DNA from: Hanleya hanleyi
Lineage: Eukaryota > Mollusca > Polyplacophora > Lepidopleurida > Hanleyidae
Assembly (NCBI GenBank): GCA_036873755.1
Contig: JAVTVY010019051.1
Coordinates: forward strand, 1-64,000
DNA length: 64,000 nucleotides
Reading direction: 5' to 3'
The position numbers were made by a program, and so were the translations under genes. Positions 1-64,000 of this stretch are shown piece after piece. The notes beneath the pieces were generated by a model. That model had not been told where the DNA came from and did not search any database. It saw only the letters and a list, made by a program, of their open reading frames with translations. Positions within the stretch are counted from its first letter, which is position 1, and each line of letters begins with the position of its first letter.

Positions 1-59
1 ATAAAATATGGGCAGAGGGAAGCCATTTTCGATAGGCGTCTGACTTAGCACTATATAAA

Positions 60-185
60 TAAGTGTTGAAAATTTGGTGGTTGTGTCTCAAGCGGTTTTG
101 CCTAAAATGCGGTAACGGACGGACGTACATGGCGACGACAATACCCCCGAGGCCAAAATGGCCGAGGGGTAAAAACCAGAGGAAA
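60..185 (-). repeat. Truncated GTCCGTCC-family repeat, inverted copy
   Basis: Read on the minus strand this stretch runs from a 'tttttacccctcggcc' type start through 'gggggtattgtcgtcgccatg' into 'tacgtccgtccgt'. The same opening is found on the plus strand at about 32,223-32,300, where it leads into the 157-bp array, and a shorter version occurs at about 35,305. It is therefore one end of a dispersed repeat family. The short minus-strand reading frame across it is not a gene. The remainder of 186-1,530 is AT-rich DNA in which I see no gene or repeat. Confidence 0.6.
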
Positions 186-1539
186 AAGAGTCATCCTGTG
201 TTTTTTTCTCATTGAAAGGACACCGGACTGGGTATCATTTGTCTGATTTCTGCTAGTGTTTTCTTTTCTATTAAAGATGTAAAAATAGAGATGTCCAATA
301 CAGGCAAATGTTATGTACATTAGTCATGATGTGATAATTCAAGTCACTGATAACTATACAGTTATTATGGCTGCTCTAGTAAAATTTTGATCATATTCAA
401 AATGTGAACATACATGTACTATTACTGAACTCGGATTGGACGGATCCGATTTTCTATGATATGAACTAGGCCTACCTAAAATGCATAAAGGTTACATGTA
501 CATGTATACGTGTAAGCAAACTATCAAAAAAAGAAGCTATATGGCAGATCCATGGCTGACTATTTTGATTTTCATACCGGTACATGGTCAGCAGGTTTTG
601 AATTTACATATAAATGTTACTTGCCATGCTTGTAGCACCAGTCTGTCAGTAATACCTGGCTGAAAAACCCTCCACGGATGTCCCACCTCTTCATTTCTCC
701 ACCACATTCCTAAAATACGGAATGAAAAAAGGAATATACGTTGAAGAAATTCATGTATGTTGTGCAGATAATCTACCACATATTTAAACATGGCAAACCT
801 GAAAGTGATCATCTGACATGATCTCCAATCATCAATGGCAACTGTATGTGACGACCAATGTCAACAGTATAGGAAATGAATACCAACAATACTCTGTCAG
901 CAGTGTTTATCATGTTTATAAGCTGTGTTGTGTTCCTGGAATCCTAGCCTGCTTTACAAACTGCTCAAAACTTTATACATGACCATGGGCCTATTCCACA
1001 CTGGTAAATTTCAACTTTCTTTTCAATAAAAAATTAACCCAGAAAGATTAAGAAAATGAAAAAAAAAAATAATCATCAATATCGGTTTACCCAGTGATGT
1101 TAACGGATGCATGAGCTGTAATGGCACTGCTGTACCAGTGAAACATGGAATAGTTCCTGGAGCCGACTAGGGATCATTTGAAATTAACATTACACATGTG
1201 TCACATACATTTTACTTTCACTACACGAGGCCAAATTATGCAGAAGGCAAGCTACATACCGGTATTAAAGAATATATTCTGACAAGATCAGAGATTATGG
1301 AATACATGTAATTCTAAATTCTAAAGAATAATTCACTATTTGTATATATTGTAAATCATGTCTGGAGAGAGGCCTTCCAGTCTCACATGTGCTAGCCTAC
1401 CCGATACAGGCGATACAGACAACAATGACCCCCATCAACCCGGGACACAGTGCTCTTCTTTTACGTAGATTTACCATATTAAATCAAATGAGAGGTGACG
1501 TAAAGGTGCGACGGTTATGAGAACGGTATCTTAAATTGC

Positions 1540-1607
1540 GCGTATTTCGCAGTTTAGAGACTGAAGACACATGGACCAGGCGGCGAGGTTGAAATATTGA
1601 CGGTAAG
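1540..1607 (+). other. Possible non-coding exon with splice donor
   Basis: A short GC-richer stretch ends in 'gacg|gtaagtat', a strong match to a 5' splice donor at about 1,601. No long reading frame enters it. About 180 bases downstream, at 1,782-1,793, lies the perfect palindrome TGCGCATGCGCA, the classical NRF1 recognition sequence. Together these could mark a host promoter with a 5' UTR exon, but there is no transcript evidence, and single donor-like and NRF1-like matches occur by chance. Confidence 0.2.
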
Positions 1608-1781
1608 TATAATAAAATGCAACCTAAAAGTTTAATACGCATCTGTAACATCGATCAGTCGCATATTTGTTATCTTTGTGAGCATTATGGCCTGTTTCTG
1701 GGATTAAAATTGGCCGACAAGTGTTATTTTGAAGCTGTGTACTTTCACTATCAGTGCTTCCCAGACAAAGAAAAGGTTGTC

Positions 1782-1793
1782 TTGCGCATGCGC
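1782..1793. promoter_or_regulatory. NRF1-type palindrome TGCGCATGCGCA
   Basis: This is a perfect 12-base palindrome matching the known NRF1 consensus found in CpG-rich metazoan promoters. No gene can be assigned to it. The flanking bases from 1,900 to 3,000 hold no supported gene; a CpG-richer patch lies at about 2,870-2,950. Confidence 0.25.
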
Positions 1794-3002
1794 AAATACC
1801 CTGTTCAGCTCATGTCATTAAACGGCGGGAATGTTCTGACAGAAAATACGCTTTTGTATATCGCTTTAAGTGCATTCGCTTCAATGAACTAAATGCCCTT
1901 ATTCAAATTTAGTTTCTTTCATTCTTAATCACCGAGTTGTACACTTATGATGATGTGTAGGTTTAAAAAATTATTCCAAATGAATTCTTAAGTTAATTTT
2001 CTTAGATGGGGTCATCTTTTTCCTTTTTTCCAGAAAGTAGCGGCGAGAGTTATTTGCTCTTGAGTGACTTGTGTTCCCCCGGTATGCAACTGAACCAGAC
2101 GACATTTATGTTTTTCCATTGTGCTACTTCCAATCCAAGGATTAATAAAATATATAGTTTTAGTGTATTCAAGTCTTTTGTGAAATTCATGTAGCATAGC
2201 TACTTTAGACGAGAAATGTCTGCTAACTGTATACTTGGATACAAAATTTGTACCACTCACGTATCTGTCAATATCTTTCAGGGCTTGTCCTTTAACAGTC
2301 TGTCTCCGTGTTTGGCACACAAAGCATCTCTCGACCATCGATCTTCTGTGTCATAGTCGATCAACCCGCCTGTATTCCACGTTAAAAAAGTTGCCAATTG
2401 TACACTATTTCCTTTACCGGTGGCCATAACAAATTGTATAGAAGGATCATCCAATTTCAGTCCAAATTAAAGTTCATTTGCGTAATTCAATATAGTTCAA
2501 AATCAAAAATGGCGGCTGAACTGGGTGCGCTACAAATTTTTACTCGGAAACGGACCGAAACACATTTTTGATAAAGTTGAATGCGATCAATGTAATATGG
2601 TACAATTTATTTAATTAAAAGAAATCAAATTGGTTTTAGATTATAGATAATCATGTATGTGTACGATAGGAAATGTTTTTGACGTAAATTGTCATTTAGA
2701 GCAGTATATTGAAAACCACGAGAAATACGGATTCCGGACTAGAGTTCAAGTTAGCATTTTGGATTGACTGCAGGCCACTAAATCTACCACAAACGAAAAA
2801 AGAGTTCTCCGTTCACCACGGCATGTTGTCTGACTCACAACAACAACAGATATTTTTGTTCTTTTGTACCGTTCTCGGCGTGCGCGATTTATCACGGCCC
2901 TGAGAATAAAATCAGGCGCGCTGTGGTGCGCGACCACACTCGCACACCTCAAAAACGAAAGACTGTAAACCTGAAAATGAAATTTGAATTTATCGGTTAC
3001 TC

Positions 3003-3057
3003 ACCTGGTTCTGTCGCTTCCTTTGTACTGGCATCCATCCTTGCATCCTCATCTTGA
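3003..3057 (-). other. Possible first coding exon of a minus-strand host gene
   Basis: On the minus strand a short frame beginning with clustered ATG codons (about 3,020-3,045) reads into 'acagaaccag|gtgagtaac', a near-consensus splice donor whose exon edge is at about 3,006. The downstream (lower-coordinate) intron side contains a CpG-rich patch at 2,870-2,950, as is common near promoters. Only about a dozen codons would be present, so no product can be named. RNA evidence would be needed to accept it. Confidence 0.2.
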
Positions 3058-3384
3058 CAAGCATTTCTTTCCATTTATAGCAGTAATACTAGAATATATT
3101 TGCACAAAATTTCTCGCCCATGTCGAAGTTGTATAATATGACAAGAGACTGTTTTGATTAAAACCTTGCAAAACAGCATAACACCAAAGATATGATGGAT
3201 AATTCTCACAATTTAGAAAATCTGTTTTCTTCAATTCTCCATAGACATTGCATTTTGCACACATGATAGTGAAAACACCTAAATTGTTCAAATAGAATTG
3301 CCCAGCCTTTGTGCTCATGGTATCTGTGGTGGAGAAAGTCCCACTGTTCAGTTACAGACAGGGTGGCAAGTTCTTGCAGGCTAA

Positions 3385-3589
3385 AGGCCCATTCTCACGG
3401 TGCGATTTGTAGTAACAACTTGTAGCATACAACTTAGTTGCATCGTGAGAACACTCGTACGATTTTAGTCACATGCTACAAGTCGTATGAAATAGAACCG
3501 GTCCTATTTCATGCGATTAGTTGCATGCTACAAATCGGGGGATTCCCCCGTCGAGTTGTTACTACAAATCGCATCGTGAGAATGGGCCT
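3385..3589. mobile_element. PIF/Harbinger-like MITE with TAA target duplication
   Basis: The 205-bp element starts AGGCCCATTCTCACGG and ends in the inverted match CCGTGAGAATGGGCCT-like sequence (actual right end 'gcatcgtgagaatgggcct'). The arms pair over about 40 bases, including 'gcgatttgtagtaacaact' on the left. It is flanked on both sides by TAA (3,382-3,384 and 3,590-3,592), the 3-bp duplication typical of PIF/Harbinger elements. It has no coding capacity. The interior contains further short palindromes ('acaagtcgtatg', 'ggggaatccccc'-like). The rest of 3,600-4,410 shows nothing I recognise. Confidence 0.75.
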
Positions 3590-4424
3590 TAAAGCATACA
3601 CCCAAGTTCATATACAAATATTCTTCCAAAGCCAAAGAACTGGGAAACACTGAAGGAATCAATGCAATGGGTTTGTAAATGCAGGTCACCTGTAGAATCC
3701 AGATCCCAATTTATATGCAAATACTCAAAGCCCCAAACAAAAGTTTCTGCCAGCCAAGATTGTCAGAGGCAGCCTGCCACTCATTTACATTTCAAAGACA
3801 TGTTTCCTGAATAGACTGCAGTCACTGGCTTGATACAATGACTTTGGTTTAAATGCTTATCTGACAGGTATAGTGAATATTCATCCCCAAAATACTTTTG
3901 GAGAATTAAAAAACAAATGTTCAATATATTTCCCATTATACTGTAAATGTTAAATAATTTGATTAGTTAATATATAACTGTGTTGCTTTCTAAAATCTCT
4001 TCGACATGGGCGAAGCATTTCTTGAAAATATGTTTCAATATTGCTGTGCACATGGGAGCTCAAGCTTGTATCTTTGTTATATTTTGAGTGCCTAAATGGA
4101 TGCCAGCACAAAGGCCTTAAGAAATTATTCTGGCAAACAATGGAAGTTTAACAGGCATAGTGGACTAAAATACATATACAGGATAGTATCATAACAAAGT
4201 TATAGCCACAAAATTACTTAATTAGTCCGTCTATCGTGTCTTTATTTATTTTCTTAAGACCTCAATTTACAAACCAGATATAATAATAATAATAGAGTCT
4301 ACATTATTGCAGACTCAATATTCATGTACAGGTGTTGTAGGGCATAGGCCTATGCAAAATAAACAGTGGGCCTACGGGTAACAATTAGGCCTAATATACA
4401 CATGGCTCATCGATTTAATAGTTA

Positions 4425-5530
4425 TGTCTCCCCCAACTATGTTGGGGGGAGACATCTAGTGTTTGTTCTGTCTGTCTGGTTGGATGGATGGATGTCTGGA
4501 TGTCTGTCCGTCCCCTTACCTTGTCTGCAAGATATCTTGAGAACTACTGGTTGGAATTTCACCAAACTTGGATGGAACTTCATTGGGATAGCCCCCCCCC
4601 CATTTGATTAGGTTTTGGTGTGTCTGTGTGCATTCATCCGTGTCGGGTGTCTGTCCATCTACTGGTACATGTATATAAGGCCTTGTCTGCAAGATATCTT
4701 GAGAACTACTGGACGGAATTCCCTCAAACTTGGATAGAAGCTTCATTGGGATAGCCCCGTCATTTGATTAGGTTTTGGTGTGTGTGTCTGCATTCATCCG
4801 TGCCCGGTGTCCGTCCATCCATCCATCTACTTGTACATACAGGCCTTGTCTGCAAGATATCTTGAGAACTACTGGACGGAATTTCACCAAACTTGGATGG
4901 AAGCTTCAGTGGGATAGCCCCGTCATTTGATTAGGTTTTGGTGTATGTGTGTATGCATTCATCCGTGTCCGTCCATCCATCTACTTGTACATGTATATAC
5001 AGGCCTTGTCTGCAAGATATCTTGAGAACTATTGGACGGAATTTCACCAACCTTGGACAGAAGCTTCAGTGGGATAGCCCCCGCATTTGATTAGGTTTTG
5101 GTGTGTGTGCGTCCATTCGTCCGTGTTCGGTATCTGTCCATCTACTTGTACATGTATATACAGGCCTTGTCTGCAAAATATCTTGAAACTACTGGACGGA
5201 ATTTCACCAAACTTAGATGGAAGCTTCATTGGCATAGCCTCTCATTTGATTAGGTTTTGGTGTATGTGTGCGTTCATCCATGTCCATCGTCCGTCCGTCC
5301 GTCCATCTTCATGTACATGTATACAGTATATACAGGCCTTGTCTGCAAGATATCTTGAGAACTACTGAACAGAATTTCACCAAACTTGGAAGGTTCATTG
5401 GAATAGCTCCCTCATTTGATTAGATTTTGGTTTGTGCATGCATTTATCCTTGTCCATTGTCCGTCCATCCATTCATCTAATTGTACATGTATATACAGAT
5501 CTTGTTGGCAAGATATCAGGAGAACTACTT
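4425..5530 (+). repeat. ~160-bp tandem array (GTCCATCC / 'ttgagaactactgg' family)
   Basis: About seven units repeat with a period near 160 bases; the core 'ccttgtctgcaagatatctt' recurs at about 4,519, 4,681, 4,843, 5,003, 5,164, 5,337 and 5,499. Each unit also carries 'atttcaccaaacttgga', 'tttgattaggttttggtgtg' and a GTCC/CATCC pyrimidine tract. The array opens with a small palindrome ('tctcccccaactatgt' / 'tgttggggggagac') at 4,426-4,453. Reading frames on both strands through the array are by-products of repetition. The last unit decays at about 5,530. Confidence 0.85.
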
Positions 5531-5747
5531 GACACTTATTTCTACATTAATTTTATAGCACTTTCCCTTAAATAATGTGCCCACTCAACGCAAGGTGGGA
5601 GGTTGGGGGGAAAACAACCAGCATAGGCTTCATGCTGGAGCGGCAACCCAAGGGTCAAAGCGGAACCTCTAGTTCCTTAATTGACGTGCGCTCAAAACTG
5701 CTCCTCTGATACTCTTGTAGAAATTCTTGGTATAATGTTCGTTGTAA

Positions 5748-6790
5748 ATTTAAGGACAGCTTTCCGTCCAGTCTCCGTGCACCGGAATCTTAGCGGAAAC
5801 GTATGTCAGTTTCCGACCTGTTTCTGCGCAACCGGAACAGACTAGAAACTTAATAGCAGTTTCCGGTCCATTTCCGCTGCATTGGAAACAGAGCGGAAAT
5901 TGACATCAGTTTTTGTCCAGTTTCCATGTACCAGAATCTGGGCGGAAACCTAGGTCAGTTTCTGATCTGTTTCTGCTCAAGCGGAAACCGGCTGGAAACT
6001 TGAATAGCAGTTTCCAGTCTATTTCCGCTGGATTGGAAACATGGGGGAAACTCGCGTTGGTTTCCGAGCTGTTTCTGCTCGAGCGGAAACAGGTCTGAAA
6101 CTCCAGCACCAGTTTTCAGTCCATTTCCAATGCATTGGAAACAGAGCGGAAACTAACATCAGTTTCCCACCCGTTTCCGCTGAAGCGTAATCTGGGCGGA
6201 AATTTAAGGACAGCTTTCCGTCCAGTCTCCGTGCACCGGAATCTTAGCGGAAACCTATGTCAGTTTCCGACCTGTTTCTGCGCAACCGGAAACAGGCTAG
6301 AAACTTGATAGCAGTTTCCGGTCCATTTCCGCTCCATTTCCGATGCATTGGAAACAGAGCGGAAACTAACATCAGTTTCCCACCCATTTCCGCTGAAGCG
6401 TAATCTGGGCGGAAATTTAAGGACAGCTTTCCGTCCATTATCCGTGCACCGGAATCTTAGCGGAAACCTATGTCAGTTTCCGACCTGTTTCTGCGCAACC
6501 GGAAACAGGCTAGAAACTTGATAGCAGTTTCCGGTCCATTTCCGCTCCATTTCCGATGCATTGGAAACAGAGCGGAAACTAACATCAGTTTCCCACCCGT
6601 TTCCGGTGAAGCGTAATTTGGGCGGAAACTTAACAACAGGTTTCTGTCCAGTTTCCGTGCACCGGATTCTTGGCGGAAACAAAAACACCTGTTTCCACTG
6701 GTTTCCGCATCACGGAAACAGGCTGGAAATGGGGTGTTACAGTTTCCAACTGGTTTCCGCCAAGAATCCGCATTTTTGGAAACCAGTACA
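5748..6790. repeat. TTTCCG/CGGAAA higher-order repeat block
   Basis: About 1 kb is made of 60-75-base imperfect subunits that alternate 'cagtttccg' and 'gcggaaac', so both strands look alike. A larger unit is visible: 'ggacagctttccgtcc' recurs at about 5,754, 6,208 and 6,421 (spacings about 454 and 213), each followed by 'gtgcaccggaatcttagcgg'. The block runs directly into the Gypsy remnant, so it might be the 5' untranslated or LTR-adjacent tandem repeat of that element, or an independent satellite. The frames in it are not genes. Confidence 0.8.
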
Positions 6791-6884
6791 TTTCACCCAG
6801 TGATGAATGTGGTCGGATATCCTTGGCGGAAAATGTCACTATTCCCCCGAGGCACGAAACAATCGTGTCGAATCCAAGGAGGTG

Positions 6885-8170
6885 ATGGGCCTGCACCATT
6901 TGGGATGATTGAGCCATCACAGAGGATGGGCGAGAAGGAAGATATACTGATCGCAAGGACATTAGTAACTGTCGACCAAGAAGGCACCGTACCAATCCGA
7001 GTAATGAATGTGAGTGACGAGCCTAAGACCTTGTATAAAGGTTCCACCACTGGTCAGCTGCAGCCAATACGGGCTGTTGTGGCATTGGATGAAAATCCTG
7101 GTGATGAGGATACAGAGAGGCAGGCAAGGAAGGTGGACAGCTTGATGGAGAAGATTAGTGCTCCTGTGACCCCACAACAAACAGGAGACACACGCCAGCT
7201 ACTAGCTAAGTTTGCTGACCTGTTTGTTACGGCCGACGACAGATTGAGGTGCATCATTCAATTGATACCGGTAGCGCAAGACCATGTAAGCAGCAGCCAC
7301 GTAGGGTCGCACCTACAGTGCGAAAGGAGATCAACCGGCAGATTGAAAAGATGAATCAGCAGGGGGTTATTGAACCATCGAATAGTCCCTGGGCTTCCCC
7401 GGTAGTCCTTGTTCGAAAGAAGGACGGCACCGCCAGATTCTGTGTCGATTTCAGACGCCTAAACCAAGTGACCATTAAGGATGCATATCCACTCCCTGGA
7501 TTGGACGATTCCTTAGACGCATTATCGGGGTCGGCCTGGTTTTCGACACTGGATATGCTTAGAGGATACTGGCAAGTACCAATAGATCCAGCTGACAAAG
7601 CGAAGACGGCTTTCACGACGCACCGAAGCCTATATAATTTCACGGTTATGCTTTTTGGGCTGTGCAACGCCCCAGGAACGTTTGAAAGACTTATGGAGAC
7701 TGTGTGTCTGGACTACGTTGGAACATGTGCCTTATATACCTCGACGACATCCTAGTGTACAGCCGAACGTTCGACGAACACTTGGAAAGGTTGGAAAAAG
7801 CCTTTGGGTGCTTGTATGAAGCGGGACTAAAACTCAAGACGAGCAAATGTACTCCACTGGCAAATGAGGTTATGTTTCTGGGACACGTGGTTTCGAAGGC
7901 CGGAATATCCCCTGATGCTGGAAAGGTAGCCACAATCAAAGACTGGCCTACTCTCAACAGCGTGACAGAAGTAAGAAGTTTTCTAAGTCTTGCTTCGTAT
8001 TGTAGGATGTACATACGAGCGTTCTCACAGATACCTCCACCCCTCCACGCTGTAACGCAGAAGGGACATGAATTCGTCTAGACAGATAAATGCCAGACGA
8101 CATTTGCCCTATTGAAGGAGTCTCTGTGCACCGCACCAGTACTGACTCATCCAGATTTCACTAAGATGTT
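6885..8170 (+). pseudogene. Gypsy reverse transcriptase (broken)
   Basis: The linker contains 'GMIEPSQRMGEKEDILIART' and 'MNVSDEPKTLYKGSTTGQL'. A frame change at about 7,250-7,340 leads into RT fingers and palm: 'VIEPSNSPWASPVVLVRKKD', 'FCVDFRRLNQVTIKDAYPLP', then 'WFSTLDMLRGYWQVPIDP' and 'LFGLCNAP'. A second frame change at about 7,700 precedes the catalytic YLDD box at 7,737-7,748 ('CLIYLDDILVYSRTFDEHL'), followed by 'FLGHVVSKAGISPDAGKV' in the thumb region. A TAG stop at about 8,080 separates 'KGHEFV' from the tail 'LLKESLCTAPVLTHPDF', which leads into the RNase H start. At least two frameshifts and one stop make it non-functional. Confidence 0.9.
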
Positions 8171-9217
8171 CATTTTGGACACCGATATTGGTCATATCAT
8201 CCAAGTTGCCACATGAACAGGTACAATAAAAGCGTACCTGAGACACAACACATATCACGAATCGTTAGATTCTTTGTATGTGCTTTAGAATAGGTTAACC
8301 GGAAGACTATTCTGTGAAGTCATGTGACGCAGTCAGTATGTCGGCACCTCTTCCCACTTCCCTTATATGTGTTGTAATTTATTCCTGTATATGGCGAGAT
8401 TCTGCTGGTGGGCGTTTCGTCCCCGAGGCCCGCCCCCTGTACAGACCTTTCGGTCTTTGATATATCTTGGCATTTGTGGGAAGTTGATGCTGGGTCGACA
8501 TCGGACCTTACAGACTAGTCTTTTGTGTTAAATGCCGTCATTTACATCTGACACCAATATCAAATGTACGAGTTGTCACAGCGAAACAGCTCACCAATTA
8601 CCAGTATACGAGTTGTCTGAGCATTTCCATCATAGCTCTCTAGATTTGCATCTAATACCGCTTATGCCGGTGCTAGGTGCCGTGTGGTCATATCACCCAA
8701 GTTGCCACATGAACAGGTACAATAAAAGCGTACCTGAGACACAACACATATCACGAATCGTTAGATTCTTGGTATGTGCTTTAGAATAGGTTAACCGGAA
8801 GACTATTCTGTGAAGTCATGTGACGCAGTCAGTATGTCGGCACCTCTTCCCACTTCCCTTGTATGTGTTGTAATTGGTAGTGTGCTGTCTCAAAAGCATG
8901 GTGAACTGGAGCGAGTAGTCAGCTACGTTGGTCGGACATTGGCGAAAAGTGATCGACGATATTGTGTGACTGGAAAAGAGTTGCTGGCAGTCATCCATTT
9001 CGTCAAGGCATTCAGACCATACCTGTACGGTCAGCGGTTTCTGCTACGTGCTGAGCCCAGAGCGCTGAGGTGGATTATGCAATTCAAAGAGCCGGAGGGT
9101 CAGCTGGCTCCATGGGTAGACATATTGTCTACCTATAAATTTGAAGTACAGCATCGCCCCGGACGGTTACACGGAAATGTGAATGGGTTGTCAAGGTCTC
9201 CTTGTAAGCAGTGTGGA
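8171..9217 (+). pseudogene. Gypsy RNase H, split by a 680-bp insertion
   Basis: The first catalytic strand ends with 'FILDTD' at about 8,170-8,187. The domain resumes after the insertion at 8,873 with 'IGSVLSQKHGELERVVSYVG', 'YCVTGKELLAVIHFVKAFRP' and 'APWVDILSTYKFEVQHRPG'. The usual closing motif of the family (an H-x-N-A-D-A-L-S-R type sequence) is altered here to 'HGNVNGLSR', followed by 'SPCKQCG'. The insertion is flanked by a direct repeat ATTGGT at 8,187-8,192 and 8,873-8,878, which marks where the host RNase H was interrupted. Confidence 0.88.
8193..8872 (+). mobile_element. Short repeat family A, tandem-type insertion in RNase H
   Basis: The 680-bp insert contains two copies of a ~185-bp tail ('gttgccacatgaacaggtac' ... 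'gtcggcacctcttcccactt' ... 'gtgttgtaat'), at about 8,205-8,384 and 8,699-8,874, separated by a head segment with 'cagacctttcggtctttgat' and 'ggtcgacatcgg'. The flanking duplication is ATTGGT. The arrangement tail-head-tail resembles a short LTR-internal-LTR unit or two tandem non-autonomous elements; ends do not follow TG...CA. Related copies are at 9,259-9,690 (inverted), 10,884-11,073, 62,962-63,114 (inverted), and more diverged ones at about 17,110-17,600 and 29,940-30,080. The short frames inside are not genes. Confidence 0.8.
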
Positions 9218-9258
9218 TAGTACAATACCAGCGACCAAGATCTTGACGTACCTGTCAA

Positions 9259-9690
9259 GATTACAACACATATAAGGGAAGTGGGAAGAGGTGCCGACAT
9301 ACTGACTGCGTCATATGGCTTCGCAGAATAGTCTTCTGGTAAACCTATTCTAAAGCACATACCAAGAATCTAACGATTCGTGATGTGTTGTATCTCAGGT
9401 ACGCTTTTATTGTACCTGTTCATGTGGCAACATGGATGATATGCCCACACGGCCCCTAATACCGGCATAAGCGGTATTAGATACAAATCTAGAGCTATCA
9501 TGGAAATGCTCTGACAACTCGTATACTGGCAATTGGTGAGCTGTTTCGCTGTGACAACTCGTACATTGGAGATTGGTGAGCTGTAACGTCGTCAGATGTA
9601 AATGACGACAATTAACACAAAAGACTAGTCTGTAAGGCCCGATGTCGACGCAGCATCAACTCTCCACAAATGCCAACATATATCAAAGAC
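9259..9690 (-). mobile_element. Repeat family A, inverted near-complete copy
   Basis: Read on the minus strand this begins at a 'gaccttttggtctttgata' head and ends in 'cacttcccttatatgtgttg'. It matches the 8,440-8,874 segment closely along its length, with a few indels such as 'gacgacgttacagctcac'. It interrupts the Gypsy pol between the RNase H end and the 'ELRDAQASD' region of the pre-integrase sequence. I could not define its target duplication with certainty. Confidence 0.75.
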
Positions 9691-9699
9691 CAAAAGGTC

Positions 9700-10373
9700 T
9701 GAATTTAGCCTGGCCTTCGACAGAACTGCGAGATGCGCAGGCTAGTGATTCAAGTATGGCGTCCCGCAAAGGCTGGATCCAGGAAGGACGAAGACCAAAT
9801 TGGGACTCGCTATATCTGGCTGGGGCAGAACTGAAAACCTATCTGGCGCAATGGGAACAACTCCACCTGAGTGACGGTATCATCTACCGAAGATGATTTG
9901 ATCCAAAGGGACGGTACACAAGAGATCAAGCGCTTGTTCCTAGGTCTCTTCGAATTACCGTTTTAACTCAGTATCACGACCCTGCTACAGCCGGACACTT
10001 GGGGATCAGTCAAACGCTCAGCAAGGTGCGCCAACGTTCTACTGGCATGGTCTACAACGTGATGTCTGGAAATGGTGTCTCTCTTGTGAGGCGTGTGCCA
10101 AGAGGAAACCAACTGGTAAACGCCGGCGTGCGCCGATGCAGTTGACTGGTGCAGGAATGCCGATGGAGCGAATTGCGATTGACATCATGGGACCGGTAAC
10201 CCTAAAAACGACGACTGGCAACTCCTACATATTGGTGATCCAAGATTACTTCTCCAAATGGGTCGAGGCTCATGCCATGTCAGACATGGGAGCGGAAACG
10301 GTGGCTAGAGTCCTGGTAGACGAAGTAATATGTAGGTTTGGCGTTCCCAGGACCATACATTCCGATCATTAAT
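9700..10373 (+). pseudogene. Gypsy integrase zinc-binding domain and core, N part
   Basis: The segment starts with 'ELRDAQASD' and reads 'GAELKTYLAQWEQLHLSDGI' up to a TGA at about 9,894. After it comes the HHCC domain ('YHDPATAGHLGI', then in a shifted frame a W-H-G and C-x2-C-x2-C pattern at about 10,040-10,110), and the integrase core start 'MERIAIDIMGPVT' with its first catalytic D at about 10,180. The core then reads 'YILVIQDYFSKWVEAHAMSD' and 'FGVPRTIHSD'. Immediately after HSD, at about 10,370, roughly 70-80 bases expected in the family are missing, so the segment after the second catalytic D is deleted. Confidence 0.85.
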
Positions 10374-11393
10374 AAAACCAGGACCACTGCCTATCACCCC
10401 CAGTCTGACGGAATGGTCGAACGAATGAACAGAACACTGCAAAACATGATGAGTGCATACGTCGCAGAAAACCAGCAAGATTGGGACCAGTATCTGCAAC
10501 TAGTATGTATGGCGTATCGGGCAGCCGAACATGAATCGACGAAGTTTTCGTCAAATCAACTGATGCTGGGTCGTGAGCGTGTCCACCCTACAGAGTTGAT
10601 CGCGGGATTACCGCCGGAATTCAGTCAAACAAGTCTCACTGAATACGTGCAACATTTTGTTGAGCAGTTGGAAAATGTGTACGCCCTGGTGCGTACGCAC
10701 TTGGAAAATGGCTTACGCCGAAAGAAACACCTATATGACGCACGGCTAAACTGGCAGCCCTACTCCGTTGGAGAAATGATATGACTGTATACACCTCGGC
10801 GTAAAAGAGGAGTTTCTCCAAAGCTACAGAAATGGTGGACTGGGCCATATACAATTCTTAATCGGTTCAGTGAAGTGACTTACATGATCTGGTGACTCAT
10901 GTTGCCACATGAATAGGTACAATGAAAGCGTACCTGAGATACAACACATATCACGAATCGTTAGATTCGTGGTATGTGCTTTAGAATAGGTTAACCAGAA
11001 GACTATACTGTGAAGTCATGTGACTCTGTCAGTATGTCGGCACCTCTTCCCGCCTCCCGTATATGTATTGTAATTACCGAATACAGCTAGGCAAGCAGTA
11101 TAAGGTTGTTCACGTTGACAGGCTCAAGCCGTATGTGGTCAGAGATACACAACTACAACTAAACGGTCCGACAGCGGCTCAGGCCGAAGTTGTCTACGAA
11201 CAAAAAACACTGATTTGTCCGGCGCTGGAGATCGATGTGAGGCAGACAAACAGACCGACGATAGAGCGGCGACTTCAAAGGGACGTTTCGGGAGGGCTGT
11301 CAGACCACCTCGCCGGTTGGCCGATTGTCTTTTGTACCGAGTTCCCGCCAGTGAAAGTGAAACGCCCGGCTATAAAAGCGGAGTCGCGGGAAT
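10374..11393 (+). pseudogene. Gypsy integrase C part, split by a repeat insertion
   Basis: After the deletion the frame resumes as 'KTRTTAYHPQSDGMVERMNR', which carries the third catalytic residue E, then 'YVAENQQDWDQYLQLVCMAY' and 'NQLMLGRERVHPTEL'. The frame stops at 10,784. The C-terminal region continues in pieces to 'EVTY' at about 10,883, is interrupted by family A, and resumes at 11,074 with 'YRIQLGKQYKVVHVDRLKPY'. The following frame runs on to a stop at 11,395, next to the neighbouring element's inverted end. Confidence 0.85.
10884..11073 (+). mobile_element. Repeat family A, 190-bp tail copy with TTAC duplication
   Basis: The insert carries the same tail as at 8,205 ('gttgccacatgaataggtac' ... 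'gtcggcacctcttcccgcct'). It is flanked by TTAC at 10,880-10,883 and 11,074-11,077, and removing one TTAC restores continuity of the Gypsy frame around it. This 4-bp duplication differs from the ATTGGT seen at 8,187, so the duplication length for this family is 4-6 bp or I have one boundary slightly off. Confidence 0.8.
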
Positions 11394-12105
11394 AGTCCGG
11401 TGGCTTAAGGTCAAGATCGTGACCGACTGGAATAAAGCACCATATTTTGCACAGAGGCTGATTTGGGCATAATGAATGATCTCAGAAGGGGTGCCCATTT
11501 CTAAAGGAGGTGGAAGGCCCTTAATTTGCATAAATCCAATATGGCCGCCATAATATATACAGTAGCCTCCTGTTGGCGACTGTTTGACCACTTGAATCGC
11601 TTTTTTACACGAGATTGCTTTTCTACGATCATGACTGACTCAACAAGGAATTAATAACGATCACTGGAAACTTTATTACCCGTTGAAAATCCAATATGGC
11701 CGCCAGAGCGTCACCAATAATGGTATTATTGCCATACACATGTATGTGCGTTTGTATACATGCTAATATATATCATATGTATATTTATGAAGGCTCCATC
11801 GAGAGGTTTCTGTACATGTAGCTCTGCTATGATTAACTCGATAAAGCATGCATGAAGGTTATTGGCTATTTTCTTTTCTACAAATATCCAATATGGCCAC
11901 CAGCGCCTCATCCTCAATGTTGATTATCGGTACTGAAAACAAATCTGTTTCGAAGGATGAAATTTCAGGTTATCGTATATGCCACGATCGTGAACTACAT
12001 CAAATGTTGCCAATTGATTTCTTCCCAGATTCTTACATGTAAATTAGCATGTGTAAATCCAGCGGCAAAGGGAGTTAACCAGTAAACCCGATCAGGCGAA
12101 AAACT

Positions 12106-13560
12106 GTGCTAATTAACTACCCTGGGGTAGATTTACTTGTTTCAAGTCTCACAAATGGTTTCGATATTGGGCACTCGACAAACTATGCTTTTACTGTCTC
12201 GCGTAATCGTTCGTCGGCTATGCAAAACCCTGCTATCGTAGGCAAAGAATTAGACAAAGAATTGTCGAAAAGTCGAGTTACTGGTCCCTTTTCAACTTCT
12301 CCTTTTGACAGTATGGTTGACTCTCCTTTAGGCTTTGTCCCCGAAAAGGAACCTTATACTTTTAGGGACTCTCGGTGGCCGAGATCTAAGGTGCATCGCT
12401 GGTGATCGCTAGCCTCACACCGCTGAACCGGCACGGGTTCGAGCCTCGCTGGTGCATGTGTGAAAATTTGCCAGTTACTTGCCGACTGGTCGGAGGTGGT
12501 TCTCAGATATTCCAGCTTCCTCCACCATTAAAACTGCCTGTCACCATATGAGTGCAATAACCTTGAGTGTGATTAAATGCCCCTACTTTTAGGATGATCT
12601 TACCCTGGAAAAATCTGCCTTGTCCATTAACGGTGCGATTCCGCAGGATCTATGATATGATGACAAAAATCTAATTAGATGATGCCTTCCGCATCATACC
12701 TATCGAGCCAGCGATCTACCCTTATTGGGGTTTACCTGGGGCGACAAGTATTTTTATGATCGGCGCCTCTCAATGGGATGCTCTACATCCTATAAAATAT
12801 TTGAGAGCTTAAGTCATTCTCTGCAATCGGTTATGGCTACAATATCAGAGGTGACCCACATACTGGACGACTTCATGTTCGTAGGTACAAATGGCGCTAG
12901 CCACTGTTCTACAGCTCTTAACACTTTCACTTACTTGTGTGAGTATTTTGGCATTCCAATCAAACATGCTAAGACTTACTACCCATCAACTACTATGGTT
13001 ATGCATGGGTTTCAACTGGACTCTAGAACTATGAACGCATCATTTCCAGAAGGAAAAATTCGTAAACTGAAAAGCATGCTGGGTGAATTCTCGCGCCGCA
13101 AAATGATAACCCTTGTGGAACAGCAGTCTCTCATTGGCTCGCTCAAGTTTGCCTGTAAAGCCGTGGTGCCCGGCAGGTCATTTCTCCGCTGCATGATAGA
13201 CTTGAACAAAAGGTGTATCACAGGTTCACCATCACATTCACTTGAATAAAACTAGAGCCTATATTAAGACTTGTCTTGCATTCCTGGAGCCTTTCAACGG
13301 AAAATGAATTTTCCTTCACCAAATTGGGTCTCCAATGATGTGATCAAACCAGATCAAACTCTTTTACGACGCTGCTGGTACCTTGGGTTTGGCAGCTGTT
13401 TTTTCTAATCCTCGTAGATAGGCCAAGAATGGTCACTTACATATCACGGTCAAGAGGTTGTTCCCCATCGTGCTTGCCGTGGAAATTTGGGGCCACAAAC
13501 TGTCAAATCATAACATTTTCTTTCTTTGTGATAATATGGCCGTGGTTGAAATAATCAATC
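12106..13560 (+). pseudogene. DIRS-type reverse transcriptase/RNase H (broken)
   Basis: The N part reads 'LINYPGVDLLVSSLTNGFDI' and 'PFSTSPFDSMVDSPLGFVPE', typical of the region before the RT palm in YR retrotransposons. A SINE interrupts it at about 12,365. RT resumes at 12,725 with 'FTWGDKYFYDRRLSMGCSTS' and the catalytic box 'HILDDFMFVG' (LDD at about 12,866-12,874), then 'TYLCEYFGIPIKHAKTYYPS', 'LVEQQSLIGSLKFACKAVVP' and 'GRSFLRCMIDL'. An RNase H-like piece with 'LFPIVLAVEIWGHKLSNHNI' and 'FLCDNMAVVEIINHQS' lies at about 13,455-13,575. Stops and frame changes separate the pieces. Confidence 0.85.
12365..12615 (+). mobile_element. tRNA-derived SINE inserted in the DIRS RT
   Basis: The head 'ggtggccgagatctaagg' resembles a pol III A box and 'gggttcgagcctcgctgg' at 12,434-12,451 is a clear B box. 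The body follows with 'cagttacttgccgactggtc', and the tail 'taaccttgagtgtgattaaa' at about 12,560 is of a kind seen in molluscan SINEs. It lies between two halves of the same RT gene, which fixes both its boundaries roughly and its age as younger than the DIRS element. Confidence 0.75.
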
Positions 13561-13639
13561 ACCAGTCTGTCATTACATTACATTACATGTTCAGATTAAA
13601 ACGTATTTCGGAACAATCTAACGTTGTAATTTCAGGAAA

Positions 13640-14640
13640 TCTTTCAATTTCAGGAAGCGCTGTCTCTAGCCCCTTGGCTCAACCGCTCGTCGCATCCAAT
13701 ACCCTGTCTGTTGTTGACTCTTTGAATCAGACAGCTAGAGTTCTTCTGACGGCATCCCTTGCTGAAATTTCCCTGAGAGTATACAAGCGCACGCATGACA
13801 AGATTAGAATATAGAGATTTCCTCAATAACAGTGGTCAGTGTACTAGTAAGACATTCCCGACCTCATCGGCACGGTTTCCGTCAAAGCATTCTTGCATTT
13901 CCACAAGTATGCACCCTCCACAGTTTATGCAGTCATATCGGCTATCAGCTATGTGCACAATTGGGCTGAAGTAAACGACCCTGCTCAGTTATTCCTTGTC
14001 AAAAAGCTATTTACGGGCATGTAAAATTACACGGTTAGCCGGATACCAGGCTGCCCATAAGAATATTCTCCATAAGATATTTGATGCTATACCCTACACT
14101 GTATCCATGTAATTCTTTTACGAGCAATGTTCGTGGTAGCTTTTCATGCTTTCTTACGTGTCAGTGAATTGACAGTTCGTTCAGAAGCAATAGCGATGTT
14201 CTTTGATACAACGACGTCTCCTATCCGACCATTCTGGTCCGTTACAAGGCATGAACATTATTATCCGCAACTTCAAACACAACATATCCCATAAACCAGT
14301 TCATTTGTTTATATCATCGTATACTGAAAATGTTAGATATAGTCCAGTTCGAGCAATCCGTGCTTATTTTCTTTTACATATTTCACATCCGAGGACGGGC
14401 CCCCTGTTCCAATTTCAAGAAGATGCGCCCGTCACCGCTGCCTATGTCTCAGCTCATGTAAAAAACGGAATCTCTTTAATCGGCATTGACCCTCTTTAAT
14501 TGGCCATAGTTTTCGCATTGGAGCTGCCACTTCAACTTCAACAGCAGGAATCCCGAATAACATATTCAAAAATGTGTAGATGGAAGTCTAACGCCATATT
14601 AGAATGACACATTCACTTGTTAGCTATGCATTGTTCAGTC
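13640..14640 (+). pseudogene. DIRS/Ngaro tyrosine recombinase (broken)
   Basis: Pieces in several frames follow the family order: 'HKYAPSTVYAVISAISYVHN' near 13,900, then 'LLRAMFVVAFHAFLRVSELT' near 14,115-14,175 (contains the first catalytic arginine in the LRVSE context), then 'ARIAYFL'-like spacing with 'GPLFQFQEDAPVTAAYVSAH' at 14,398-14,457, and finally 'GHSFRIGAATS' at about 14,503-14,535, the His-x-x-Arg catalytic pair. The closing 'CRWKSNAI' follows. The expected catalytic tyrosine region has a stop or substitution after 'NAILE'. Interrupting stops make it non-functional. Confidence 0.8.
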
Positions 14641-15299
14641 ACGGACTGCATAGTATGGTAGCCCCAGCGAATTTATTCCATAAATAAGAATCTGGTCCAA
14701 CTTGACCCAGTTTGGCAAAGGTACCTCAGGACCTGTCGTGCCATCTCAGTTCTATATGATTATTTTCTAATATTTGCTGTATACTTAATACCAAGAAAAC
14801 AATTTTAAAAAATAATTCAAAATTTCGGATCGAAAATTCTTCAAAAATTGACCATGTTTTGGTTCTGACGTAGCCGTAACGTCATTATGGCGGCCATCTT
14901 GAATAATTTTTGCATTTCTCACTAGACCTGTTCCAACACTATTAGTGTGGAAATTCTCAGACTCCTTCCCCAGAGGAAAGCGAATTTATGATGTTTTGAA
15001 AATCGTTGGGATCAAACTTGCCATTTATAGGCCCAAAATGACCCCGGGCCCCTAATGGGCCACATATTGCCTCCTGGGCCTCGAAATCGGGGGCACCCCT
15101 TCTGATATTGTTCTCCGTGCCTCTGAGGACACGTGTGCCAAATTTGGTGCTTTATTCCACTCTGTCACGATAAAGTGAAAATCTGGCCTTAAGCCACCGG
15201 ACTAATTTGAGATAAAATGCCGTTCCGCCAGTATATATTGCACTCTGGTACCCAATCAATGTATATATAATACCCCAAGTCTTCTGTCATCTGAGGATA

Positions 15300-15985
15300 T
15301 GCGGTAACTCTACTGATGATAGGAGATACCGCCTCTGAGAATAAAAGGTGACGCCACTGACCATATAGCGCCACTAAACATAGGCGGTAGCAGATGATAG
15401 CAGGTAACGCCACTGATGATATTGGCGATAACGCCACTGACGATAGGAGACTAACGCCACTGAGGATAGGAGGTAACCCCACTGATAATAGAATCTAACG
15501 CAACTGACGATATGAGGTAACACCACTGAGGACAGGAGGTAAGTATACTGAGGCTAGGAGGTAACGCCTCTGACGATAGGAGATAACGCCACTGAAGATA
15601 GGAGGTAACGCCTCTGACGATGGGAGATAACGCCACTGGGGATAGGAGGTAACCCCACTGAACTAGGATAGAAGCTAACGCAACTGACGACATGAGGTAA
15701 CACCACTGAGGGCAGGAGGTAAGTATACTGAGGCTAGGAGGTAACGCCTCTGACGATAGGAGATAACGCCACTGAGGATAGGAGGTAACCTACAAACACT
15801 TAACGCTGACGCTATCAAGTAACGCCACTGATGATAGGAGGTAACGCCACTGACGATAGAAGGTAACGCCACTGACGATAGGAGATAACGCCACTGACGA
15901 TAGAAGGTAACGCCACTGACGATAGGAGGTAACGCCACTGACGATAGAAGGTAACGCCACTGACGATAGAAGGTAACGCCACTTG
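15300..15985 (+). repeat. 22-bp minisatellite 'gaaggtaacgccactgacgata'
   Basis: About 30 copies of a 22-base unit are present. It is most regular at 15,830-15,985 and looser before 15,790, where a 190-bp block is itself duplicated ('ggaggtaagtatactgaggc' at about 15,535 and 15,716). The long minus-strand open frames (rich in V-A-L and S-Y-Q-W-R periods) simply reflect a repeat whose length avoids stops in that frame. They are not genes. Confidence 0.9.
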
Positions 15986-16065
15986 GTATGCCAGAGCGTG
16001 ATAACGTTCTCGGTTATATATATATGTTAAATACGGAAATCTTCTTCTTCACATCTCGAACGATG

Positions 16066-16344
16066 TCACGGTTTCTTCAACATTACCTTCGGCGTGAAAT
16101 CCTTGGCGAATTTGCGTAGTGTACCGGTATCCAGTTCATCTTTCCTTGCATGTCTGTTGAAGCAGTTCAAAACAGATTTCCACTCTGCTATCTCAGTAAA
16201 TATGCCCCATGGATGACTAAAAGTTCGAAAGGGCATTTTGTTTGGAATACCGTCATTACGTTTTTCTGTAACATTGTCCGCATGATATTTTGAGTGGCAC
16301 TCTTCACCAAAAAGTTCAAAAGTGTGGTGCAAGTGTGAAACCAA
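16066..16344 (-). CDS. Unrecognised 92-codon open frame
   Basis: The minus-strand frame begins 'MVSHLHHTFELFGEECHSKY' and contains 'FRTFSHPWGIFTEIAEWKSV'. Its composition is protein-like: few repeats, mixed charge, and an aromatic-rich middle. It stands alone between a minisatellite and non-coding DNA. I do not recognise it. It could be an exon fragment of a host or transposon gene, or chance. No splice sites were assigned. Confidence 0.2.
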   Translation of the reverse strand: MVSHLHHTFELFGEECHSKYHADNVTEKRNDGIPNKMPFRTFSHPWGIFTEIAEWKSVLNCFNRHARKDELDTGTLRKFAKDFTPKVMLKKP

Positions 16345-16679
16345 AGAAGCCTATTGATTTGGGCTCAAAAGTCATAACTGAATCTAGCCATGTTGAGTTA
16401 CAAAGACCCATCGATTGTAGGGTCGGAAGGTCTTCTATTTGAGGCTCTCATCACCTGACTTCACTGAAGTTTCAAAGTGGGGTATCCTTATGGATCCAAC
16501 CAAGTTAATTAATTTTGAGTCAGAAAAGTCTTACCCAGAAAAGAAGGTAGCTATATTTTATACCCGTGTACGTGCGGAACTATTGGGCAGTAATTTCGAA
16601 ATTATTCATGGACGACGGATGACTCCTCGATGTCGGATGTGAAAACTTGTGGGCAAGTAATAAAGAAGGTACGAGTTGA

Positions 16680-16860
16680 GTGCCCGATACAATCTCCATA
16701 GGTGGGGAATTTATGAGGCATTGACGTAGCATGGGGATGGCGTAGGAATGTTCTTGCAACGAGTCCAATGTGGGGAATTTACCAAATCCCTGCACAATCC
16801 CACACATTCCCCACTTGATCCCCACATAGCTTGCCCCACACAATCCCCACGTGTATTTTT
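16680..16860. repeat. Self-complementary 'gtggggaat/attccccac' patch
   Basis: 'gtggggaattt' recurs at 16,701 and 16,771, with inverted partners 'acattccccactt' at about 16,804 and 'aatccccacgtg' at 16,840. The patch can form several alternative hairpins. No ends or target duplication were found, and no gene is present from 16,345 to 17,100. Confidence 0.45.
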
Positions 16861-17109
16861 TGTGAGTTGTTTATGATGTTTCAAGTGCTACCTGTTCATT
16901 AGTAAGCCAAAGAGGGCACTGAAGTTCTTGGCCATTACCTATATGATTTTGTCCTATCTTACAGAGGCCATTATTTTTTAAAAAAATTTCACGGCGGGTC
17001 ATATGTGTTCTTATGGATACCGAACCTATAGTTCTAGTTTCTTCATTATATATATTGCTAATACTGACATTGACCTTGTCTCAGACAGAACCAAATGGAA
17101 TACAAAGTT

Positions 17110-17600
17110 GAAATGTTGACATAGACAATGCAAAATACATGTGTGACCAGAGGCAATGTTTAGTGACCTAATGCTGTGAGGAAGCTGATTAAACGCAACA
17201 TTAAAAGGGTGGTGTGGAAAACGATATCGGAGTATTGAGAAGAAGTCATATGACCCAACAGACATATATACTGACTGCATATTTCTAAAACATCACAAGA
17301 ACCGAAAGTGGTCCATGTAATGATTTGTATCCCAGCCACGCTTTTATTGAAGCTGTTCAAATGACATGACCACACGGCCTCTAGCACTGACTTGAGCGGT
17401 ATTAGATACAAATATTTCAGAGCGATGATGCAATAGCCGTATCAAGTCACCTGTTGAAAAGTGATGAACTATGTGACCGCCAGATAGTAACAACGGCCCA
17501 AACAAGGTAGTATTTATTGAATGCAAGTTCGTATTCAGAACAAATACCTGTGATACCCGACGCCGACCAAGCGCTTCATTCTCCACCATGTTTACAAGTC
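17110..17600 (-). repeat. Diverged inverted member of repeat family A
   Basis: On the minus strand this contains 'caataaaagcgtggctggga', 'gccgtgtggtcatgt' and 'atctaataccgctcaag', which parallel 'caataaaagcgtacctgaga', 'gccgtgtggtcatat' and 'ctaataccgcttatg' at 8,650-8,740. Similarity is partial, so boundaries are approximate. From 17,600 to 18,640 I see no gene or repeat. Confidence 0.55.
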
Positions 17601-18639
17601 ACAAAATTACAATGACAATGATTTGTACGGAGGACAAGCCTCGGTTACGAAACGTTCACCGACAGAATCTCACCGTATGTACAGGCAACCATTGAACGAT
17701 TACCTAAACTCAACAAATCTCGTAAGGAAATTAGGACATTCGAGCATGTCATGTAAATGTTTTAGTAACTTTCTAAGTTAGAGTCAGAACGAACATTTCA
17801 TAGAATGGTCACGATTGCGCCACGGCGTTAAATTTGGACAAGTGTGTTGTGTCCTAGGGGTAAAGTAACATTGTTGAATCGATCGGGAGATGAAGACGTT
17901 TTCTTTCCATTTCAGAAGCTATAAGATGCTTCACCCATGTAATCTTCGTACACCAAGTCAATTTCTATGCTATGCATAATTTAGTTACGCTGTCTGAGTA
18001 AAAGATCTATTTTCACTGGCATATATGCGAAGATACCCTTTCCGATCACTGATTTCATTACCTCTAAGCATCTTCGCTATTCCACGGAACTACATGATGA
18101 ACCTCAGTACGCGTACGGCCTTAACCAACAAAGACGTCCATTCAGAGTCGTACCGGACGTAACATGCGGACCTGCCACGGTATTAGGTATTATCAGGTTT
18201 ACAAATAGTCACTCAGGAGCCAACGCAATTACCATCGCAATTTTATCAATATTTCACGAACGATTTAGTGTGAGAACCGTGCAGAATCAATCCACCATCT
18301 GATAACATTCTACTCGATTATCGCCAGCGCCATATTGCATTACAACGACATTGTTGTGACATGCTAGGAGTGTAAGGCATAAACACATGATCCAATTCCC
18401 TGGTTGTCAAGTGTACTGCACACATATGCTGGCTGAAGTTTAGATTATCACAAAATGTAAGCCCAAGAGTAAACATGTGTTTCAGAGGCATGTGACTTAG
18501 ATTACTAAACGGGGTTGATATGTGGGGTTGAACGATTGCCGACTTAACATGATTCATTGCATAAAACGCATATACAACTCTATAGCGGAAGTCGTCAGTG
18601 GTAAACTGTTAAGTAGACTGCCCAGCATGCAAATGACGT

Positions 18640-18965
18640 TGAGACAACGTTGATTCAACGGCAAACAGTGATTGAACCCGAAAACTGGATCACCGTTGAC
18701 ATGTCAACTTTGAATGAACGTTAAAATGCCGACATTGAATCAACGTTCAAATGTCGATGTTGAAAACTGTGAAAAGTAGTTGAATTTGCTAACTGGATCA
18801 ACCTTGATATGTCAACTTTGAAATAACGTTAACGTATCAACTTTGAATCTACTTTCCAATACCGAAAATGAATCAACGTTCAAATGTCGAAGTTGAATAC
18901 ACATTGGAAGATCAACGTTGAAACTGAAACGTCAAAGTTGAACGTTGAAACGTTGATGGATTTGT
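18640..18965. repeat. 'CAACGTTGA' palindromic repeat patch
   Basis: 'caacgttgaat', 'tgaatcaacgtt' and 'aaatgtcgatgttgaa' alternate about every 25-35 bases, so the patch reads similarly on both strands. 'tcaacgttcaaatgtcga' occurs at about 18,740 and 18,875. Comparable short-palindrome repeats are common in marine invertebrate genomes as parts of non-autonomous transposons, but I cannot fix its ends. From 19,000 to 20,670 nothing is supported. Confidence 0.6.
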
Positions 18966-20671
18966 ATCGTTATCCAACATTAATATGGCTGACGTGGATC
19001 CAACATAGTTTTTTTTATAGATACAGAAAAATGGTTATATCACCAGAAATACGCTGTTTTATAATTTGCCTTTTTGTCTGGATCGCACCGCGTAGCGGTG
19101 TCGACCAGACTATGCTGCCACTCACGAAATATCTGTATCACTCCGCCAGTGATTTTCACTGTGTTTGAGTCATATATCAGGGTATTAACCAGAAAATGAA
19201 GAAAAAAACAGTCGTAATCGTTTCATGTTAACTAGAAATAAAACGAAATCTGAATTTGAGTGTACTTCATATTCATTTCTTCGCCCATGGGATTGCTTGA
19301 ATCCGTGGACTATTTTTACGGGGCTATGTAGACCCGTAGGGACTAATGGTCCTGTATTGTAGTCAGGAAAAACTTGAGCACATTTGGTACGGTTGCCAGG
19401 GTGACTGGTTGTTTATTTAACTGCTTTATGCTTTGAGAGGAAGAGCAGAAGAAAAAAGTCCTCAAGTTATTCAGCTACTGCAGATAGTTTGGTCAACTAT
19501 TTTGGCTAGATTTTGTTTCACCTGGTCTATATTAGTGAAGTTAAATATTTTATGCTATTCTTATATATGTTCATATGTCATTTTCACAGAGATTTCCTGC
19601 TTTAGAGCATGAATACAAAATGGATACTATTCATAGGTTGACTTAGAGTGTTTTCCTGAAAGGATGTCATAAATTGCTGGTTGATAAAAACTTTATTAGA
19701 ACACTTAACATATACAGAAGAAAATAGTTCAAGGCAGACTTATCATATGTTTGCCATGTTGGCAAGAAATTCTAATTTTCTAGGCTTCCATTCTTGCAGA
19801 AATTGTATACAGGGTATGTAACTTAAGGCTACCACACAAATATGCCCTCCACCAGACCCTCTATACCATTTAAAACATTGAGACATGCATGACACATGCA
19901 TGACCTAGGTCAATGGCTTGATTCACTTAGCTGATAGGGTCAATTGATAGGATCAAAGTCCAAGTCATTATGTTTAGATAGCAATAAGCTGCATATACAA
20001 GTCTGCATTCAACCATTGTAAGAATTTATAACCTTCCAAACTAGGGGTGGCAGGTGGAGGTACATGTAAATAATATGATGCCATGAAAGGATAGACCCAG
20101 TCCATCTAATCATGAGGATTTTACATTGTATCTCAATATTCATCTTTTGTCATTTACTGCTGAAGGATATGCTTTCTATAATCTGAAAAAAGTAAGAATA
20201 TTTTACAAATATTGGTAACATGCAGAGAAGACATTATTTATCATTTCATCAGGTTGGTTTCATAATAAATGTCTGTCCCATCAGTCACAAGTTATTTTTT
20301 CAAATATATATATGTGTACAATTACACTAATGCACTATAGATCTTTATTGAGAGAAATATGTGAGACTACAAATTGTATGGCTCTTCGCCATGGAACTGA
20401 ACATTAAAGAGTTAGTGGAATTATTCCAACAGCCTATTTTACATTTAAATAGCCCCGTTTCAGTGCCTAAGGCTCTAGTTTGTTCTTTGCATTGTCTGGT
20501 TCCGAGCGATCGGCTCAAACCCGGTTCTCAGCGCCCACTATGAGCTAACTCATGCCAGCGCTGTGCTGTCACCGTAGACTGTTGTTATTGTAAATTGATG
20601 ACCTGGTAATATGGTAAGCTGCCCACCTCATGGTGTTTGCCGTCTCTGCGGTTTTGCGTCTGTCTGAGTTT

Positions 20672-21315
20672 GCGGTACGTCAGATTACTTATAATGCCTG
20701 GTGTTTATAGTTCGTAATTTGTTTGTTGACAACGATAGCGTTGGAGAGACAATTTGTGCGAAAATCCCTGTTAATGTTGCTGTACGAGCAGACGTTGCAA
20801 ATCTTGTTCCTTGATCCTTGATCTGAGTGTCGCACTTGACAGTTTCAGGTTCTGGGATTATGAAGACCCCAGTTTTCAACACTCTTTACTATTTTAATGT
20901 GTACGCATACTGCATGGAATATATTTCCAGAGGAGATAAGTGTCGAAGCAACAACAATAGTATTTACATTTTTCTCGTCTTGTGAACTTGACCGGATCCT
21001 GTCCAGTGCAAATTTATGTATTCTGCATGGGGGACAGTTCCTGCATGCTCACCGAATATAATTTAGTTTCAAAAAGTTTGAACAGCAACAAAACTCTCCG
21101 AAAGCGGAAACAACAGAATTTGTCAGGTACCGCTTTCGAAAAGTTTTGGTGTTGGTGGTGTTCGAACTTTTTCAAACTAAATTATATATACGCAATGATC
21201 GTGCAGCAAAAACAACAGGAATTTTCGCACAAATTGTCTCTCCAACGCTATCGTTGTCAACAAACAAATTTACTATAAACACCATGCAGGCATATATAAG
21301 TAATCTTGGGGACTT
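20672..21315. mobile_element. Fold-back (inverted-repeat) element, ~640 bp
   Basis: The left arm 'ttgacaacgatagcgttgga' (20,728) pairs with the right arm 'tccaacgctatcgttgtcaa' (21,240-21,259). Pairing continues outward through 'gagacaatttgtgcgaaaat' and 'tagattacttataa..cctggtgtttata' on the left and 'tataaacacc..gcatatataagtaatct' on the right. A second, inner inverted repeat ('ataatttagtttcaaaaagt' at 21,058 and its complement near 21,165-21,186) sits in the loop. No transposase is present; the short frames in it are not genes. Confidence 0.75.
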
Positions 21316-22118
21316 AACGCAAACTCATGCAGCTCTTGCAAATATCTGTGCTACACAGAACTATTAATAAAACTAGTTAATAAAACTATCCAGTCTCCTC
21401 GCGTATTTGTCGTTTTGTCACAATAGAATTGCATGAATTATGAAAATCTGCTCGCAAAAACTGGTAGAAGACATTGACGCAGACGATCCACTTTAAAGCA
21501 TATTACTGTAGATAGTTTCTTGCTACCATGAAGACCTGGCATATTTCTAAATGAGCCGCCTTCACAAATTCACTTCCTTGAACACTAAACTCTGTGTTCC
21601 AGTTGTGATTTCCCAAACAGACTCGTCCACAACTTGGAGAAAATCTCCACATTTATCCATACATCTGCTATCGGCTGAAACATGCCAGCTGAAATGTTTT
21701 AAACTTTAAATCCGTTATTGGCGATCCAGCTAGACATCAGTACTTTGAGTACTTTCATTTATTTTAAGAGGGCGGTAGATTGTGTTCCTATAGCCAAGGA
21801 ACAGAATTTTGAATTATATTGTAATCGTAATCAAACACTGTAGAAAGAAAGTACAGAAGGAAATTCCTACATTTCAATATATTCTAATAGAACTTAAACT
21901 AAACATATTCTTAGGGTAGATTTTCTAGTTATATTATTGGAAATCAGAAGAAAAATTATTAAGACTACCCTCGTGTCACAAGTTATTCGTAGATGCTCAT
22001 TTCTGTTCACCTTTACTGGTACTTGCATGCTAACTCTGTTACATGGTTTATGGGTAAGGGACTATGAGATATCTACAGACAAAGAAACAAGAAATAAATA
22101 TTTCATGAAAAAAATAAC

Positions 22119-22200
22119 TGCCGTGAGCGGGAATTGAACCCAGTCCCTCGCTGATGCCGGTCTACTTGTAATGTCCTCGCGGAAGACGGATGACGGCTTC
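22119..22200 (-). repeat. tRNA-like fragment with pol III B box
   Basis: On the minus strand 'gggttcaattcccgctcacg' resembles a tRNA T-arm, with potential acceptor pairing between 'gccgtca' and 'tcacggc'. A recognisable A box and anticodon arm are missing, so I treat it as a tRNA pseudogene or SINE head and not as a tRNA gene. Nothing else is supported between 21,320 and 22,940, apart from a short 'cggtacc' direct pair at 22,480-22,500. Confidence 0.4.
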
Positions 22201-22944
22201 TTTCGAACATCATCAATCCAGTGTCACTGCTGTGCACACTCGTTGATATTTTCGCGAGCCAGTGTATCAGGTGGATTTAGGGATTACCTGGACTTGTGAA
22301 GATGAATTGTTGACTGGCCCTTCTGGCTTCCTTTCTCGAACGTCAGTTCACAATGTGGTCATAATGTTGTAGAGGATGTATGAGTTTTTGAGTTTCAGGA
22401 AGCTAGTAAATTGCCCGGAATTGGTTTTAACGTTCACGCAAATCTTATAAAAGGGAAAAATGAAAATTTATTCTAATGCACGGTACCAGGGACGGTACCG
22501 CAAAAGTGATCTAAAGGCAAAATGTATACGACTTTTTGTGAACGTTATTTTGAGTTATAATGATCTATGTGTATTGTGTGAGAAAGTTACAGCTTCAATA
22601 TCTTCGATCCAACAGGGTGTATGACAAGAGAATAGAAGTTATAGGGGCCGTTTCCTCGTGCAACCGGTTAATTCCTAAAAATTTAACATTATCTCTGATA
22701 TATATATATATCACGATTGAGTGTGGTGTACTATTTCAGGATGTATGCAGATTGATAACTCGATAGGCCTATCCAACTTGCTGTCCCCGCCCTTAGTTCT
22801 GTCACATGACAAGTGTTCGCAGAAAAGAGGATGGAATCATATAAACATGTTTTGTTGTTTAAGTATGGAGGCTATTATATGTTGTCTATTAAGGTTATTA
22901 TTCCTTATGGATAAGAGTTGGCTAATGGCTGTCAGATCTTACGC

Positions 22945-23550
22945 TATTTAATATATCTTGTGACAAGGGTAATTATATAGACGCTATTAAGTATATCTTG
23001 CGACAAGTGTAACTATTCAGAAGCCAGTAAGTATATTATGTAGCAAGGATAATTATATAGATAGCCACTAGTAAGTATATCTTGTGTCAAGGGTTATTAT
23101 ATAAACTCCACAAGAATATCTTGTGACAAGGGTAATTATATTTACGCTAGTATGTATATCTTGGGACAAGGGTAATTATATAGACGCTAGTAAATATATC
23201 TTGTAACACGGGTAATTATGTAGACGCCACAAGTATATCTTGTGACAAGAGTAATTATAGAGATGCTTGTAAGTATATCTTATGACAAGGGTAATTATAT
23301 AGACACTAATAAGTATATCTTGTGATCAGGATAATTACATAAACAATAAGTATATCTTATAGCAGGGGTAATTATATAGACGATAGTGAGTATATCTTGT
23401 GATGAGGATAATTATGTACCTGTAGAGGCTAGTAAATATATCTTGTGACAAGGATCATTACATAGACGACAGTAAGTATATCTTATGGCAAGGGTAATAG
23501 ACAATAGTAAGTATATCTTATGACAAGGGTTATTATATAGACAATAGTAA
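22945..23550 (+). repeat. ~42-bp minisatellite 'gtaagtatatcttgtgacaa'
   Basis: About 14 imperfect units of 'gtaagtatatcttgtgacaa' + 'gggtaattatatagacgcta' are present, 38-46 bases each. Every unit places a sequence identical or close to the splice donor consensus GTAAGTAT at the same phase. The block ends at about 23,550. No gene is associated. Confidence 0.85.
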
Positions 23551-23699
23551 CTTCCCTATATTTGGTGTAGTGGTTTTACCTCGTTTATCGCAAGAAACAC
23601 AGTAAAACTTGGGGTCAGAGTTCAAAATAGCTCAATCTCTGCTTCGTGTAGCAAATGGGCATATCCGCTCACCCCACAATCCACAGCAAGCCCATAACT

Positions 23700-24450
23700 T
23701 TTTATACGCCCGCCAAAACTAAAGGCGAACGTATTATGTGATGGCGGTTTCCGTCCGTGTGTCCGTCCGTCAGTCCATTGTGTCCGGTCTATATCTGGGA
23801 CAGTTTTCTATCTACAGTTCCAATTTTTGGTGAGTGGAGACGATGTGTCGCTTACCAAAATGAAGGTCGAGGTGAGAGGTCAAAGGTCACTGGCCTGAAA
23901 AACAGGAAATTAATGAAGTGTTCGTGTCCGGTGTATATCTGTGAACGATTTCTGTCCACAGTTGCAATTGTATGTGTCGCGTACCAAAATGTAGGTTGAG
24001 GTCAGAGGTTGAAGGTCAGTATGACCGAAAAATCAGGAAATCATTAAAAATTTCTAATTTTTCGTGAATGGATTCAATAGGGGAAAATGAATTGTCACAT
24101 ACCAAAAATTAGGTCAAGGTCGACGGTCAAAGGTCAGTGACCCCAAAATCAGGAAAATATTAAAACTTTTTTGTGTGTCAGTAGATACATTAGGGGGGCA
24201 TGGTGCGTCACGTACCAAAACTTAGTTCAAGGCCGAAGGTCAAGGTCACGTACTGTGACTCCCAAAATAATAAAATGGTTAAAAATCATGATTGTGTCCC
24301 TAGTAAATCTGGTTTTTATACATTGAGGGAAGACAATGTATCGTGTACCAAAATTTAGGTCAAGGTCAAAGGTCAAGGTCACTGTGACCCCAAAATCAAG
24401 AAATCATTGGAAGTCACATTTTAATATGCCTTTCGAAGACGAGGTCCTGT
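23700..24450 (+). repeat. Diverged 'ggtcaaggtcaaaggtca' tandem repeat
   Basis: It starts 'tatacgcccgccaaaactaa' and 'gtccgtccgtcag', then repeats 'accaaaatttaggtcaaggt' + 'caaaggtcactgtgacccc' with a period of roughly 100-140 bases at about 23,860, 23,985, 24,105, 24,225 and 24,355. It belongs to the same loose superfamily as the block at 39,200-40,030. 24,450-26,200 holds no supported gene; a 28-bp direct duplication 'ttcgacttgtttcctccatt' lies at 25,918 and 25,954. Confidence 0.7.
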
Positions 24451-26224
24451 AATGCGATGATGCGTTCTGTCCATTCAGCCATTAACTTTCGTTGTCCATA
24501 CCATATCTCTAGTTTCAAGGTATCGTTTGGTACCAAACTTTGGGTATACCTTACTCGCATGGCAAAGAGAAGCCATATTCATTTTGAGATCAAAGGCCAA
24601 GTTCACAGTCCCCCAAAACTGAATCAAGTTTAGCTGACTATATGTTAGGTGGAATATTCAGAGTTGTCTCCCCTACATATATATGGCATTTGTCCTGTGG
24701 AGTTGTCTCCCATGTTTGATACATGTAAGAAACAGCTACATTTGGTTAAACTGTTGTGCAATAAAAACCATAGATTTACTAATTTTACTTTTTCTTCCTT
24801 CATGAAAATTTTCTCGCCTGAATGGAATCCATTTGAAGGAAAACTGCTATTTTCTTATGTTCGACTATTGTCGATTTCAGTTTGGGATATGTGAGCTCTC
24901 GGCTCTTGTTTCAAGGTCACCTAGTTACCAAGAGTTAAGCCCATTTTAGTTTATCATTCAATATAAGATGTGATATATGTTACATTCTCATAAGCACAAA
25001 ATCGTAGACCTTCCTCTGGATTGCTAGCTACCAATTGAGATCAAGGCCATTAAACAACCTTGAAATTTGGACCATTGTAATTCCAGATATACGGGCGTAT
25101 ATTGAAGCCGCTTGGGCTCTTGTTTAACTCTGCGCTTGTATATTCGTGGATAACTCAAGTATAAATCTGTTGTAAAATTGGCTGGTGCATGTATGTATAA
25201 GTCTAAATATAAGCTATATGCACCCCCGCATGCATTATTACGCCAATCGATCATCTTGAGTCGTTTTGTAACACGAAAATGATTTTCTATTATTTTCAAA
25301 AGGTCAAATGGTTAAATCCGTATTACTGGTCTTCTAAAGTTTCCATGTCTCTCTATATGCGTTGCCGTAAAACAATACATCGTGCTCTTGACATGTTGAT
25401 ATGGGAAAGTATGGTGTGTGAATGACAGAATGCGGCGATGAGATTATGATAGCAAGCCGTCAGTTTCTGGAAACTACTCTGTAAATAACAATCATTGATA
25501 TTAACGTGGAATGATGCCGTGATGCCGGCGTCGATTTAATGGGTATATTTATCACGGTAAGGATCTGTGTTATAGCGCACTTCCTGGAAGTGCTGGGCGG
25601 ATGGTGAGATCCATGGAGGTATACGAGTACTGATCACCGAGAGACCGTGGATGATACATTAGAAGCTATAAGTGGTAACGCATTTAGTAAGTATGAAAGC
25701 AGTTTCCTATTGGTTACAGGGTAAAGTATTCTCGACAAAATATCAGATCTCGTTCAAACTTGCTTCTAGATTACACGCACATAGACTGAGACATATTCAA
25801 ATTAAACCACAGAGAAGATCCTATACATTGTATTGTTGAAGGACATGGTTGAGGTTTGTATATTATCGATATTTGCTTGATCTATGTTGTGCTCTTTTTT
25901 TGTCATATATTCGTAAATTCGACTTGTTTCCTCCATTCACGTTATTCAAAGTTCGACTTGTTTCCTCCATTCACGTCATTCCGCCTCTTTATGGATCACA
26001 TTTACATCTCCTCCGTAGCAATGATTTACTATTCTGCATTTGAGGTCGTTGTCGAGTTCTTGTGCTACTATCATGTTATGTCACCTAACCACTGTAAGAA
26101 ATTGTTCATGTTCAAGGCTTTTTTTTTTAAGTGTCCCTTGCTATTTTATGGGATATTCCACATGTGATTTTGTTGAGTCTACCCGAATCCCCTATATATA
26201 CTGGAGTATTGTATGTTATACTGG

Positions 26225-26700
26225 CGTGGCTGGCGAGGCTTCCGTCAAAGGCCAAGAAAATGACACAGTTGTCTGGCTTGTGAGATATTTTATGGTAGAT
26301 GATATCTTCAAAACTTAAAATCGATATTTTCTTCTTTTTTTTCTTCTTTTTCTTTGCTGTCGTATTTGACTCAAATAAAGTCATTCCGATGGATTTCCAT
26401 TTCAAAAGCCGAGTTACTAACGTTTTCAATTTTCTGCCATACCCTGATCTCTCTGAAATAGAAACTCTTATTTCATGTCATAGAGATCAGGGTATGGTAT
26501 TTAATTGAAAAGTGTTGTAACTCGGATTGATATCCCTGGAAATGACGTTATTTTAGTTAAAGATAGTTAAAAAATGGGGGAAAAAATATTTGAAAAACCC
26601 CCCAATATATTTATTAATTTTTATAATTTACTGAAAATGTACGTAGGCATCGCTCATCAATTATCTCACAAGCCAAGCAACTGTGAATAATGGATGTTCT
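26225..26700. mobile_element. Fold-back element, ~470 bp
   Basis: The outer arms 'ctggcttgtgagatatttta' (26,271) and 'ttatctcacaagccaagcaa' (26,660) pair. The inner arms 'cataccctgatctctctgaa' (26,438) and 'catagagatcagggtatggt' (26,478) form a tight hairpin, and the intermediate 'cattccgatggatttccatt' pairs with 'tccctggaaatgacg'. It also contains a ttcttttttt tract. It has no coding content. 26,700-28,240 shows only a short G tract (26,814-26,828) and otherwise nothing. Confidence 0.7.
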
Positions 26701-28244
26701 TTTAATTGATGATACCGTTACCAACTTGTTAAGAGGGCCGCTCTGTCTACTAGAAACTCCCCCTTCCCCCTATCAAGAAACAACGATGAGAAAGGTCCTA
26801 TGTGTTGTTTTTTTGGGGGGGGGGGGGTCTGCATGAGTATTTATCCGACCGTTAGAGTGGTCAGTTTTGTTTTCCCCTTCCACGGCTAGAACATAAGTGT
26901 CATGAACTACTGTTGTATGGTCAATACATAGGCCTACATTCGAAACGACACAGCTTGTTCTATCAATTGTATCGTTAGATAATTTTTTCGGGTTCATATG
27001 GTTACAGCTGTATATGTGGAACAGCTCGTTCATTATTTTATCATATGACAATCTATATACACTGACGTTAATACAACGTTAATGATAAACTATTTCTTTG
27101 TGACATTCCGGGGCACCGTTATTGTTATCCGTTCTCTCCATAGGGAGGATGTGAACCAAATCTGTACATAATCATGCTTTGTTAGAATAGACAACAATTA
27201 TGTGTTTAATGGTGAGGACAACTACTGAAATCATGCACTTATTTTATGTGTCAGCAATGTGTGGTGTCCAGGATATTGTATTGCCTCTAACACTATACAT
27301 CGTTAATACCTCACATGCACTTGGCCCGCATGAGCTGACCCATTTGACATACTACTTACAAATACTTCTCATTCCAGTCATATTAATCCATTGGAATGAC
27401 CTTATAATAAACATGTGGAGATCATATTCAATATTGTGTGTGGAGAATGACTCGAAATAACCTCAATAAAGACACTTAACTGCCTCGATAATAAAGGCAC
27501 TTGAATGACTGCTTGGATACTTGGTCAACATCGACACTTGTAAATCAGTACATATTATTGATATATTTACGGAAACATGCGAGAAAACCATAATTGTATA
27601 AGTTTTCATAAAAATGATGACTTAATATTTAAAGTATTGTATTGATAGATTAGGACAAATTCGGTTGGCCATACGTTGGCCATATGTAGGTCTACCTGTG
27701 TACGCCTCCATCAGAAGTGTCAGATCCGTTCTTCTGGGTGTGAACGTGATAGGTTACACGTATCAGAGTTGATAACCATAGCGCTACAGAACACCACAAT
27801 ATTCTGTCACTGCGTTTTAGCATAATAATATGTATCGAGATCTGGCATAACAATGTCTAAAGGTTTCAGAAATAATGAACAACGTGCTCTCTCATAATGA
27901 ATATTGGTAGTTTCTTTTGTAAGCTCAAATCTCTGTGCCTTGAGAGGATGTCATCACCACGGTAGGTAACTGGAAATAATCTATTGGCTGACAGTCATTT
28001 GATGGGTTCTGCTTACTCTCAGATTGCATTTACTGGGATGGAGTAAAATATTAACTATACTTCCCGTCCAAGTTATATTTTTAAGTTTCAGAGTACCACT
28101 CAAGTCGAACTACCAGTCTTAGTACATTCTGATCGTATTTTAGGAATGTGATAATGTCATACGGAGTAGACCTATGTATGCGGAATAAGATTTTCATAAA
28201 TATGAATTATTTTTCCGTGATTCTGATTAATTATAACCATTGCT

Positions 28245-29490
28245 ATCCGTGTGGTTTCCGGGTGTGAAAAGAGATAGGAGTCAAACGTCGTGATGTGACT
28301 GAAAAAATGTTGAAAGCGACTTTAAATCATATCCACTCACTCACCCTAGTGCTTTGGCCGGGGTCACTCAACAACTATCTAGCCTTGCGTAATGTGGCTT
28401 TGCCATTGACGACGTGGGTTCGATTCACATCAGAGCACTATCAACATCGTCGAGACAGAGAGATTGGCGTTCTTTTTGACACCGTTATTTTTGTGAGAGG
28501 CGATGTCGCACAGGGGGTTAGAGCGATAATCAGTTTGGTCAGGCGGCTGGTGGCATAGGCGACGTGTATTCGAGTTCGACGACGGACGACTATGTGATTG
28601 TTTACCCTGTATATACCTAGATATTACTGGCTACTACTTGTCCCGAGGAATGCCTCTTCACATTATGTAATGATATGTTCACGTTGAGCCGGATCAACCT
28701 GGTCGAGTCGGACAGGTTAGCGTTCTGTATGACACCGCCAATAAACTCTCATTTTTATGAGAGCTACAGAGCCAGGCGACGTGAGTTCGAGGCCCTACAG
28801 ACCACCACGTGATTGTCTACTTGTGTATACCTGAAGTTTACTGCTGGTTGTTTGCCCCGAGGCAAATTGTTTATGCGAATTACTTGTTATAAGTTGTTAT
28901 ATATAACTCCGTCATTGAAAGTCTCATTTTTGTGAGACGGGATATGGCGCAGTGGGCTGGAGCGTTTAGTCCTGTTTGGTCATGGAGTTGGTCTCACAGG
29001 AGACGTGAGTGCCATCAGACCATGTTATGAATTTTAATCACATAATGTTAAAATTACGTTGTGGAAGGCTGGTGAATGCAGGTCTTAATTTTCGTTGGGC
29101 TTTCTTGACGGTGAATTTCAGGAACGTGCATATTTCCGCGTTTCAAAAGGTGAAGCAATGAGATTTAATCACTGATTCTTCTCGGTTTTTCCTGTCGATA
29201 GGCGGATTAAGATTTTTTGATAAGATGTCCGAAAGTTTTATCATTTTATCATTTATTACGTTTAGGCATGGTAAGTCACATACACTATATCTGTATTCAC
29301 TAATAGGTTTCAGCTCCTCAGAGAGCTTGTCGTAAGAGGCGACTAACTGGGGCACCCGTGGGGATCCCGGATGTGAAAAGGAATAGGACCCCACCCGTGT
29401 GGTTCCCGGGTGTGAAAAAGAATAGGAACCAACGTCGTGATATGACTGAAATAATGTTGAAAGCGACGTTAAATCATATTCACTCTCTAT
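28245..29490 (+). repeat. Cluster of tRNA-derived SINE units
   Basis: At least three head units are recognisable. 'gatgtcgcacagggggttag' (28,501) is followed by 'gtattcgagttcgacg'; 'gtcggacaggttagcgttct' (28,708) is followed by 'gtgagttcgaggccctacag'; 'gatatggcgcagtgggctgg' (28,941) has a similar body. These are A/B-box-like pol III promoters. Two tails of the type 'tgttgaaagcgacgttaaat' lie at about 28,308 and 29,456, each preceded by a block with 'ggtttccgggtgtgaaaa'. The repeated ~220-bp spacing suggests a dimeric or trimeric SINE. Confidence 0.7.
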
Positions 29491-29929
29491 AATACGGTAA
29501 CTATACTCTCACCACGGTATTATATATGTGGGGCACACTCGAATTTGTTGGTGCAAATGCACCACATAACCTTTTATACGGTTGTATGGATAAGTATGTG
29601 TACAATTGTTAAGTTTTCGATTAAGTTCGTGTGCCATGACCAACATTAGATCGTTAGTGGCCTATTATTTTTTAACACAAACAGTATTGAAACTTTTGAA
29701 ACTTTTACTTGCATCATCAGTAGTGTAAAATTAAGCGTTTCAAGTCAAAATATCAGGATCAGGAAGGGAGGGACGTCATCGTGATCAAGGTCAAACTGTC
29801 AGTCCATCATGTCAGGATCATGGGATCGGGTAAATTGGAGCGATATGCAGGAGGTGGAAAAAATTGCCGACGTCTGGCGACTAAAAAGCAACTATGTGAC
29901 ACCTAACATTCAGACCCCAAAATACGGTG

Positions 29930-30080
29930 AATTATCGGACGTAGCCTTAGTATCTCAGCCGCGCTTTTATTGCAGCTGTTCATGTGGAGACTATGAAGTA
30001 TCCACACGGCCCCTAGCACCGGCTAGATACGCTAGCTCGGGAGCTGTGATGACAGATCAGCTCAAACAACTCATCTGATG
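29930..30080 (-). repeat. Diverged member of repeat family A
   Basis: On the minus strand this reads 'ggggccgtgtggatacttca', 'cacatgaacagctgcaataa' and 'aagcgcggctgagatacta', paralleling the 8,690-8,750 segment. The plus-strand open frame over it is a by-product. From 30,080 to 32,220 I see no supported gene; a short frame at 31,215-31,430 has a biased, charged composition but no recognisable domain, and 'tcgtacgtaagtcgtacgta' at 31,027 is a small palindrome. Confidence 0.5.
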
Positions 30081-32221
30081 TTAATGGGTGAGCGTTATGG
30101 ACGTCTGATGGAGTAAAAGCCTTAACACCCTTCGGTACATTTTTCTTTAACGTTTTAGCTTCATACGTGGTTGGTTTAAGATCGTTAGATACGTTTCCAT
30201 TGCGTCTTCATACTTTTGCCTAAAGTAGTTTAGTCTTTGGGGAAAATACGACGACCTATTAATGGAATTTGGTGATTGTCGATGGGATTCATGAATAGAT
30301 CTAATTTCTGACAATTCAAACCGACATTTCAGGAAGCTTTTCCCTGATCGAATAAGAGCGTAATCATGGATGGACCCTTTGGTAAACAAGTCTCGTATCT
30401 TGTTTGGTCTCTGTCATAAGATGGTCCTGTATCATCAGCTTTTTATAATGGGATCTAAGTATCCGTCATCTCCGAGATTTAAAGTTATAACCTTCACAAT
30501 GCCCGAGTACCGCCAGTCTTATATCCTCGAATACTGGCTTCATTTTATCACAGCAGACTAGTTTCTACATAGTTATCAAATCCTCGTGATATCTTGTCGA
30601 TCTATTCCCACCCCCAGTGGTAATAGTAATAGATTCTGAGCATCATCATGTATATATAGCTTTTCATCACCACCGATTATAAACCCCATTCCTATTTGTT
30701 TGGGAATACAAGCGTCTAATGCTTCATTCAATATTCAGCCGTCGTCCATTAAAGAATTTCCGCGTCCATAATCCAAAGACCTATTCCGTATTACAGCATT
30801 AGTACCAAATTTTAAAAAAAACATAAACACAATATTCTAATTCAAATGATGTTTGTCCTGGTCTTATATATTGACGTACTGATAACTATGTTTAAATTTC
30901 ATTTATCTTCGTATGTTTCATCTGCTTAATATCTCAGAACATATGGAATGACATACATTGTTCCAGAGATATCGATTTGAATCGTCAGTATGTAGTTCTA
31001 TTCAATAGCCACATCGACACGTATGTCGTACGTAAGTCGTACGTATCACCAACTACCGGCGGTACTTTATGAAAATATATGAAGACGCATCTCTTCACCA
31101 TATGGAAACTTATTTATCGAACTCAAACTACCTGTGAAGGTAAAATGTACCATACTAGAGGTACCAGGACAAGTCTAAGACCTGAAGTGATTGAGAAAGA
31201 TGCACTAGACGGACATGGGCTTTGTAAATGAACAATTCCAACGTGATTTTAAAGGAGCAATGGAGCAACGAGGACATGGCCAGATTGAGAATAGGATTGG
31301 AATTCTGCGACGTGAAAGGAAATATTGTTCAGACGATTACAGTGACTATGAAGAAAGTATAATTCAGAAGGATATGATCAACCGAATGATATTCGCAAGT
31401 GCAATAAATGTGATTGATACAACCTATTGAAAAGATATAGCGAAAATATTGATGAGAGGACAGAACAGCACATAAGACATGGTTAAAATTAAAATAAATT
31501 GGGTGACATGGCAAAGCAGGACTATATTCCAACGATGAAGAAAATTTTACGAACTTTACAAAACGATTGTATTCATAATGAAATTTTGAAAACGACGAAA
31601 CGTCTATAGAGGCCATATGATATAGGTTATGGTGAAGAGCTGAAGTAAGCGATTAAGTTGCGGAAAAGTCATTTTGAAATAAGTTGTCTGAGAGAGTATT
31701 GTCGTGATTTCATGCCTTACTGATTGTCTTTGTTCTGAGATATTTGAATAAGATAGTCTCGATATGATATATCTAGTTACGCATGCGATAGGTAGTTTCC
31801 AAATTCTAAAATAGAGCTACCACCCCTTGTAATTATTCTTCCAATACGTATAGTATTGGATAGCGATTGACAGGAAATGATTATGTTAAATCATTATCTC
31901 TATATGTTAACCTATGACGTGATTAGAGTGGACGATTCTATATATGAAGGTAATATAAATGATACTGCTTGGCCAAGTACTTGGACCTAAATCGGTTTCA
32001 CTCCCAAACTTACTCCTGATCTTACTCATCCGTCAGATGTTGACCGTTACTCCGGAAGTTGACCATTACCACAAATTGTGACCATTATTCATATTTTGAC
32101 CGTTATTCCAAGTTATAACCGCTACTCATTTTTTCACCGTTACGCATATATTAACTGTGATCATCATGACGTCACTGTCACACTCCGTCGATGATCCTGA
32201 TCGTGTGACTTGAAGCGCTTA

Positions 32222-33560
32222 ATTTTTACCCCTCGGTCAAAATTTGGCCGAAGGGTATTGTCGTCGTCATGTACGTCCGTCCGTCCGTCCGTCCGTCTGT
32301 CCGTCACACCTTTCTCGTTACCAAGATATCTTTAGAACGACTTACCCTAGGCACACAAAACTTGCAGTGCACATCCGTATGCTCGTGACCCAGAACCCTA
32401 TTGAATGTGGACCTGATTGGTTTGAAACTTTGGCGGCCATATTTAATTTATGCGAAACCATCACAGCTTTCTTGTTACCAAGATATCTTTAGAACGACTT
32501 ACCCTAGGCACACCAAACTTGCAGTGCACATCCATATGCTCGTGACCCAGAACCCTATTGAATCTGGACCCGATTGGTTGGAAACTTTGGTGGCCATCTT
32601 TAATTTATGCGAAACCATCACAGCTTTCTTGTTACCAAGATATCTTTAGAACGACTTACCCTAGGCACACCAAACTTGCACTGCACATCCATATGCTCAT
32701 GACCCAGAACCCTATTGAATGTGGACCTGATTGGTTTGAAACTTTGGCGGCCATATTTAATTTATGCGAAACCATCACAACTTTCTTGTTACCAAGATAT
32801 CTTTAGAACGACTTACCCTAGGCACACCAAACTTGCACTGCTCATCCATATGCTCATGACCCAGAACCCTATTGAATCTGGACCTGATTGGTTGGAAACT
32901 TTGGCGGCCATATTTAATTTATGCGAAACCATCACAGCTTTCTTGTTACCAAGATATCTTTAGAACGACTTACCCTAGGCACACCAAACTTGCACTGCAC
33001 ATCCATATGCTCATGACCCAGAACCCTATTGAATCTGGACCTGATTGGTTGGAAACTTTGGCGGCCATATTTAATTTATGCGAAACCATCACAGCTTTCT
33101 TGTTACCAAGATATCTTTAGAACGACTTACCCTAGGCACACCAAACTTGCACTGCTCATCCATATGTTCATGACCCAGAACCCTATTGAATCTGGACCTG
33201 ATTGGTTGGAAACTTTGGCGGCCATCTTTAATTTATGCGAAACCATCACAGCTTTCTTGTTACCAAGATATCTTTAGAACGACTTACCCTAGGCACACCA
33301 AACTTGCACTGCACATCCATATGCTCATGACCCAGAACCCTATTGAATCTGGACCTGATTGGTTGGAAACTTTGGCGGCCATATTTAATTTATGCGAAAC
33401 CATCACAGCTTTCTTGTTACCAAGATATCTTTAGAACGACTTACCCTAGGCACACCAAACTTGCACTGCTCATCCATATGTTCATGACCCAGAACCCTAT
33501 TGAATCTGGACCTGATTGGTTGGAAACTTTGGCGGCCATATTTAATTTATGCAAAATCAT
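32222..33560 (+). repeat. 157-bp tandem array, eight near-identical units
   Basis: After the opening 'tttttacccctcggtcaaaa' and a (GTCC)n tract, units beginning 'cttgttaccaagatatcttt' repeat at exactly 157-base steps from about 32,311 to 33,560. Units differ at very few positions: 'gtgcaca/ctgcaca/ctgctca', 'gaatgtgg/gaatctgg' and 'catattt/catcttt'. The differences alternate, so a two-unit higher-order pattern (CACATCC then CTCATCC units) is visible. The repeating 82-codon frame offset by 157 bases is a by-product, as 157 is not a multiple of three. Confidence 0.95.
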
Positions 33561-34625
33561 TGATCTTGTGTATCGTAGGTACCATTTCTCTGTTCAGTGT
33601 GAAACTTGGTATAGATCATCGATGCATCAAGAAACTTCAAAGGAATGACCAAACCAGTTTCCCTGATTCGGTGAAAACCTTGGCGGCCATCTTCAATTTA
33701 TGTAAAAATTTTAATGATATATAGCTCTGATAGCATTCAAGTGTTCTATGCGAAACTTGGTATACAGCATCGATGTATCAAGAGACCTGCAATGTATAAC
33801 CACATCAGTTCCTCTGAGTGGCGGGAAGGATGGGCGGCCATCTTTAATTTATGCAAAATCATTAATGATCTCTATCTCTGATACCGTTCGAGTGCTCGAT
33901 GTAAAATTTGGTATATATCATCGATGCATCAATAGACTTACGATAAATGACAGTTCTGGCATTTCTGATTGGGCGGAAACCTTGGTGGCCATCTTTAATT
34001 TATGCAAAATCTTTAATGATGTATATCTTTGATACCATTTCAGTGTTCTATATGAAACTTGGTATACAGCATCGATGTATCAAGAGACTTGCAATGAATA
34101 ACCACATCAGTTTCTCTGAGTTGCGGGAAGGATGGGCGGCCATCTTTAATTTATGCGAAATCATTAATGATCTATATCTCTGATACCGTTCAAGTGCTCG
34201 ATGTAAAATTTGGTATACATCATCGATGTATCAATAGACAGTTCTGGTTTTTCTGATTGAGCGAAAACCTTGGTGGCCATCTTTAATTTATGCAAAATCT
34301 TTAATGATGTATATCTTTGATACAATTTCAGTGTTCTATATGAAACTTGGTATACAGCATCCATGTATCAAGAGACTTGCAATGAATAACCACATCAGTT
34401 TCTCTGAGTGGTGGGAAAGATGGCGGCCATCTTTAATTTATGCGAAATCATTATGATCTCTATCTCTGATAATTTTCAAATGCTCGATGTAAAATTTGGT
34501 ATACATCATCGATGCATCAACAGACTTATGTAATGAATACCGGTTTCTCTGATTGGACGGAAACGTTCGAGGCCATTTCTAATGGCAAAATTTTTCATAA
34601 TCTGTATATTTGTCACTTGACTGCT
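33561..34625 (+). repeat. Diverged continuation array, ~150/300-bp period
   Basis: 'ggcggccatctttaatttat' recurs at about 33,685, 33,833, 33,985, 34,136, 34,274 and 34,423, with 'gaaacttggtatacagcatc' and 'aaaatttggtatacatcatc' alternating between neighbouring units. This gives a ~300-base higher-order unit. The core is shared with the 157-bp array, so both derive from one family. 34,625-35,300 and 35,760-36,420 show nothing beyond weak repeats. Confidence 0.8.
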
Positions 34626-35299
34626 TGGTGTTCCTGAAGTCTTGCTTCAAATTGAATACATTATGAATGGCTGGCGCCCAGAGCCGAGGGGTTTTCAGAT
34701 GCGCAGCTTCGTATTTACTACTTTCAATTGAAAATTACCAGTACTTCAGAAAGAAATCCGGTATTTTATCCGGTTTTATCCGTTTCAAATAGCCACGTTA
34801 TTGAGCATCCGTCTCGGTGTAATATACACAGACTGTGTGATTTGTTTGGGCATATGGGTTGAAATTCTCTCTAACCTTGAATACCACTTCTGCCGTCAAC
34901 AGTCTTTAAGTGCTATGAGGGTACAAAGTCCGGGGCCTTATGTAAGTGCAGTTCTTAAGAGTTCACCCTGAATATGCCCTACAGGATATACAAAAACTAA
35001 TATTCAGTGCGAAAATACAATGAACAGAATGAATCACTGGACTCCGTGTTTGTTAATAGATATATAAGGTGTGTACGTATGATTTCACTTAAGGTTTCAC
35101 TTTTTGCGAGTATATTATTTGAAGTATATTCAATGTGTGGTTTTATCACCAAACCCGGATATAACACATTTTAAATCTCATAGGATGCAGAATCATATTG
35201 GATCTCATTTAGGATTGTTTGCAATTTGTCCAGTGCAAAATGTTGACCATATGGGATTAAGTATCAATCCTGTAGGACAGATTTCCAGCTGCAATTTTA

Positions 35300-36000
35300 T
35301 AACGGGTATTGTCGTCATCGTGTACGTCCGTCCGTCTCCGATTTCTGGTTACCACCATTCCTCAAGAATGACTATGTCTAGGAATATCAACCTTACATCA
35401 CACATGCATATGGTCACAATGCAGGATCCTATTGAAGGTCCCCAGGTCAAACTGTGTCAATTTATCGTGAATTGTTACCATCATATCTCAAGAATGAACA
35501 GGCCTAGATACACCAAAATTACATCACACATGCATGTGGTCACAAAACAGAAGCCTATATATCAGATCAAGTCCGTTTGTCAACATTTCATTGCCGGTAT
35601 CTGAAAAAATGACTGCTTGGGAGCACCAAACAGGCATAACACATGCATGTGGTCATCGAGCAGAAATCTATCGCAAAGTGAGATTGACCTATTTTGGAGG
35701 GTCAGAGTTGTTCATTTTGTCACCTGTTGGTTTTTAACTATTGTAACTGAAGACTGATTCTGTCCAGGCTACCGGACTTCATTCTGGACACATACTTGGG
35801 CTTCAGCCAAAATTGGCTTTGGAGTATTGTCAGCATGTGTGTACGTACATAATATGTCCATCTATGTCGATCATTACCACCATCATGTCTCAAGGATGTA
35901 CAACTTCAATCTCATGAGCATGTGATCATGGTACAGAAATCTTATGACGAATTGCCAGATTGACATATATTTTCCTATTCATTAATAGGTTAAGCTGTCA
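35300..36000 (+). repeat. Decayed members of the GTCCGTCC repeat superfamily
   Basis: 'gggtattgtcgtcatcgtgt' with 'acgtccgtccgtct' at 35,305, and a looser 'ggagtattgtcagcatgtgt' at 35,821, are degraded copies of the opening at 32,255. 'catcacacatgcatatggtc' recurs at about 35,395, 35,522 and 35,640, giving a ~120-base period. The long plus-strand frames across this area are repeat by-products. Confidence 0.6.
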
Positions 36001-36423
36001 ATTTTGTCACCAATTGCGTGTTGCCATCAACTGCTTGTTCTTCAACAGGGACCCTATTTCAATACCGTCAAGACCGAGGGGTTCTAGGTGCTTTGCACGG
36101 TTCTTGTTATATTAGGTATCAAAGGACAGATTGTCTGTCACAAACTCAGACTGGTTCGGAAATTTAGAATTGAACCTCTTAGTCCTCTCTGCTTCACCCA
36201 GTTTTATGAATATTGGTATATACGGATCGTCACAAGTTTTGTCGTCGACATAAATGTATATCATGATAGATACCAAAGGTAGTAGGCCTACATGGAAACT
36301 TTAATAAAATAAATAGAATACAAAATGGTTATACGCAGTAATGAGGAACACCTTAGTTCATCCCCCGAGCTTCTAACTTTCAGGCCTTGGACATCTGCTT
36401 CATTTTCTTTTATCTACTTTCAG

Positions 36424-36543
36424 ACAAGAATAGAGGATGAACCTACTGGGTCCACCATCGATGCGAGTCTGTGGATGAAGCGATAACTACATCAGCAATA
36501 TTACCCCATCGTACTCCTGAAATTTGTTAGAGACACCAACGAC
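36424..36543 (+). promoter_or_regulatory. Probable 3' splice site and 5' UTR of the GPCR gene
   Basis: A strong polypyrimidine tract 'ttcattttcttttatctact' followed by 'ttcag' ends at 36,423, about 120 bases before the GPCR start codon. This is the expected arrangement for a 5' UTR intron upstream of a single-exon coding region. In-frame stops precede the ATG, so coding does not extend into this stretch. Confidence 0.5.
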
Positions 36544-37707
36544 ATGTTTCAACTGAACGACACATTGCGTGCCTTGATTGCTGAAAATAAAACCAGACGA
36601 CAAGAATTGAACGACGAGAAAGCCGCACAGCTTGTCCCAGTTTTGGTTTATGTCGGAATCCTCATGATCGTTGGGGCCATAGGGAATGCATTGGTTTGCT
36701 ATGTATACTACTTCCGGTTCAAGAAGACCGCGTCCAGTTACTTCATTCTGTTGCTCGCCGTGCTGGATTTGATCACGTGTCTTGTTGGTATGCCATTCGA
36801 GTTCTTCGACCTTCGCAAACCATATACATTTGACATTCCTTTGGCTTGTAAGATTTTGAGATTCACTGAATCTACTACCATTATTGCCTCAGGGATTACC
36901 TTAGTAGCTGTGGCGTTTGATCGTTACTACAAAGTTTGTAAACCTTTGAAACGATTTCCAAACAGGACAGCCAAACTATTAAACCTAGGATCTTTTGTTA
37001 TAGCGTTGGCGGTTTCATGGCCTGCGCTACTCGTTTTCGGGCCAAAAGTAGTCCCAACTAGAGATCCCTACATCGAAGGATTAGAATGTTCTGTGGACGA
37101 GAGTGTAAAAGGTGGAATTTTGCTAATTTTATATTACGTTTTTCTGGCAGTTGTTTTCGTAGTTAGTATCACATTTTTAAGTATTCTTTACGCACTCCTC
37201 TTTAGAGCTGTGCTAAAACGGAGGCGGGTCACCATAGGCGAAATATTGCCAGAAGTTAGCCGGAAGAGCTTGCGTTCCAACAGTGAGCATGACGGTGAAT
37301 CTGTGTTCAAAGGATCCTTCACAAAGCCTCCAAGAAGAAGGCGCCTGTTTTCTAGTGAAGGCAGTGACAGGCGCCGCAGTAGTGGTGGAAGAATACGTGC
37401 AGGCAAAACAACCAGGATTCTCTTTATCGTATCGTTTGTGTTCGTAATCAGCTTCCTGCCATATGTTATTCTGAAAATTTTACAAGTTGTTGTGAAGAAT
37501 TTTGATGAATATCCTTCTGTGGCGGCTGAGGTGGTTTACAATATTTTTGTGAGATTTCCCAATATCAACAATGCAGTCAACCCAATAATATACAGTTTTA
37601 TGCACAAAAACTTCAGGATTGAGTGTGTATCAGTATTCAGAAAAGTATTCACATGTAACAAAGACAGACTTCAGCGAAAGAAATCTCGAAATTCAGCGAG
37701 TATATGA
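36544..37707 (+). CDS. Class A (rhodopsin-like) G protein-coupled receptor
   Basis: The intact 387-residue receptor is encoded in one exon. Seven hydrophobic segments lie at about 31-56, 66-88, 102-124, 147-165, 191-221, 290-312 and 328-352. Class A landmarks are present: GN at 47-48 in TM1, LAVLD at 71-75 in TM2, Cys102 to pair with Cys182, DRY at 126-128, W159-P160 in TM4, FLPY at 304-307 in TM6 and NPIIY at 346-350 in TM7. The extracellular N-terminus has glycosylation sequons at N5 and N15. The third intracellular loop (223-289) is long, with RRRR and RRRSS clusters that resemble basophilic kinase sites. Cys361 and Cys371 could anchor the tail. It would act at the plasma membrane, probably on a peptide-type ligand; its exact subfamily cannot be assigned from sequence alone. 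Confidence 0.92.
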   Translation: MFQLNDTLRALIAENKTRRQELNDEKAAQLVPVLVYVGILMIVGAIGNALVCYVYYFRFKKTASSYFILLLAVLDLITCLVGMPFEFFDLRKPYTFDIPLACKILRFTESTTIIASGITLVAVAFDRYYKVCKPLKRFPNRTAKLLNLGSFVIALAVSWPALLVFGPKVVPTRDPYIEGLECSVDESVKGGILLILYYVFLAVVFVVSITFLSILYALLFRAVLKRRRVTIGEILPEVSRKSLRSNSEHDGESVFKGSFTKPPRRRRLFSSEGSDRRRSSGGRIRAGKTTRILFIVSFVFVISFLPYVILKILQVVVKNFDEYPSVAAEVVYNIFVRFPNINNAVNPIIYSFMHKNFRIECVSVFRKVFTCNKDRLQRKKSRNSASI

Positions 37708-37851
37708 ATCTCAAAAGCTTTAAATTTATCACTGGACCAATAATTAATACAAATGAATACGAGCGAATGAAGGTTACAGTAGATGGACTTGCCAGGTTTT
37801 TGGTTTCAGGATAATACAGCCGAAAACCCGTGATTCGACCATGTATCTAGT

Positions 37852-37857
37852 AATAAA
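37852..37857 (+). terminator. Candidate AATAAA polyadenylation signal for the GPCR
   Basis: AATAAA occurs 145 bases after the GPCR stop codon. No closer canonical signal is seen. 37,860-38,680 shows nothing else I can support. Confidence 0.4.
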
Positions 37858-38689
37858 CTGAAACAGGATATTTGTCAGACGTTTCATTAACTAGAACTAT
37901 AGTGGTCTAATGCAGATTAATACACATGTTTTGGGTTATAGTGCAGTGTCAAAGACATTGGAACTCTTCTGGTTGAGGAGGTTAATTTAGTCCATACCCA
38001 GAGGTAGGGCCAGAATGCCTGTCTGAGATATACAAATATATGATTCTGTATTACTGGTTTCTATTCTCTGGTATTCTGTGGCAAATCTGTACTGGATTTG
38101 AACCAGTGTTAATTTCTCTTTGTTTAGAAACTTAAGTTAGCGTATATCAGGTTCATAATTATGAACCTACCATAGGTCACTTGAGATAGCCATTTGTCAC
38201 TTCATACATGGAGAGTTTCACTGTTTTTACCATCTTAAAACTTGATTATTATTGTTATAATAATCGTCCTATAGATGATTGACAACCAGACCATTATTTC
38301 CATTGAACACTTGTGAAGGGCTATTGCCTGTCCGGATCACTGACCATTCCCTTTAACAAACGAGGTTATTGGACCAATACTCTCCTCCACAAAGTTGTCG
38401 ACTTATCTTTACACTCTCACACAGATTCAGATCAGACACAAACTTTCTTTTGAGATGATTTATTTAAGAAAGGACAAATACTAGAGTGGTACGGATGACT
38501 CCCATCTCGGGCATCTCATTTATCGTTGGTGATTCAGTGCCTCACTCTGGGGTTATCAGGATCGATTCCCAAACGAGTATCATTCTTGAAGGGTTATCTG
38601 TGCGATTTACTGAAAAACGCGTCGATCATGCTTTACACAAAGTCATGTAGAAAAATCACACATATGTGAGTCTCAATGTCACGCCGTTT

Positions 38690-38943
38690 ATACATCACCA
38701 TCTAGACACACACGACTGTTTATACATCACCATCTAGACACACACGACTGTTTATACATCACCATCTAGACACACACGACTGTTTATACATCACCATCTA
38801 TGACACACACGACTGTTTATACATCACCATCTAGACACACACGACTGTTTATACATCACCATCTAGACACACACGACTGTTTATACATCACCATCTAGAC
38901 ACACACGACTGTTTATACATCACCATCTAGACACACACGACTG
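38690..38943 (+). repeat. 32-bp minisatellite, eight units
   Basis: The unit 'actgtttatacatcacc' + 'atctagacacacacg' repeats eight times almost without change; one unit has an extra base ('atctatgacac' at about 38,798). There are no variable spacers between the copies, so this is not a CRISPR-like array. From 38,945 to 39,200 nothing is seen. Confidence 0.95.
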
Positions 38944-39214
38944 ACCATCCAGCTCACCGGATTTGGAATATATTACGAAACAATACCCAAATTTCAAATT
39001 AATAGACTGAGAGGTCATAATTGAAAAGTTGAGTTCCCGGTAACGCTAATGTCAGCAACGTGAAAACGTGCAGATCTGCCAGAGAGTAATAGGCCTAAAT
39101 GTTCGAATTAGCGATCAGCACAAAATAATTAAATCAAATATTAAATTTATTTTAAGGGTAAATACTGCTACACTGTTGTAAATAACAAAACTGTTTAAAT
39201 GTTTTATCTTTGTA

Positions 39215-40035
39215 TACGCCCGTCATAAAATGAGGGGTGTATATTGCCATAGCGATTTCCTTCTGTCCGTTAACATTTTACTGGTTCGTGCGATATCTCC
39301 AGTTCCATGACATGGATTGGTACCGAACATTGGGTCAAGAAGTAACCCTTTTCTTTTTGAGGTCAAAAGGTCAAAGGTCACTGCGGTTGAAAATGCACTA
39401 AATCATTGAAAATGGTTGTGTTTATACTAAAATTACAGTTCAGATTATATGTGGATTGAGATGGCAAAGAAGAAATTGATATCAACCCCTCTGCCAAGTT
39501 TGACCGAAGAGTAATGTCTGCTTGGTCCGTTCGTATGTCTGTCCATCTTCCTTGTTAACACAATGTATTTTGAAGGATTATAGGCAGGCACCATATCTTT
39601 TGAAGGATTATAGACAGGCTTTCTAATTCATATAACATGCAACTGGCGATGGGTTAGACTCCTAGTGAAGATGATTGAACTTGACCTATTCTATCTCGGT
39701 CAATTTGAGTATTGAGAATAACTTTTAAAGCATTATATCTAGGCGCTCCGAATGCATACTACAGATGCAACTATTGATTGCCAGAGCTTTTCTAATTTTA
39801 CTGACCTTGGCCTGAGTTATCAAGGTCAAACTCTAGCTATTACAGTATCTCAAGGGATAATGGCTTGGTTTTCTAATTTTCACTAGTGCATATACAACTG
39901 GTGATTAATTAGAAGTTTATTTAATTTGACCGACCTTGACCTATTTCTTCAAGGTCAAATGCTGGTTAATACAATTTGTTTTAAAGGGTTGTAGTTAGAT
40001 ATGGATGGGCGTATATTGAAGCCCACAAGGGTCGT
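39215..40035 (+). repeat. Diverged GTCAAGGTCA-type repeat
   Basis: It opens with 'tatacgcccgtcataaaatg' and 'cttctgtccgtt', then contains 'ggtcaaaaggtcaaaggtca' (39,361) and recurring 'gaccttgacct' / 'tcaaggtcaaa' motifs at about 39,690, 39,805, 39,930 and 39,950. It ends with 'tgggcgtatattgaagccca' near 40,007, which also occurs at about 25,090. It is related to the block at 23,700. Confidence 0.6.
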
Positions 40036-40290
40036 GTTTTAGGATAGTACCGGTATGTATTTTAGCTACAAGCGTTGTACCGTATCAGTTGTCGCTGATT
40101 TAGCCATAACCTGAACCGGGGACTATTTAGGTCAAGGTTTTCAAATTCTGCTTTGGAATTATATACCGTGTGTGAAAGAGACTTATATATGTAAGAGAGT
40201 TCCGAGACATATCTGTCTGGAAATTTGCAAAACTGCCCGACTGGAACAAGTATCATCAGTTCGTTTTTCAACAATCCTCTTAATAGTCCT

Positions 40291-40514
40291 ACACTGAGAG
40301 AAATATTGTGTTGTTTTAACACAATTTTGTGCTAAAATGACTTCAACACAAAATGTTTTGTGTTGAAATGGACATGGTTTTGTGTTGAACTCCATAAATC
40401 AACACACAATCTTGTCGAGTTCAACACAAATTGGTGTTGATTCTAACAAAATTTGTGTTATTTTCAACACAATTCTGGTGCTAAAATGGCTTCAACACAA
40501 CTTTTTTTGCAGTG
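40291..40514. mobile_element. Tc1/mariner-like MITE with TA duplication
   Basis: The ends are TA|CACTG ... CAGTG|TA (40,289-40,290 and 40,515-40,516). The 224-bp interior is built from repeated 'caacacaa' and 'ttgtgttg' palindromes ('aacacaaaatgttttgtgtt', 'gtgctaaaatggcttcaaca'), so it folds on itself. It has no coding content. A SINE-like tail 'attgctgaacgcgacgttaa' follows at 40,640; 40,680-42,880 otherwise holds nothing I can support. Confidence 0.7.
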
Positions 40515-42890
40515 TAGATCCTACAGACACGATGACATTCAAATTGGAACTCAAAACACTCGCCTAACAATTAATCCGAAATACTACATTGTTTTCAGTT
40601 GGATTCAGTTGGAATTACAATTGCTATATAGCTGAAATATTGCTGAACGCGACGTTAAACCTGAATTCTCTCTCTCCTGGAATTACAATCTGATATCAGA
40701 GCATACTATTATTATAACATGGGGCCTTTATTACAACTACATTCTTATATTTTTCTTCGAAACCGTGTAATGGATGCAATTAAGTTCAGCCCAACCACAA
40801 GGAAGTTACATATAACTTCCTCGTCATTGTTTTTAAAGTGTTGAATTATACTGATAAGGACTTCTTCGTGTGGAACACAAGTCATATATCAAGAAAATGG
40901 ATTGTGATCGACAACTGAAGCATTCCTCTGAATAATTATACTACATTTCCTTGTTTGAAGATCCAATTTTAAGTCCTCACATATTCGTGAAACAGTTGTC
41001 CGTATATATATTAAAATACTGAATGATTGAAGTTCATTCTTCGAGTAAATTTTGGCACATTTATGTCGAATTTAATCACCTATAGTCTACAATGTTACTT
41101 GTATGGTCCTAAGGTATAAGGACGAATGTACTTTTGTTGCATGCACATATGATTGATCGTACAGACTGTATTTTGTAAGATATTTTGTTAAATATATATT
41201 TACTTTCTTCGTTTTCTCACCAGTTTAATTGTCCAATATTTTATCGCTAAAATTAATGTTTCAGTATTATGGAGTAGTAGTAATACTTACTTTCAAACCC
41301 GACTCGATCCCAACACTCTGGTCTCTGGAGTTGAATTATTTGAAATCAAATGGAGCGGTTTTGTTTGTTAAATTTTACCTTCAAATGTCCTCTAAATGTT
41401 ACTTAATTTGAAATATTATTTGTTCAAATCTTTGAAGAAAGTTAATTACTTGATCATTTGATAATAATGTGTGAAATAAACACGCCTGGATCACCTGGTT
41501 GCAGTGCTGGCATGGCATTTTATCGACAATTCACACTGTTATTAAGCCTGAGGTATTCACTCATCAAACAGTAAATAATTTCAGAAAACTACAGTTTAGT
41601 TCAAGACTTTAATTCAATTTGTCACAGTTGAACAACACTGGCTCAGTGTGTAATCTTGTGATACCGGCTGCTTATCCTTGTCGATCCGTCGTCAACATGA
41701 CGTCAGGAGTGTCACGGTCTCGTTTTCATTGTGGCACAGAAAAAGGATGATTTAAAATTCCTATAACTCACACTAGAAGTCTATAAAACTGTGGACTTCT
41801 GCTCAGACACACAAAACCAGTGATAAACCTAAGTATATATAATGGATTTTCGGCCAAAAAATATATAGTGATCAAATCGTCTAATATCAAAACTTATCTA
41901 TTTATTTAAAATGTTTTGCTGGGGGATGGGTCTGAATATGTGATTTTCCAAAAATCTGTTCAATTTGAATGTATACATTTTGTTTTTTCGAAAATATGAG
42001 GAATCCGCAAAGCAATGAGATCGTCTATATGGCGTATCATTTAGCAGCGTCTGCATATAGGTGTGTTGCCTTCATAACAGGTCGTCCAACAATGGGCAAT
42101 TTCCACTATAGTTCAAGTTAATCGCTGGACAATGCTGTCTGACCTCGATGGCAGCGGGCGGTGCACCGACGGTTGGTCGCTTGAGCTGCAGTTCATCATT
42201 CCGAGCGCTTCCCTATGCCTTCAACCCAGAATATATTTTTAATCGACGATAACTGGTATATATTTTGGACCTGAGGTTGCCAGTTATCATAATTGTAAGC
42301 TTGTTGGTCCTTTCATGGAATGATGAGAATATTTTATCCATATTATCATATCCACACCAGTTATCAATTGTTGAAAACTCCACTCCATGTTATAAACTTA
42401 TGGGAGAGATCTTGAGAACAACCCGAAGCTCATGTTGACTCACGTGCTGTGCACCAGTGTCGCCGAGACTGGAGCAAGATAGCATTGTTCAAGGATTATT
42501 GTGGGAAGCTGCCAGTGTCCATGAATTATACTCTAGGAGATACGTTGCCGTTTTCTCAAATTTGATGAATGATACCACACCCCGATGAAACATGTGATCG
42601 TAGTTACAAGGCGGTTGACCAGTCTGATCCTTCTCCCTTAAATTCCCACGTATAAATGGAATGCCTACAAGTTGGGTTGCAATGCAATTTTTAAAAAAGC
42701 TATGTCCTACAATGCCACTCTTACTACAAATCGCAATTCGTATAGTGAGATATCCCACTACGAACCTATGCCATATACCCAATTAATCTCTGTCTAAATA
42801 CAAGGAAATTAGCCATCATTTCTTCGTAATAGTTTCAAATGTGAGGAGAAATGCATTCTTCACAATAGAAACCAGCCACGTGTCATTTAA

Positions 42891-43418
42891 CACTACCAGG
42901 CCTGGGAGAGGGGAGGGGGGAGCAAAATCTTTCTGCGCCATCTCCGGAACGACCAAAATTGAGAGCTGACACTCCTTGACGTTATAATTTACCATATTGG
43001 GGTCATTTTGAGCCTATTTGCATAACCCCGAGTAGAGGATCATGGGCAAATTCAAGATGGCGGCCACGTGGGGTACCAGAAAATTTATGTTTTCGTCATT
43101 TTTCTTCAAAGTTTCTGCTTTTACGCGATGAAAAGTGGGCAGAAACTATTTTGTTTCCCATCACATTAATATTAACTAACTTATCACGCAGTTTTTGTGA
43201 AGAAATTGCTTAAATGAAAAAAATCGACCAAAAAATGCCGTCACTGTGACGTCGTAAAAACGGCCATCTTAGATTTTTTTAATATTTTCTGGTAGAGCTT
43301 GACCCAAGGGTATAATGTGGTAAGCTTTAGAGCCCAAGCGTACGGGGCAACAAAAAATAATTGGTGGGGGGGCGAAATTGCCCCTCCCCAGGTCCCAAAA
43401 ATCCAAGGTCAGATAGGG
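42891..43418 (+). mobile_element. piggyBac-like MITE 1 (TTAA duplication)
   Basis: The element begins CACTACCAGGCCTGGG and ends 'aaggtcagataggg', flanked by TTAA at 42,887-42,890 and 43,419-43,422. The interior holds 'gcgccatctccggaacgac', 'catgggcaaattcaagatgg', 'tgacgtcgtaaaaacggcca' and a G-rich tract near the right end. The same blocks occur in reverse order and strand in MITE 2. TTAA duplication with CCYT-type ends is characteristic of piggyBac elements. It has no transposase. Confidence 0.75.
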
Positions 43419-43439
43419 TTAAACTCGACCTCAATGAAA

Positions 43440-44035
43440 CAGTACATATGTACTATACATATGAACTATTATTGTTAACTATATATGTTCCGCCATAGCA
43501 GAAATTCGTTATCGCTTCCCTTTCTGTTACTACTATTCCTGTGTACACGCTTTATAATTTGTCAAATATAAAGATTGTGATCATGGAATTGGCACTAATT
43601 CATCGAAGTGACGCCCGATGATGCTCATCTTGGCGCCTTAACGCCGTATCTTAACGCATTAACACCCTATCTTAACGCCCTATTGTAACGCCTTGGCGCG
43701 TTTGTGGACCGTGCAGTCACACGCACATGCTTTGAACATTGGCTCTTGACCCTTGATGGAAGTGACGACATCACCTGAACTGACGTCATCACCGGAAGTG
43801 ACGTCATCGCCCGCTTGTCCGCTCACCTGATGGTGTCTCCAGTACCCCTGTGCACCCAAAAGCCTACGAGCTTTAGGGTCCAGGCGGCACCATCAGGTGA
43901 GCACACATGGGTGATGACGTCAGTTCCGATGATGACGTCAATTCCGGTGATGAGGTCACTGCAATCAAGGGCCCAGCACCACTGGTCAAAGCATGTGCGT
44001 GTGCTTGGACGGTTGACAATGCGATAAGGCTTTAC
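43440..44035. repeat. Palindromic segment between the two MITEs
   Basis: Two ~120-base arms pair around about 43,866: 'acacgcacatgctttgaaca' ... 'gctcacctgatggtg' on the left and 'caccatcaggtgagc' ... 'caaagcatgtgcgtgtgc' on the right. Each arm carries TGACGTCA copies next to CCGGAAGT/ATTCCGG, the same motif pair seen in the Polinton TIRs. Further left, 'gcactaattcatcgaagtga' and 'cttaacgccgtatcttaacg' (43,592-43,660) have inverted counterparts beyond the Polinton at about 57,500-57,610. The short plus frame at 43,815 is not a gene. Confidence 0.65.
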
Positions 44036-44047
44036 GTAGGATGTTAA

Positions 44048-44632
44048 CCCTATCTGGCCTGGGCTTTTTGGGACCTGTCCAGGCCTGGGGGGGGGGGGCG
44101 AAATGGCCCCCCCCCTAATTATTTTTCTTATCCCTTAAGCTAGGGGGCTGAAACTTACGATACTATACCCTTGGGTCAAGCTCTACCAAAAAATGTAAAA
44201 AAAATCCAAGATGGCCGATTTAATGACGTCACAGTGACGTCATTTTCAAAAACGGCATTTTTGGTCGATTTTTCGGTCGGATTTTCCGAATTTTTTATTT
44301 ATGCAATTTCTTCGCAAAAACTGCATGATAAATTAGGAAATATTAATGTCATGTGAAATAAAATAGATTTTGCCCACTTTTCATCGCGGAAAAGCAGAAA
44401 TTTTTAAGAAATACGACAAAAACACCACTTTTCTGGTACCTCACGTGGCCGCCATCTTGAATTTACCCATGATCCTCTGCTCAAGGTGTTATGCAAATGG
44501 TCTCAAAATGACCCCAATATGATAAACTATAAAGTCCCGAAGTTTCAGCACTCCATTTTTCGTCGTTCCGGAGATAGCGCAGAAAGTTTGGTAGGGGGGG
44601 GGGGGCATTATGGCCCCCCAGGCCAGGTAGGG
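44048..44632 (-). mobile_element. piggyBac-like MITE 2, inverted relative to MITE 1
   Basis: The element starts CCCTATCTGGCCTGGG and ends 'ccaggccaggtaggg', flanked by TTAA at 44,044-44,047 and 44,633-44,636. Its content is the reverse complement of MITE 1 ('caagatggccgatttaatga', 'cttgaatttacccatgatcc', 'cgttccggagatagcgcag'). Both ends are intact, so it is a separate insertion or half of a long fold-back unit, not a fragment. Confidence 0.75.
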
Positions 44633-44928
44633 TTAAGGCGTTAAGATAGGTCGTTAAGGCAGTAGAGGACGTTCATTTCTAGAGGTTGAATGATTTTTTG
44701 CTTTTTAAATTTCAGTATTTTTTCATAATTGTCAACCTCGGGAGCACTCTGCACCTTCCAATCGTTGAATCTAAAATGCCAACTTTTTGGTCAGTCCTAT
44801 CACACTATCGAACCACCAGTAAAACGCATAAATGGCTATTTTGTGTCTTTTGTTGATTGATATCCCATTTTGAGATGTCTGGGTACTTTTGTTAGGAAAT
44901 TCAGCTTGTTTTGAAAAATTCGACAAAT

Positions 44929-44934
44929 CACCAT
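44929..44934 (+). repeat. Left target-site duplication CACCAT
   Basis: CACCAT directly precedes the left terminus ACTAGTATACAGTGCGC. The identical hexamer directly follows the right terminus at 57,442-57,447. Six-base duplications are the known hallmark of Polinton/Maverick integration. Confidence 0.85.
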
Positions 44935-44965
44935 ACTAGTATACAGTGCGCAGATAGAGCCACAT

Positions 44966-46110
44966 TGACCTTTGACCTCTGTGACGTCACGTGGAGGTGG
45001 AGAGGTCAAAGCTCAATGAGTGCACTTGAGCATGTACTGACCTGTATCCTCTCATCCCGTCCATCATCTGACCTTGGATCATGTTTAGACATGTTAGGGG
45101 ATTCCTCCGCGGTGATGCGGTTTGGCGGTGATGCGGTCTGCCTCCGCGGACAGAAAGTAGTCCCAAGTATATAGAGGGCTGAGGGTATGTCTGACTGTAT
45201 GAAATGCATGTACTGACTTGTGTCTGGGGGGTTTTCCATCACGGGGAGTGCGCAGGTGTGTGGTATGACGTCACTTCTGGTCTGCGTGAATCGGGCGTGA
45301 CCTGGGTATGACTGTATGAGATGTACTGACTTGGTTCTGGGTTTTTTCCATCACGGGGAAGTCACGTGATAGTTCAAGGTCATATTGGATGATAGGAATG
45401 CATGTACTGACCTGTTGTGAATATTGACTCTCATTGACCTTTGACCTAAAAAAATTGCATATTGGGGAGAATAACTACCTTCGAACACAGAAGAGTTCGA
45501 ATTGTGACCTTTGACAGCCAATCAGAAGTGAGTATTTTGACCTCGTCTGACTATGGAATGCATGCACTGACTTGGTTCTGGGGTTTTTCCATCACGGAGA
45601 GTGCGCAGGTGTGTGGTATGACGTCACTTCCGGTCTGCGAGTATAGAAAGAGTATTAAATAGCTTATTGACCTTTGACCTCAACAATTTGCATATCGTGA
45701 CCTTTGACAGCCAATCAGAAGTGAGTATTTTGACCTCGTCTGACTATGGAATGCATGTACTGACTTGGTTCTGGGGTTTTTCCATCACGGGGAGTGCGCA
45801 GGTGTGTTGTATGACGTCACTTCCGGTCTGCGAGTATAGAAAGAGTATTGGATAGCTTATTGACCTTTGACCTCAAAAATTTGTTTATCGTGACCTTTGA
45901 CAGCCGATCAGAAGCGAGTATTTTGACCTCGTCTGACTATGGAATGCATGTACTGACTTGGTTCTGGGGTTTTTCCATCATGGGGATTGCGCAGGTGTAT
46001 GACGTCACTTCCGGTCTGCGTGAATCGGGCGTGACCTGGGTATGTCTGACTGTATGGAATGCATGTACTGAGTTGGTTCTGGGGGTTTTCCATAATGGGG
46101 AGGTCACGCG
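44966..46110 (+). promoter_or_regulatory. Array of CRE, TGACCTTTGACC and ETS-like motifs in the TIR
   Basis: Perfect CRE palindromes TGACGTCA lie at 44,982, 45,266, 45,619, 45,812 and 46,000. The last three continue directly into 'cttccgg', giving TGACGTCACTTCCGG, a CRE abutting an ETS-type core. TGACCTTTGACC, the complement of a DR1 nuclear-receptor element, occurs at 44,966 and about 45,439, 45,668 and 45,861. 'agtgcgcaggtg' (NRF1/E-box-like) precedes each CRE. The right TIR repeats this set in inverse. The sites are seen directly; that they drive transcription is an inference. Confidence 0.55.
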
Positions 46111-46355
46111 ATCACACTAGTTCAAGGTCAGGGTTTTTCCATGAAACCATGGGAAGGAAGACTTATATATAACATAATCTATAGGTGTTGGACGATGTTA
46201 TTAGGACGAGTCTAGCATCCGTGCGACCCGAGGGTCGAGCGTTTATTCTGCAGTATATCTCCGGAAAAAATAAACAAACAAAAAGGGGATTCCCCTTTGG
46301 CATCGATGGTGCTGCCCTCTAGAGGCAGGGTGGGCGCATGTAAAATTTCTCCAGA

Positions 46356-46670
46356 TATAAAAAGCGGAACACGGACTTTACCGTAGAATATACTCCTATC
46401 AACCCTATCCCAAAGGGCTAATATCGGTCCCCGGGCTTATCGGGGCCTGCTTAGAGAGGTAGGGTGGGGGAGTGGGTGTATGTAAATTTAGGATTTGTCC
46501 CGAAACTATAAAAAGTGGAACACGGACTTTACCCCTAAAATAGGGGAAAACCCCTATCCCAACGGGCGAATATCGGTTCCCCGGGCTTATCGGGGCCTGC
46601 TGAGAGAGGTAGGGTGGGTGCATGTAAAAGTTTCTCCAGAAAAAAATATAAAAAGCGGAACACGGACTTT
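46356..46670 (+). promoter_or_regulatory. Three TATAAAAAG core-promoter-like units
   Basis: TATAAAAAG occurs at 46,356, 46,507 and 46,647, each followed at the same distance by 'ggaacacggactttacc'. The right TIR carries the same units pointing inward on the minus strand. They could be inward-facing promoters at both ends. Only the left set faces the known genes; the right set faces the 3' end of the gene block, where it could drive antisense transcription. Confidence 0.4.
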
Positions 46671-47381
46671 ACCCCAACAATACGGGAAAATTCCTATCAA
46701 TCCGGCCCGGCCGCAGCGCGTGCGGGTTATCCGGCCGCACGCCTGCGCGGCATCACCGGAAGTGCGCGGGTGAATTTCGGGCCAAAATAACCGCACCTCG
46801 AACCTCTATAGTTTTTCACTCCACCTGTTGCTCTTGTAACTTGTAACTCCTCGTCAAAATTTTTTGTTCTGGAATGCTGGCTCTTAACCTAGACCAAACC
46901 ATGTGCTTGGTCTGTGGGCTGATTTCATTGGTAAACGCAGAAGAGTTCCAATTGTGACCTTTGACAGCCAATCAGAAGGCGAGGTCACGTGCTCTCATTT
47001 GGACGAGTGCGCAGGTGTTTTTGTGCTGTCAACATCCGGTTTTCCCACTGGGTTTTCTCATCGTTCCTGTGTCTTCCATCCGGGTACTGTGGTTTTACAT
47101 CCGGGCCCTCATCTTACATCCGGGGTTTTCATGTTTACTGTCACGTGACCGGCAATGACCTTTAACCGCTGACATGAACTTTAACTTTTAACCTTCAACA
47201 TCCGCATGTAAACACACTCATAGTGGTTCCTCCAGCGTGGATGTGCTGTGATGGAGGGGCTAATAAAAGGATTGACCTGTAATCTTTGATTGTTGCTCTC
47301 TTTTTGAACTAACCAATCAGAATAGTACGTATCACGGACTACATCAGTAGAGCTACGTATAGGCGCGGATGTGTGACATGG

Positions 47382-47435
47382 TATATAAAACACGTCCCTC
47401 TGGATCCCACACCCCATTCCTACGGTTACAGAGCC
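47382..47435 (+). promoter_or_regulatory. Compact TATA promoter of the first core gene
   Basis: TATATAAA at 47,382-47,389 lies 54 bases before the ATG at 47,436, which leaves only a very short leader. Similar TATA-to-ATG distances recur before the next two genes. Upstream, 46,940-47,380 has no gene; it holds repeated 'catccgg' (about 47,030, 47,080, 47,099 and 47,116) and a CACGTGAC motif. Confidence 0.5.
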
Positions 47436-47720
47436 ATGACGGACACTCATCCCTATGCGACTCGCATTTTACAGCATGCGACCGTGGTTAATTCACTCAC
47501 GGGTTACAGAGCAGTGGTTCTGTCCATGTTTGGAGATGGCGACGACAACGACGGGCGACGCCAGATCCTGAAAGAGTTCACAGAAGCGGTCCTCGACAGA
47601 GTGCACTCGATGGAGAGGTGTGCTATCACTCACCACTACTGGACTATGACAGCCATCCTTGATGCCCGGACTATGGACCACGAGCGCTCACACCGGAACA
47701 GCGACGGCTCGTTGGCCTAG
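47436..47720 (+). CDS. Unknown small protein 1 of the Polinton-like element
   Basis: The 94-codon frame begins 'MTDTHPYATRILQHATVVNS' after a TATA box. An acidic patch 'GDGDDNDGRR' sits in the middle. I do not recognise it. A second frame from about 47,710 to 47,830 ('DPDAVPMTATEKERFFRAST') looks protein-like and may be its original C-terminus separated by a frameshift. The start was chosen for its distance from TATATAAA; an in-frame upstream ATG at 47,373 lies before the TATA box and is unlikely. Confidence 0.45.
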   Translation: MTDTHPYATRILQHATVVNSLTGYRAVVLSMFGDGDDNDGRRQILKEFTEAVLDRVHSMERCAITHHYWTMTAILDARTMDHERSHRNSDGSLA

Positions 47721-47819
47721 TAATGTTCTTTGCCCTATTGACCCTGACGCTGTGCCAATGACAGCGACAGAAAAAGAACGGTTTTTCAGAGCCTCCACAG
47801 ATGCGCTTATGTGCAACCG

Positions 47820-47962
47820 ATATATACTAAGGTCAGTCATAGTGTGCGTCATTCACCGATCGTCATTGGGGCAACCATGTCACCGAGGGACCTGACCATA
47901 AATACGAGAGACAGTCAGAGTGTGTGTCATTCACCACTCTTCATTGGGTCAACCATGTCACC
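47820..47962 (+). repeat. Duplicated promoter/leader, 78-bp period
   Basis: 'tcattcaccgatcgtcattg' and 'tcattcaccactcttcattg' are parts of two tandem 78-base copies, each ending in 'caaccatgtcacc'. Their ATGs are at 47,877 and 47,955. The second copy has 'cataaatacgagagacagtc', which corresponds to the TATA-bearing 'tataaatacgggagacagtc' leader found again at 48,287 in front of the integrase frame. So three related leaders exist in under 500 bases. Confidence 0.75.
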
Positions 47963-48404
47963 AGTCCTACGAGCCATCCTTCCCCTTACACCCCGGATGG
48001 GGTTACACGTCTATGAAGATAAAATCACCATCGTTGAAGACCGCGGAGATGTTTGCTGGTCGCGCGCTGAGACCGTATCGAATACGGTTACGCTACACCG
48101 TGACGGCTGGACCAAATTTAAACGGGTGTTGAGCGGTGAGCTCGACGGAAACCTCATCCACATAGACAATGCCATCTACGTACACCGTGGACCCTTCTTC
48201 CCACGCCTGGGCCGTTACCAAGACCCTACGCGAGGCTTCACCCTAGACCCCGATCCTTTGATCTCACGTCATAAACTTTTTCTCCCTATAAATACGGGAG
48301 ACAGTCAAATATTGTACCATTCACGTACTGACCATGACGGAGCATATAATACGGGCGTTTCTCAGCTTGACCCCCGAGGTCTTCCTGCACGTCTATGCGG
48401 ATAA
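47955..48404 (+). CDS. Unknown small protein 2 (HVYEDK family), possibly DNA-binding
   Basis: From the second leader's ATG the protein reads 'LHVYEDKITIVEDRGDVCW', 'VTLHRDGWTKFKRVLSGELD' and 'IYVHRGPFFPRLGRY'. The copy at 59,036-59,350 conserves this and ends with 'DLWTAFEKVLPTLDKLF', which is likely the true C-terminus. Here the frame instead runs into the next leader after 'FTLDPDP', so its end is altered. The same fold start recurs at the N-terminus of the integrase frame. The strand-strand-'TLxRxGWxxFK' layout loosely recalls PC4-type single-stranded DNA-binding proteins, but this is only a hypothesis. Confidence 0.55.
   Translation: MSPVLRAILPLTPRMGLHVYEDKITIVEDRGDVCWSRAETVSNTVTLHRDGWTKFKRVLSGELDGNLIHIDNAIYVHRGPFFPRLGRYQDPTRGFTLDPDPLISRHKLFLPINTGDSQILYHSRTDHDGAYNTGVSQLDPRGLPARLCG
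48287..48333 (+). promoter_or_regulatory. TATA promoter of the integrase frame
   Basis: TATAAATA at 48,287-48,294 precedes the ATG at 48,334 by 47 bases. It is the third copy of the duplicated leader ('acgggagacagtcaaat') and overlaps the 3' end of the small protein 2 frame. Confidence 0.5.
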
Positions 48405-49378
48405 GGTCGATATCATGGAGGAGGTAGGAGACATCTGTGATGCAGACCCTATACAACCGTGCCCGGCTCATATTCGTCTGTCCCGGGAGGGCTGGAACCG
48501 GATCATCGTGGGAGGAATAGATGCCCAGTGGCAAGCGGATTTGGTCGATATGAGCGCCTTTGCCAAACACAACGATGGGAATCGGTATATCTTGACGTGC
48601 ATCGATATCCTGTCGAAGTATGCGTGGGTGGTACCCATCCGGACGAAAACGGGGGCGAATCTCATAGCGGCGTTCAAGGACATCTTCAAGACCGGGCCCA
48701 AACCCTTGTATTTGCAAACCGACGAAGGCACGGAATTCCTCAACAGACCGTTCCAACAGTTTCTGAAAGCCCAGAAGGAGTTTTTCTTCCATCGTAAAAC
48801 GAAACCAAGGCTTCCGTTGTGGAAAGGTTCAACAGGACATTCAAAGGCCGCATGTATAAATATTTCACCTATAAGAATACAAGACGGTACATCGATGTTC
48901 TCTCGAAACTTGTGAGTGGTTACAATCGAGCCTATCACCGGAGTATAGAGAGAGCCCCCATTACCGTCACCCAACGCAATGAAGCCCAAGTTCGGCGTGT
49001 CTTGTACCCCAGGCAATCGCAGCGAACGCCGAAGGAGGTGTTCAAGGTCGGGGACCCTGTACGGATCAGTAAAGTCAAAGGTCAATTTGAGAAAAGTTAC
49101 TTGCCCAACTGGAGCGATGAGCACTTCCTGGTTAAACGGCGCCTACACCGAAAGCAGCGAGTCTATGAACTGGAAGATCTTCAAGGGGAACCGTTGCTAG
49201 GGACGTTTTACAAGACGGAATTACAGCCTGTCGTAAAAACAAAGCAAGACTACTACACAGTGAAGCAGATTTTGAAAACGGTACGCCGACGTGGCAAACT
49301 GTTTCATTTCGTCAAATGGCAAGGCTCGCCAGTTCCTTCAATTCCTGGGTCGCGGCCAACCAGGAGAAACGACTATAA
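48334..49378 (+). pseudogene. Retroviral-type (rve) integrase with chromodomain, frameshifted
   Basis: This is the Polinton integrase of the type known in C. elegans as F54H12.3. Residues 1-55 are a copy of the small protein 2 domain. The core begins at 'GGIDAQWQADLVDMSAFAKH' (first catalytic D in ADL), with 'LQTDEGTEFLN' holding the second D; a one-base frameshift at about 48,800-48,812 then leads to 'VVERFNRTFKGRMYKYFT', which holds the catalytic E. Next come 'YNRAYHRSIERAP', an SH3-like 'FKVGDPVRISKVKGQFEKSY' and the chromodomain 'YTVKQILKTVRRRGKLFHFV'. A second one-base shift at about 49,332 separates 'KWQGS' from the closing helix, whose stop is at 49,376-49,378. The usual N-terminal region of the enzyme is absent. 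Confidence 0.85.
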
Positions 49379-49428
49379 AGCCAGACACCACTACCGTCAT
49401 CCTTCATTCCACGTTCGACCACGGTGCT

Positions 49429-49896
49429 ATGGACAAACAGCAGCTGCCTCTGAACACAGCGTCTCCCAAAACGCGCAAAGCGCAAGTGGGCGCTGTGGTG
49501 ATATTGCTAACCCTGCTGAGTGTGTTGTACGGAGGTGTGTTTTACGACGTAGTCTATCTCAGCACTCTACTTAACCAACTTAGAACTCCAGCTGTGAGTG
49601 GCAGTCAAACCAGTCTACAGAACTTCTCTACACCAGTCACCTCCGTGATCGAAACGAGCCCAGTCATCACCACCACCAAACCACGTGTACAAGCCACATC
49701 GAGCCCCACACCAAGTATACAGTCAACACCTACACCAAGTACATCCACTACGTCTGAAAACCCACCGGATTTCATCACTCACAGTGAACGCCCATCGACA
49801 ACGACGACCGACGTTGTACCCACCACCACTCCAGTTCACTCGTACCAAATTTACAAGAGCGGGTTACCACGACAGCGCATACAGCTTGAACCTTGA
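49429..49896 (+). CDS. Type II-like membrane protein with Thr/Ser/Pro-rich domain
   Basis: The intact 155-residue protein starts MDKQQLPLNTASPKTRKAQV, followed by one hydrophobic helix ('GAVVILLTLLSVLYGGVFY', about residues 21-39). After that lie about 110 residues very rich in Thr, Ser and Pro with repeats such as 'STPTPSTSTTSE', suggesting dense O-glycosylation. The second copy (59,794) keeps the N-terminal basic segment and the helix but has a less Thr-rich ectodomain. It ends with 'HSYQIYKSGLPRQRIQ', conserved in copy 2 as 'HSYQIRHSQLARQRI'. The stop TGA overlaps the ATPase start in a (T/A)TGA arrangement. Its role is unknown; a virion membrane or surface protein is possible. No known family was recognised. 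Confidence 0.7.
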   Translation: MDKQQLPLNTASPKTRKAQVGAVVILLTLLSVLYGGVFYDVVYLSTLLNQLRTPAVSGSQTSLQNFSTPVTSVIETSPVITTTKPRVQATSSPTPSIQSTPTPSTSTTSENPPDFITHSERPSTTTTDVVPTTTPVHSYQIYKSGLPRQRIQLEP

Positions 49897-50535
49897 ACCC
49901 TCCGTGGCGGCATCCCTTGACTTGCGTCATCGCAGGACCGACGGGCTCCGGCAAAACGCACTTCGTCAGGAAGCTCCTTCAACACGCCGACAGCATGATC
50001 ACACCACCCACTCATGTGGTGTTATGTAGAATGGCAGGCAGCGTATTCAGCAATGCCCCATATCACGTTCGTGGAAGGCCTACCTAACCTGGCCGACTTG
50101 GAACCCGACACCTTGGTGGTTCTGGATGATCTCATGGCGGAGACGGATGCGCGGGTCACCCAACTCTTTACCAAAGGCAGCCATCATCGACGGCTCAGCA
50201 TCATCTACATTGTGCAGAATCTGTTCAGTAAAAACAAAGAACATCGGAACATCAGCTTAAATGCCCACTACCTGGTGGTCTTCAAAAACCCGAGAGATAC
50301 CACTCAACTGCTGCACCTGGCGAGACAGATGTATCCCGGCCGCACACCGTTTGCGTTGGAAGCCTTTAAAGATGCGACAACCCCTCAGCACGGGTATATG
50401 CTCTTCGACCTCAAGCAAGCCATCCCCGATCACCTTCGACTACGGACCGGAATTTTCCCGGAGAGACCCACCACGTTTACATGCAAAAATAACACACCCA
50501 CAGTGGCTTCAAAAACCTGGGGTGTGTGTGTTTGA
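49893..50535 (+). pseudogene. A32/FtsK-like DNA packaging ATPase, frameshifted
   Basis: The Walker A motif is intact in 'CVIAGPTGSGKTHFVRKLL'. The first frame then shifts by one base at about 50,000-50,014, after which the protein continues as 'WCYVEWQAAYSAMPHITFVE' and 'TLVVLDDLMAE' (Walker B, hydrophobic strand followed by DD). 'HHRRLSIIYIVQNLF' is the sensor-like strand with N/Q. The usual ATG start is TTG here (ATG in copy 2), another sign of decay. The C-terminus differs by a one-base shift between copies; in copy 2 it continues through 'CVFDDEDNK'. The enzyme would drive genome packaging into the capsid in a complete element. Confidence 0.88.
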
Positions 50536-50545
50536 TGATGGGGAT

Positions 50546-50551
50546 AATAAA
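50546..50551 (+). terminator. AATAAA after the ATPase gene
   Basis: AATAAA within 'gataataaaaag' follows the ATPase C-terminus. The same signal is conserved at 60,682-60,687 in the second copy, which supports it as a real polyadenylation signal dividing the gene block into an integrase-ATPase transcript and a capsid transcript. Confidence 0.5.
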
Positions 50552-50605
50552 AAGAATTAATACCACATCATGGTTGACTTTGTCTCTGTTTTAGCATTAG
50601 TTGTC

Positions 50606-50948
50606 ATGATGTCTGCGCGAGTACGGAACACGCCCCGACGCTCCGTGTATTGAAGACGGCCCCACCCGAGTTGGTCCGAATCATTGTACGCGGTGCGGAC
50701 CCTGGGCTTGTACGCTATCTGTGCGAGATCGGGTACAACCTGTTAAAAGGCAACGTACCACTGACTCCGGTTCAGAAGACCAAGTTGACTAAGCATAAGA
50801 CAGGTCTCCGAACCCTAGTCCAGAAGCGAGTCTCTCAAACACAAAAGAAAAAGGTGTGCAGAAAGGCGGCTTTCTCGGGGCCATCTTAGCACCGTTGGCC
50901 GCTTCCGTGCTGGGTCCAGTATTGGGTGGACTCTTCGGCCGACAATGA
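50606..50948 (+). pseudogene. Small basic protein with hydrophobic C-terminus, virion-core-like
   Basis: The gene starts at tandem ATGs (50,606/50,609) with 'MSARVR', conserved in copy 2. After a one-base shift it reads 'PELVRIIVRGADPGLVRYLC' and 'YNLLKGNVPLTPVQKTKLTK', a motif I associate with Polinton-type elements of invertebrates. A Lys-rich stretch 'RVSQTQKKK' follows. A further one-base shift at about 50,852 leads to the hydrophobic, glycine-rich end 'GGFLGAILAPLAASVLGPVL'. The stop at 50,946-50,948 overlaps the next ATG (ATGA). The combination of a basic body and an amphipathic tail suggests a minor virion protein, by analogy with adenovirus core or lytic peptides; this is inference. 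Confidence 0.65.
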
Positions 50949-51771
50949 ACCACACGAATAAAATGGTCCTCGTCGAACCACGGCTCCTTCAAAACCTCCA
51001 ATCGCCCTACCCTGTCCCACCTACGGTGAAGACCATAATCACCCTCGATGAAGAGATGCAACAGATCTTACAAAGACCGGGGTTAAGCGACAGTAAGAAA
51101 GTACAACGGTACAATGAGACGCTTCAACATGGACCAATACAAAACCCTCTTTACCCCAGCACCACCGCCACCACCACCACCACGCGACACACCGCCGACC
51201 TCAGCACCGCTCCAACAGCCGCCATTACCAGGGATACCACTCACCGCCCCACAGTGGGTGGAAGATGGAGTCCTGAAGAGTGTACCTGCATCGTTCAAGA
51301 AACAAGCTGGCCTGGTATTACAACGGATGAAACAGAATTCTAACATGACTTGGAATGATAAAGGTGAACTACTGGTACAGAATCAGGTGGTCCCCGGTAC
51401 CCACATTACGGATTTAGTGAATGACCTGATGCGTCAACGCAGGTCGCACATGGATCCTCGAGGATGGGAGGTCTTCGCTCAAGGCTTGAAAGACATGCAT
51501 GTACCACAGGAATTGGTGGGGAACCCCCCAGCCCTGGGCCTGGATGCAGCGGACCCAGAAATCGCCGAGTGGCCCACTACCTTCTTGGGAAGCCGTGTGG
51601 GAACCGGAGTCACCCCCCAAAACACCACAACAACGGGCACCTTCTTTTCACTCCTTTAAAAAGCCACCCTTGATCAAGACACCCTACATCTCCAGAGCCG
51701 TGACACGTAGCAAGTCACCGCGACGAACACGACGCCGGTCACAACCGCCCAAGGCCTGGAACACCTACTAA
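50945..51771 (+). pseudogene. Conserved virion-associated protein of Polinton-type elements, frameshifted
   Basis: The N part 'MNHTNKMVLVEPRLLQNLQS' leads to 'LDEEMQQILQRPGLSDSKKV' and 'QRYNETLQ'. Copy 2 continues smoothly through 'RYMPFIDQYKTP', whereas here a deletion shifts the frame at about 51,125. The second frame has a proline run, then 'GVLKSVPASFKKQAGLVLQR', 'MTWNDKGELLVQNQVVPGTH' and 'ITDLVNDLMRQRRSHMDPRG', followed by 'MHVPQELVGNP'. A further shift at about 51,600 leads to a basic tail 'SRAVTRSKSPRRTRRRS' that copy 2 also conserves. The basic tail suggests DNA or capsid-interior binding. The family's exact role is not known to me. Confidence 0.7.
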
Positions 51772-51804
51772 AACCAACAGCAGCAGCAGGACAAGTCAGT
51801 CGCC

Positions 51805-52593
51805 ATGTTTTACCTCACCCTACCCAGTAACAGTTCTCTGGATGTGTTTCCTGACAACACCTTGGCCAAGTACCTGACCCAATTACCTCAACCGTTGCAT
51901 TTACCTGGACGATGGAAATGTGGCCTCGTGGATATCCAATACCCTTACTCGTGGTACAAGGTTCGAGCCAATGAAGTGTCGTACGAGGTGACTTACGAAG
52001 GAAAAAACACCCGACTCACCATCCCCGAAGGCCAATACGATACCCCCAAGGAGTTCTTGCAGGGGCTGACAAGAATGTTGCATTATAAGGCTCTACGGGA
52101 GGTCACGAATACTTCAACACCCGTCAAATCCTTTCCCTTCAAGAATCAAGTGGACTTCGATTACAACGCACACAACGACAAGGCACAGATCCTCCTCACC
52201 GCCAACGTGAGTGTCGTACTGAGTCCTATCCTACAGCAAATGCTGGGTCTCGCTCACCCAACCTACACGGGTCCATCCGAGGACCATGGCCAGATCCCGA
52301 TGGATATGAAGTCGGGTATGTACGGATTCTACGTCTACTCGGACGTGGTCGACAACCACATCATGGGCAATACCAGCACACCTCTGTTACGGGTGGTCCC
52401 CATTAAAAAGACGTATGGAGATCAAATCACCCACAGTTTCACCCACACGCTCTACCTACCCGTAAGACAAACCGGCATCAACAGCATCACGGTGGATATA
52501 AGAGATGACACGGGACGACCGGTGGCATTCGAACGAGGAAAAGTGGTGCTGACACTTCATTTTCGACACGCACGTGCTCCCCACTTTGTATAA
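51805..52593 (+). CDS. Penton-like minor capsid protein (single jelly roll)
   Basis: The intact 262-residue protein opens with 'MFYLTLPSNSSLDVFPDNTL' and 'LPGRWKCGLVDIQYPYSWYK', the typical start of this Polinton family. The middle has 'YGFYVYSDVVDNHIMG' and 'PLLRVVPIKKTYGDQ', and the end 'GRPVAFERGKVVLTLHF'. Alternating beta-rich segments are consistent with a single jelly roll that would occupy the capsid vertices. It is one of the few large genes in the element without a stop or frameshift, although its middle looks shorter than in relatives I recall. Its stop overlaps the next gene (TAATG). Copy 2 retains only fragments at 61,640-62,186. Confidence 0.8.
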   Translation: MFYLTLPSNSSLDVFPDNTLAKYLTQLPQPLHLPGRWKCGLVDIQYPYSWYKVRANEVSYEVTYEGKNTRLTIPEGQYDTPKEFLQGLTRMLHYKALREVTNTSTPVKSFPFKNQVDFDYNAHNDKAQILLTANVSVVLSPILQQMLGLAHPTYTGPSEDHGQIPMDMKSGMYGFYVYSDVVDNHIMGNTSTPLLRVVPIKKTYGDQITHSFTHTLYLPVRQTGINSITVDIRDDTGRPVAFERGKVVLTLHFRHARAPHFV

Positions 52594-52997
52594 TGAATGT
52601 GCCCTACGAGTGCGGTGCACGCAGTTATATGGACTATTATGCCCAACAGGCCGGGGGTGGCCTTCCGGTATTTGCAGGTGCACGCATGCAACGAGGATAT
52701 GGGCTGGGGAACATACTCGAGAGTATCGTCAAAACGTTATTGCCCTCGGTGACGCGTGGGGTGAAAGCGATCGGCAAACAAGCGGTTCGCAGTGGACTGC
52801 AAGTCGCCGGTGATGTCTTGGGTGGTACGGCACCCAACGAAGCCTTGAAACGGCGGCCCAAAGAAGCGGGAGGCGTCTTGGTGGCCACAGCACAACGCAC
52901 CGTAGGGAATAAAAGACCTGCACCACCGAGACCACGCAACAGTCGAGATCCGACCCAGCGACGACGCACATCGAAGACCCAGGATATCTTTTCTTAA
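52593..52997 (+). CDS. Small GLG-motif virion protein, adenovirus pVI/pX-like candidate
   Basis: The intact 134-residue protein contains 'GGGLPVFAGARMQRGYGLGN' followed by an amphipathic helix 'LESIVKTLLPSVTRGVKAIG' and 'LQVAGDVLGGTAPNEALKRR'. The C-terminal third is Arg/Lys/Pro-rich ('KRPAPPRPRNSRDPTQRRRT'). The order of a Gly-rich segment, an amphipathic helix and a basic tail is common to minor capsid-interior proteins placed next to MCP in Polinton-like and adintovirus elements. It starts on the TAATG overlap and ends two bases before the MCP start codon. Its function is inferred only from layout. Confidence 0.6.
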   Translation: MNVPYECGARSYMDYYAQQAGGGLPVFAGARMQRGYGLGNILESIVKTLLPSVTRGVKAIGKQAVRSGLQVAGDVLGGTAPNEALKRRPKEAGGVLVATAQRTVGNKRPAPPRPRNSRDPTQRRRTSKTQDIFS

Positions 52998-52999
52998 AC

Positions 53000-54299
53000 A
53001 TGTTCTTAATCCACGCAGAGCCCTGCCCCTCCACCAACAGTGAATTTGATTTGTGGACCGTCCCGCCCACACAGACCAGTGCCAAACAAGGATTATGGGT
53101 GGAGCATCTCCCGCTCTCCAGCATCAACAGGCCCATCGAGTTCACCATCAGTATTGCAGATACGGCCTATGTGCATTTAGCCCGTACATACTTGTACGTG
53201 AAAGCCAAGGTCGTCAACGGGGATGGCTCCAGAATCGTCCAAGCTGCAACGGTGGGCCCGACGAATCTCTGGCTGCACTCTATGTTTCAACAGGTGGATA
53301 TTTTTATCAGCGACAAACTCATCAGTGACTCGACCAACACGTACCCCTATCGAGCCTACATCGAGACACTGTTGTATGGACGAGAGGCTAAAGAATCTCA
53401 GCTGACAGCCGCTTTATTCTACCAAGACACAGTCGAGCACATGGACACGGTGGACAATGAAGGATATAACAAACGGAAGGCTTTCACCGCGAACGGCGTC
53501 TCGATGGATCTCATGGGTCGACTGCACGCAGACCTCTTCATGCAAGACCGGTACCTCTTGAACAAGATCCCCCTCAAAATCTGACTGATACGGGCGCCTC
53601 CGACCTTCGCCTTGATGGCCACTAACGTAGACGGGCATGCAGCTGACTATAAGATTGTCATCCAAGACGCAGTCCTGTATATCCGAAAAGTGAAACCGAA
53701 TCCAGCCGTTCAACTGGGACACATGACAGCCTTGGAAACAAAACCAGCCCAGTACCCTATCCGAAGTGTACAAACCAAAGTGTTCTCTGTGCCTGCTGGA
53801 AATATGAGCGCCAACAAAGGAAACCTGTTCCTGGGGGAACTACCCAAACGACTGATCCTGGCCTGTGTGGAAAATACTAGTTTCAGCGGAGCCCACCCAG
53901 AGAACCCGTTTGACTTTCAACATTTCGGCATCAACGTTGTGGCCCTGCATGTGGACGGACAACAGGTCCCAGCCACGGCCTTAACGCCGAACTTTGGGCG
54001 GGAATTTCATTCGAGCCTGTCAGAGCCTGTTTACAGCCACCGGTCAAATCAACCAGGACTAAGGGAATATGATCAGTCGGGAGGACTACGCAAACGGATA
54101 CACGTTGTTCTGTTTCGATCTGACCCCCACCTTAGAGAACGACCATCAGCTGGCCCTGGCCAAGCAAGGCAATTTACGGTTGGAAATCCACTTTGCGCGA
54201 GCCCTCGGGACCACCGTCGATGTGATCTCCTACGCCGAGTTTGACAACATCATTCAAGTGGACAAGGCGCGCAACGTCCTGTGTGACTTTGCCACCTAA
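53000..54299 (+). pseudogene. Major capsid protein (double jelly roll), broken in three places
   Basis: This is the Polinton MCP, related to the C. elegans protein known as F54H12.2. It begins after 'PCPSTNSEFDLWTVPPTQTS' and shows 'TYLYVKAKVVNGDG', 'LWLHSMFQQVDIFISDKLIS', 'NTYPYRAYIETLLYG', 'MGRLHADLFMQDRYLLNKIP' and, after a TGA at 53,582-53,584, 'YKIVIQDAVLYIRKVKPNPA' and 'NLFLGELPKRLI'. A one-base shift near 54,003 and a TAA at 54,060-54,062 follow, then 'MISREDYANGYTLFCFDLTP' and 'VISYAEFDNIIQVDKARNVL'. Copy 2 reads CGA where the first TGA stands, so this stop is a private CGA-to-TGA change. In a live element the protein would form the capsid shell. Confidence 0.92.
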
Positions 54300-54300
54300 C

Positions 54301-54774
54301 ATGGATACAGACCAGATAACCACCGTGCTGGATAATGACCCAGGGACACGTATGGTCTTTCAAGGGGTGTTCGCCCGAGATGTGTTCCCATTAGACCGTA
54401 TGTATCCTGCTGCTTACGTTCTCAGCACGGACCCGATGGATCGGCCCGGTGAACATTGGGTGGGCGTGTACTTGACAGAACATCAGGTCGAATACTTTGA
54501 CCCGTACGGCCTGCCACCCCTCCATCCCGATTTAACAGACTTCATGGATCACGGCACAGAGACGTGGTGTTGAAACAGTCAAACGTTGCAAAGCCTGACC
54601 AGTAGCGTGGGCGGACAATATTGCTTGTTTCACCTGTACCATCGATGCCGGGGAAGAACCTTATCTACCATCGTACAGATGTTTGACGAGTACTCCAAGG
54701 CCGAGGACCGCGATGTACTCGTATATGACTGGGCCGCCCATCATTTCGATGTACAAGCCCTGCTCTGGGCTTAA
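54301..54774 (+). pseudogene. Adenain-like (C5) maturation protease, stop codon and lost active-site Cys
   Basis: The protease starts at 54,301, two bases after the MCP stop. 'GVFARDVFPLDRMYPAAYVL', 'GEHWVGVYL' (catalytic His) and 'VEYFDPYGLPPL' (acidic residue) are recognisable. A TGA at 54,571-54,573 interrupts 'GTETW'; copy 2 has TGG there. The catalytic loop reads VGGQYC (about 54,610-54,628), where the family and copy 2 have a Cys at the second position, so the nucleophile is replaced by Gly. The protein ends 'VLVYDWAAHHFDVQALLWA'. The family cleaves capsid proteins during virion maturation. This copy would be inactive twice over. Confidence 0.88.
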
Positions 54775-54862
54775 GTTCTTTCACGAAAAGCCCCCTGTTC
54801 TGGGCTTAAGCTCTATCGATTTCAATGTACAAGCCCCTGTTCTGGGCTTCAGTTTTCACGTG
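54750..54862 (+). repeat. Short tandem duplications at the protease 3' end
   Basis: 'tgtacaagccc' plus 'tgttctgggctt' occurs in three partial copies at about 54,749, 54,788 and 54,828, duplicating the last codons of the protease into the 3' UTR. It implies local slippage or repair after the gene was laid down. Copy 2 has only one 'atgtacaagccacgttctga'. Confidence 0.7.
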
Positions 54863-54896
54863 GTTGTTCTCACGTTGTTGTTGTTATTTATTGTTG

Positions 54897-54902
54897 AATA
54901 AA
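54897..54902 (+). terminator. AATAAA at the end of the capsid gene block
   Basis: AATAAA follows the protease by about 120 bases, in 'gttgaataaaaaac'. It is the first canonical signal after the last gene. Copy 2 has 'gttgaaaacaaatgagatct' at the same place and so has lost it. From here to the inner edge of the right TIR (about 55,115) nothing else is present. Confidence 0.5.
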
Positions 54903-55114
54903 AAACAAAATGAGATCTCACCAAAAAAACCTGTGTGTTTTCTATATGAGCATAAAACAAGCGGCCATGAAGGCTATAACAGACATGTGGGGATTCGGTC
55001 AAACTGGCCTTGAACACCGTGGAGTAAGTAGCCAATCAGTGGCCTAGGATGGGGCCAAATGTAACCAATCAATGTCCAGAAAACAATGCAAGGGCACTGC
55101 AGTAAAATAGAGAG

Positions 55115-57441
55115 CAAATGAAATCAGCCCACAGACCATGTACATTTTTTGGCCTAGGTTGAGAGCGGGCATTCCAGCACAAAAATTTTGACGAGGAGTT
55201 ACAAGTTACAAGAGCAACGGGTGGAGTGAAAACACTATAGAGGTTCGAGGTGGGGGAAGACATGACCGAATCCGCACATGTCACCGCGAAGACGGCGAGT
55301 GGAGACTCCTACAACACCTATAGATTAAGTTTATTACTATAAGTTCCACGGTTTCATGTATTTTTTCGTGCCAATACGGTTCTGGGGGAAACTGAGGGTT
55401 TCCCACTGGCCATTTAACATGGATATAGTGCAGGCGATATTGTGGGGGACCCTGTGCATTCAATGGGTGCTTGGGGAGGGCGGATAAAGGCTATCTATTG
55501 ACCGGGAGAGGGCCGAGCCTTGCCGGAAGGGGGGGCCTTTGACCTTTTTACCTGAATATGACCTTTTGACCCGAAATTCACCCGCCCACTTCCGGTGATG
55601 CCGCGCAGGCGTGCGGCCGGATAACCCGCGCGCGCTGCGGCCGGGCCGGGCCGGGAAGGGTTGATAGGAGTTTTCCCCTATTGTAGGGGTAAAGTCCGTG
55701 TTCCGCTTTTTATATTTTTTTCTGGAAAAACTTTTACATGCACCCACCCTACCTCTCTCAGCAGGCCCCGATAAGCCCGGGGGAACGATATTCGCCCTTT
55801 GGGATAGGCGTTTTTCCCTATTTTAGGGGTAAAGTCCGTGTTCCACTTTTTATAGTTTCGGGACAAATCCTAAATTTACATACACCCACTCCCCCACCCT
55901 ACCTCTCTCAGCAGGCCCCGATAAGCCCGGGGACCGATATTAGCCCTTTGGGATAGGGTTGATAGGAGTATATTCTACGGTAAAGTCCGTGTTCCGCTTT
56001 TTATATCTGGAGAAATTTCACATGCACCCACCCTGCCTCTAGAGGGCAGCACCATCGATGCCAAAGGGGAATCCCTTTTTTGTTTGTTTATTTTTTTGCG
56101 GAGATATACTGGACAATAAACGCTCGACCCTCGGGTCGCACGGATGCTAGACTCGTCCTAATAACATCGTCCAACACCTATAGATTATGTTATATATAAG
56201 TCTTCCTTCCCATGGTTTCATGGAAACCCCTGACCTTGAACTAGTGTGATCACGTGACCTCCCCATTATGGAAAAGCCCCAGAACCAACTCAGTACATGC
56301 ATTCCATACAGTCAGACATACCCAGGTCACGCCCGATTCACGCAGACCGGAAGAGACGTCATACACCTGCGCACTCCCCATGATGGAAAACCCCCGGGCC
56401 AGAACCAAGTCAGTACATGCATTCCATACAGTCAGACGAGGTGAAAAAATAGTCTCTTCTGATTGGCTGTCAAAGGTCACGATATGCAAATTTTTGAGGT
56501 CAAAGGTCAATAAGCTATCTGATACTCTTTCTATACTCACAGACCGGAAGTGACGTCATACCACACACCTGCGCACTCCCCGTGATGGGAAAACCCCTGA
56601 ACCAAGTCAGTACATGCATTCCATACAGTTAGACGAGGTCAAAATACTCACTTCTGATTGGCTGTCAAAGGTCACGATATGCAAATGTTTGAGGTCAAAG
56701 GTCAATAAGCTATTTAATACTCTTTCTATACTCGCAGACCGGAAGTGACTTCATACCACACACCTGCGCACGCTCCGTGATGGAAAAACCCCAGAACCAA
56801 GTCAGTACATGCATTCCATACACTCAGACGAGGTCAAAATACTCGCTTCTAATTGGCTGTCAAAGATCACAATTGGAACTCTTCTGTGTTCGGAGGTAGT
56901 TTTTCTCCACAATATGCATTTTTTTTCGGTCAGGTTCAATGAGAGTCAATATTCACAACAGGTCAGTACATGCATTCCTATCATTCAATATGACCTTGAA
57001 CTATCACGTGACTTCCCCGTGATGGAACAAACCCAGAACCAAATCAGTACATCTCATAGTCATACCCAGGTCACGCCCGATTCACGCAGACCAGAAGTGA
57101 CGTCATACCACACACCTGCGCACTCCCATGATGGAGAAAAAACCCAGACACAAGTCAGTACATGCATTTCATACAGTCAGACATACCCTCAGCCCTCTAT
57201 ATACTTGGGACTACTTTCTGTCCGCATCACCGCCAGACCGCATCACCGCCAAACCGAATCACCCCCAGGGGGAATCCCCTAACATGTCTAAACATGATCC
57301 AAAGTCAGATGATGGACGGGATGAGAGGATACAGGTCAGTACATGCTCAAGTGCACTCATTGAACTTTGACCTCTCCACCTCCACGTGACGTCACAGAGG
57401 TCAAAAGTCAATGTGGCTCTATCTGCGCACTGTATACTACT
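55115..57441 (-). repeat. Right terminal inverted repeat of the Polinton-like element
   Basis: It mirrors 44,935-46,937. Inner landmarks are 'aaatgaaatcagcccacaga' (55,115) and 'gacgaggagttacaagttac'. The middle carries 'gccccgataagcccggg' (55,765-55,935) and 'tcgtcctaataacatcgtcc' (56,153), and the outer part ends CGCACTGTATACTACT at 57,441. It is about 300 bases longer than the left arm owing to indels, including a unique stretch around 55,270-55,500. The minus-strand frames in it are by-products. Confidence 0.88.
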
Positions 57442-57447
57442 CACCAT
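57442..57447 (+). repeat. Right target-site duplication CACCAT
   Basis: CACCAT immediately follows the right terminus ...CTGTATACTACT and is identical to the hexamer at 44,929-44,934. Beyond it, 57,470-57,620 contains 'aatgaacgtcctctact', 'gttaaggcgttaagata' and 'gatgaataagtgtcaatttc', all of which have inverted partners left of the element. Confidence 0.85.
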
Positions 57448-58338
57448 GTTGTAGCCACATAAGGGCAGGAAAATGAACGTCCTCTACTCCCTTAAGAGAT
57501 TAAGGCAGGGTGTTAAGGCGTTAAGATAGGACGTTGAGACGTAACGAATGAGGTTGACTGGCGTTGACGCGCGTCACTGCATTTCGATGAATAAGTGTCA
57601 ATTTCATAGGATATATCGACCATTCAGAGCTTCTGTGTTATTTCACTCTGATGTTGAAGCGTTACTGTGTTACGTCCATAGAAGCAGCAGTATCTCAAAG
57701 ACGTGCACAGTCGACGTTCGACCGTCAACATGTGTTAAACTCTGAGTGTGAACACATATACATGGGTATAAAAACACTGAGGCGTGAACATCGGCGGATA
57801 TGAGGGCCCAACCACTACTGATACGCTGATAGACTTCGTCACAGAGAAGCCCGAGGGGAGAAGAATCCATCTTTTGGGGGTCGTATTATGACAGCGGCTA
57901 TTAATACTCCTGCTACGGCGATCGAACGTATGCGAACATAACTAATTATCACGCAGATGACCAGTTTGACTTCTTCTTATCCCTGGACGAATGACCAATC
58001 TTCATAGGCATATACGAACCAAAGTTGACGAAGATAGCCTGAGAGCAGTAAGGAGCTATATACTGTATGTCTGTCGAAGGCACCAGGTGGGTACCGGAAC
58101 GTCAGTCAGAATAAAATTTATGTATCCAGATGATCAGTTTTACTTGTTATTATACGGACAAGATAACTTACAACAGCTGTACACCACCATGATCATCGAC
58201 ATCAGCAAAATAGTCATGATTAAATGTATGAACAGTGTAGCCTGCTGCCGCTGACATCGGTCCATCATGATGTTATATCACTCCTCTTCACTCATTCATT
58301 CACTCCCTCACTCACTCACTCAATCGCGTCTAACGCAC

Positions 58339-58380
<42 letters not shown>

Positions 58381-59030
58381 GCACACACGCACACACACAC
58401 ACACACAAACGCATCCCCCCCACACGCATAAACTCACACACGGTAGCCTACACTTAACGGCCAAAACAGTAGGAGATAGGCCCGTAAATATGTCAATAGT
58501 TTCTTTTCTCACCATTTTCTTCTAATAACAAAACACAAATTACAGTCGAGCAGATAAGTGAGTGAGTGAGTGAATAGGGTTTAACGTCGCTTTCAACATT
58601 TTTTCCAGCTATATCACGACGGGGAAGGGAAGGGAAGGGAGGGGAGGGGGTACCTACTTGTAACAGATCTAATGCTGCCATTTTATAGTGCTGTCATTTC
58701 CGGGGTCAATACATCAAATGGTGATACAGCCATCAAACTTGGCACGAATGTTCCCATCAGATCATATTTCAAGAAAAGCTAGCATTTTGAGCCACTTCAC
58801 AACACATGTATGAGCATTCATACAACGATGGACCATACATTCGTTTAAAGAATAACAAGAGACTATGACTCCCTTACACCACACCTATCGTCACCATAAC
58901 ACTCTTCTTTAAATATGTATCAGTTTAATAAAACCACCATGTTTCGATTGTCATTTTGCTTAGGATGGTGTCAAAAGACCCAGTGCATCAACCCGAGGCT
59001 AGGGGCGGTTTGAATAGCATGTGTTTTACA
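57448..59030. other. Inter-element spacer with microsatellites and a SINE tail
   Basis: No gene is convincing here. A 'tataaaaac' at 57,769 and an 88-codon frame at 57,991-58,254 ('MTNLHRHIRTKVDEDSLRAV') exist, but I recognise no family. At 58,338-58,408 there is a (CT)n(CA)n microsatellite. At 58,555-58,620 'gagtgagtgagtgaa' followed by 'taacgtcgctttcaacattt' is the reverse of the SINE tail seen at 28,308 and 29,456. A (GGGAA)n run follows at 58,622-58,650. Confidence 0.6.
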
Positions 59031-59035
59031 TCTTC

Positions 59036-59350
59036 ATGATGTTAGACGTCTATGAGGATAAAATCACCATCGTGGAAGACCGGACTGTCTGCTGGTCAGG
59101 CTCTGACTCCATATCGAATAGGGCTACGCTACACCGTGAGGGCTGGACCAAATTTAAACGGATTTTGAGCGGTGAGCTCGATGGTAACCTCATACACATG
59201 GAGAATGGCATCTACGTACACTGGGGCCCGTTCTTTGCACGCGTGGGTTGTTACCTGGACCTTATTGGAAGTTTCACCTTAGACCCTGATCTTTGGACGG
59301 CCTTTGAGAAAGTGCTGCCTACTCTGGACAAGCTGTTCACAACAAGCTAG
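59036..59350 (+). CDS. Small protein 2, second copy (N-terminally replaced)
   Basis: The frame starts at tandem ATGs (59,036/59,039) and from 'DVYEDKITIVEDRTVCWSGS' follows the 47,955 protein through 'ATLHREGWTKFKRILSGELD' and 'IYVHWGPFFARVG'. It ends with 'LWTAFEKVLPTLDKLFTTS', giving the likely original C-terminus. The first ~15 residues of the other copy are absent. The frame itself is still open, which may be by chance in a decayed element. Confidence 0.5.
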   Translation: MMLDVYEDKITIVEDRTVCWSGSDSISNRATLHREGWTKFKRILSGELDGNLIHMENGIYVHWGPFFARVGCYLDLIGSFTLDPDLWTAFEKVLPTLDKLFTTS

Positions 59351-59712
59351 CACGCAACGATGCCCAAGTCCGGCGTGTCTTGTACCCGTTTTCAACCCAA
59401 ACCACGATCGAAGGAAGTGTTCAAGATCGACGACCCTGTATGGATCAGTAAAATCAAGGGCAAGTTTGAGAAGAGTTACCTCGCCAACTGGAGTGATGAG
59501 CACTTCGAGATCAAACGATAGCCGCGGGTAAATGAACTGGAAGATCTCCAAGGGAAACCGTTGCAAGGGACGTTTTACTACGCGAGTCACAGCCCGTAAC
59601 AAGAACAGCACAAGACTACTGCATCGTGAAACGCATCCTGAAAATGGAGCGACGCCGAGGTAAGGCGGCGCATCTCGTGAAATGACAAGGGTGGCCCAGC
59701 TCGTTCAATTCC
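59351..59712 (+). pseudogene. Integrase C-terminal remnant, catalytic core deleted
   Basis: Straight after small protein 2 the sequence aligns with the first copy from the codons for 'DAQVRRVLYP' onward (first-copy position about 48,985). The whole DDE core is therefore missing. The SH3-like region, 'SYLANWSDEHFEIKR', and the chromodomain region at about 59,620-59,690 are recognisable but contain stops and shifts, including TGA inside the 'K-W-Q-G' segment. Confidence 0.8.
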
Positions 59713-59793
59713 TTGGTCCCGGTCAATCAGGCTATAAGGCGAGGAATCACAGCCGGTAGCATTCATTCCACGCTCAGCCATGAACACAGTGAT

Positions 59794-60275
59794 ATGGACA
59801 AAAAGCGAGCGGCTCTGAACATCAGGTTCCCCAAAACGTGCAAAGCACAAGTGGGTTTTGTGGTGACACTGCTAACCCTGCTGGCTATTTATACATGTAT
59901 GAAGGTGTATTTTATGACGTTGTTTAACTCATCTCTCCACTCAACCAACCCAGTTTATAAAACTACCAATGAGTGCCAGTCCACATACCACATTCACGCT
60001 AGCACCCATCAATCTCGTGATCGAAACGACCCGCCCAGTGATTACTGCCTCCACATGGAGTCCAAGTGTACAGACCAGGCCAACATCGAGCCCCACAATA
60101 TTGAAGTGACCACTATGCCTGAAGACCCATTTTATTTGATCACACCCACTGGACACCGTAACGTGCCGACAACGGCGACAAACGATGACGCACCCACTCC
60201 GACGGCCCCGGTTCACTCGTACCAAATTCGACATAGCCAGCTGGCACGTCAGCGGATACTCCTCCAACCATGGAC
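59794..60275 (+). pseudogene. Membrane protein, second copy, read through into ATPase
   Basis: It starts MDKKRAALNIRFPKTCKAQV, with the hydrophobic segment 'GFVVTLLTLLAIYTCMKVYF'. The ectodomain keeps 'TPTAPVHSYQIRHSQLARQR' at its end but has fewer Thr repeats than copy 1 and several Cys and His residues. The ancestral TGA/ATG overlap is changed to ATGG, so the frame runs on into the ATPase remnant. It helps define the true start and end of the gene in both copies. Confidence 0.7.
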
Positions 60276-60700
60276 CCGAGTTGGCAACATCCGTTCACCT
60301 GCCTCATTTGCACACTTCGTCCAGAATCTCCTTCAATACGCCGACAACATGATTACACCACCCATCCCCCGGGTCGGGTGGTGTTATAGAGAATGGCAGG
60401 CAGCGTACGAGACGATGCCCAACATCACGTTCGTGGAAGGCCTACCCAACCTGACCGATTTGGAAGCGGACACCTTGATGATCGCGTACGATTTCATGTC
60501 GGAAACCGAAGCTCGGGTCGTCCAACTCTTCACCAAAGGCAGTCATCATCGCCGGCGCACTACATGGTGGTGTTTAAAAATCCGAGAGATACTGCGACAA
60601 CACCTCGCCCGGATAGTGTTTAATGTAAACACACCCACAGTGATTCCCTCAGCTGGGATGTGTGTCTTTGATGATGAGGATAATAAAATATATATATAAC
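60270..60700 (+). pseudogene. Packaging ATPase, second copy, P-loop deleted
   Basis: The ATG start is preserved at 60,270. After the codons aligned with 'PFTCLI', a net loss of about 23 bases removes exactly the Walker A loop, and the sequence resumes at 'HFVQNLLQYADNM'. 'VGWCYREWQAAYETMPNITF' and 'DTLMIAYDFMSETEARVVQL' follow; in the Walker B position DD is changed to YD. A further internal deletion joins 'SHHRRR' to a short C-terminus 'AGMCVFDDEDNK'. It is clearly inactive. Confidence 0.85.
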
Positions 60701-60777
60701 ACACCATCCTTGTTCATGTTGTCTCTCTAGACCCACAGCAAAAAGGGCAGGGTTGTACGTTCCAGCGTTAGTTGTAC

Positions 60778-60845
60778 ATGATGTCCGCTCGTGTACGGAA
60801 GCACGCCCGAAGCTCCGTGTATTGAAGGCCGTCCCACCCGAGCCA
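60778..60845 (+). pseudogene. Small basic core protein, N-terminal stub
   Basis: Tandem ATGs (60,778/60,781) begin 'MSARVRKHAR', and in another frame 'LRVLKAVPPE' follows. The rest of the gene, including the GNVPLT block and hydrophobic tail, is deleted. The stub abuts the next gene's start at 60,846. It shows that the gene in copy 1 starts at its own tandem ATG at 50,606. Confidence 0.7.
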
Positions 60846-61611
60846 ATGCACGTGAACCATGTGAAAGAAATGGTCCTCATCGATCCACGTCTTCTTCAAA
60901 GCCTCCAATCACCGTACCCTGTGCCCTCTACCATCTGTACGTTGAACACACTCGATGAAGAGATACCTCTGATTTTACAACGACCGGGATTAAGCGACAG
61001 TGAGAAAGTGCATCGGTACAATGAGACGCTTCAGCGGTACATGCCGTTCATAGACCAATACAAAACCCCAGCACCACTCCAACACATGAACCCAGCATTA
61101 CCAGCAGCCCCACAGTGGGTCGAAGACGAAGTCTTAAAGAGTGTACCCGCGTCGTCAAGAAACAAGCTGGGTTGGTATTACATCAGGTGAAAGACAACCC
61201 TAACATGACCTGGAATGATAAAGGCGAAGTGAACGACTTACTGCGTCACACACGGATCCTCAAGGATGAGAGGTGTTTGCCCGAGGCTTGAAAGACATGC
61301 ATGTACCACAAGAATTGATGGGGAACCCTCAGCCCTGAGCCTGGATTCAGCGGGACATACAACAGCAATCTCTTGTACACGCACCCCGCAAGTCACAGAT
61401 TCGATGTCCACGGGCCTGGGAAGCCGAGTGGGAACCGGCGACCTCACCTAAACACCACAACGGATACGCTCCTTACGAATACCTCTCACAAACTTTAAAA
61501 CACCACCTCCAGTCAAGACGCCCCACCGCTCTAGGGCCGTGACACGTAGCAATTCACCGCGACGATCACGACGCCGGGAACGAGCCCCCAAGGCCTGTGC
61601 CGCTTATTAAT
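60846..61611 (+). pseudogene. Virion-associated protein, second copy (frameshifted)
   Basis: It begins 'MHVNHVKEMVLIDPRLLQSL' and reads through 'LDEEIPLILQRPGLSDSEKV' and 'RYNETLQRYMPFIDQYKTP', intact where copy 1 is shifted. It then has 'APQWVEDEVLKSVPASS' and a frameshift at about 61,155. 'MTWNDKGE' remains near 61,205, followed by a deletion up to the '...MHVPQELMGN' region. The basic tail 'SRAVTRSNSPRRSRRR' survives at about 61,530-61,580 before the final TAA. Confidence 0.75.
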
Positions 61612-61639
61612 ACCGGAAGGGGCGGCAGGAAAGCTCAGT

Positions 61640-62186
61640 CGTCCTCACACTACCCAGCAACAGTTCAGCAGGCGTGATCCCGATCCCATAACTCACTACG
61701 AAACACAGTAACCTCAACCATTACCTCACCCTGGGCGTTGGAAATGTAGTCTGGTGGATATCCAGTACCCGTACACGTTGCACAACGTGAACCATGGCAC
61801 GGTGTAGTATCTGATCATACACGCCAGCAAGACGTATCTCTTTGTACTCCCTCAAGCCAGTACCACACATCCAAATTGTTCATGAAGGCGTTGTGCGATA
61901 TCAAGGAGGGTAAGATCGGCCGCCGTATGACTAACAAGACAGAAACCCTTCAGTTCAAAAATTCCGTTTACCTGTCGTTTATCGAATACAATCAGGAGTA
62001 CCAGGCGATCAAAGCACAAAGTTTCAACCGTATCGTTCATCTACTGGTCAGCCAGTACTGGTCGTTCATCTACTGGTCATCATCATCGATATAAGAGACG
62101 ATACTGGTCAACCGATTGCATTCGAGCGTGGGGAAGTGGTGCTGACGCGTCATTTCCGTCAAGTCCGAGCAGTCCACTCGCATAAT
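61640..62186 (+). pseudogene. Penton-like protein remnant, second copy
   Basis: Only pieces remain: 'LTLPSNSSAGVIP' near 61,650, the 'LVDIQYPYT' segment near 61,752, and the end 'DDTGQPIAFERGEVVLTRHF' at about 62,097-62,155. A short direct duplication 'actggtc(a/g)...gttcatctact' lies at 62,040-62,075. Multiple stops and indels make it unreadable. Confidence 0.75.
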
Positions 62187-62460
62187 GAAGGTGTTTTACC
62201 AATCATTACACCAAACAAGCCGGGGGTAGTATACCGTATTCGATGCGGGTATAGGATTGGTAATGTGCTTGGGAACATCGTCAAAACTTTTCTATGGTAA
62301 CGCGTGGCGTCAAATCACTGGGGAATCAAGCTGCTCGAGGGGGTCTATAAGTCATGAGGGGTCCATTCAGTGGTGTACCTATCGGACAGGCCCCGAAACG
62401 CCGAGTTAAAGAATTCGGAAGCGTCTTGGTCACCAAAGCCCAACTCGTCAATACCCTTCT
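62186..62460 (+). pseudogene. GLG virion protein remnant, second copy
   Basis: 'ccaatcattacaccaaac' and 'ggattggtaatgtgcttggg' correspond to the opening and the GLGN segment of the gene at 52,593. 'taacgcgtggcgtcaaatca' matches 'acgcgtggggtgaaagcgat'. 'acaggccccgaaacgccgag' parallels the Lys-rich end. Deletions and shifts are frequent. Confidence 0.7.
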
Positions 62461-62462
62461 AT

Positions 62463-63414
62463 CAACAGTGAATTTGATTTGTGGACAGTACCGCCCACCC
62501 AGACCAGTGACGAAGAGGGACAATGGGTAAAACATCTATCCAACTCAGGCCCCATTGAATTCGCCACCACCAACGCCGACACGACGTACCTGGATTTAGC
62601 ACATACATACCTGTACGTGAAAGCTAAATCACCAATAAAGATGCTCTGGTGGCTCCAGTCCATTTCTGGCTCCATTCTCTGTTCCAGCCAGTGGATAAAG
62701 CGCTCAGTGATAACCTTGGATGGACAGAGAGATTGGCATTCATGTCCCAGAGTCACTCGGTCGATATGATGGGGCGTTTGCATGTTGACTTATTCATGCA
62801 GGACCGATACCTCTCAAAATACGACTGGTGCGAGCGGCGCCTGGGTTTGCCTTGATGGCGCCGAATGACGACATCGAGTATAACATTTTCATCCAAGAGG
62901 CCAGTCTGTTTGTGCGCAAAGTTGAACCGAGCCCAGGTAAACAGTTGGGTCGCATCAAATTGCAACACATATAAGGGAAGTGGGAAGAGGTGCCGACATA
63001 CTGACTGCGTCATATGACTTCACAGAATAGTCTTCTGGTAAACCTATTCTAAAGCACATACCAAGAATCTAACGAATCGCCTTGGAGACATACCAAGAAT
63101 CTAACGATTCGCCTTGGAGACAAAAACTAGCCCAATACCCCATACAAACCAAAGTGCAGCAGCGGGTCAAATATACCAGGACGAAGGAAATATGATTAGT
63201 CGGAAAGATTTCGGTACACATTGTTCTGTTTCAATCTCACATCCACCTTAGACAACGGCCATCAGCTGAGTCTCGTCAGAAAGGCAAATTACGCTTGGAA
63301 CTCCACTTCGGGACACCTCTACCGAGAACGATACATGTGATTTGCTACGCTGAGTTTGACAATATAATTCACATAGACAAAAGCCGTAAAGTCATGTGTG
63401 ATTACGCCATATAA
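62463..63414 (+). pseudogene. Major capsid protein remnant, second copy, with insertion
   Basis: 'FDLWTVPPTQTSDEEGQWVK' and 'TYLDLAHTYLYVKAKS' open it. After a deletion and shifts come 'VDMMGRLHVDLFMQDRYL', then the segment at about 62,815-62,850 with CGA at the codon where copy 1 has TGA. 'EYNIFIQEASLFVRKVEPSP' leads up to the insertion at 62,962. After it, decayed sequence at 63,190-63,413 matches the C-terminal third ('CYAEFDNIIHIDKSRKVMC'). Confidence 0.85.
62962..63114 (-). mobile_element. Repeat family A insertion in the second MCP
   Basis: On the minus strand this carries 'agaataggtttaccagaaga' and 'gtcggcacctcttcccactt', the family A tail found at 8,205 and 10,884. Its right end has a 35-base partial duplication ('cataccaagaatctaacga' twice, at 63,058 and 63,090), with 'cgccttggagaca' repeated as well. 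It splits the MCP between 'QLGRIKL' and 'LETKTSPIP'-equivalent sequence. Confidence 0.8.
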
Positions 63415-63415
63415 C

Positions 63416-63881
63416 ATGGACACAAGCCAGATATCAGCCGTGCTGGGGAACGATCCTTGGACACGAACGGCCTATCAGGGGGTTCGCTCGAGACCTCATG
63501 CCCCTAGATTACACGTATCCAGCCGCATACGTCCTCAACACGGACCCGATGAGTCGGCCTGGACAACATCGGGTGGCCGTGTAATTGACAACAGATCAGG
63601 GCGAATACTTGGACCCGTACGAACTTCCACCCCTCCATCCCGACCTGACTGCCTTCATGGATCGAGGTACAGAGACCTGGTCTTGGAAAAGTCAAACGTT
63701 GCAAGGTCTGAATAGTAGGGTGTGTGTACAGTACTGCCTGTTTTACCTCTACCATCGATGCCGTGGGCTGACCCTACCTACCATAGTACAGATGTTTGAC
63801 GAGTACCCTCAACATACAGATCGGGGTATACTAGTGTATGACTGGGCCGAAAAGCATTCCAATGTACAAGCCACGTTCTGA
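63416..63881 (+). pseudogene. Adenain-like protease, second copy (frameshift and stop)
   Basis: It opens 'MDTSQISAVLGNDPWTRTAY' and shifts frame at about 63,480, after which it reads 'ARDLMPLDYTYPAAYVLNTD'. The His box is 'GQHRVAV', with the usual Trp changed to Arg, followed by a TAA. 'EYLDPYELPPLHPDLTAFMD' and the active-site loop 'RVCVQYCLFYLYHRCRGLTL' follow: the nucleophilic Cys is kept but the neighbouring Gly is Val. The end is 'ILVYDWAEKHSNVQATF'. It is inactive, but by different lesions from copy 1. Confidence 0.85.
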
Positions 63882-64000
63882 GCTTAAGTTCTCATGTTGT
63901 TGAAAACAAATGAGATCTCATTCAATACAATGACTTGCGTGTTTCCTTTTAATATGTTTAGTGTAAAGTCCGCGTTTCAGTATATTTGACACACCAAAAT

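Follow-up and report, generated by a model that had tools for sequence, protein, structure and literature searches.

Vertebrate Mavericks, as described in the accessible part of PMC8097293, share with the element reported here a 6-bp target-site duplication (TSD), (AGT)2//(ACT)2 ends, an rve integrase (INT), a packaging ATPase, penton and major capsid (MCP) proteins, a protease, and genes placed as PM, PZ and PW. In these Mavericks the ATPase lies beside DNA polymerase B (PolB), whereas our element has no PolB and carries an ATPase-X-Y block between INT-TM and penton, all on one strand; its terminal inverted repeats (TIRs) measure 2.0-2.3 kb, compared with 46-1,447 bp in intact vertebrate elements (PMC8097293). 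Adintoviruses and meldviruses, in the accessible text of PMC11071296, likewise have an rve integrase with a chromodomain and adenovirus-like virion genes, but Adintoviruses are defined by PolB, which is missing here while the integrase is kept. The same source reports genomes with adenovirus-class virion genes but without recognisable PolB and integrase. Tlr1 of Tetrahymena shares the rve integrase, the ATPase, capsid proteins and the lack of a recognised Polinton PolB; according to the available portions of PMC4642659 and PMC11071308, however, it has a large helicase protein, and Pfam found none in 12 ORFs of the window analysed below. No PolB-less animal Polinton with integrase and capsids appeared in the titles and abstract openings of the papers that literature searches listed, which is no proof of absence.

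The window analysed here is a stretch of 64,000 nucleotides from the polyplacophoran mollusc Hanleya hanleyi (contig JAVTVY010019051.1). The element spans 44935-57441, with CACCAT on either flank:

44929..44934, no strand: left target-site duplication, CACCAT
44935..46929, plus strand: left TIR, starting with ACTAGTATACAG and containing tandem repeats of ~193 bp
55117..57441, minus strand: right TIR, whose inverted end is AGTAGTATACAG, the canonical Maverick (AGT)2
57442..57447, no strand: right target-site duplication, CACCAT

A reading of this DNA made from sequence alone had proposed complete ends, with ~2-kb inverted repeats and a perfect 6-bp duplication, and both proposals are borne out. 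The arms align over 1,990 columns with a K2P distance of 0.049 and 16 indel events; the right arm is ~310 bp longer, with a stretch (55255-55564) to which nothing in the left arm corresponds. The (AGT)2 termini are canonical, the left end being one base off, and the window contains just two instances of the end motif TATACAGTGCGC, one at 44940 and an inverted one at 57425. The TSD hexamer CACCAT is frequent in the window (35 sites on the plus and 14 on the minus strand) and it is therefore its position that matters: the two flanking sites abut the inverted termini exactly, on the outside, a placement whose probability by chance is about 2.7e-4 for a single specified 6-mer pair. The sequence-only reading had envisaged a chance CACCAT beside non-matching ends; the hexamer is indeed common, but the outermost 40 bases of the two arms are identical at 38/40. 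The TIRs, conserved termini and 6-bp TSD of a Polinton/Maverick are all present.

The genes between the arms, apart from those around the integrase, are arranged as follows:

47436..47720, plus strand: sm0, an ORF of 94 aa downstream of a TATA box, with no Pfam match and no relative in six related loci
49429..49896, plus strand: TM gene, encoding a single hydrophobic segment and a tail rich in Ser/Thr, with a stop that overlaps the start of the ATPase gene
49893..50535, plus strand: packaging ATPase, with Walker A AGPTGSGKT and one frame break
50650..50889, plus strand: X, related to the gene after the ATPase in loci L002 and L004 (position of PM)
50945..51659, plus strand: Y, with one frame break; its relatives in L002 and L004 directly follow X (position of PZ)
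51805..52593, plus strand: putative penton (minor capsid) protein, 262 aa, open
52593..52997, plus strand: Z, 134 aa (position of PW)
53000..54299, plus strand: putative MCP, with one in-frame stop and one frame break
54268..54774, plus strand: protease, with one in-frame stop; its L002 relative has a weak Adenovirus endoprotease match

The labels PM, PZ and PW follow position only, the names being those in the accessible part of PMC8097293. The gene list proposed earlier (integrase, ATPase, capsid, protease and small genes, without PolB) is upheld. Profiles built from three or four relatives gave matches in the window for the ATPase (E 2.3e-53 and 8.8e-14), MCP (1.1e-52, 2.5e-37 and 1.4e-18), penton (6.2e-60), INT (2.4e-43 and 7.1e-33) and protease (3.7e-19 and 9.5e-6). 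These profiles thereby place a packaging ATPase and an adenovirus-like protease, as in Polintons/Mavericks, in the element; the rve integrase is present too, but its N-terminal domain is gone and its frame is broken. Pfam gave rve as the sole family over the cut-off among 10 window ORFs (1.1e-10), while among the L002 relatives Adeno_IVa2 passed the cut-off and Peptidase_C5 fell just under it. The penton is assigned by its predicted fold, the model (pLDDT 84) matching the mavirus penton (E 2e-10) and the adenovirus penton base, and the MCP by sequence relatedness to the relatives, an MCP piece having no match among PDB sequences. Rfam found nothing at the gathering score. For sm0, sm1, the start of sm2 and TM, the six loci held no relative (best E 0.84). 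The identity of sm1 as a known protein was rejected, as none of 4 candidate homologues reached E 0.001; its copy-2 form has no Pfam match, and its low-confidence model (pLDDT 51) matches nothing in the PDB at E 0.001. Among DNA-binding folds, PC4-like and Pur-alpha-like ones were considered for it.

The absence of PolB, claimed earlier, held in a profile search of the window covering both copies of the element (the second is described below): 0 of 1,645 ORFs reached E 1 (best 3.1). The profile is sensitive enough to detect the decayed PolB of the related locus L001 (3e-21), which like L005 (1e-179 and 8.5e-105) lies outside the model. With tblastn, the L002 PolB gave a best E of 0.44 against the window, in which no PolB fragment and no PolB-bearing sister was seen. 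The protein-primed PolB of Polintons/Mavericks was not found, and we therefore class the element as a non-autonomous derivative rather than an autonomous Polinton. With PolB altogether absent, the Adintovirus form with an N-terminal OTU-like domain is absent as well, and Pfam detected no helicase or helicase-polymerase fusion of the Tlr1-like/PLV kind in place of PolB among the 12 window ORFs, a set without X, Z and the copy-1 sm1.

PolB is present in 4/6 relative loci. In L002, L005 and L006 the visible genes form a one-strand row that starts on the left with PolB and ends with the protease; our element likewise forms a one-strand row, in which INT is the leftmost of the conserved genes. L002, from a contig filed under an Escarpia laminata endosymbiont (tubeworm by its record title), shares eight genes with it (INT, ATPase, X, Y, penton, Z, MCP and protease; 33-61% per piece) but differs in order: PolB (1401 aa)-ATPase-X-Y-INT (360 aa, with N-terminal domain)-TM-penton-Z-MCP-protease. 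No relatives were found in viral_contigs by penton, penton alignment, MCP alignment, TIR end or ATPase. L001, which of the six loci is nearest to the element in penton (41%) and first MCP piece (55%), has PolB remnants at 3774-4769 on the minus strand, facing the protease; the last MCP piece is nearer L004 (60%) than L001 (54%). It is accordingly conceivable that PolB lay on the minus strand, between the protease and the right TIR as in L001, and was deleted on that side, the scar described below being unrelated. Only ~340 bp separate protease and right TIR here, and the protease gene carries a short duplication at its 3' end. This side yielded neither a truncated gene nor a fragment of PolB, however, and the window genes all lie on one strand, unlike L001, so that we consider this loss improbable.

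Downstream of the element lies a further copy, extending almost to the end of the window:

59036..63892, plus strand: second, truncated copy, with sm1, the C-terminal part of INT, TM, ATPase, Y, penton, Z, MCP and protease, and no PolB

It is collinear with copy 1 and 66-82% identical per piece; X was not detected in it. Insertion of copy 1 into copy 2 was rejected, as there is no element sequence left of 44934 and no TIR sequence in 57448-59036, short repeats only. Over 14/14 segments (1,015 codons) dS is 0.97 and dN 0.29, a ratio of 0.29, against 0.70 and 1.33 for the same segments one or two bases out of frame, and the copies were therefore functional elements for most of their divergence. 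Both have the ATPase block placed between integrase and penton, an arrangement seen in 0/6 relatives, and in both TM abuts the ATPase, where L002, L005 and L006 have PolB.

Evidence of deletion is concentrated between the small genes and the integrase:

47815..47963, plus strand: two tandem TATA-leader repeats, the first preceding only a few codons, the second leading sm1
47955..48404, plus strand: sm1 ORF, matching copy 2 only to ~48281, its C-terminal part replaced by the sm2 leader
48283..48345, plus strand: third leader repeat, ahead of sm2
48334..48915, plus strand: N-terminal part of sm2, joined to an incomplete integrase (rve core), with the junction at ~48490-48510 and the frame lost between 48768 and 48801
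48801..49340, plus strand: C-terminal half of the integrase, reaching the start of the chromodomain

This single interval thus holds three scars: sm2 is truncated by comparison with sm1, the end of sm1 is missing, and one leader has no gene behind it, a gene after the first repeat having presumably been lost. The INT N-terminal domain is absent from all 1,645 window ORFs (best E 1.2) and present in 5/5 INT-bearing relative loci; the model was built from four of these, and L004, outside it, scored 1e-9. The domain is carried by 43/56 database homologues, from a search that admitted only proteins of ~106-338 aa, with full-length integrases outside the candidates. Among homologues reaching the domain, the closest are P0122 (73%) and P0123 (74%, Liolophura sinensis, LOC135475650), and both carry it. 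Where it should be sits the start of a small-gene paralogue, an arrangement that 0/56 homologues have, and a genuine sm2-integrase fusion was rejected on this count and because sm2 is cut relative to sm1. With the domain gone and the paralogue start fused in its place, the deletion maps precisely to the junction of small protein 2 and integrase, where the interior of a small gene now runs into the integrase immediately ahead of the catalytic core. Of the internally deleted derivative suggested by the sequence-only reading, the deletion at the named junction is therefore upheld, while the presence of PolB there is what we infer.

Assembly is difficult across long TIRs and tandem repeats, and a collapsed or mis-joined repeat might have removed PolB from the contig. 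The scar, however, lies within coding sequence, and copy 2 is also without PolB, with other breakpoints; such an artefact is very improbable.

Since the deletion scar stands just ahead of the integrase, a deleted relative of an ordinary element is the likeliest reading. The element is probably a decayed, non-autonomous Polinton/Maverick of a rearranged-order lineage, with its protein-primed PolB lost by internal deletion. Besides the scarred interval and PolB in four of the six relatives, this is favoured by copy 2, in which a different deletion, from the end of sm1 to INT ~residue 225 (L002 numbering), affects the same interval, and by size: the element, at 12.5 kb against the 16.9-kb mean given for intact vertebrate Mavericks in the accessible part of PMC8097293, falls short by about one PolB (4.2 kb in L002). 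Against it, neither a PolB-bearing sister nor a PolB fragment was seen, neither copy has PolB, TM abuts the ATPase in both, the deletions seen need not have included PolB, and L004 shows no PolB over 5.6 kb upstream, with a second INT at that site.

The latter points bear on a true capsid-plus-integrase lineage, in which PolB was abandoned before the copies diverged, the polymerase was borrowed from PolB-bearing Polintons or the host, and the scars are later decay. The anciently diverged copies (by their dS) have the same order and no PolB; in each, TM sits tight against the ATPase, and PolB would therefore already have been uncoupled from the ATPase in their ancestor. In L004, mussel-associated by its record title, no PolB is detectable over 5.6 kb upstream and an INT duplicate (5659-6719, 81% to 8621-9645) lies upstream of the ATPase, at that PolB place. 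Upstream of the packaging ATPase, an integrase cassette may have replaced PolB, giving a capsid-forming, integrating satellite of PolB-bearing Polintons to which L004 would be an intermediate, a scenario that we hold to be rather doubtful. The supporting locus is itself decayed, both copies have deletions in the very interval that a leftmost PolB would occupy, and all Polintons encode PolB and an rve integrase according to the available portion of PMC4642659, where the Polinton-like exception, Tlr1, has the helicase protein that the 12 window ORFs lack by Pfam. A PolB-less lineage is for these reasons unlikely, though conceivable, and one that never had PolB is the less likely reading.

In the preferred reading of an internal deletion, PolB would have stood left of the integrase and been lost with the sm2/INT deletion. 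Replication would be protein-primed from the TIRs, and integration would be performed by the rve integrase. Had the deletion preceded insertion, a relative would have had to supply PolB, and probably also an intact integrase, for the element to move; with the reverse order, it would simply be a copy decayed in place. The lesions amount to 2 in-frame stops and 4 clear frame breaks, with a fifth likely, whereas the TIR divergence predicts ~5 stops and 22 indels over 5,565 coding bases. The capsid genes may therefore have been intact at the time of insertion.

If the element is a deletion derivative, it represents a Polinton that has lost PolB but retained its capsid genes and both ends; it also contributes a further gene order, with the ATPase block between integrase and penton, away from the site of PolB in its relatives. 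If, instead, a PolB-less lineage proved true, the gene pair behind the Polinton name would no longer define Polintons, and a virophage-like satellite of Polintons would exist in animals.

The element lies where the sequence-only reading had placed it, since a CACCAT hexamer flanks it on each side, its terminal inverted repeat (TIR) arms align, and its terminal motif has no further occurrence in the window. A second copy lies downstream.

44935-57441: Polinton/Maverick-like element (copy 1), with CACCAT on each side
44935-46929: left TIR arm
55117-57441: right TIR arm
59036-63892: copy 2, 1.6 kb downstream of copy 1, a diverged, collinear match to it without DNA polymerase B (PolB)

The arms align over 1,990 columns and differ there by 40 transitions, 54 transversions and 16 indel events (K2P 0.049). 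The left end is ACTAGT and the inverted right end AGTAGT, the commonest terminus among vertebrate Mavericks as reported in PMC8097293. A palindromic structure (42926-44589; inverted pairs 43025-43221/44291-44487 and 43232-43371/44107-44246) stands just left of the insertion, and short related pieces reappear just right of it, at ~57471-57540.

Six relative loci (L001-L006) were found by a penton-alignment scan of prokaryote genome records, and are evidently DNA of eukaryotic elements within symbiont or other bins. A profile made from the PolBs of L002 (itself recognised by Pfam DNA_pol_B_2, 2.8e-9) and L006 had no match among the 1645 six-frame ORFs (stop to stop, at least 25 aa) of the entire window (best E 3.1), and tblastn of the L002 PolB against the window reached only E 0.44, in agreement with the earlier claim that the element has no PolB. 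The same profile detects two loci outside the model: both PolB pieces of L005 (1e-179 and 8.5e-105) and the decayed PolB of L001, in three pieces (3e-21, 5e-8 and 2e-6).

The genes of copy 1 all lie on the + strand, in the order sm0, two leader repeats, sm1, a third leader, an sm2-integrase (INT) fusion, TM (a gene with one hydrophobic stretch), ATPase, X, Y, penton, Z, major capsid protein (MCP) and protease. The TATA-containing leader thus occurs three times ahead of small paralogous genes (47815-48345; mean column identity 78%); sm1 had no homologue in the database search. ATPase, MCP, penton, INT and protease were each matched strongly by profiles built from relatives. The predicted penton structure (pLDDT 84) has the mavirus penton as its best match in the PDB, followed by adenovirus penton bases; in a viral library it matches proteins from Tetraselmis viridis virus S1, from adomaviruses and from an adintovirus. 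The putative MCP is assigned by sequence relatedness. INT has one clear frame break and a likely second close to the gene end, ATPase, Y and MCP have one frame break apiece, and MCP and protease one in-frame stop apiece. TIR divergence predicts more lesions, ~5 stops and ~22 indels over the 5,565 coding bases counted, a rough expectation as the TIRs contain tandem repeats; the capsid genes may therefore well have been intact at insertion.

PolB is present in four of the six relatives (L001, L002, L005 and L006), the L003 sequence begins just ahead of its integrase, and none was detected in L004 across 5.6 kb upstream of the first integrase. On this mussel-associated contig the integrase gene is duplicated (5659-6719 and 8621-9645, 81%), flanking ATPase-X-Y. 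L002, L005 and L006 share the single-strand order PolB-ATPase-...-INT-penton-Z-MCP-protease; in L001, PolB is on the opposite strand, facing TM-penton-Z-MCP-protease. INT or TM immediately precedes penton in all six, whereas the window has an ATPase-X-Y block between INT-TM and penton. The window TM gene, which follows INT, had no match to the small TM gene ahead of penton in L001, L002 and L004; the two could be related or unrelated.

Every INT-bearing locus (5/5, L002-L006) carries, ahead of the catalytic core, a conserved domain ~60 residues long that has a YTLH motif close to its end; a model built from four of them scored 1e-9 on L004, which had been left out. The domain occurs in 43 of 56 database homologues of the window INT ORF; of the other 13, the three inspected singly (P0121, P0124 and P0129) start inside the core, including the closest, P0121 (84%). 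Among homologues that do have the N-terminus, P0122 (73%) and P0123 (74%), the latter from the chiton Liolophura sinensis, come closest. The window INT instead opens with a stretch of ~55 residues akin to sm1 (30%, E 1.5e-9), a start shared by none of the 56, and the domain was not found elsewhere in the window (best E 1.2). With sm2 cut mid-gene and INT cut ahead of its core, the junction bears the mark of a deletion at ~48490-48510. Beside it are two further scars: sm1 runs into the sm2 leader where copy 2 keeps its own C-terminus, and one leader repeat stands without a gene. Deletions of this kind could plausibly have arisen between the repeated leaders.

Copy 2 has the order of copy 1 (sm1, the C-terminal part of INT, TM, ATPase, Y, penton, Z, MCP, protease), X not being detected in it, with 66-82% base identity per aligned piece. 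Its sm1 end passes directly to INT at about residue 225 (L002 numbering), so that sm2 is missing, as are the N-terminus and catalytic core of INT; this deletion differs from that of copy 1, yet falls in the same interval. The MCP gene of copy 2 is interrupted by a repeat (62955-63079) common to the 8.2-11.1 kb region (96%). By-eye inspection of the ORFs at 6734-11395 and 12725-13814 suggests reverse transcriptase, integrase-like and related genes, apparently of a Gypsy-type LTR element and a further retroelement. At 30233-31069 each strand shows a weak packaging-ATPase-like trace (E 7e-4 and 0.015, ATPase profile), perhaps the remnant of a third and very old Polinton, and an open single-exon ORF of 387 aa at 36544-37707, named by eye as resembling a seven-helix G-protein-coupled receptor, is probably a host gene.

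Both copies have deletions next to the integrase, the layout is one-stranded with INT as the leftmost conserved gene, and the length of 12.5 kb falls ~4 kb short of the 16.9 kb mean of intact vertebrate Mavericks (PMC8097293). These features favour a deletion derivative: PolB probably once lay left of the integrase and was lost on that side, and the single site fits a deletion either before or after insertion. Its loss on the right side of the element seems quite improbable. Against a left-side deletion, PolB is absent from both copies, the window holds no PolB-bearing sister, and L004 has an INT duplicate upstream of ATPase with PolB undetected; a lineage without PolB is unlikely.

Between the copies, dS is 0.97 and dN 0.29, a ratio of 0.29 (14/14 segments, 1,015 codons; 0.12 to 0.51 per segment), against 0.70 and 1.33 when the reading frame of the same segments is shifted by one or two bases. 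Synonymous divergence is uneven: dS is 0.4-0.6 in sm1, INT, ATPase and Y but exceeds 2 in penton and in part a of MCP, a pattern that may reflect recombination between lineages. The low in-frame ratio indicates that selection acted on the proteins during most of the divergence of the copies, and therefore that the INT-TM-ATPase-Y-penton order belongs to a functional lineage. From the direct contact of TM and ATPase in both copies, we infer that PolB did not adjoin ATPase in their common ancestor.
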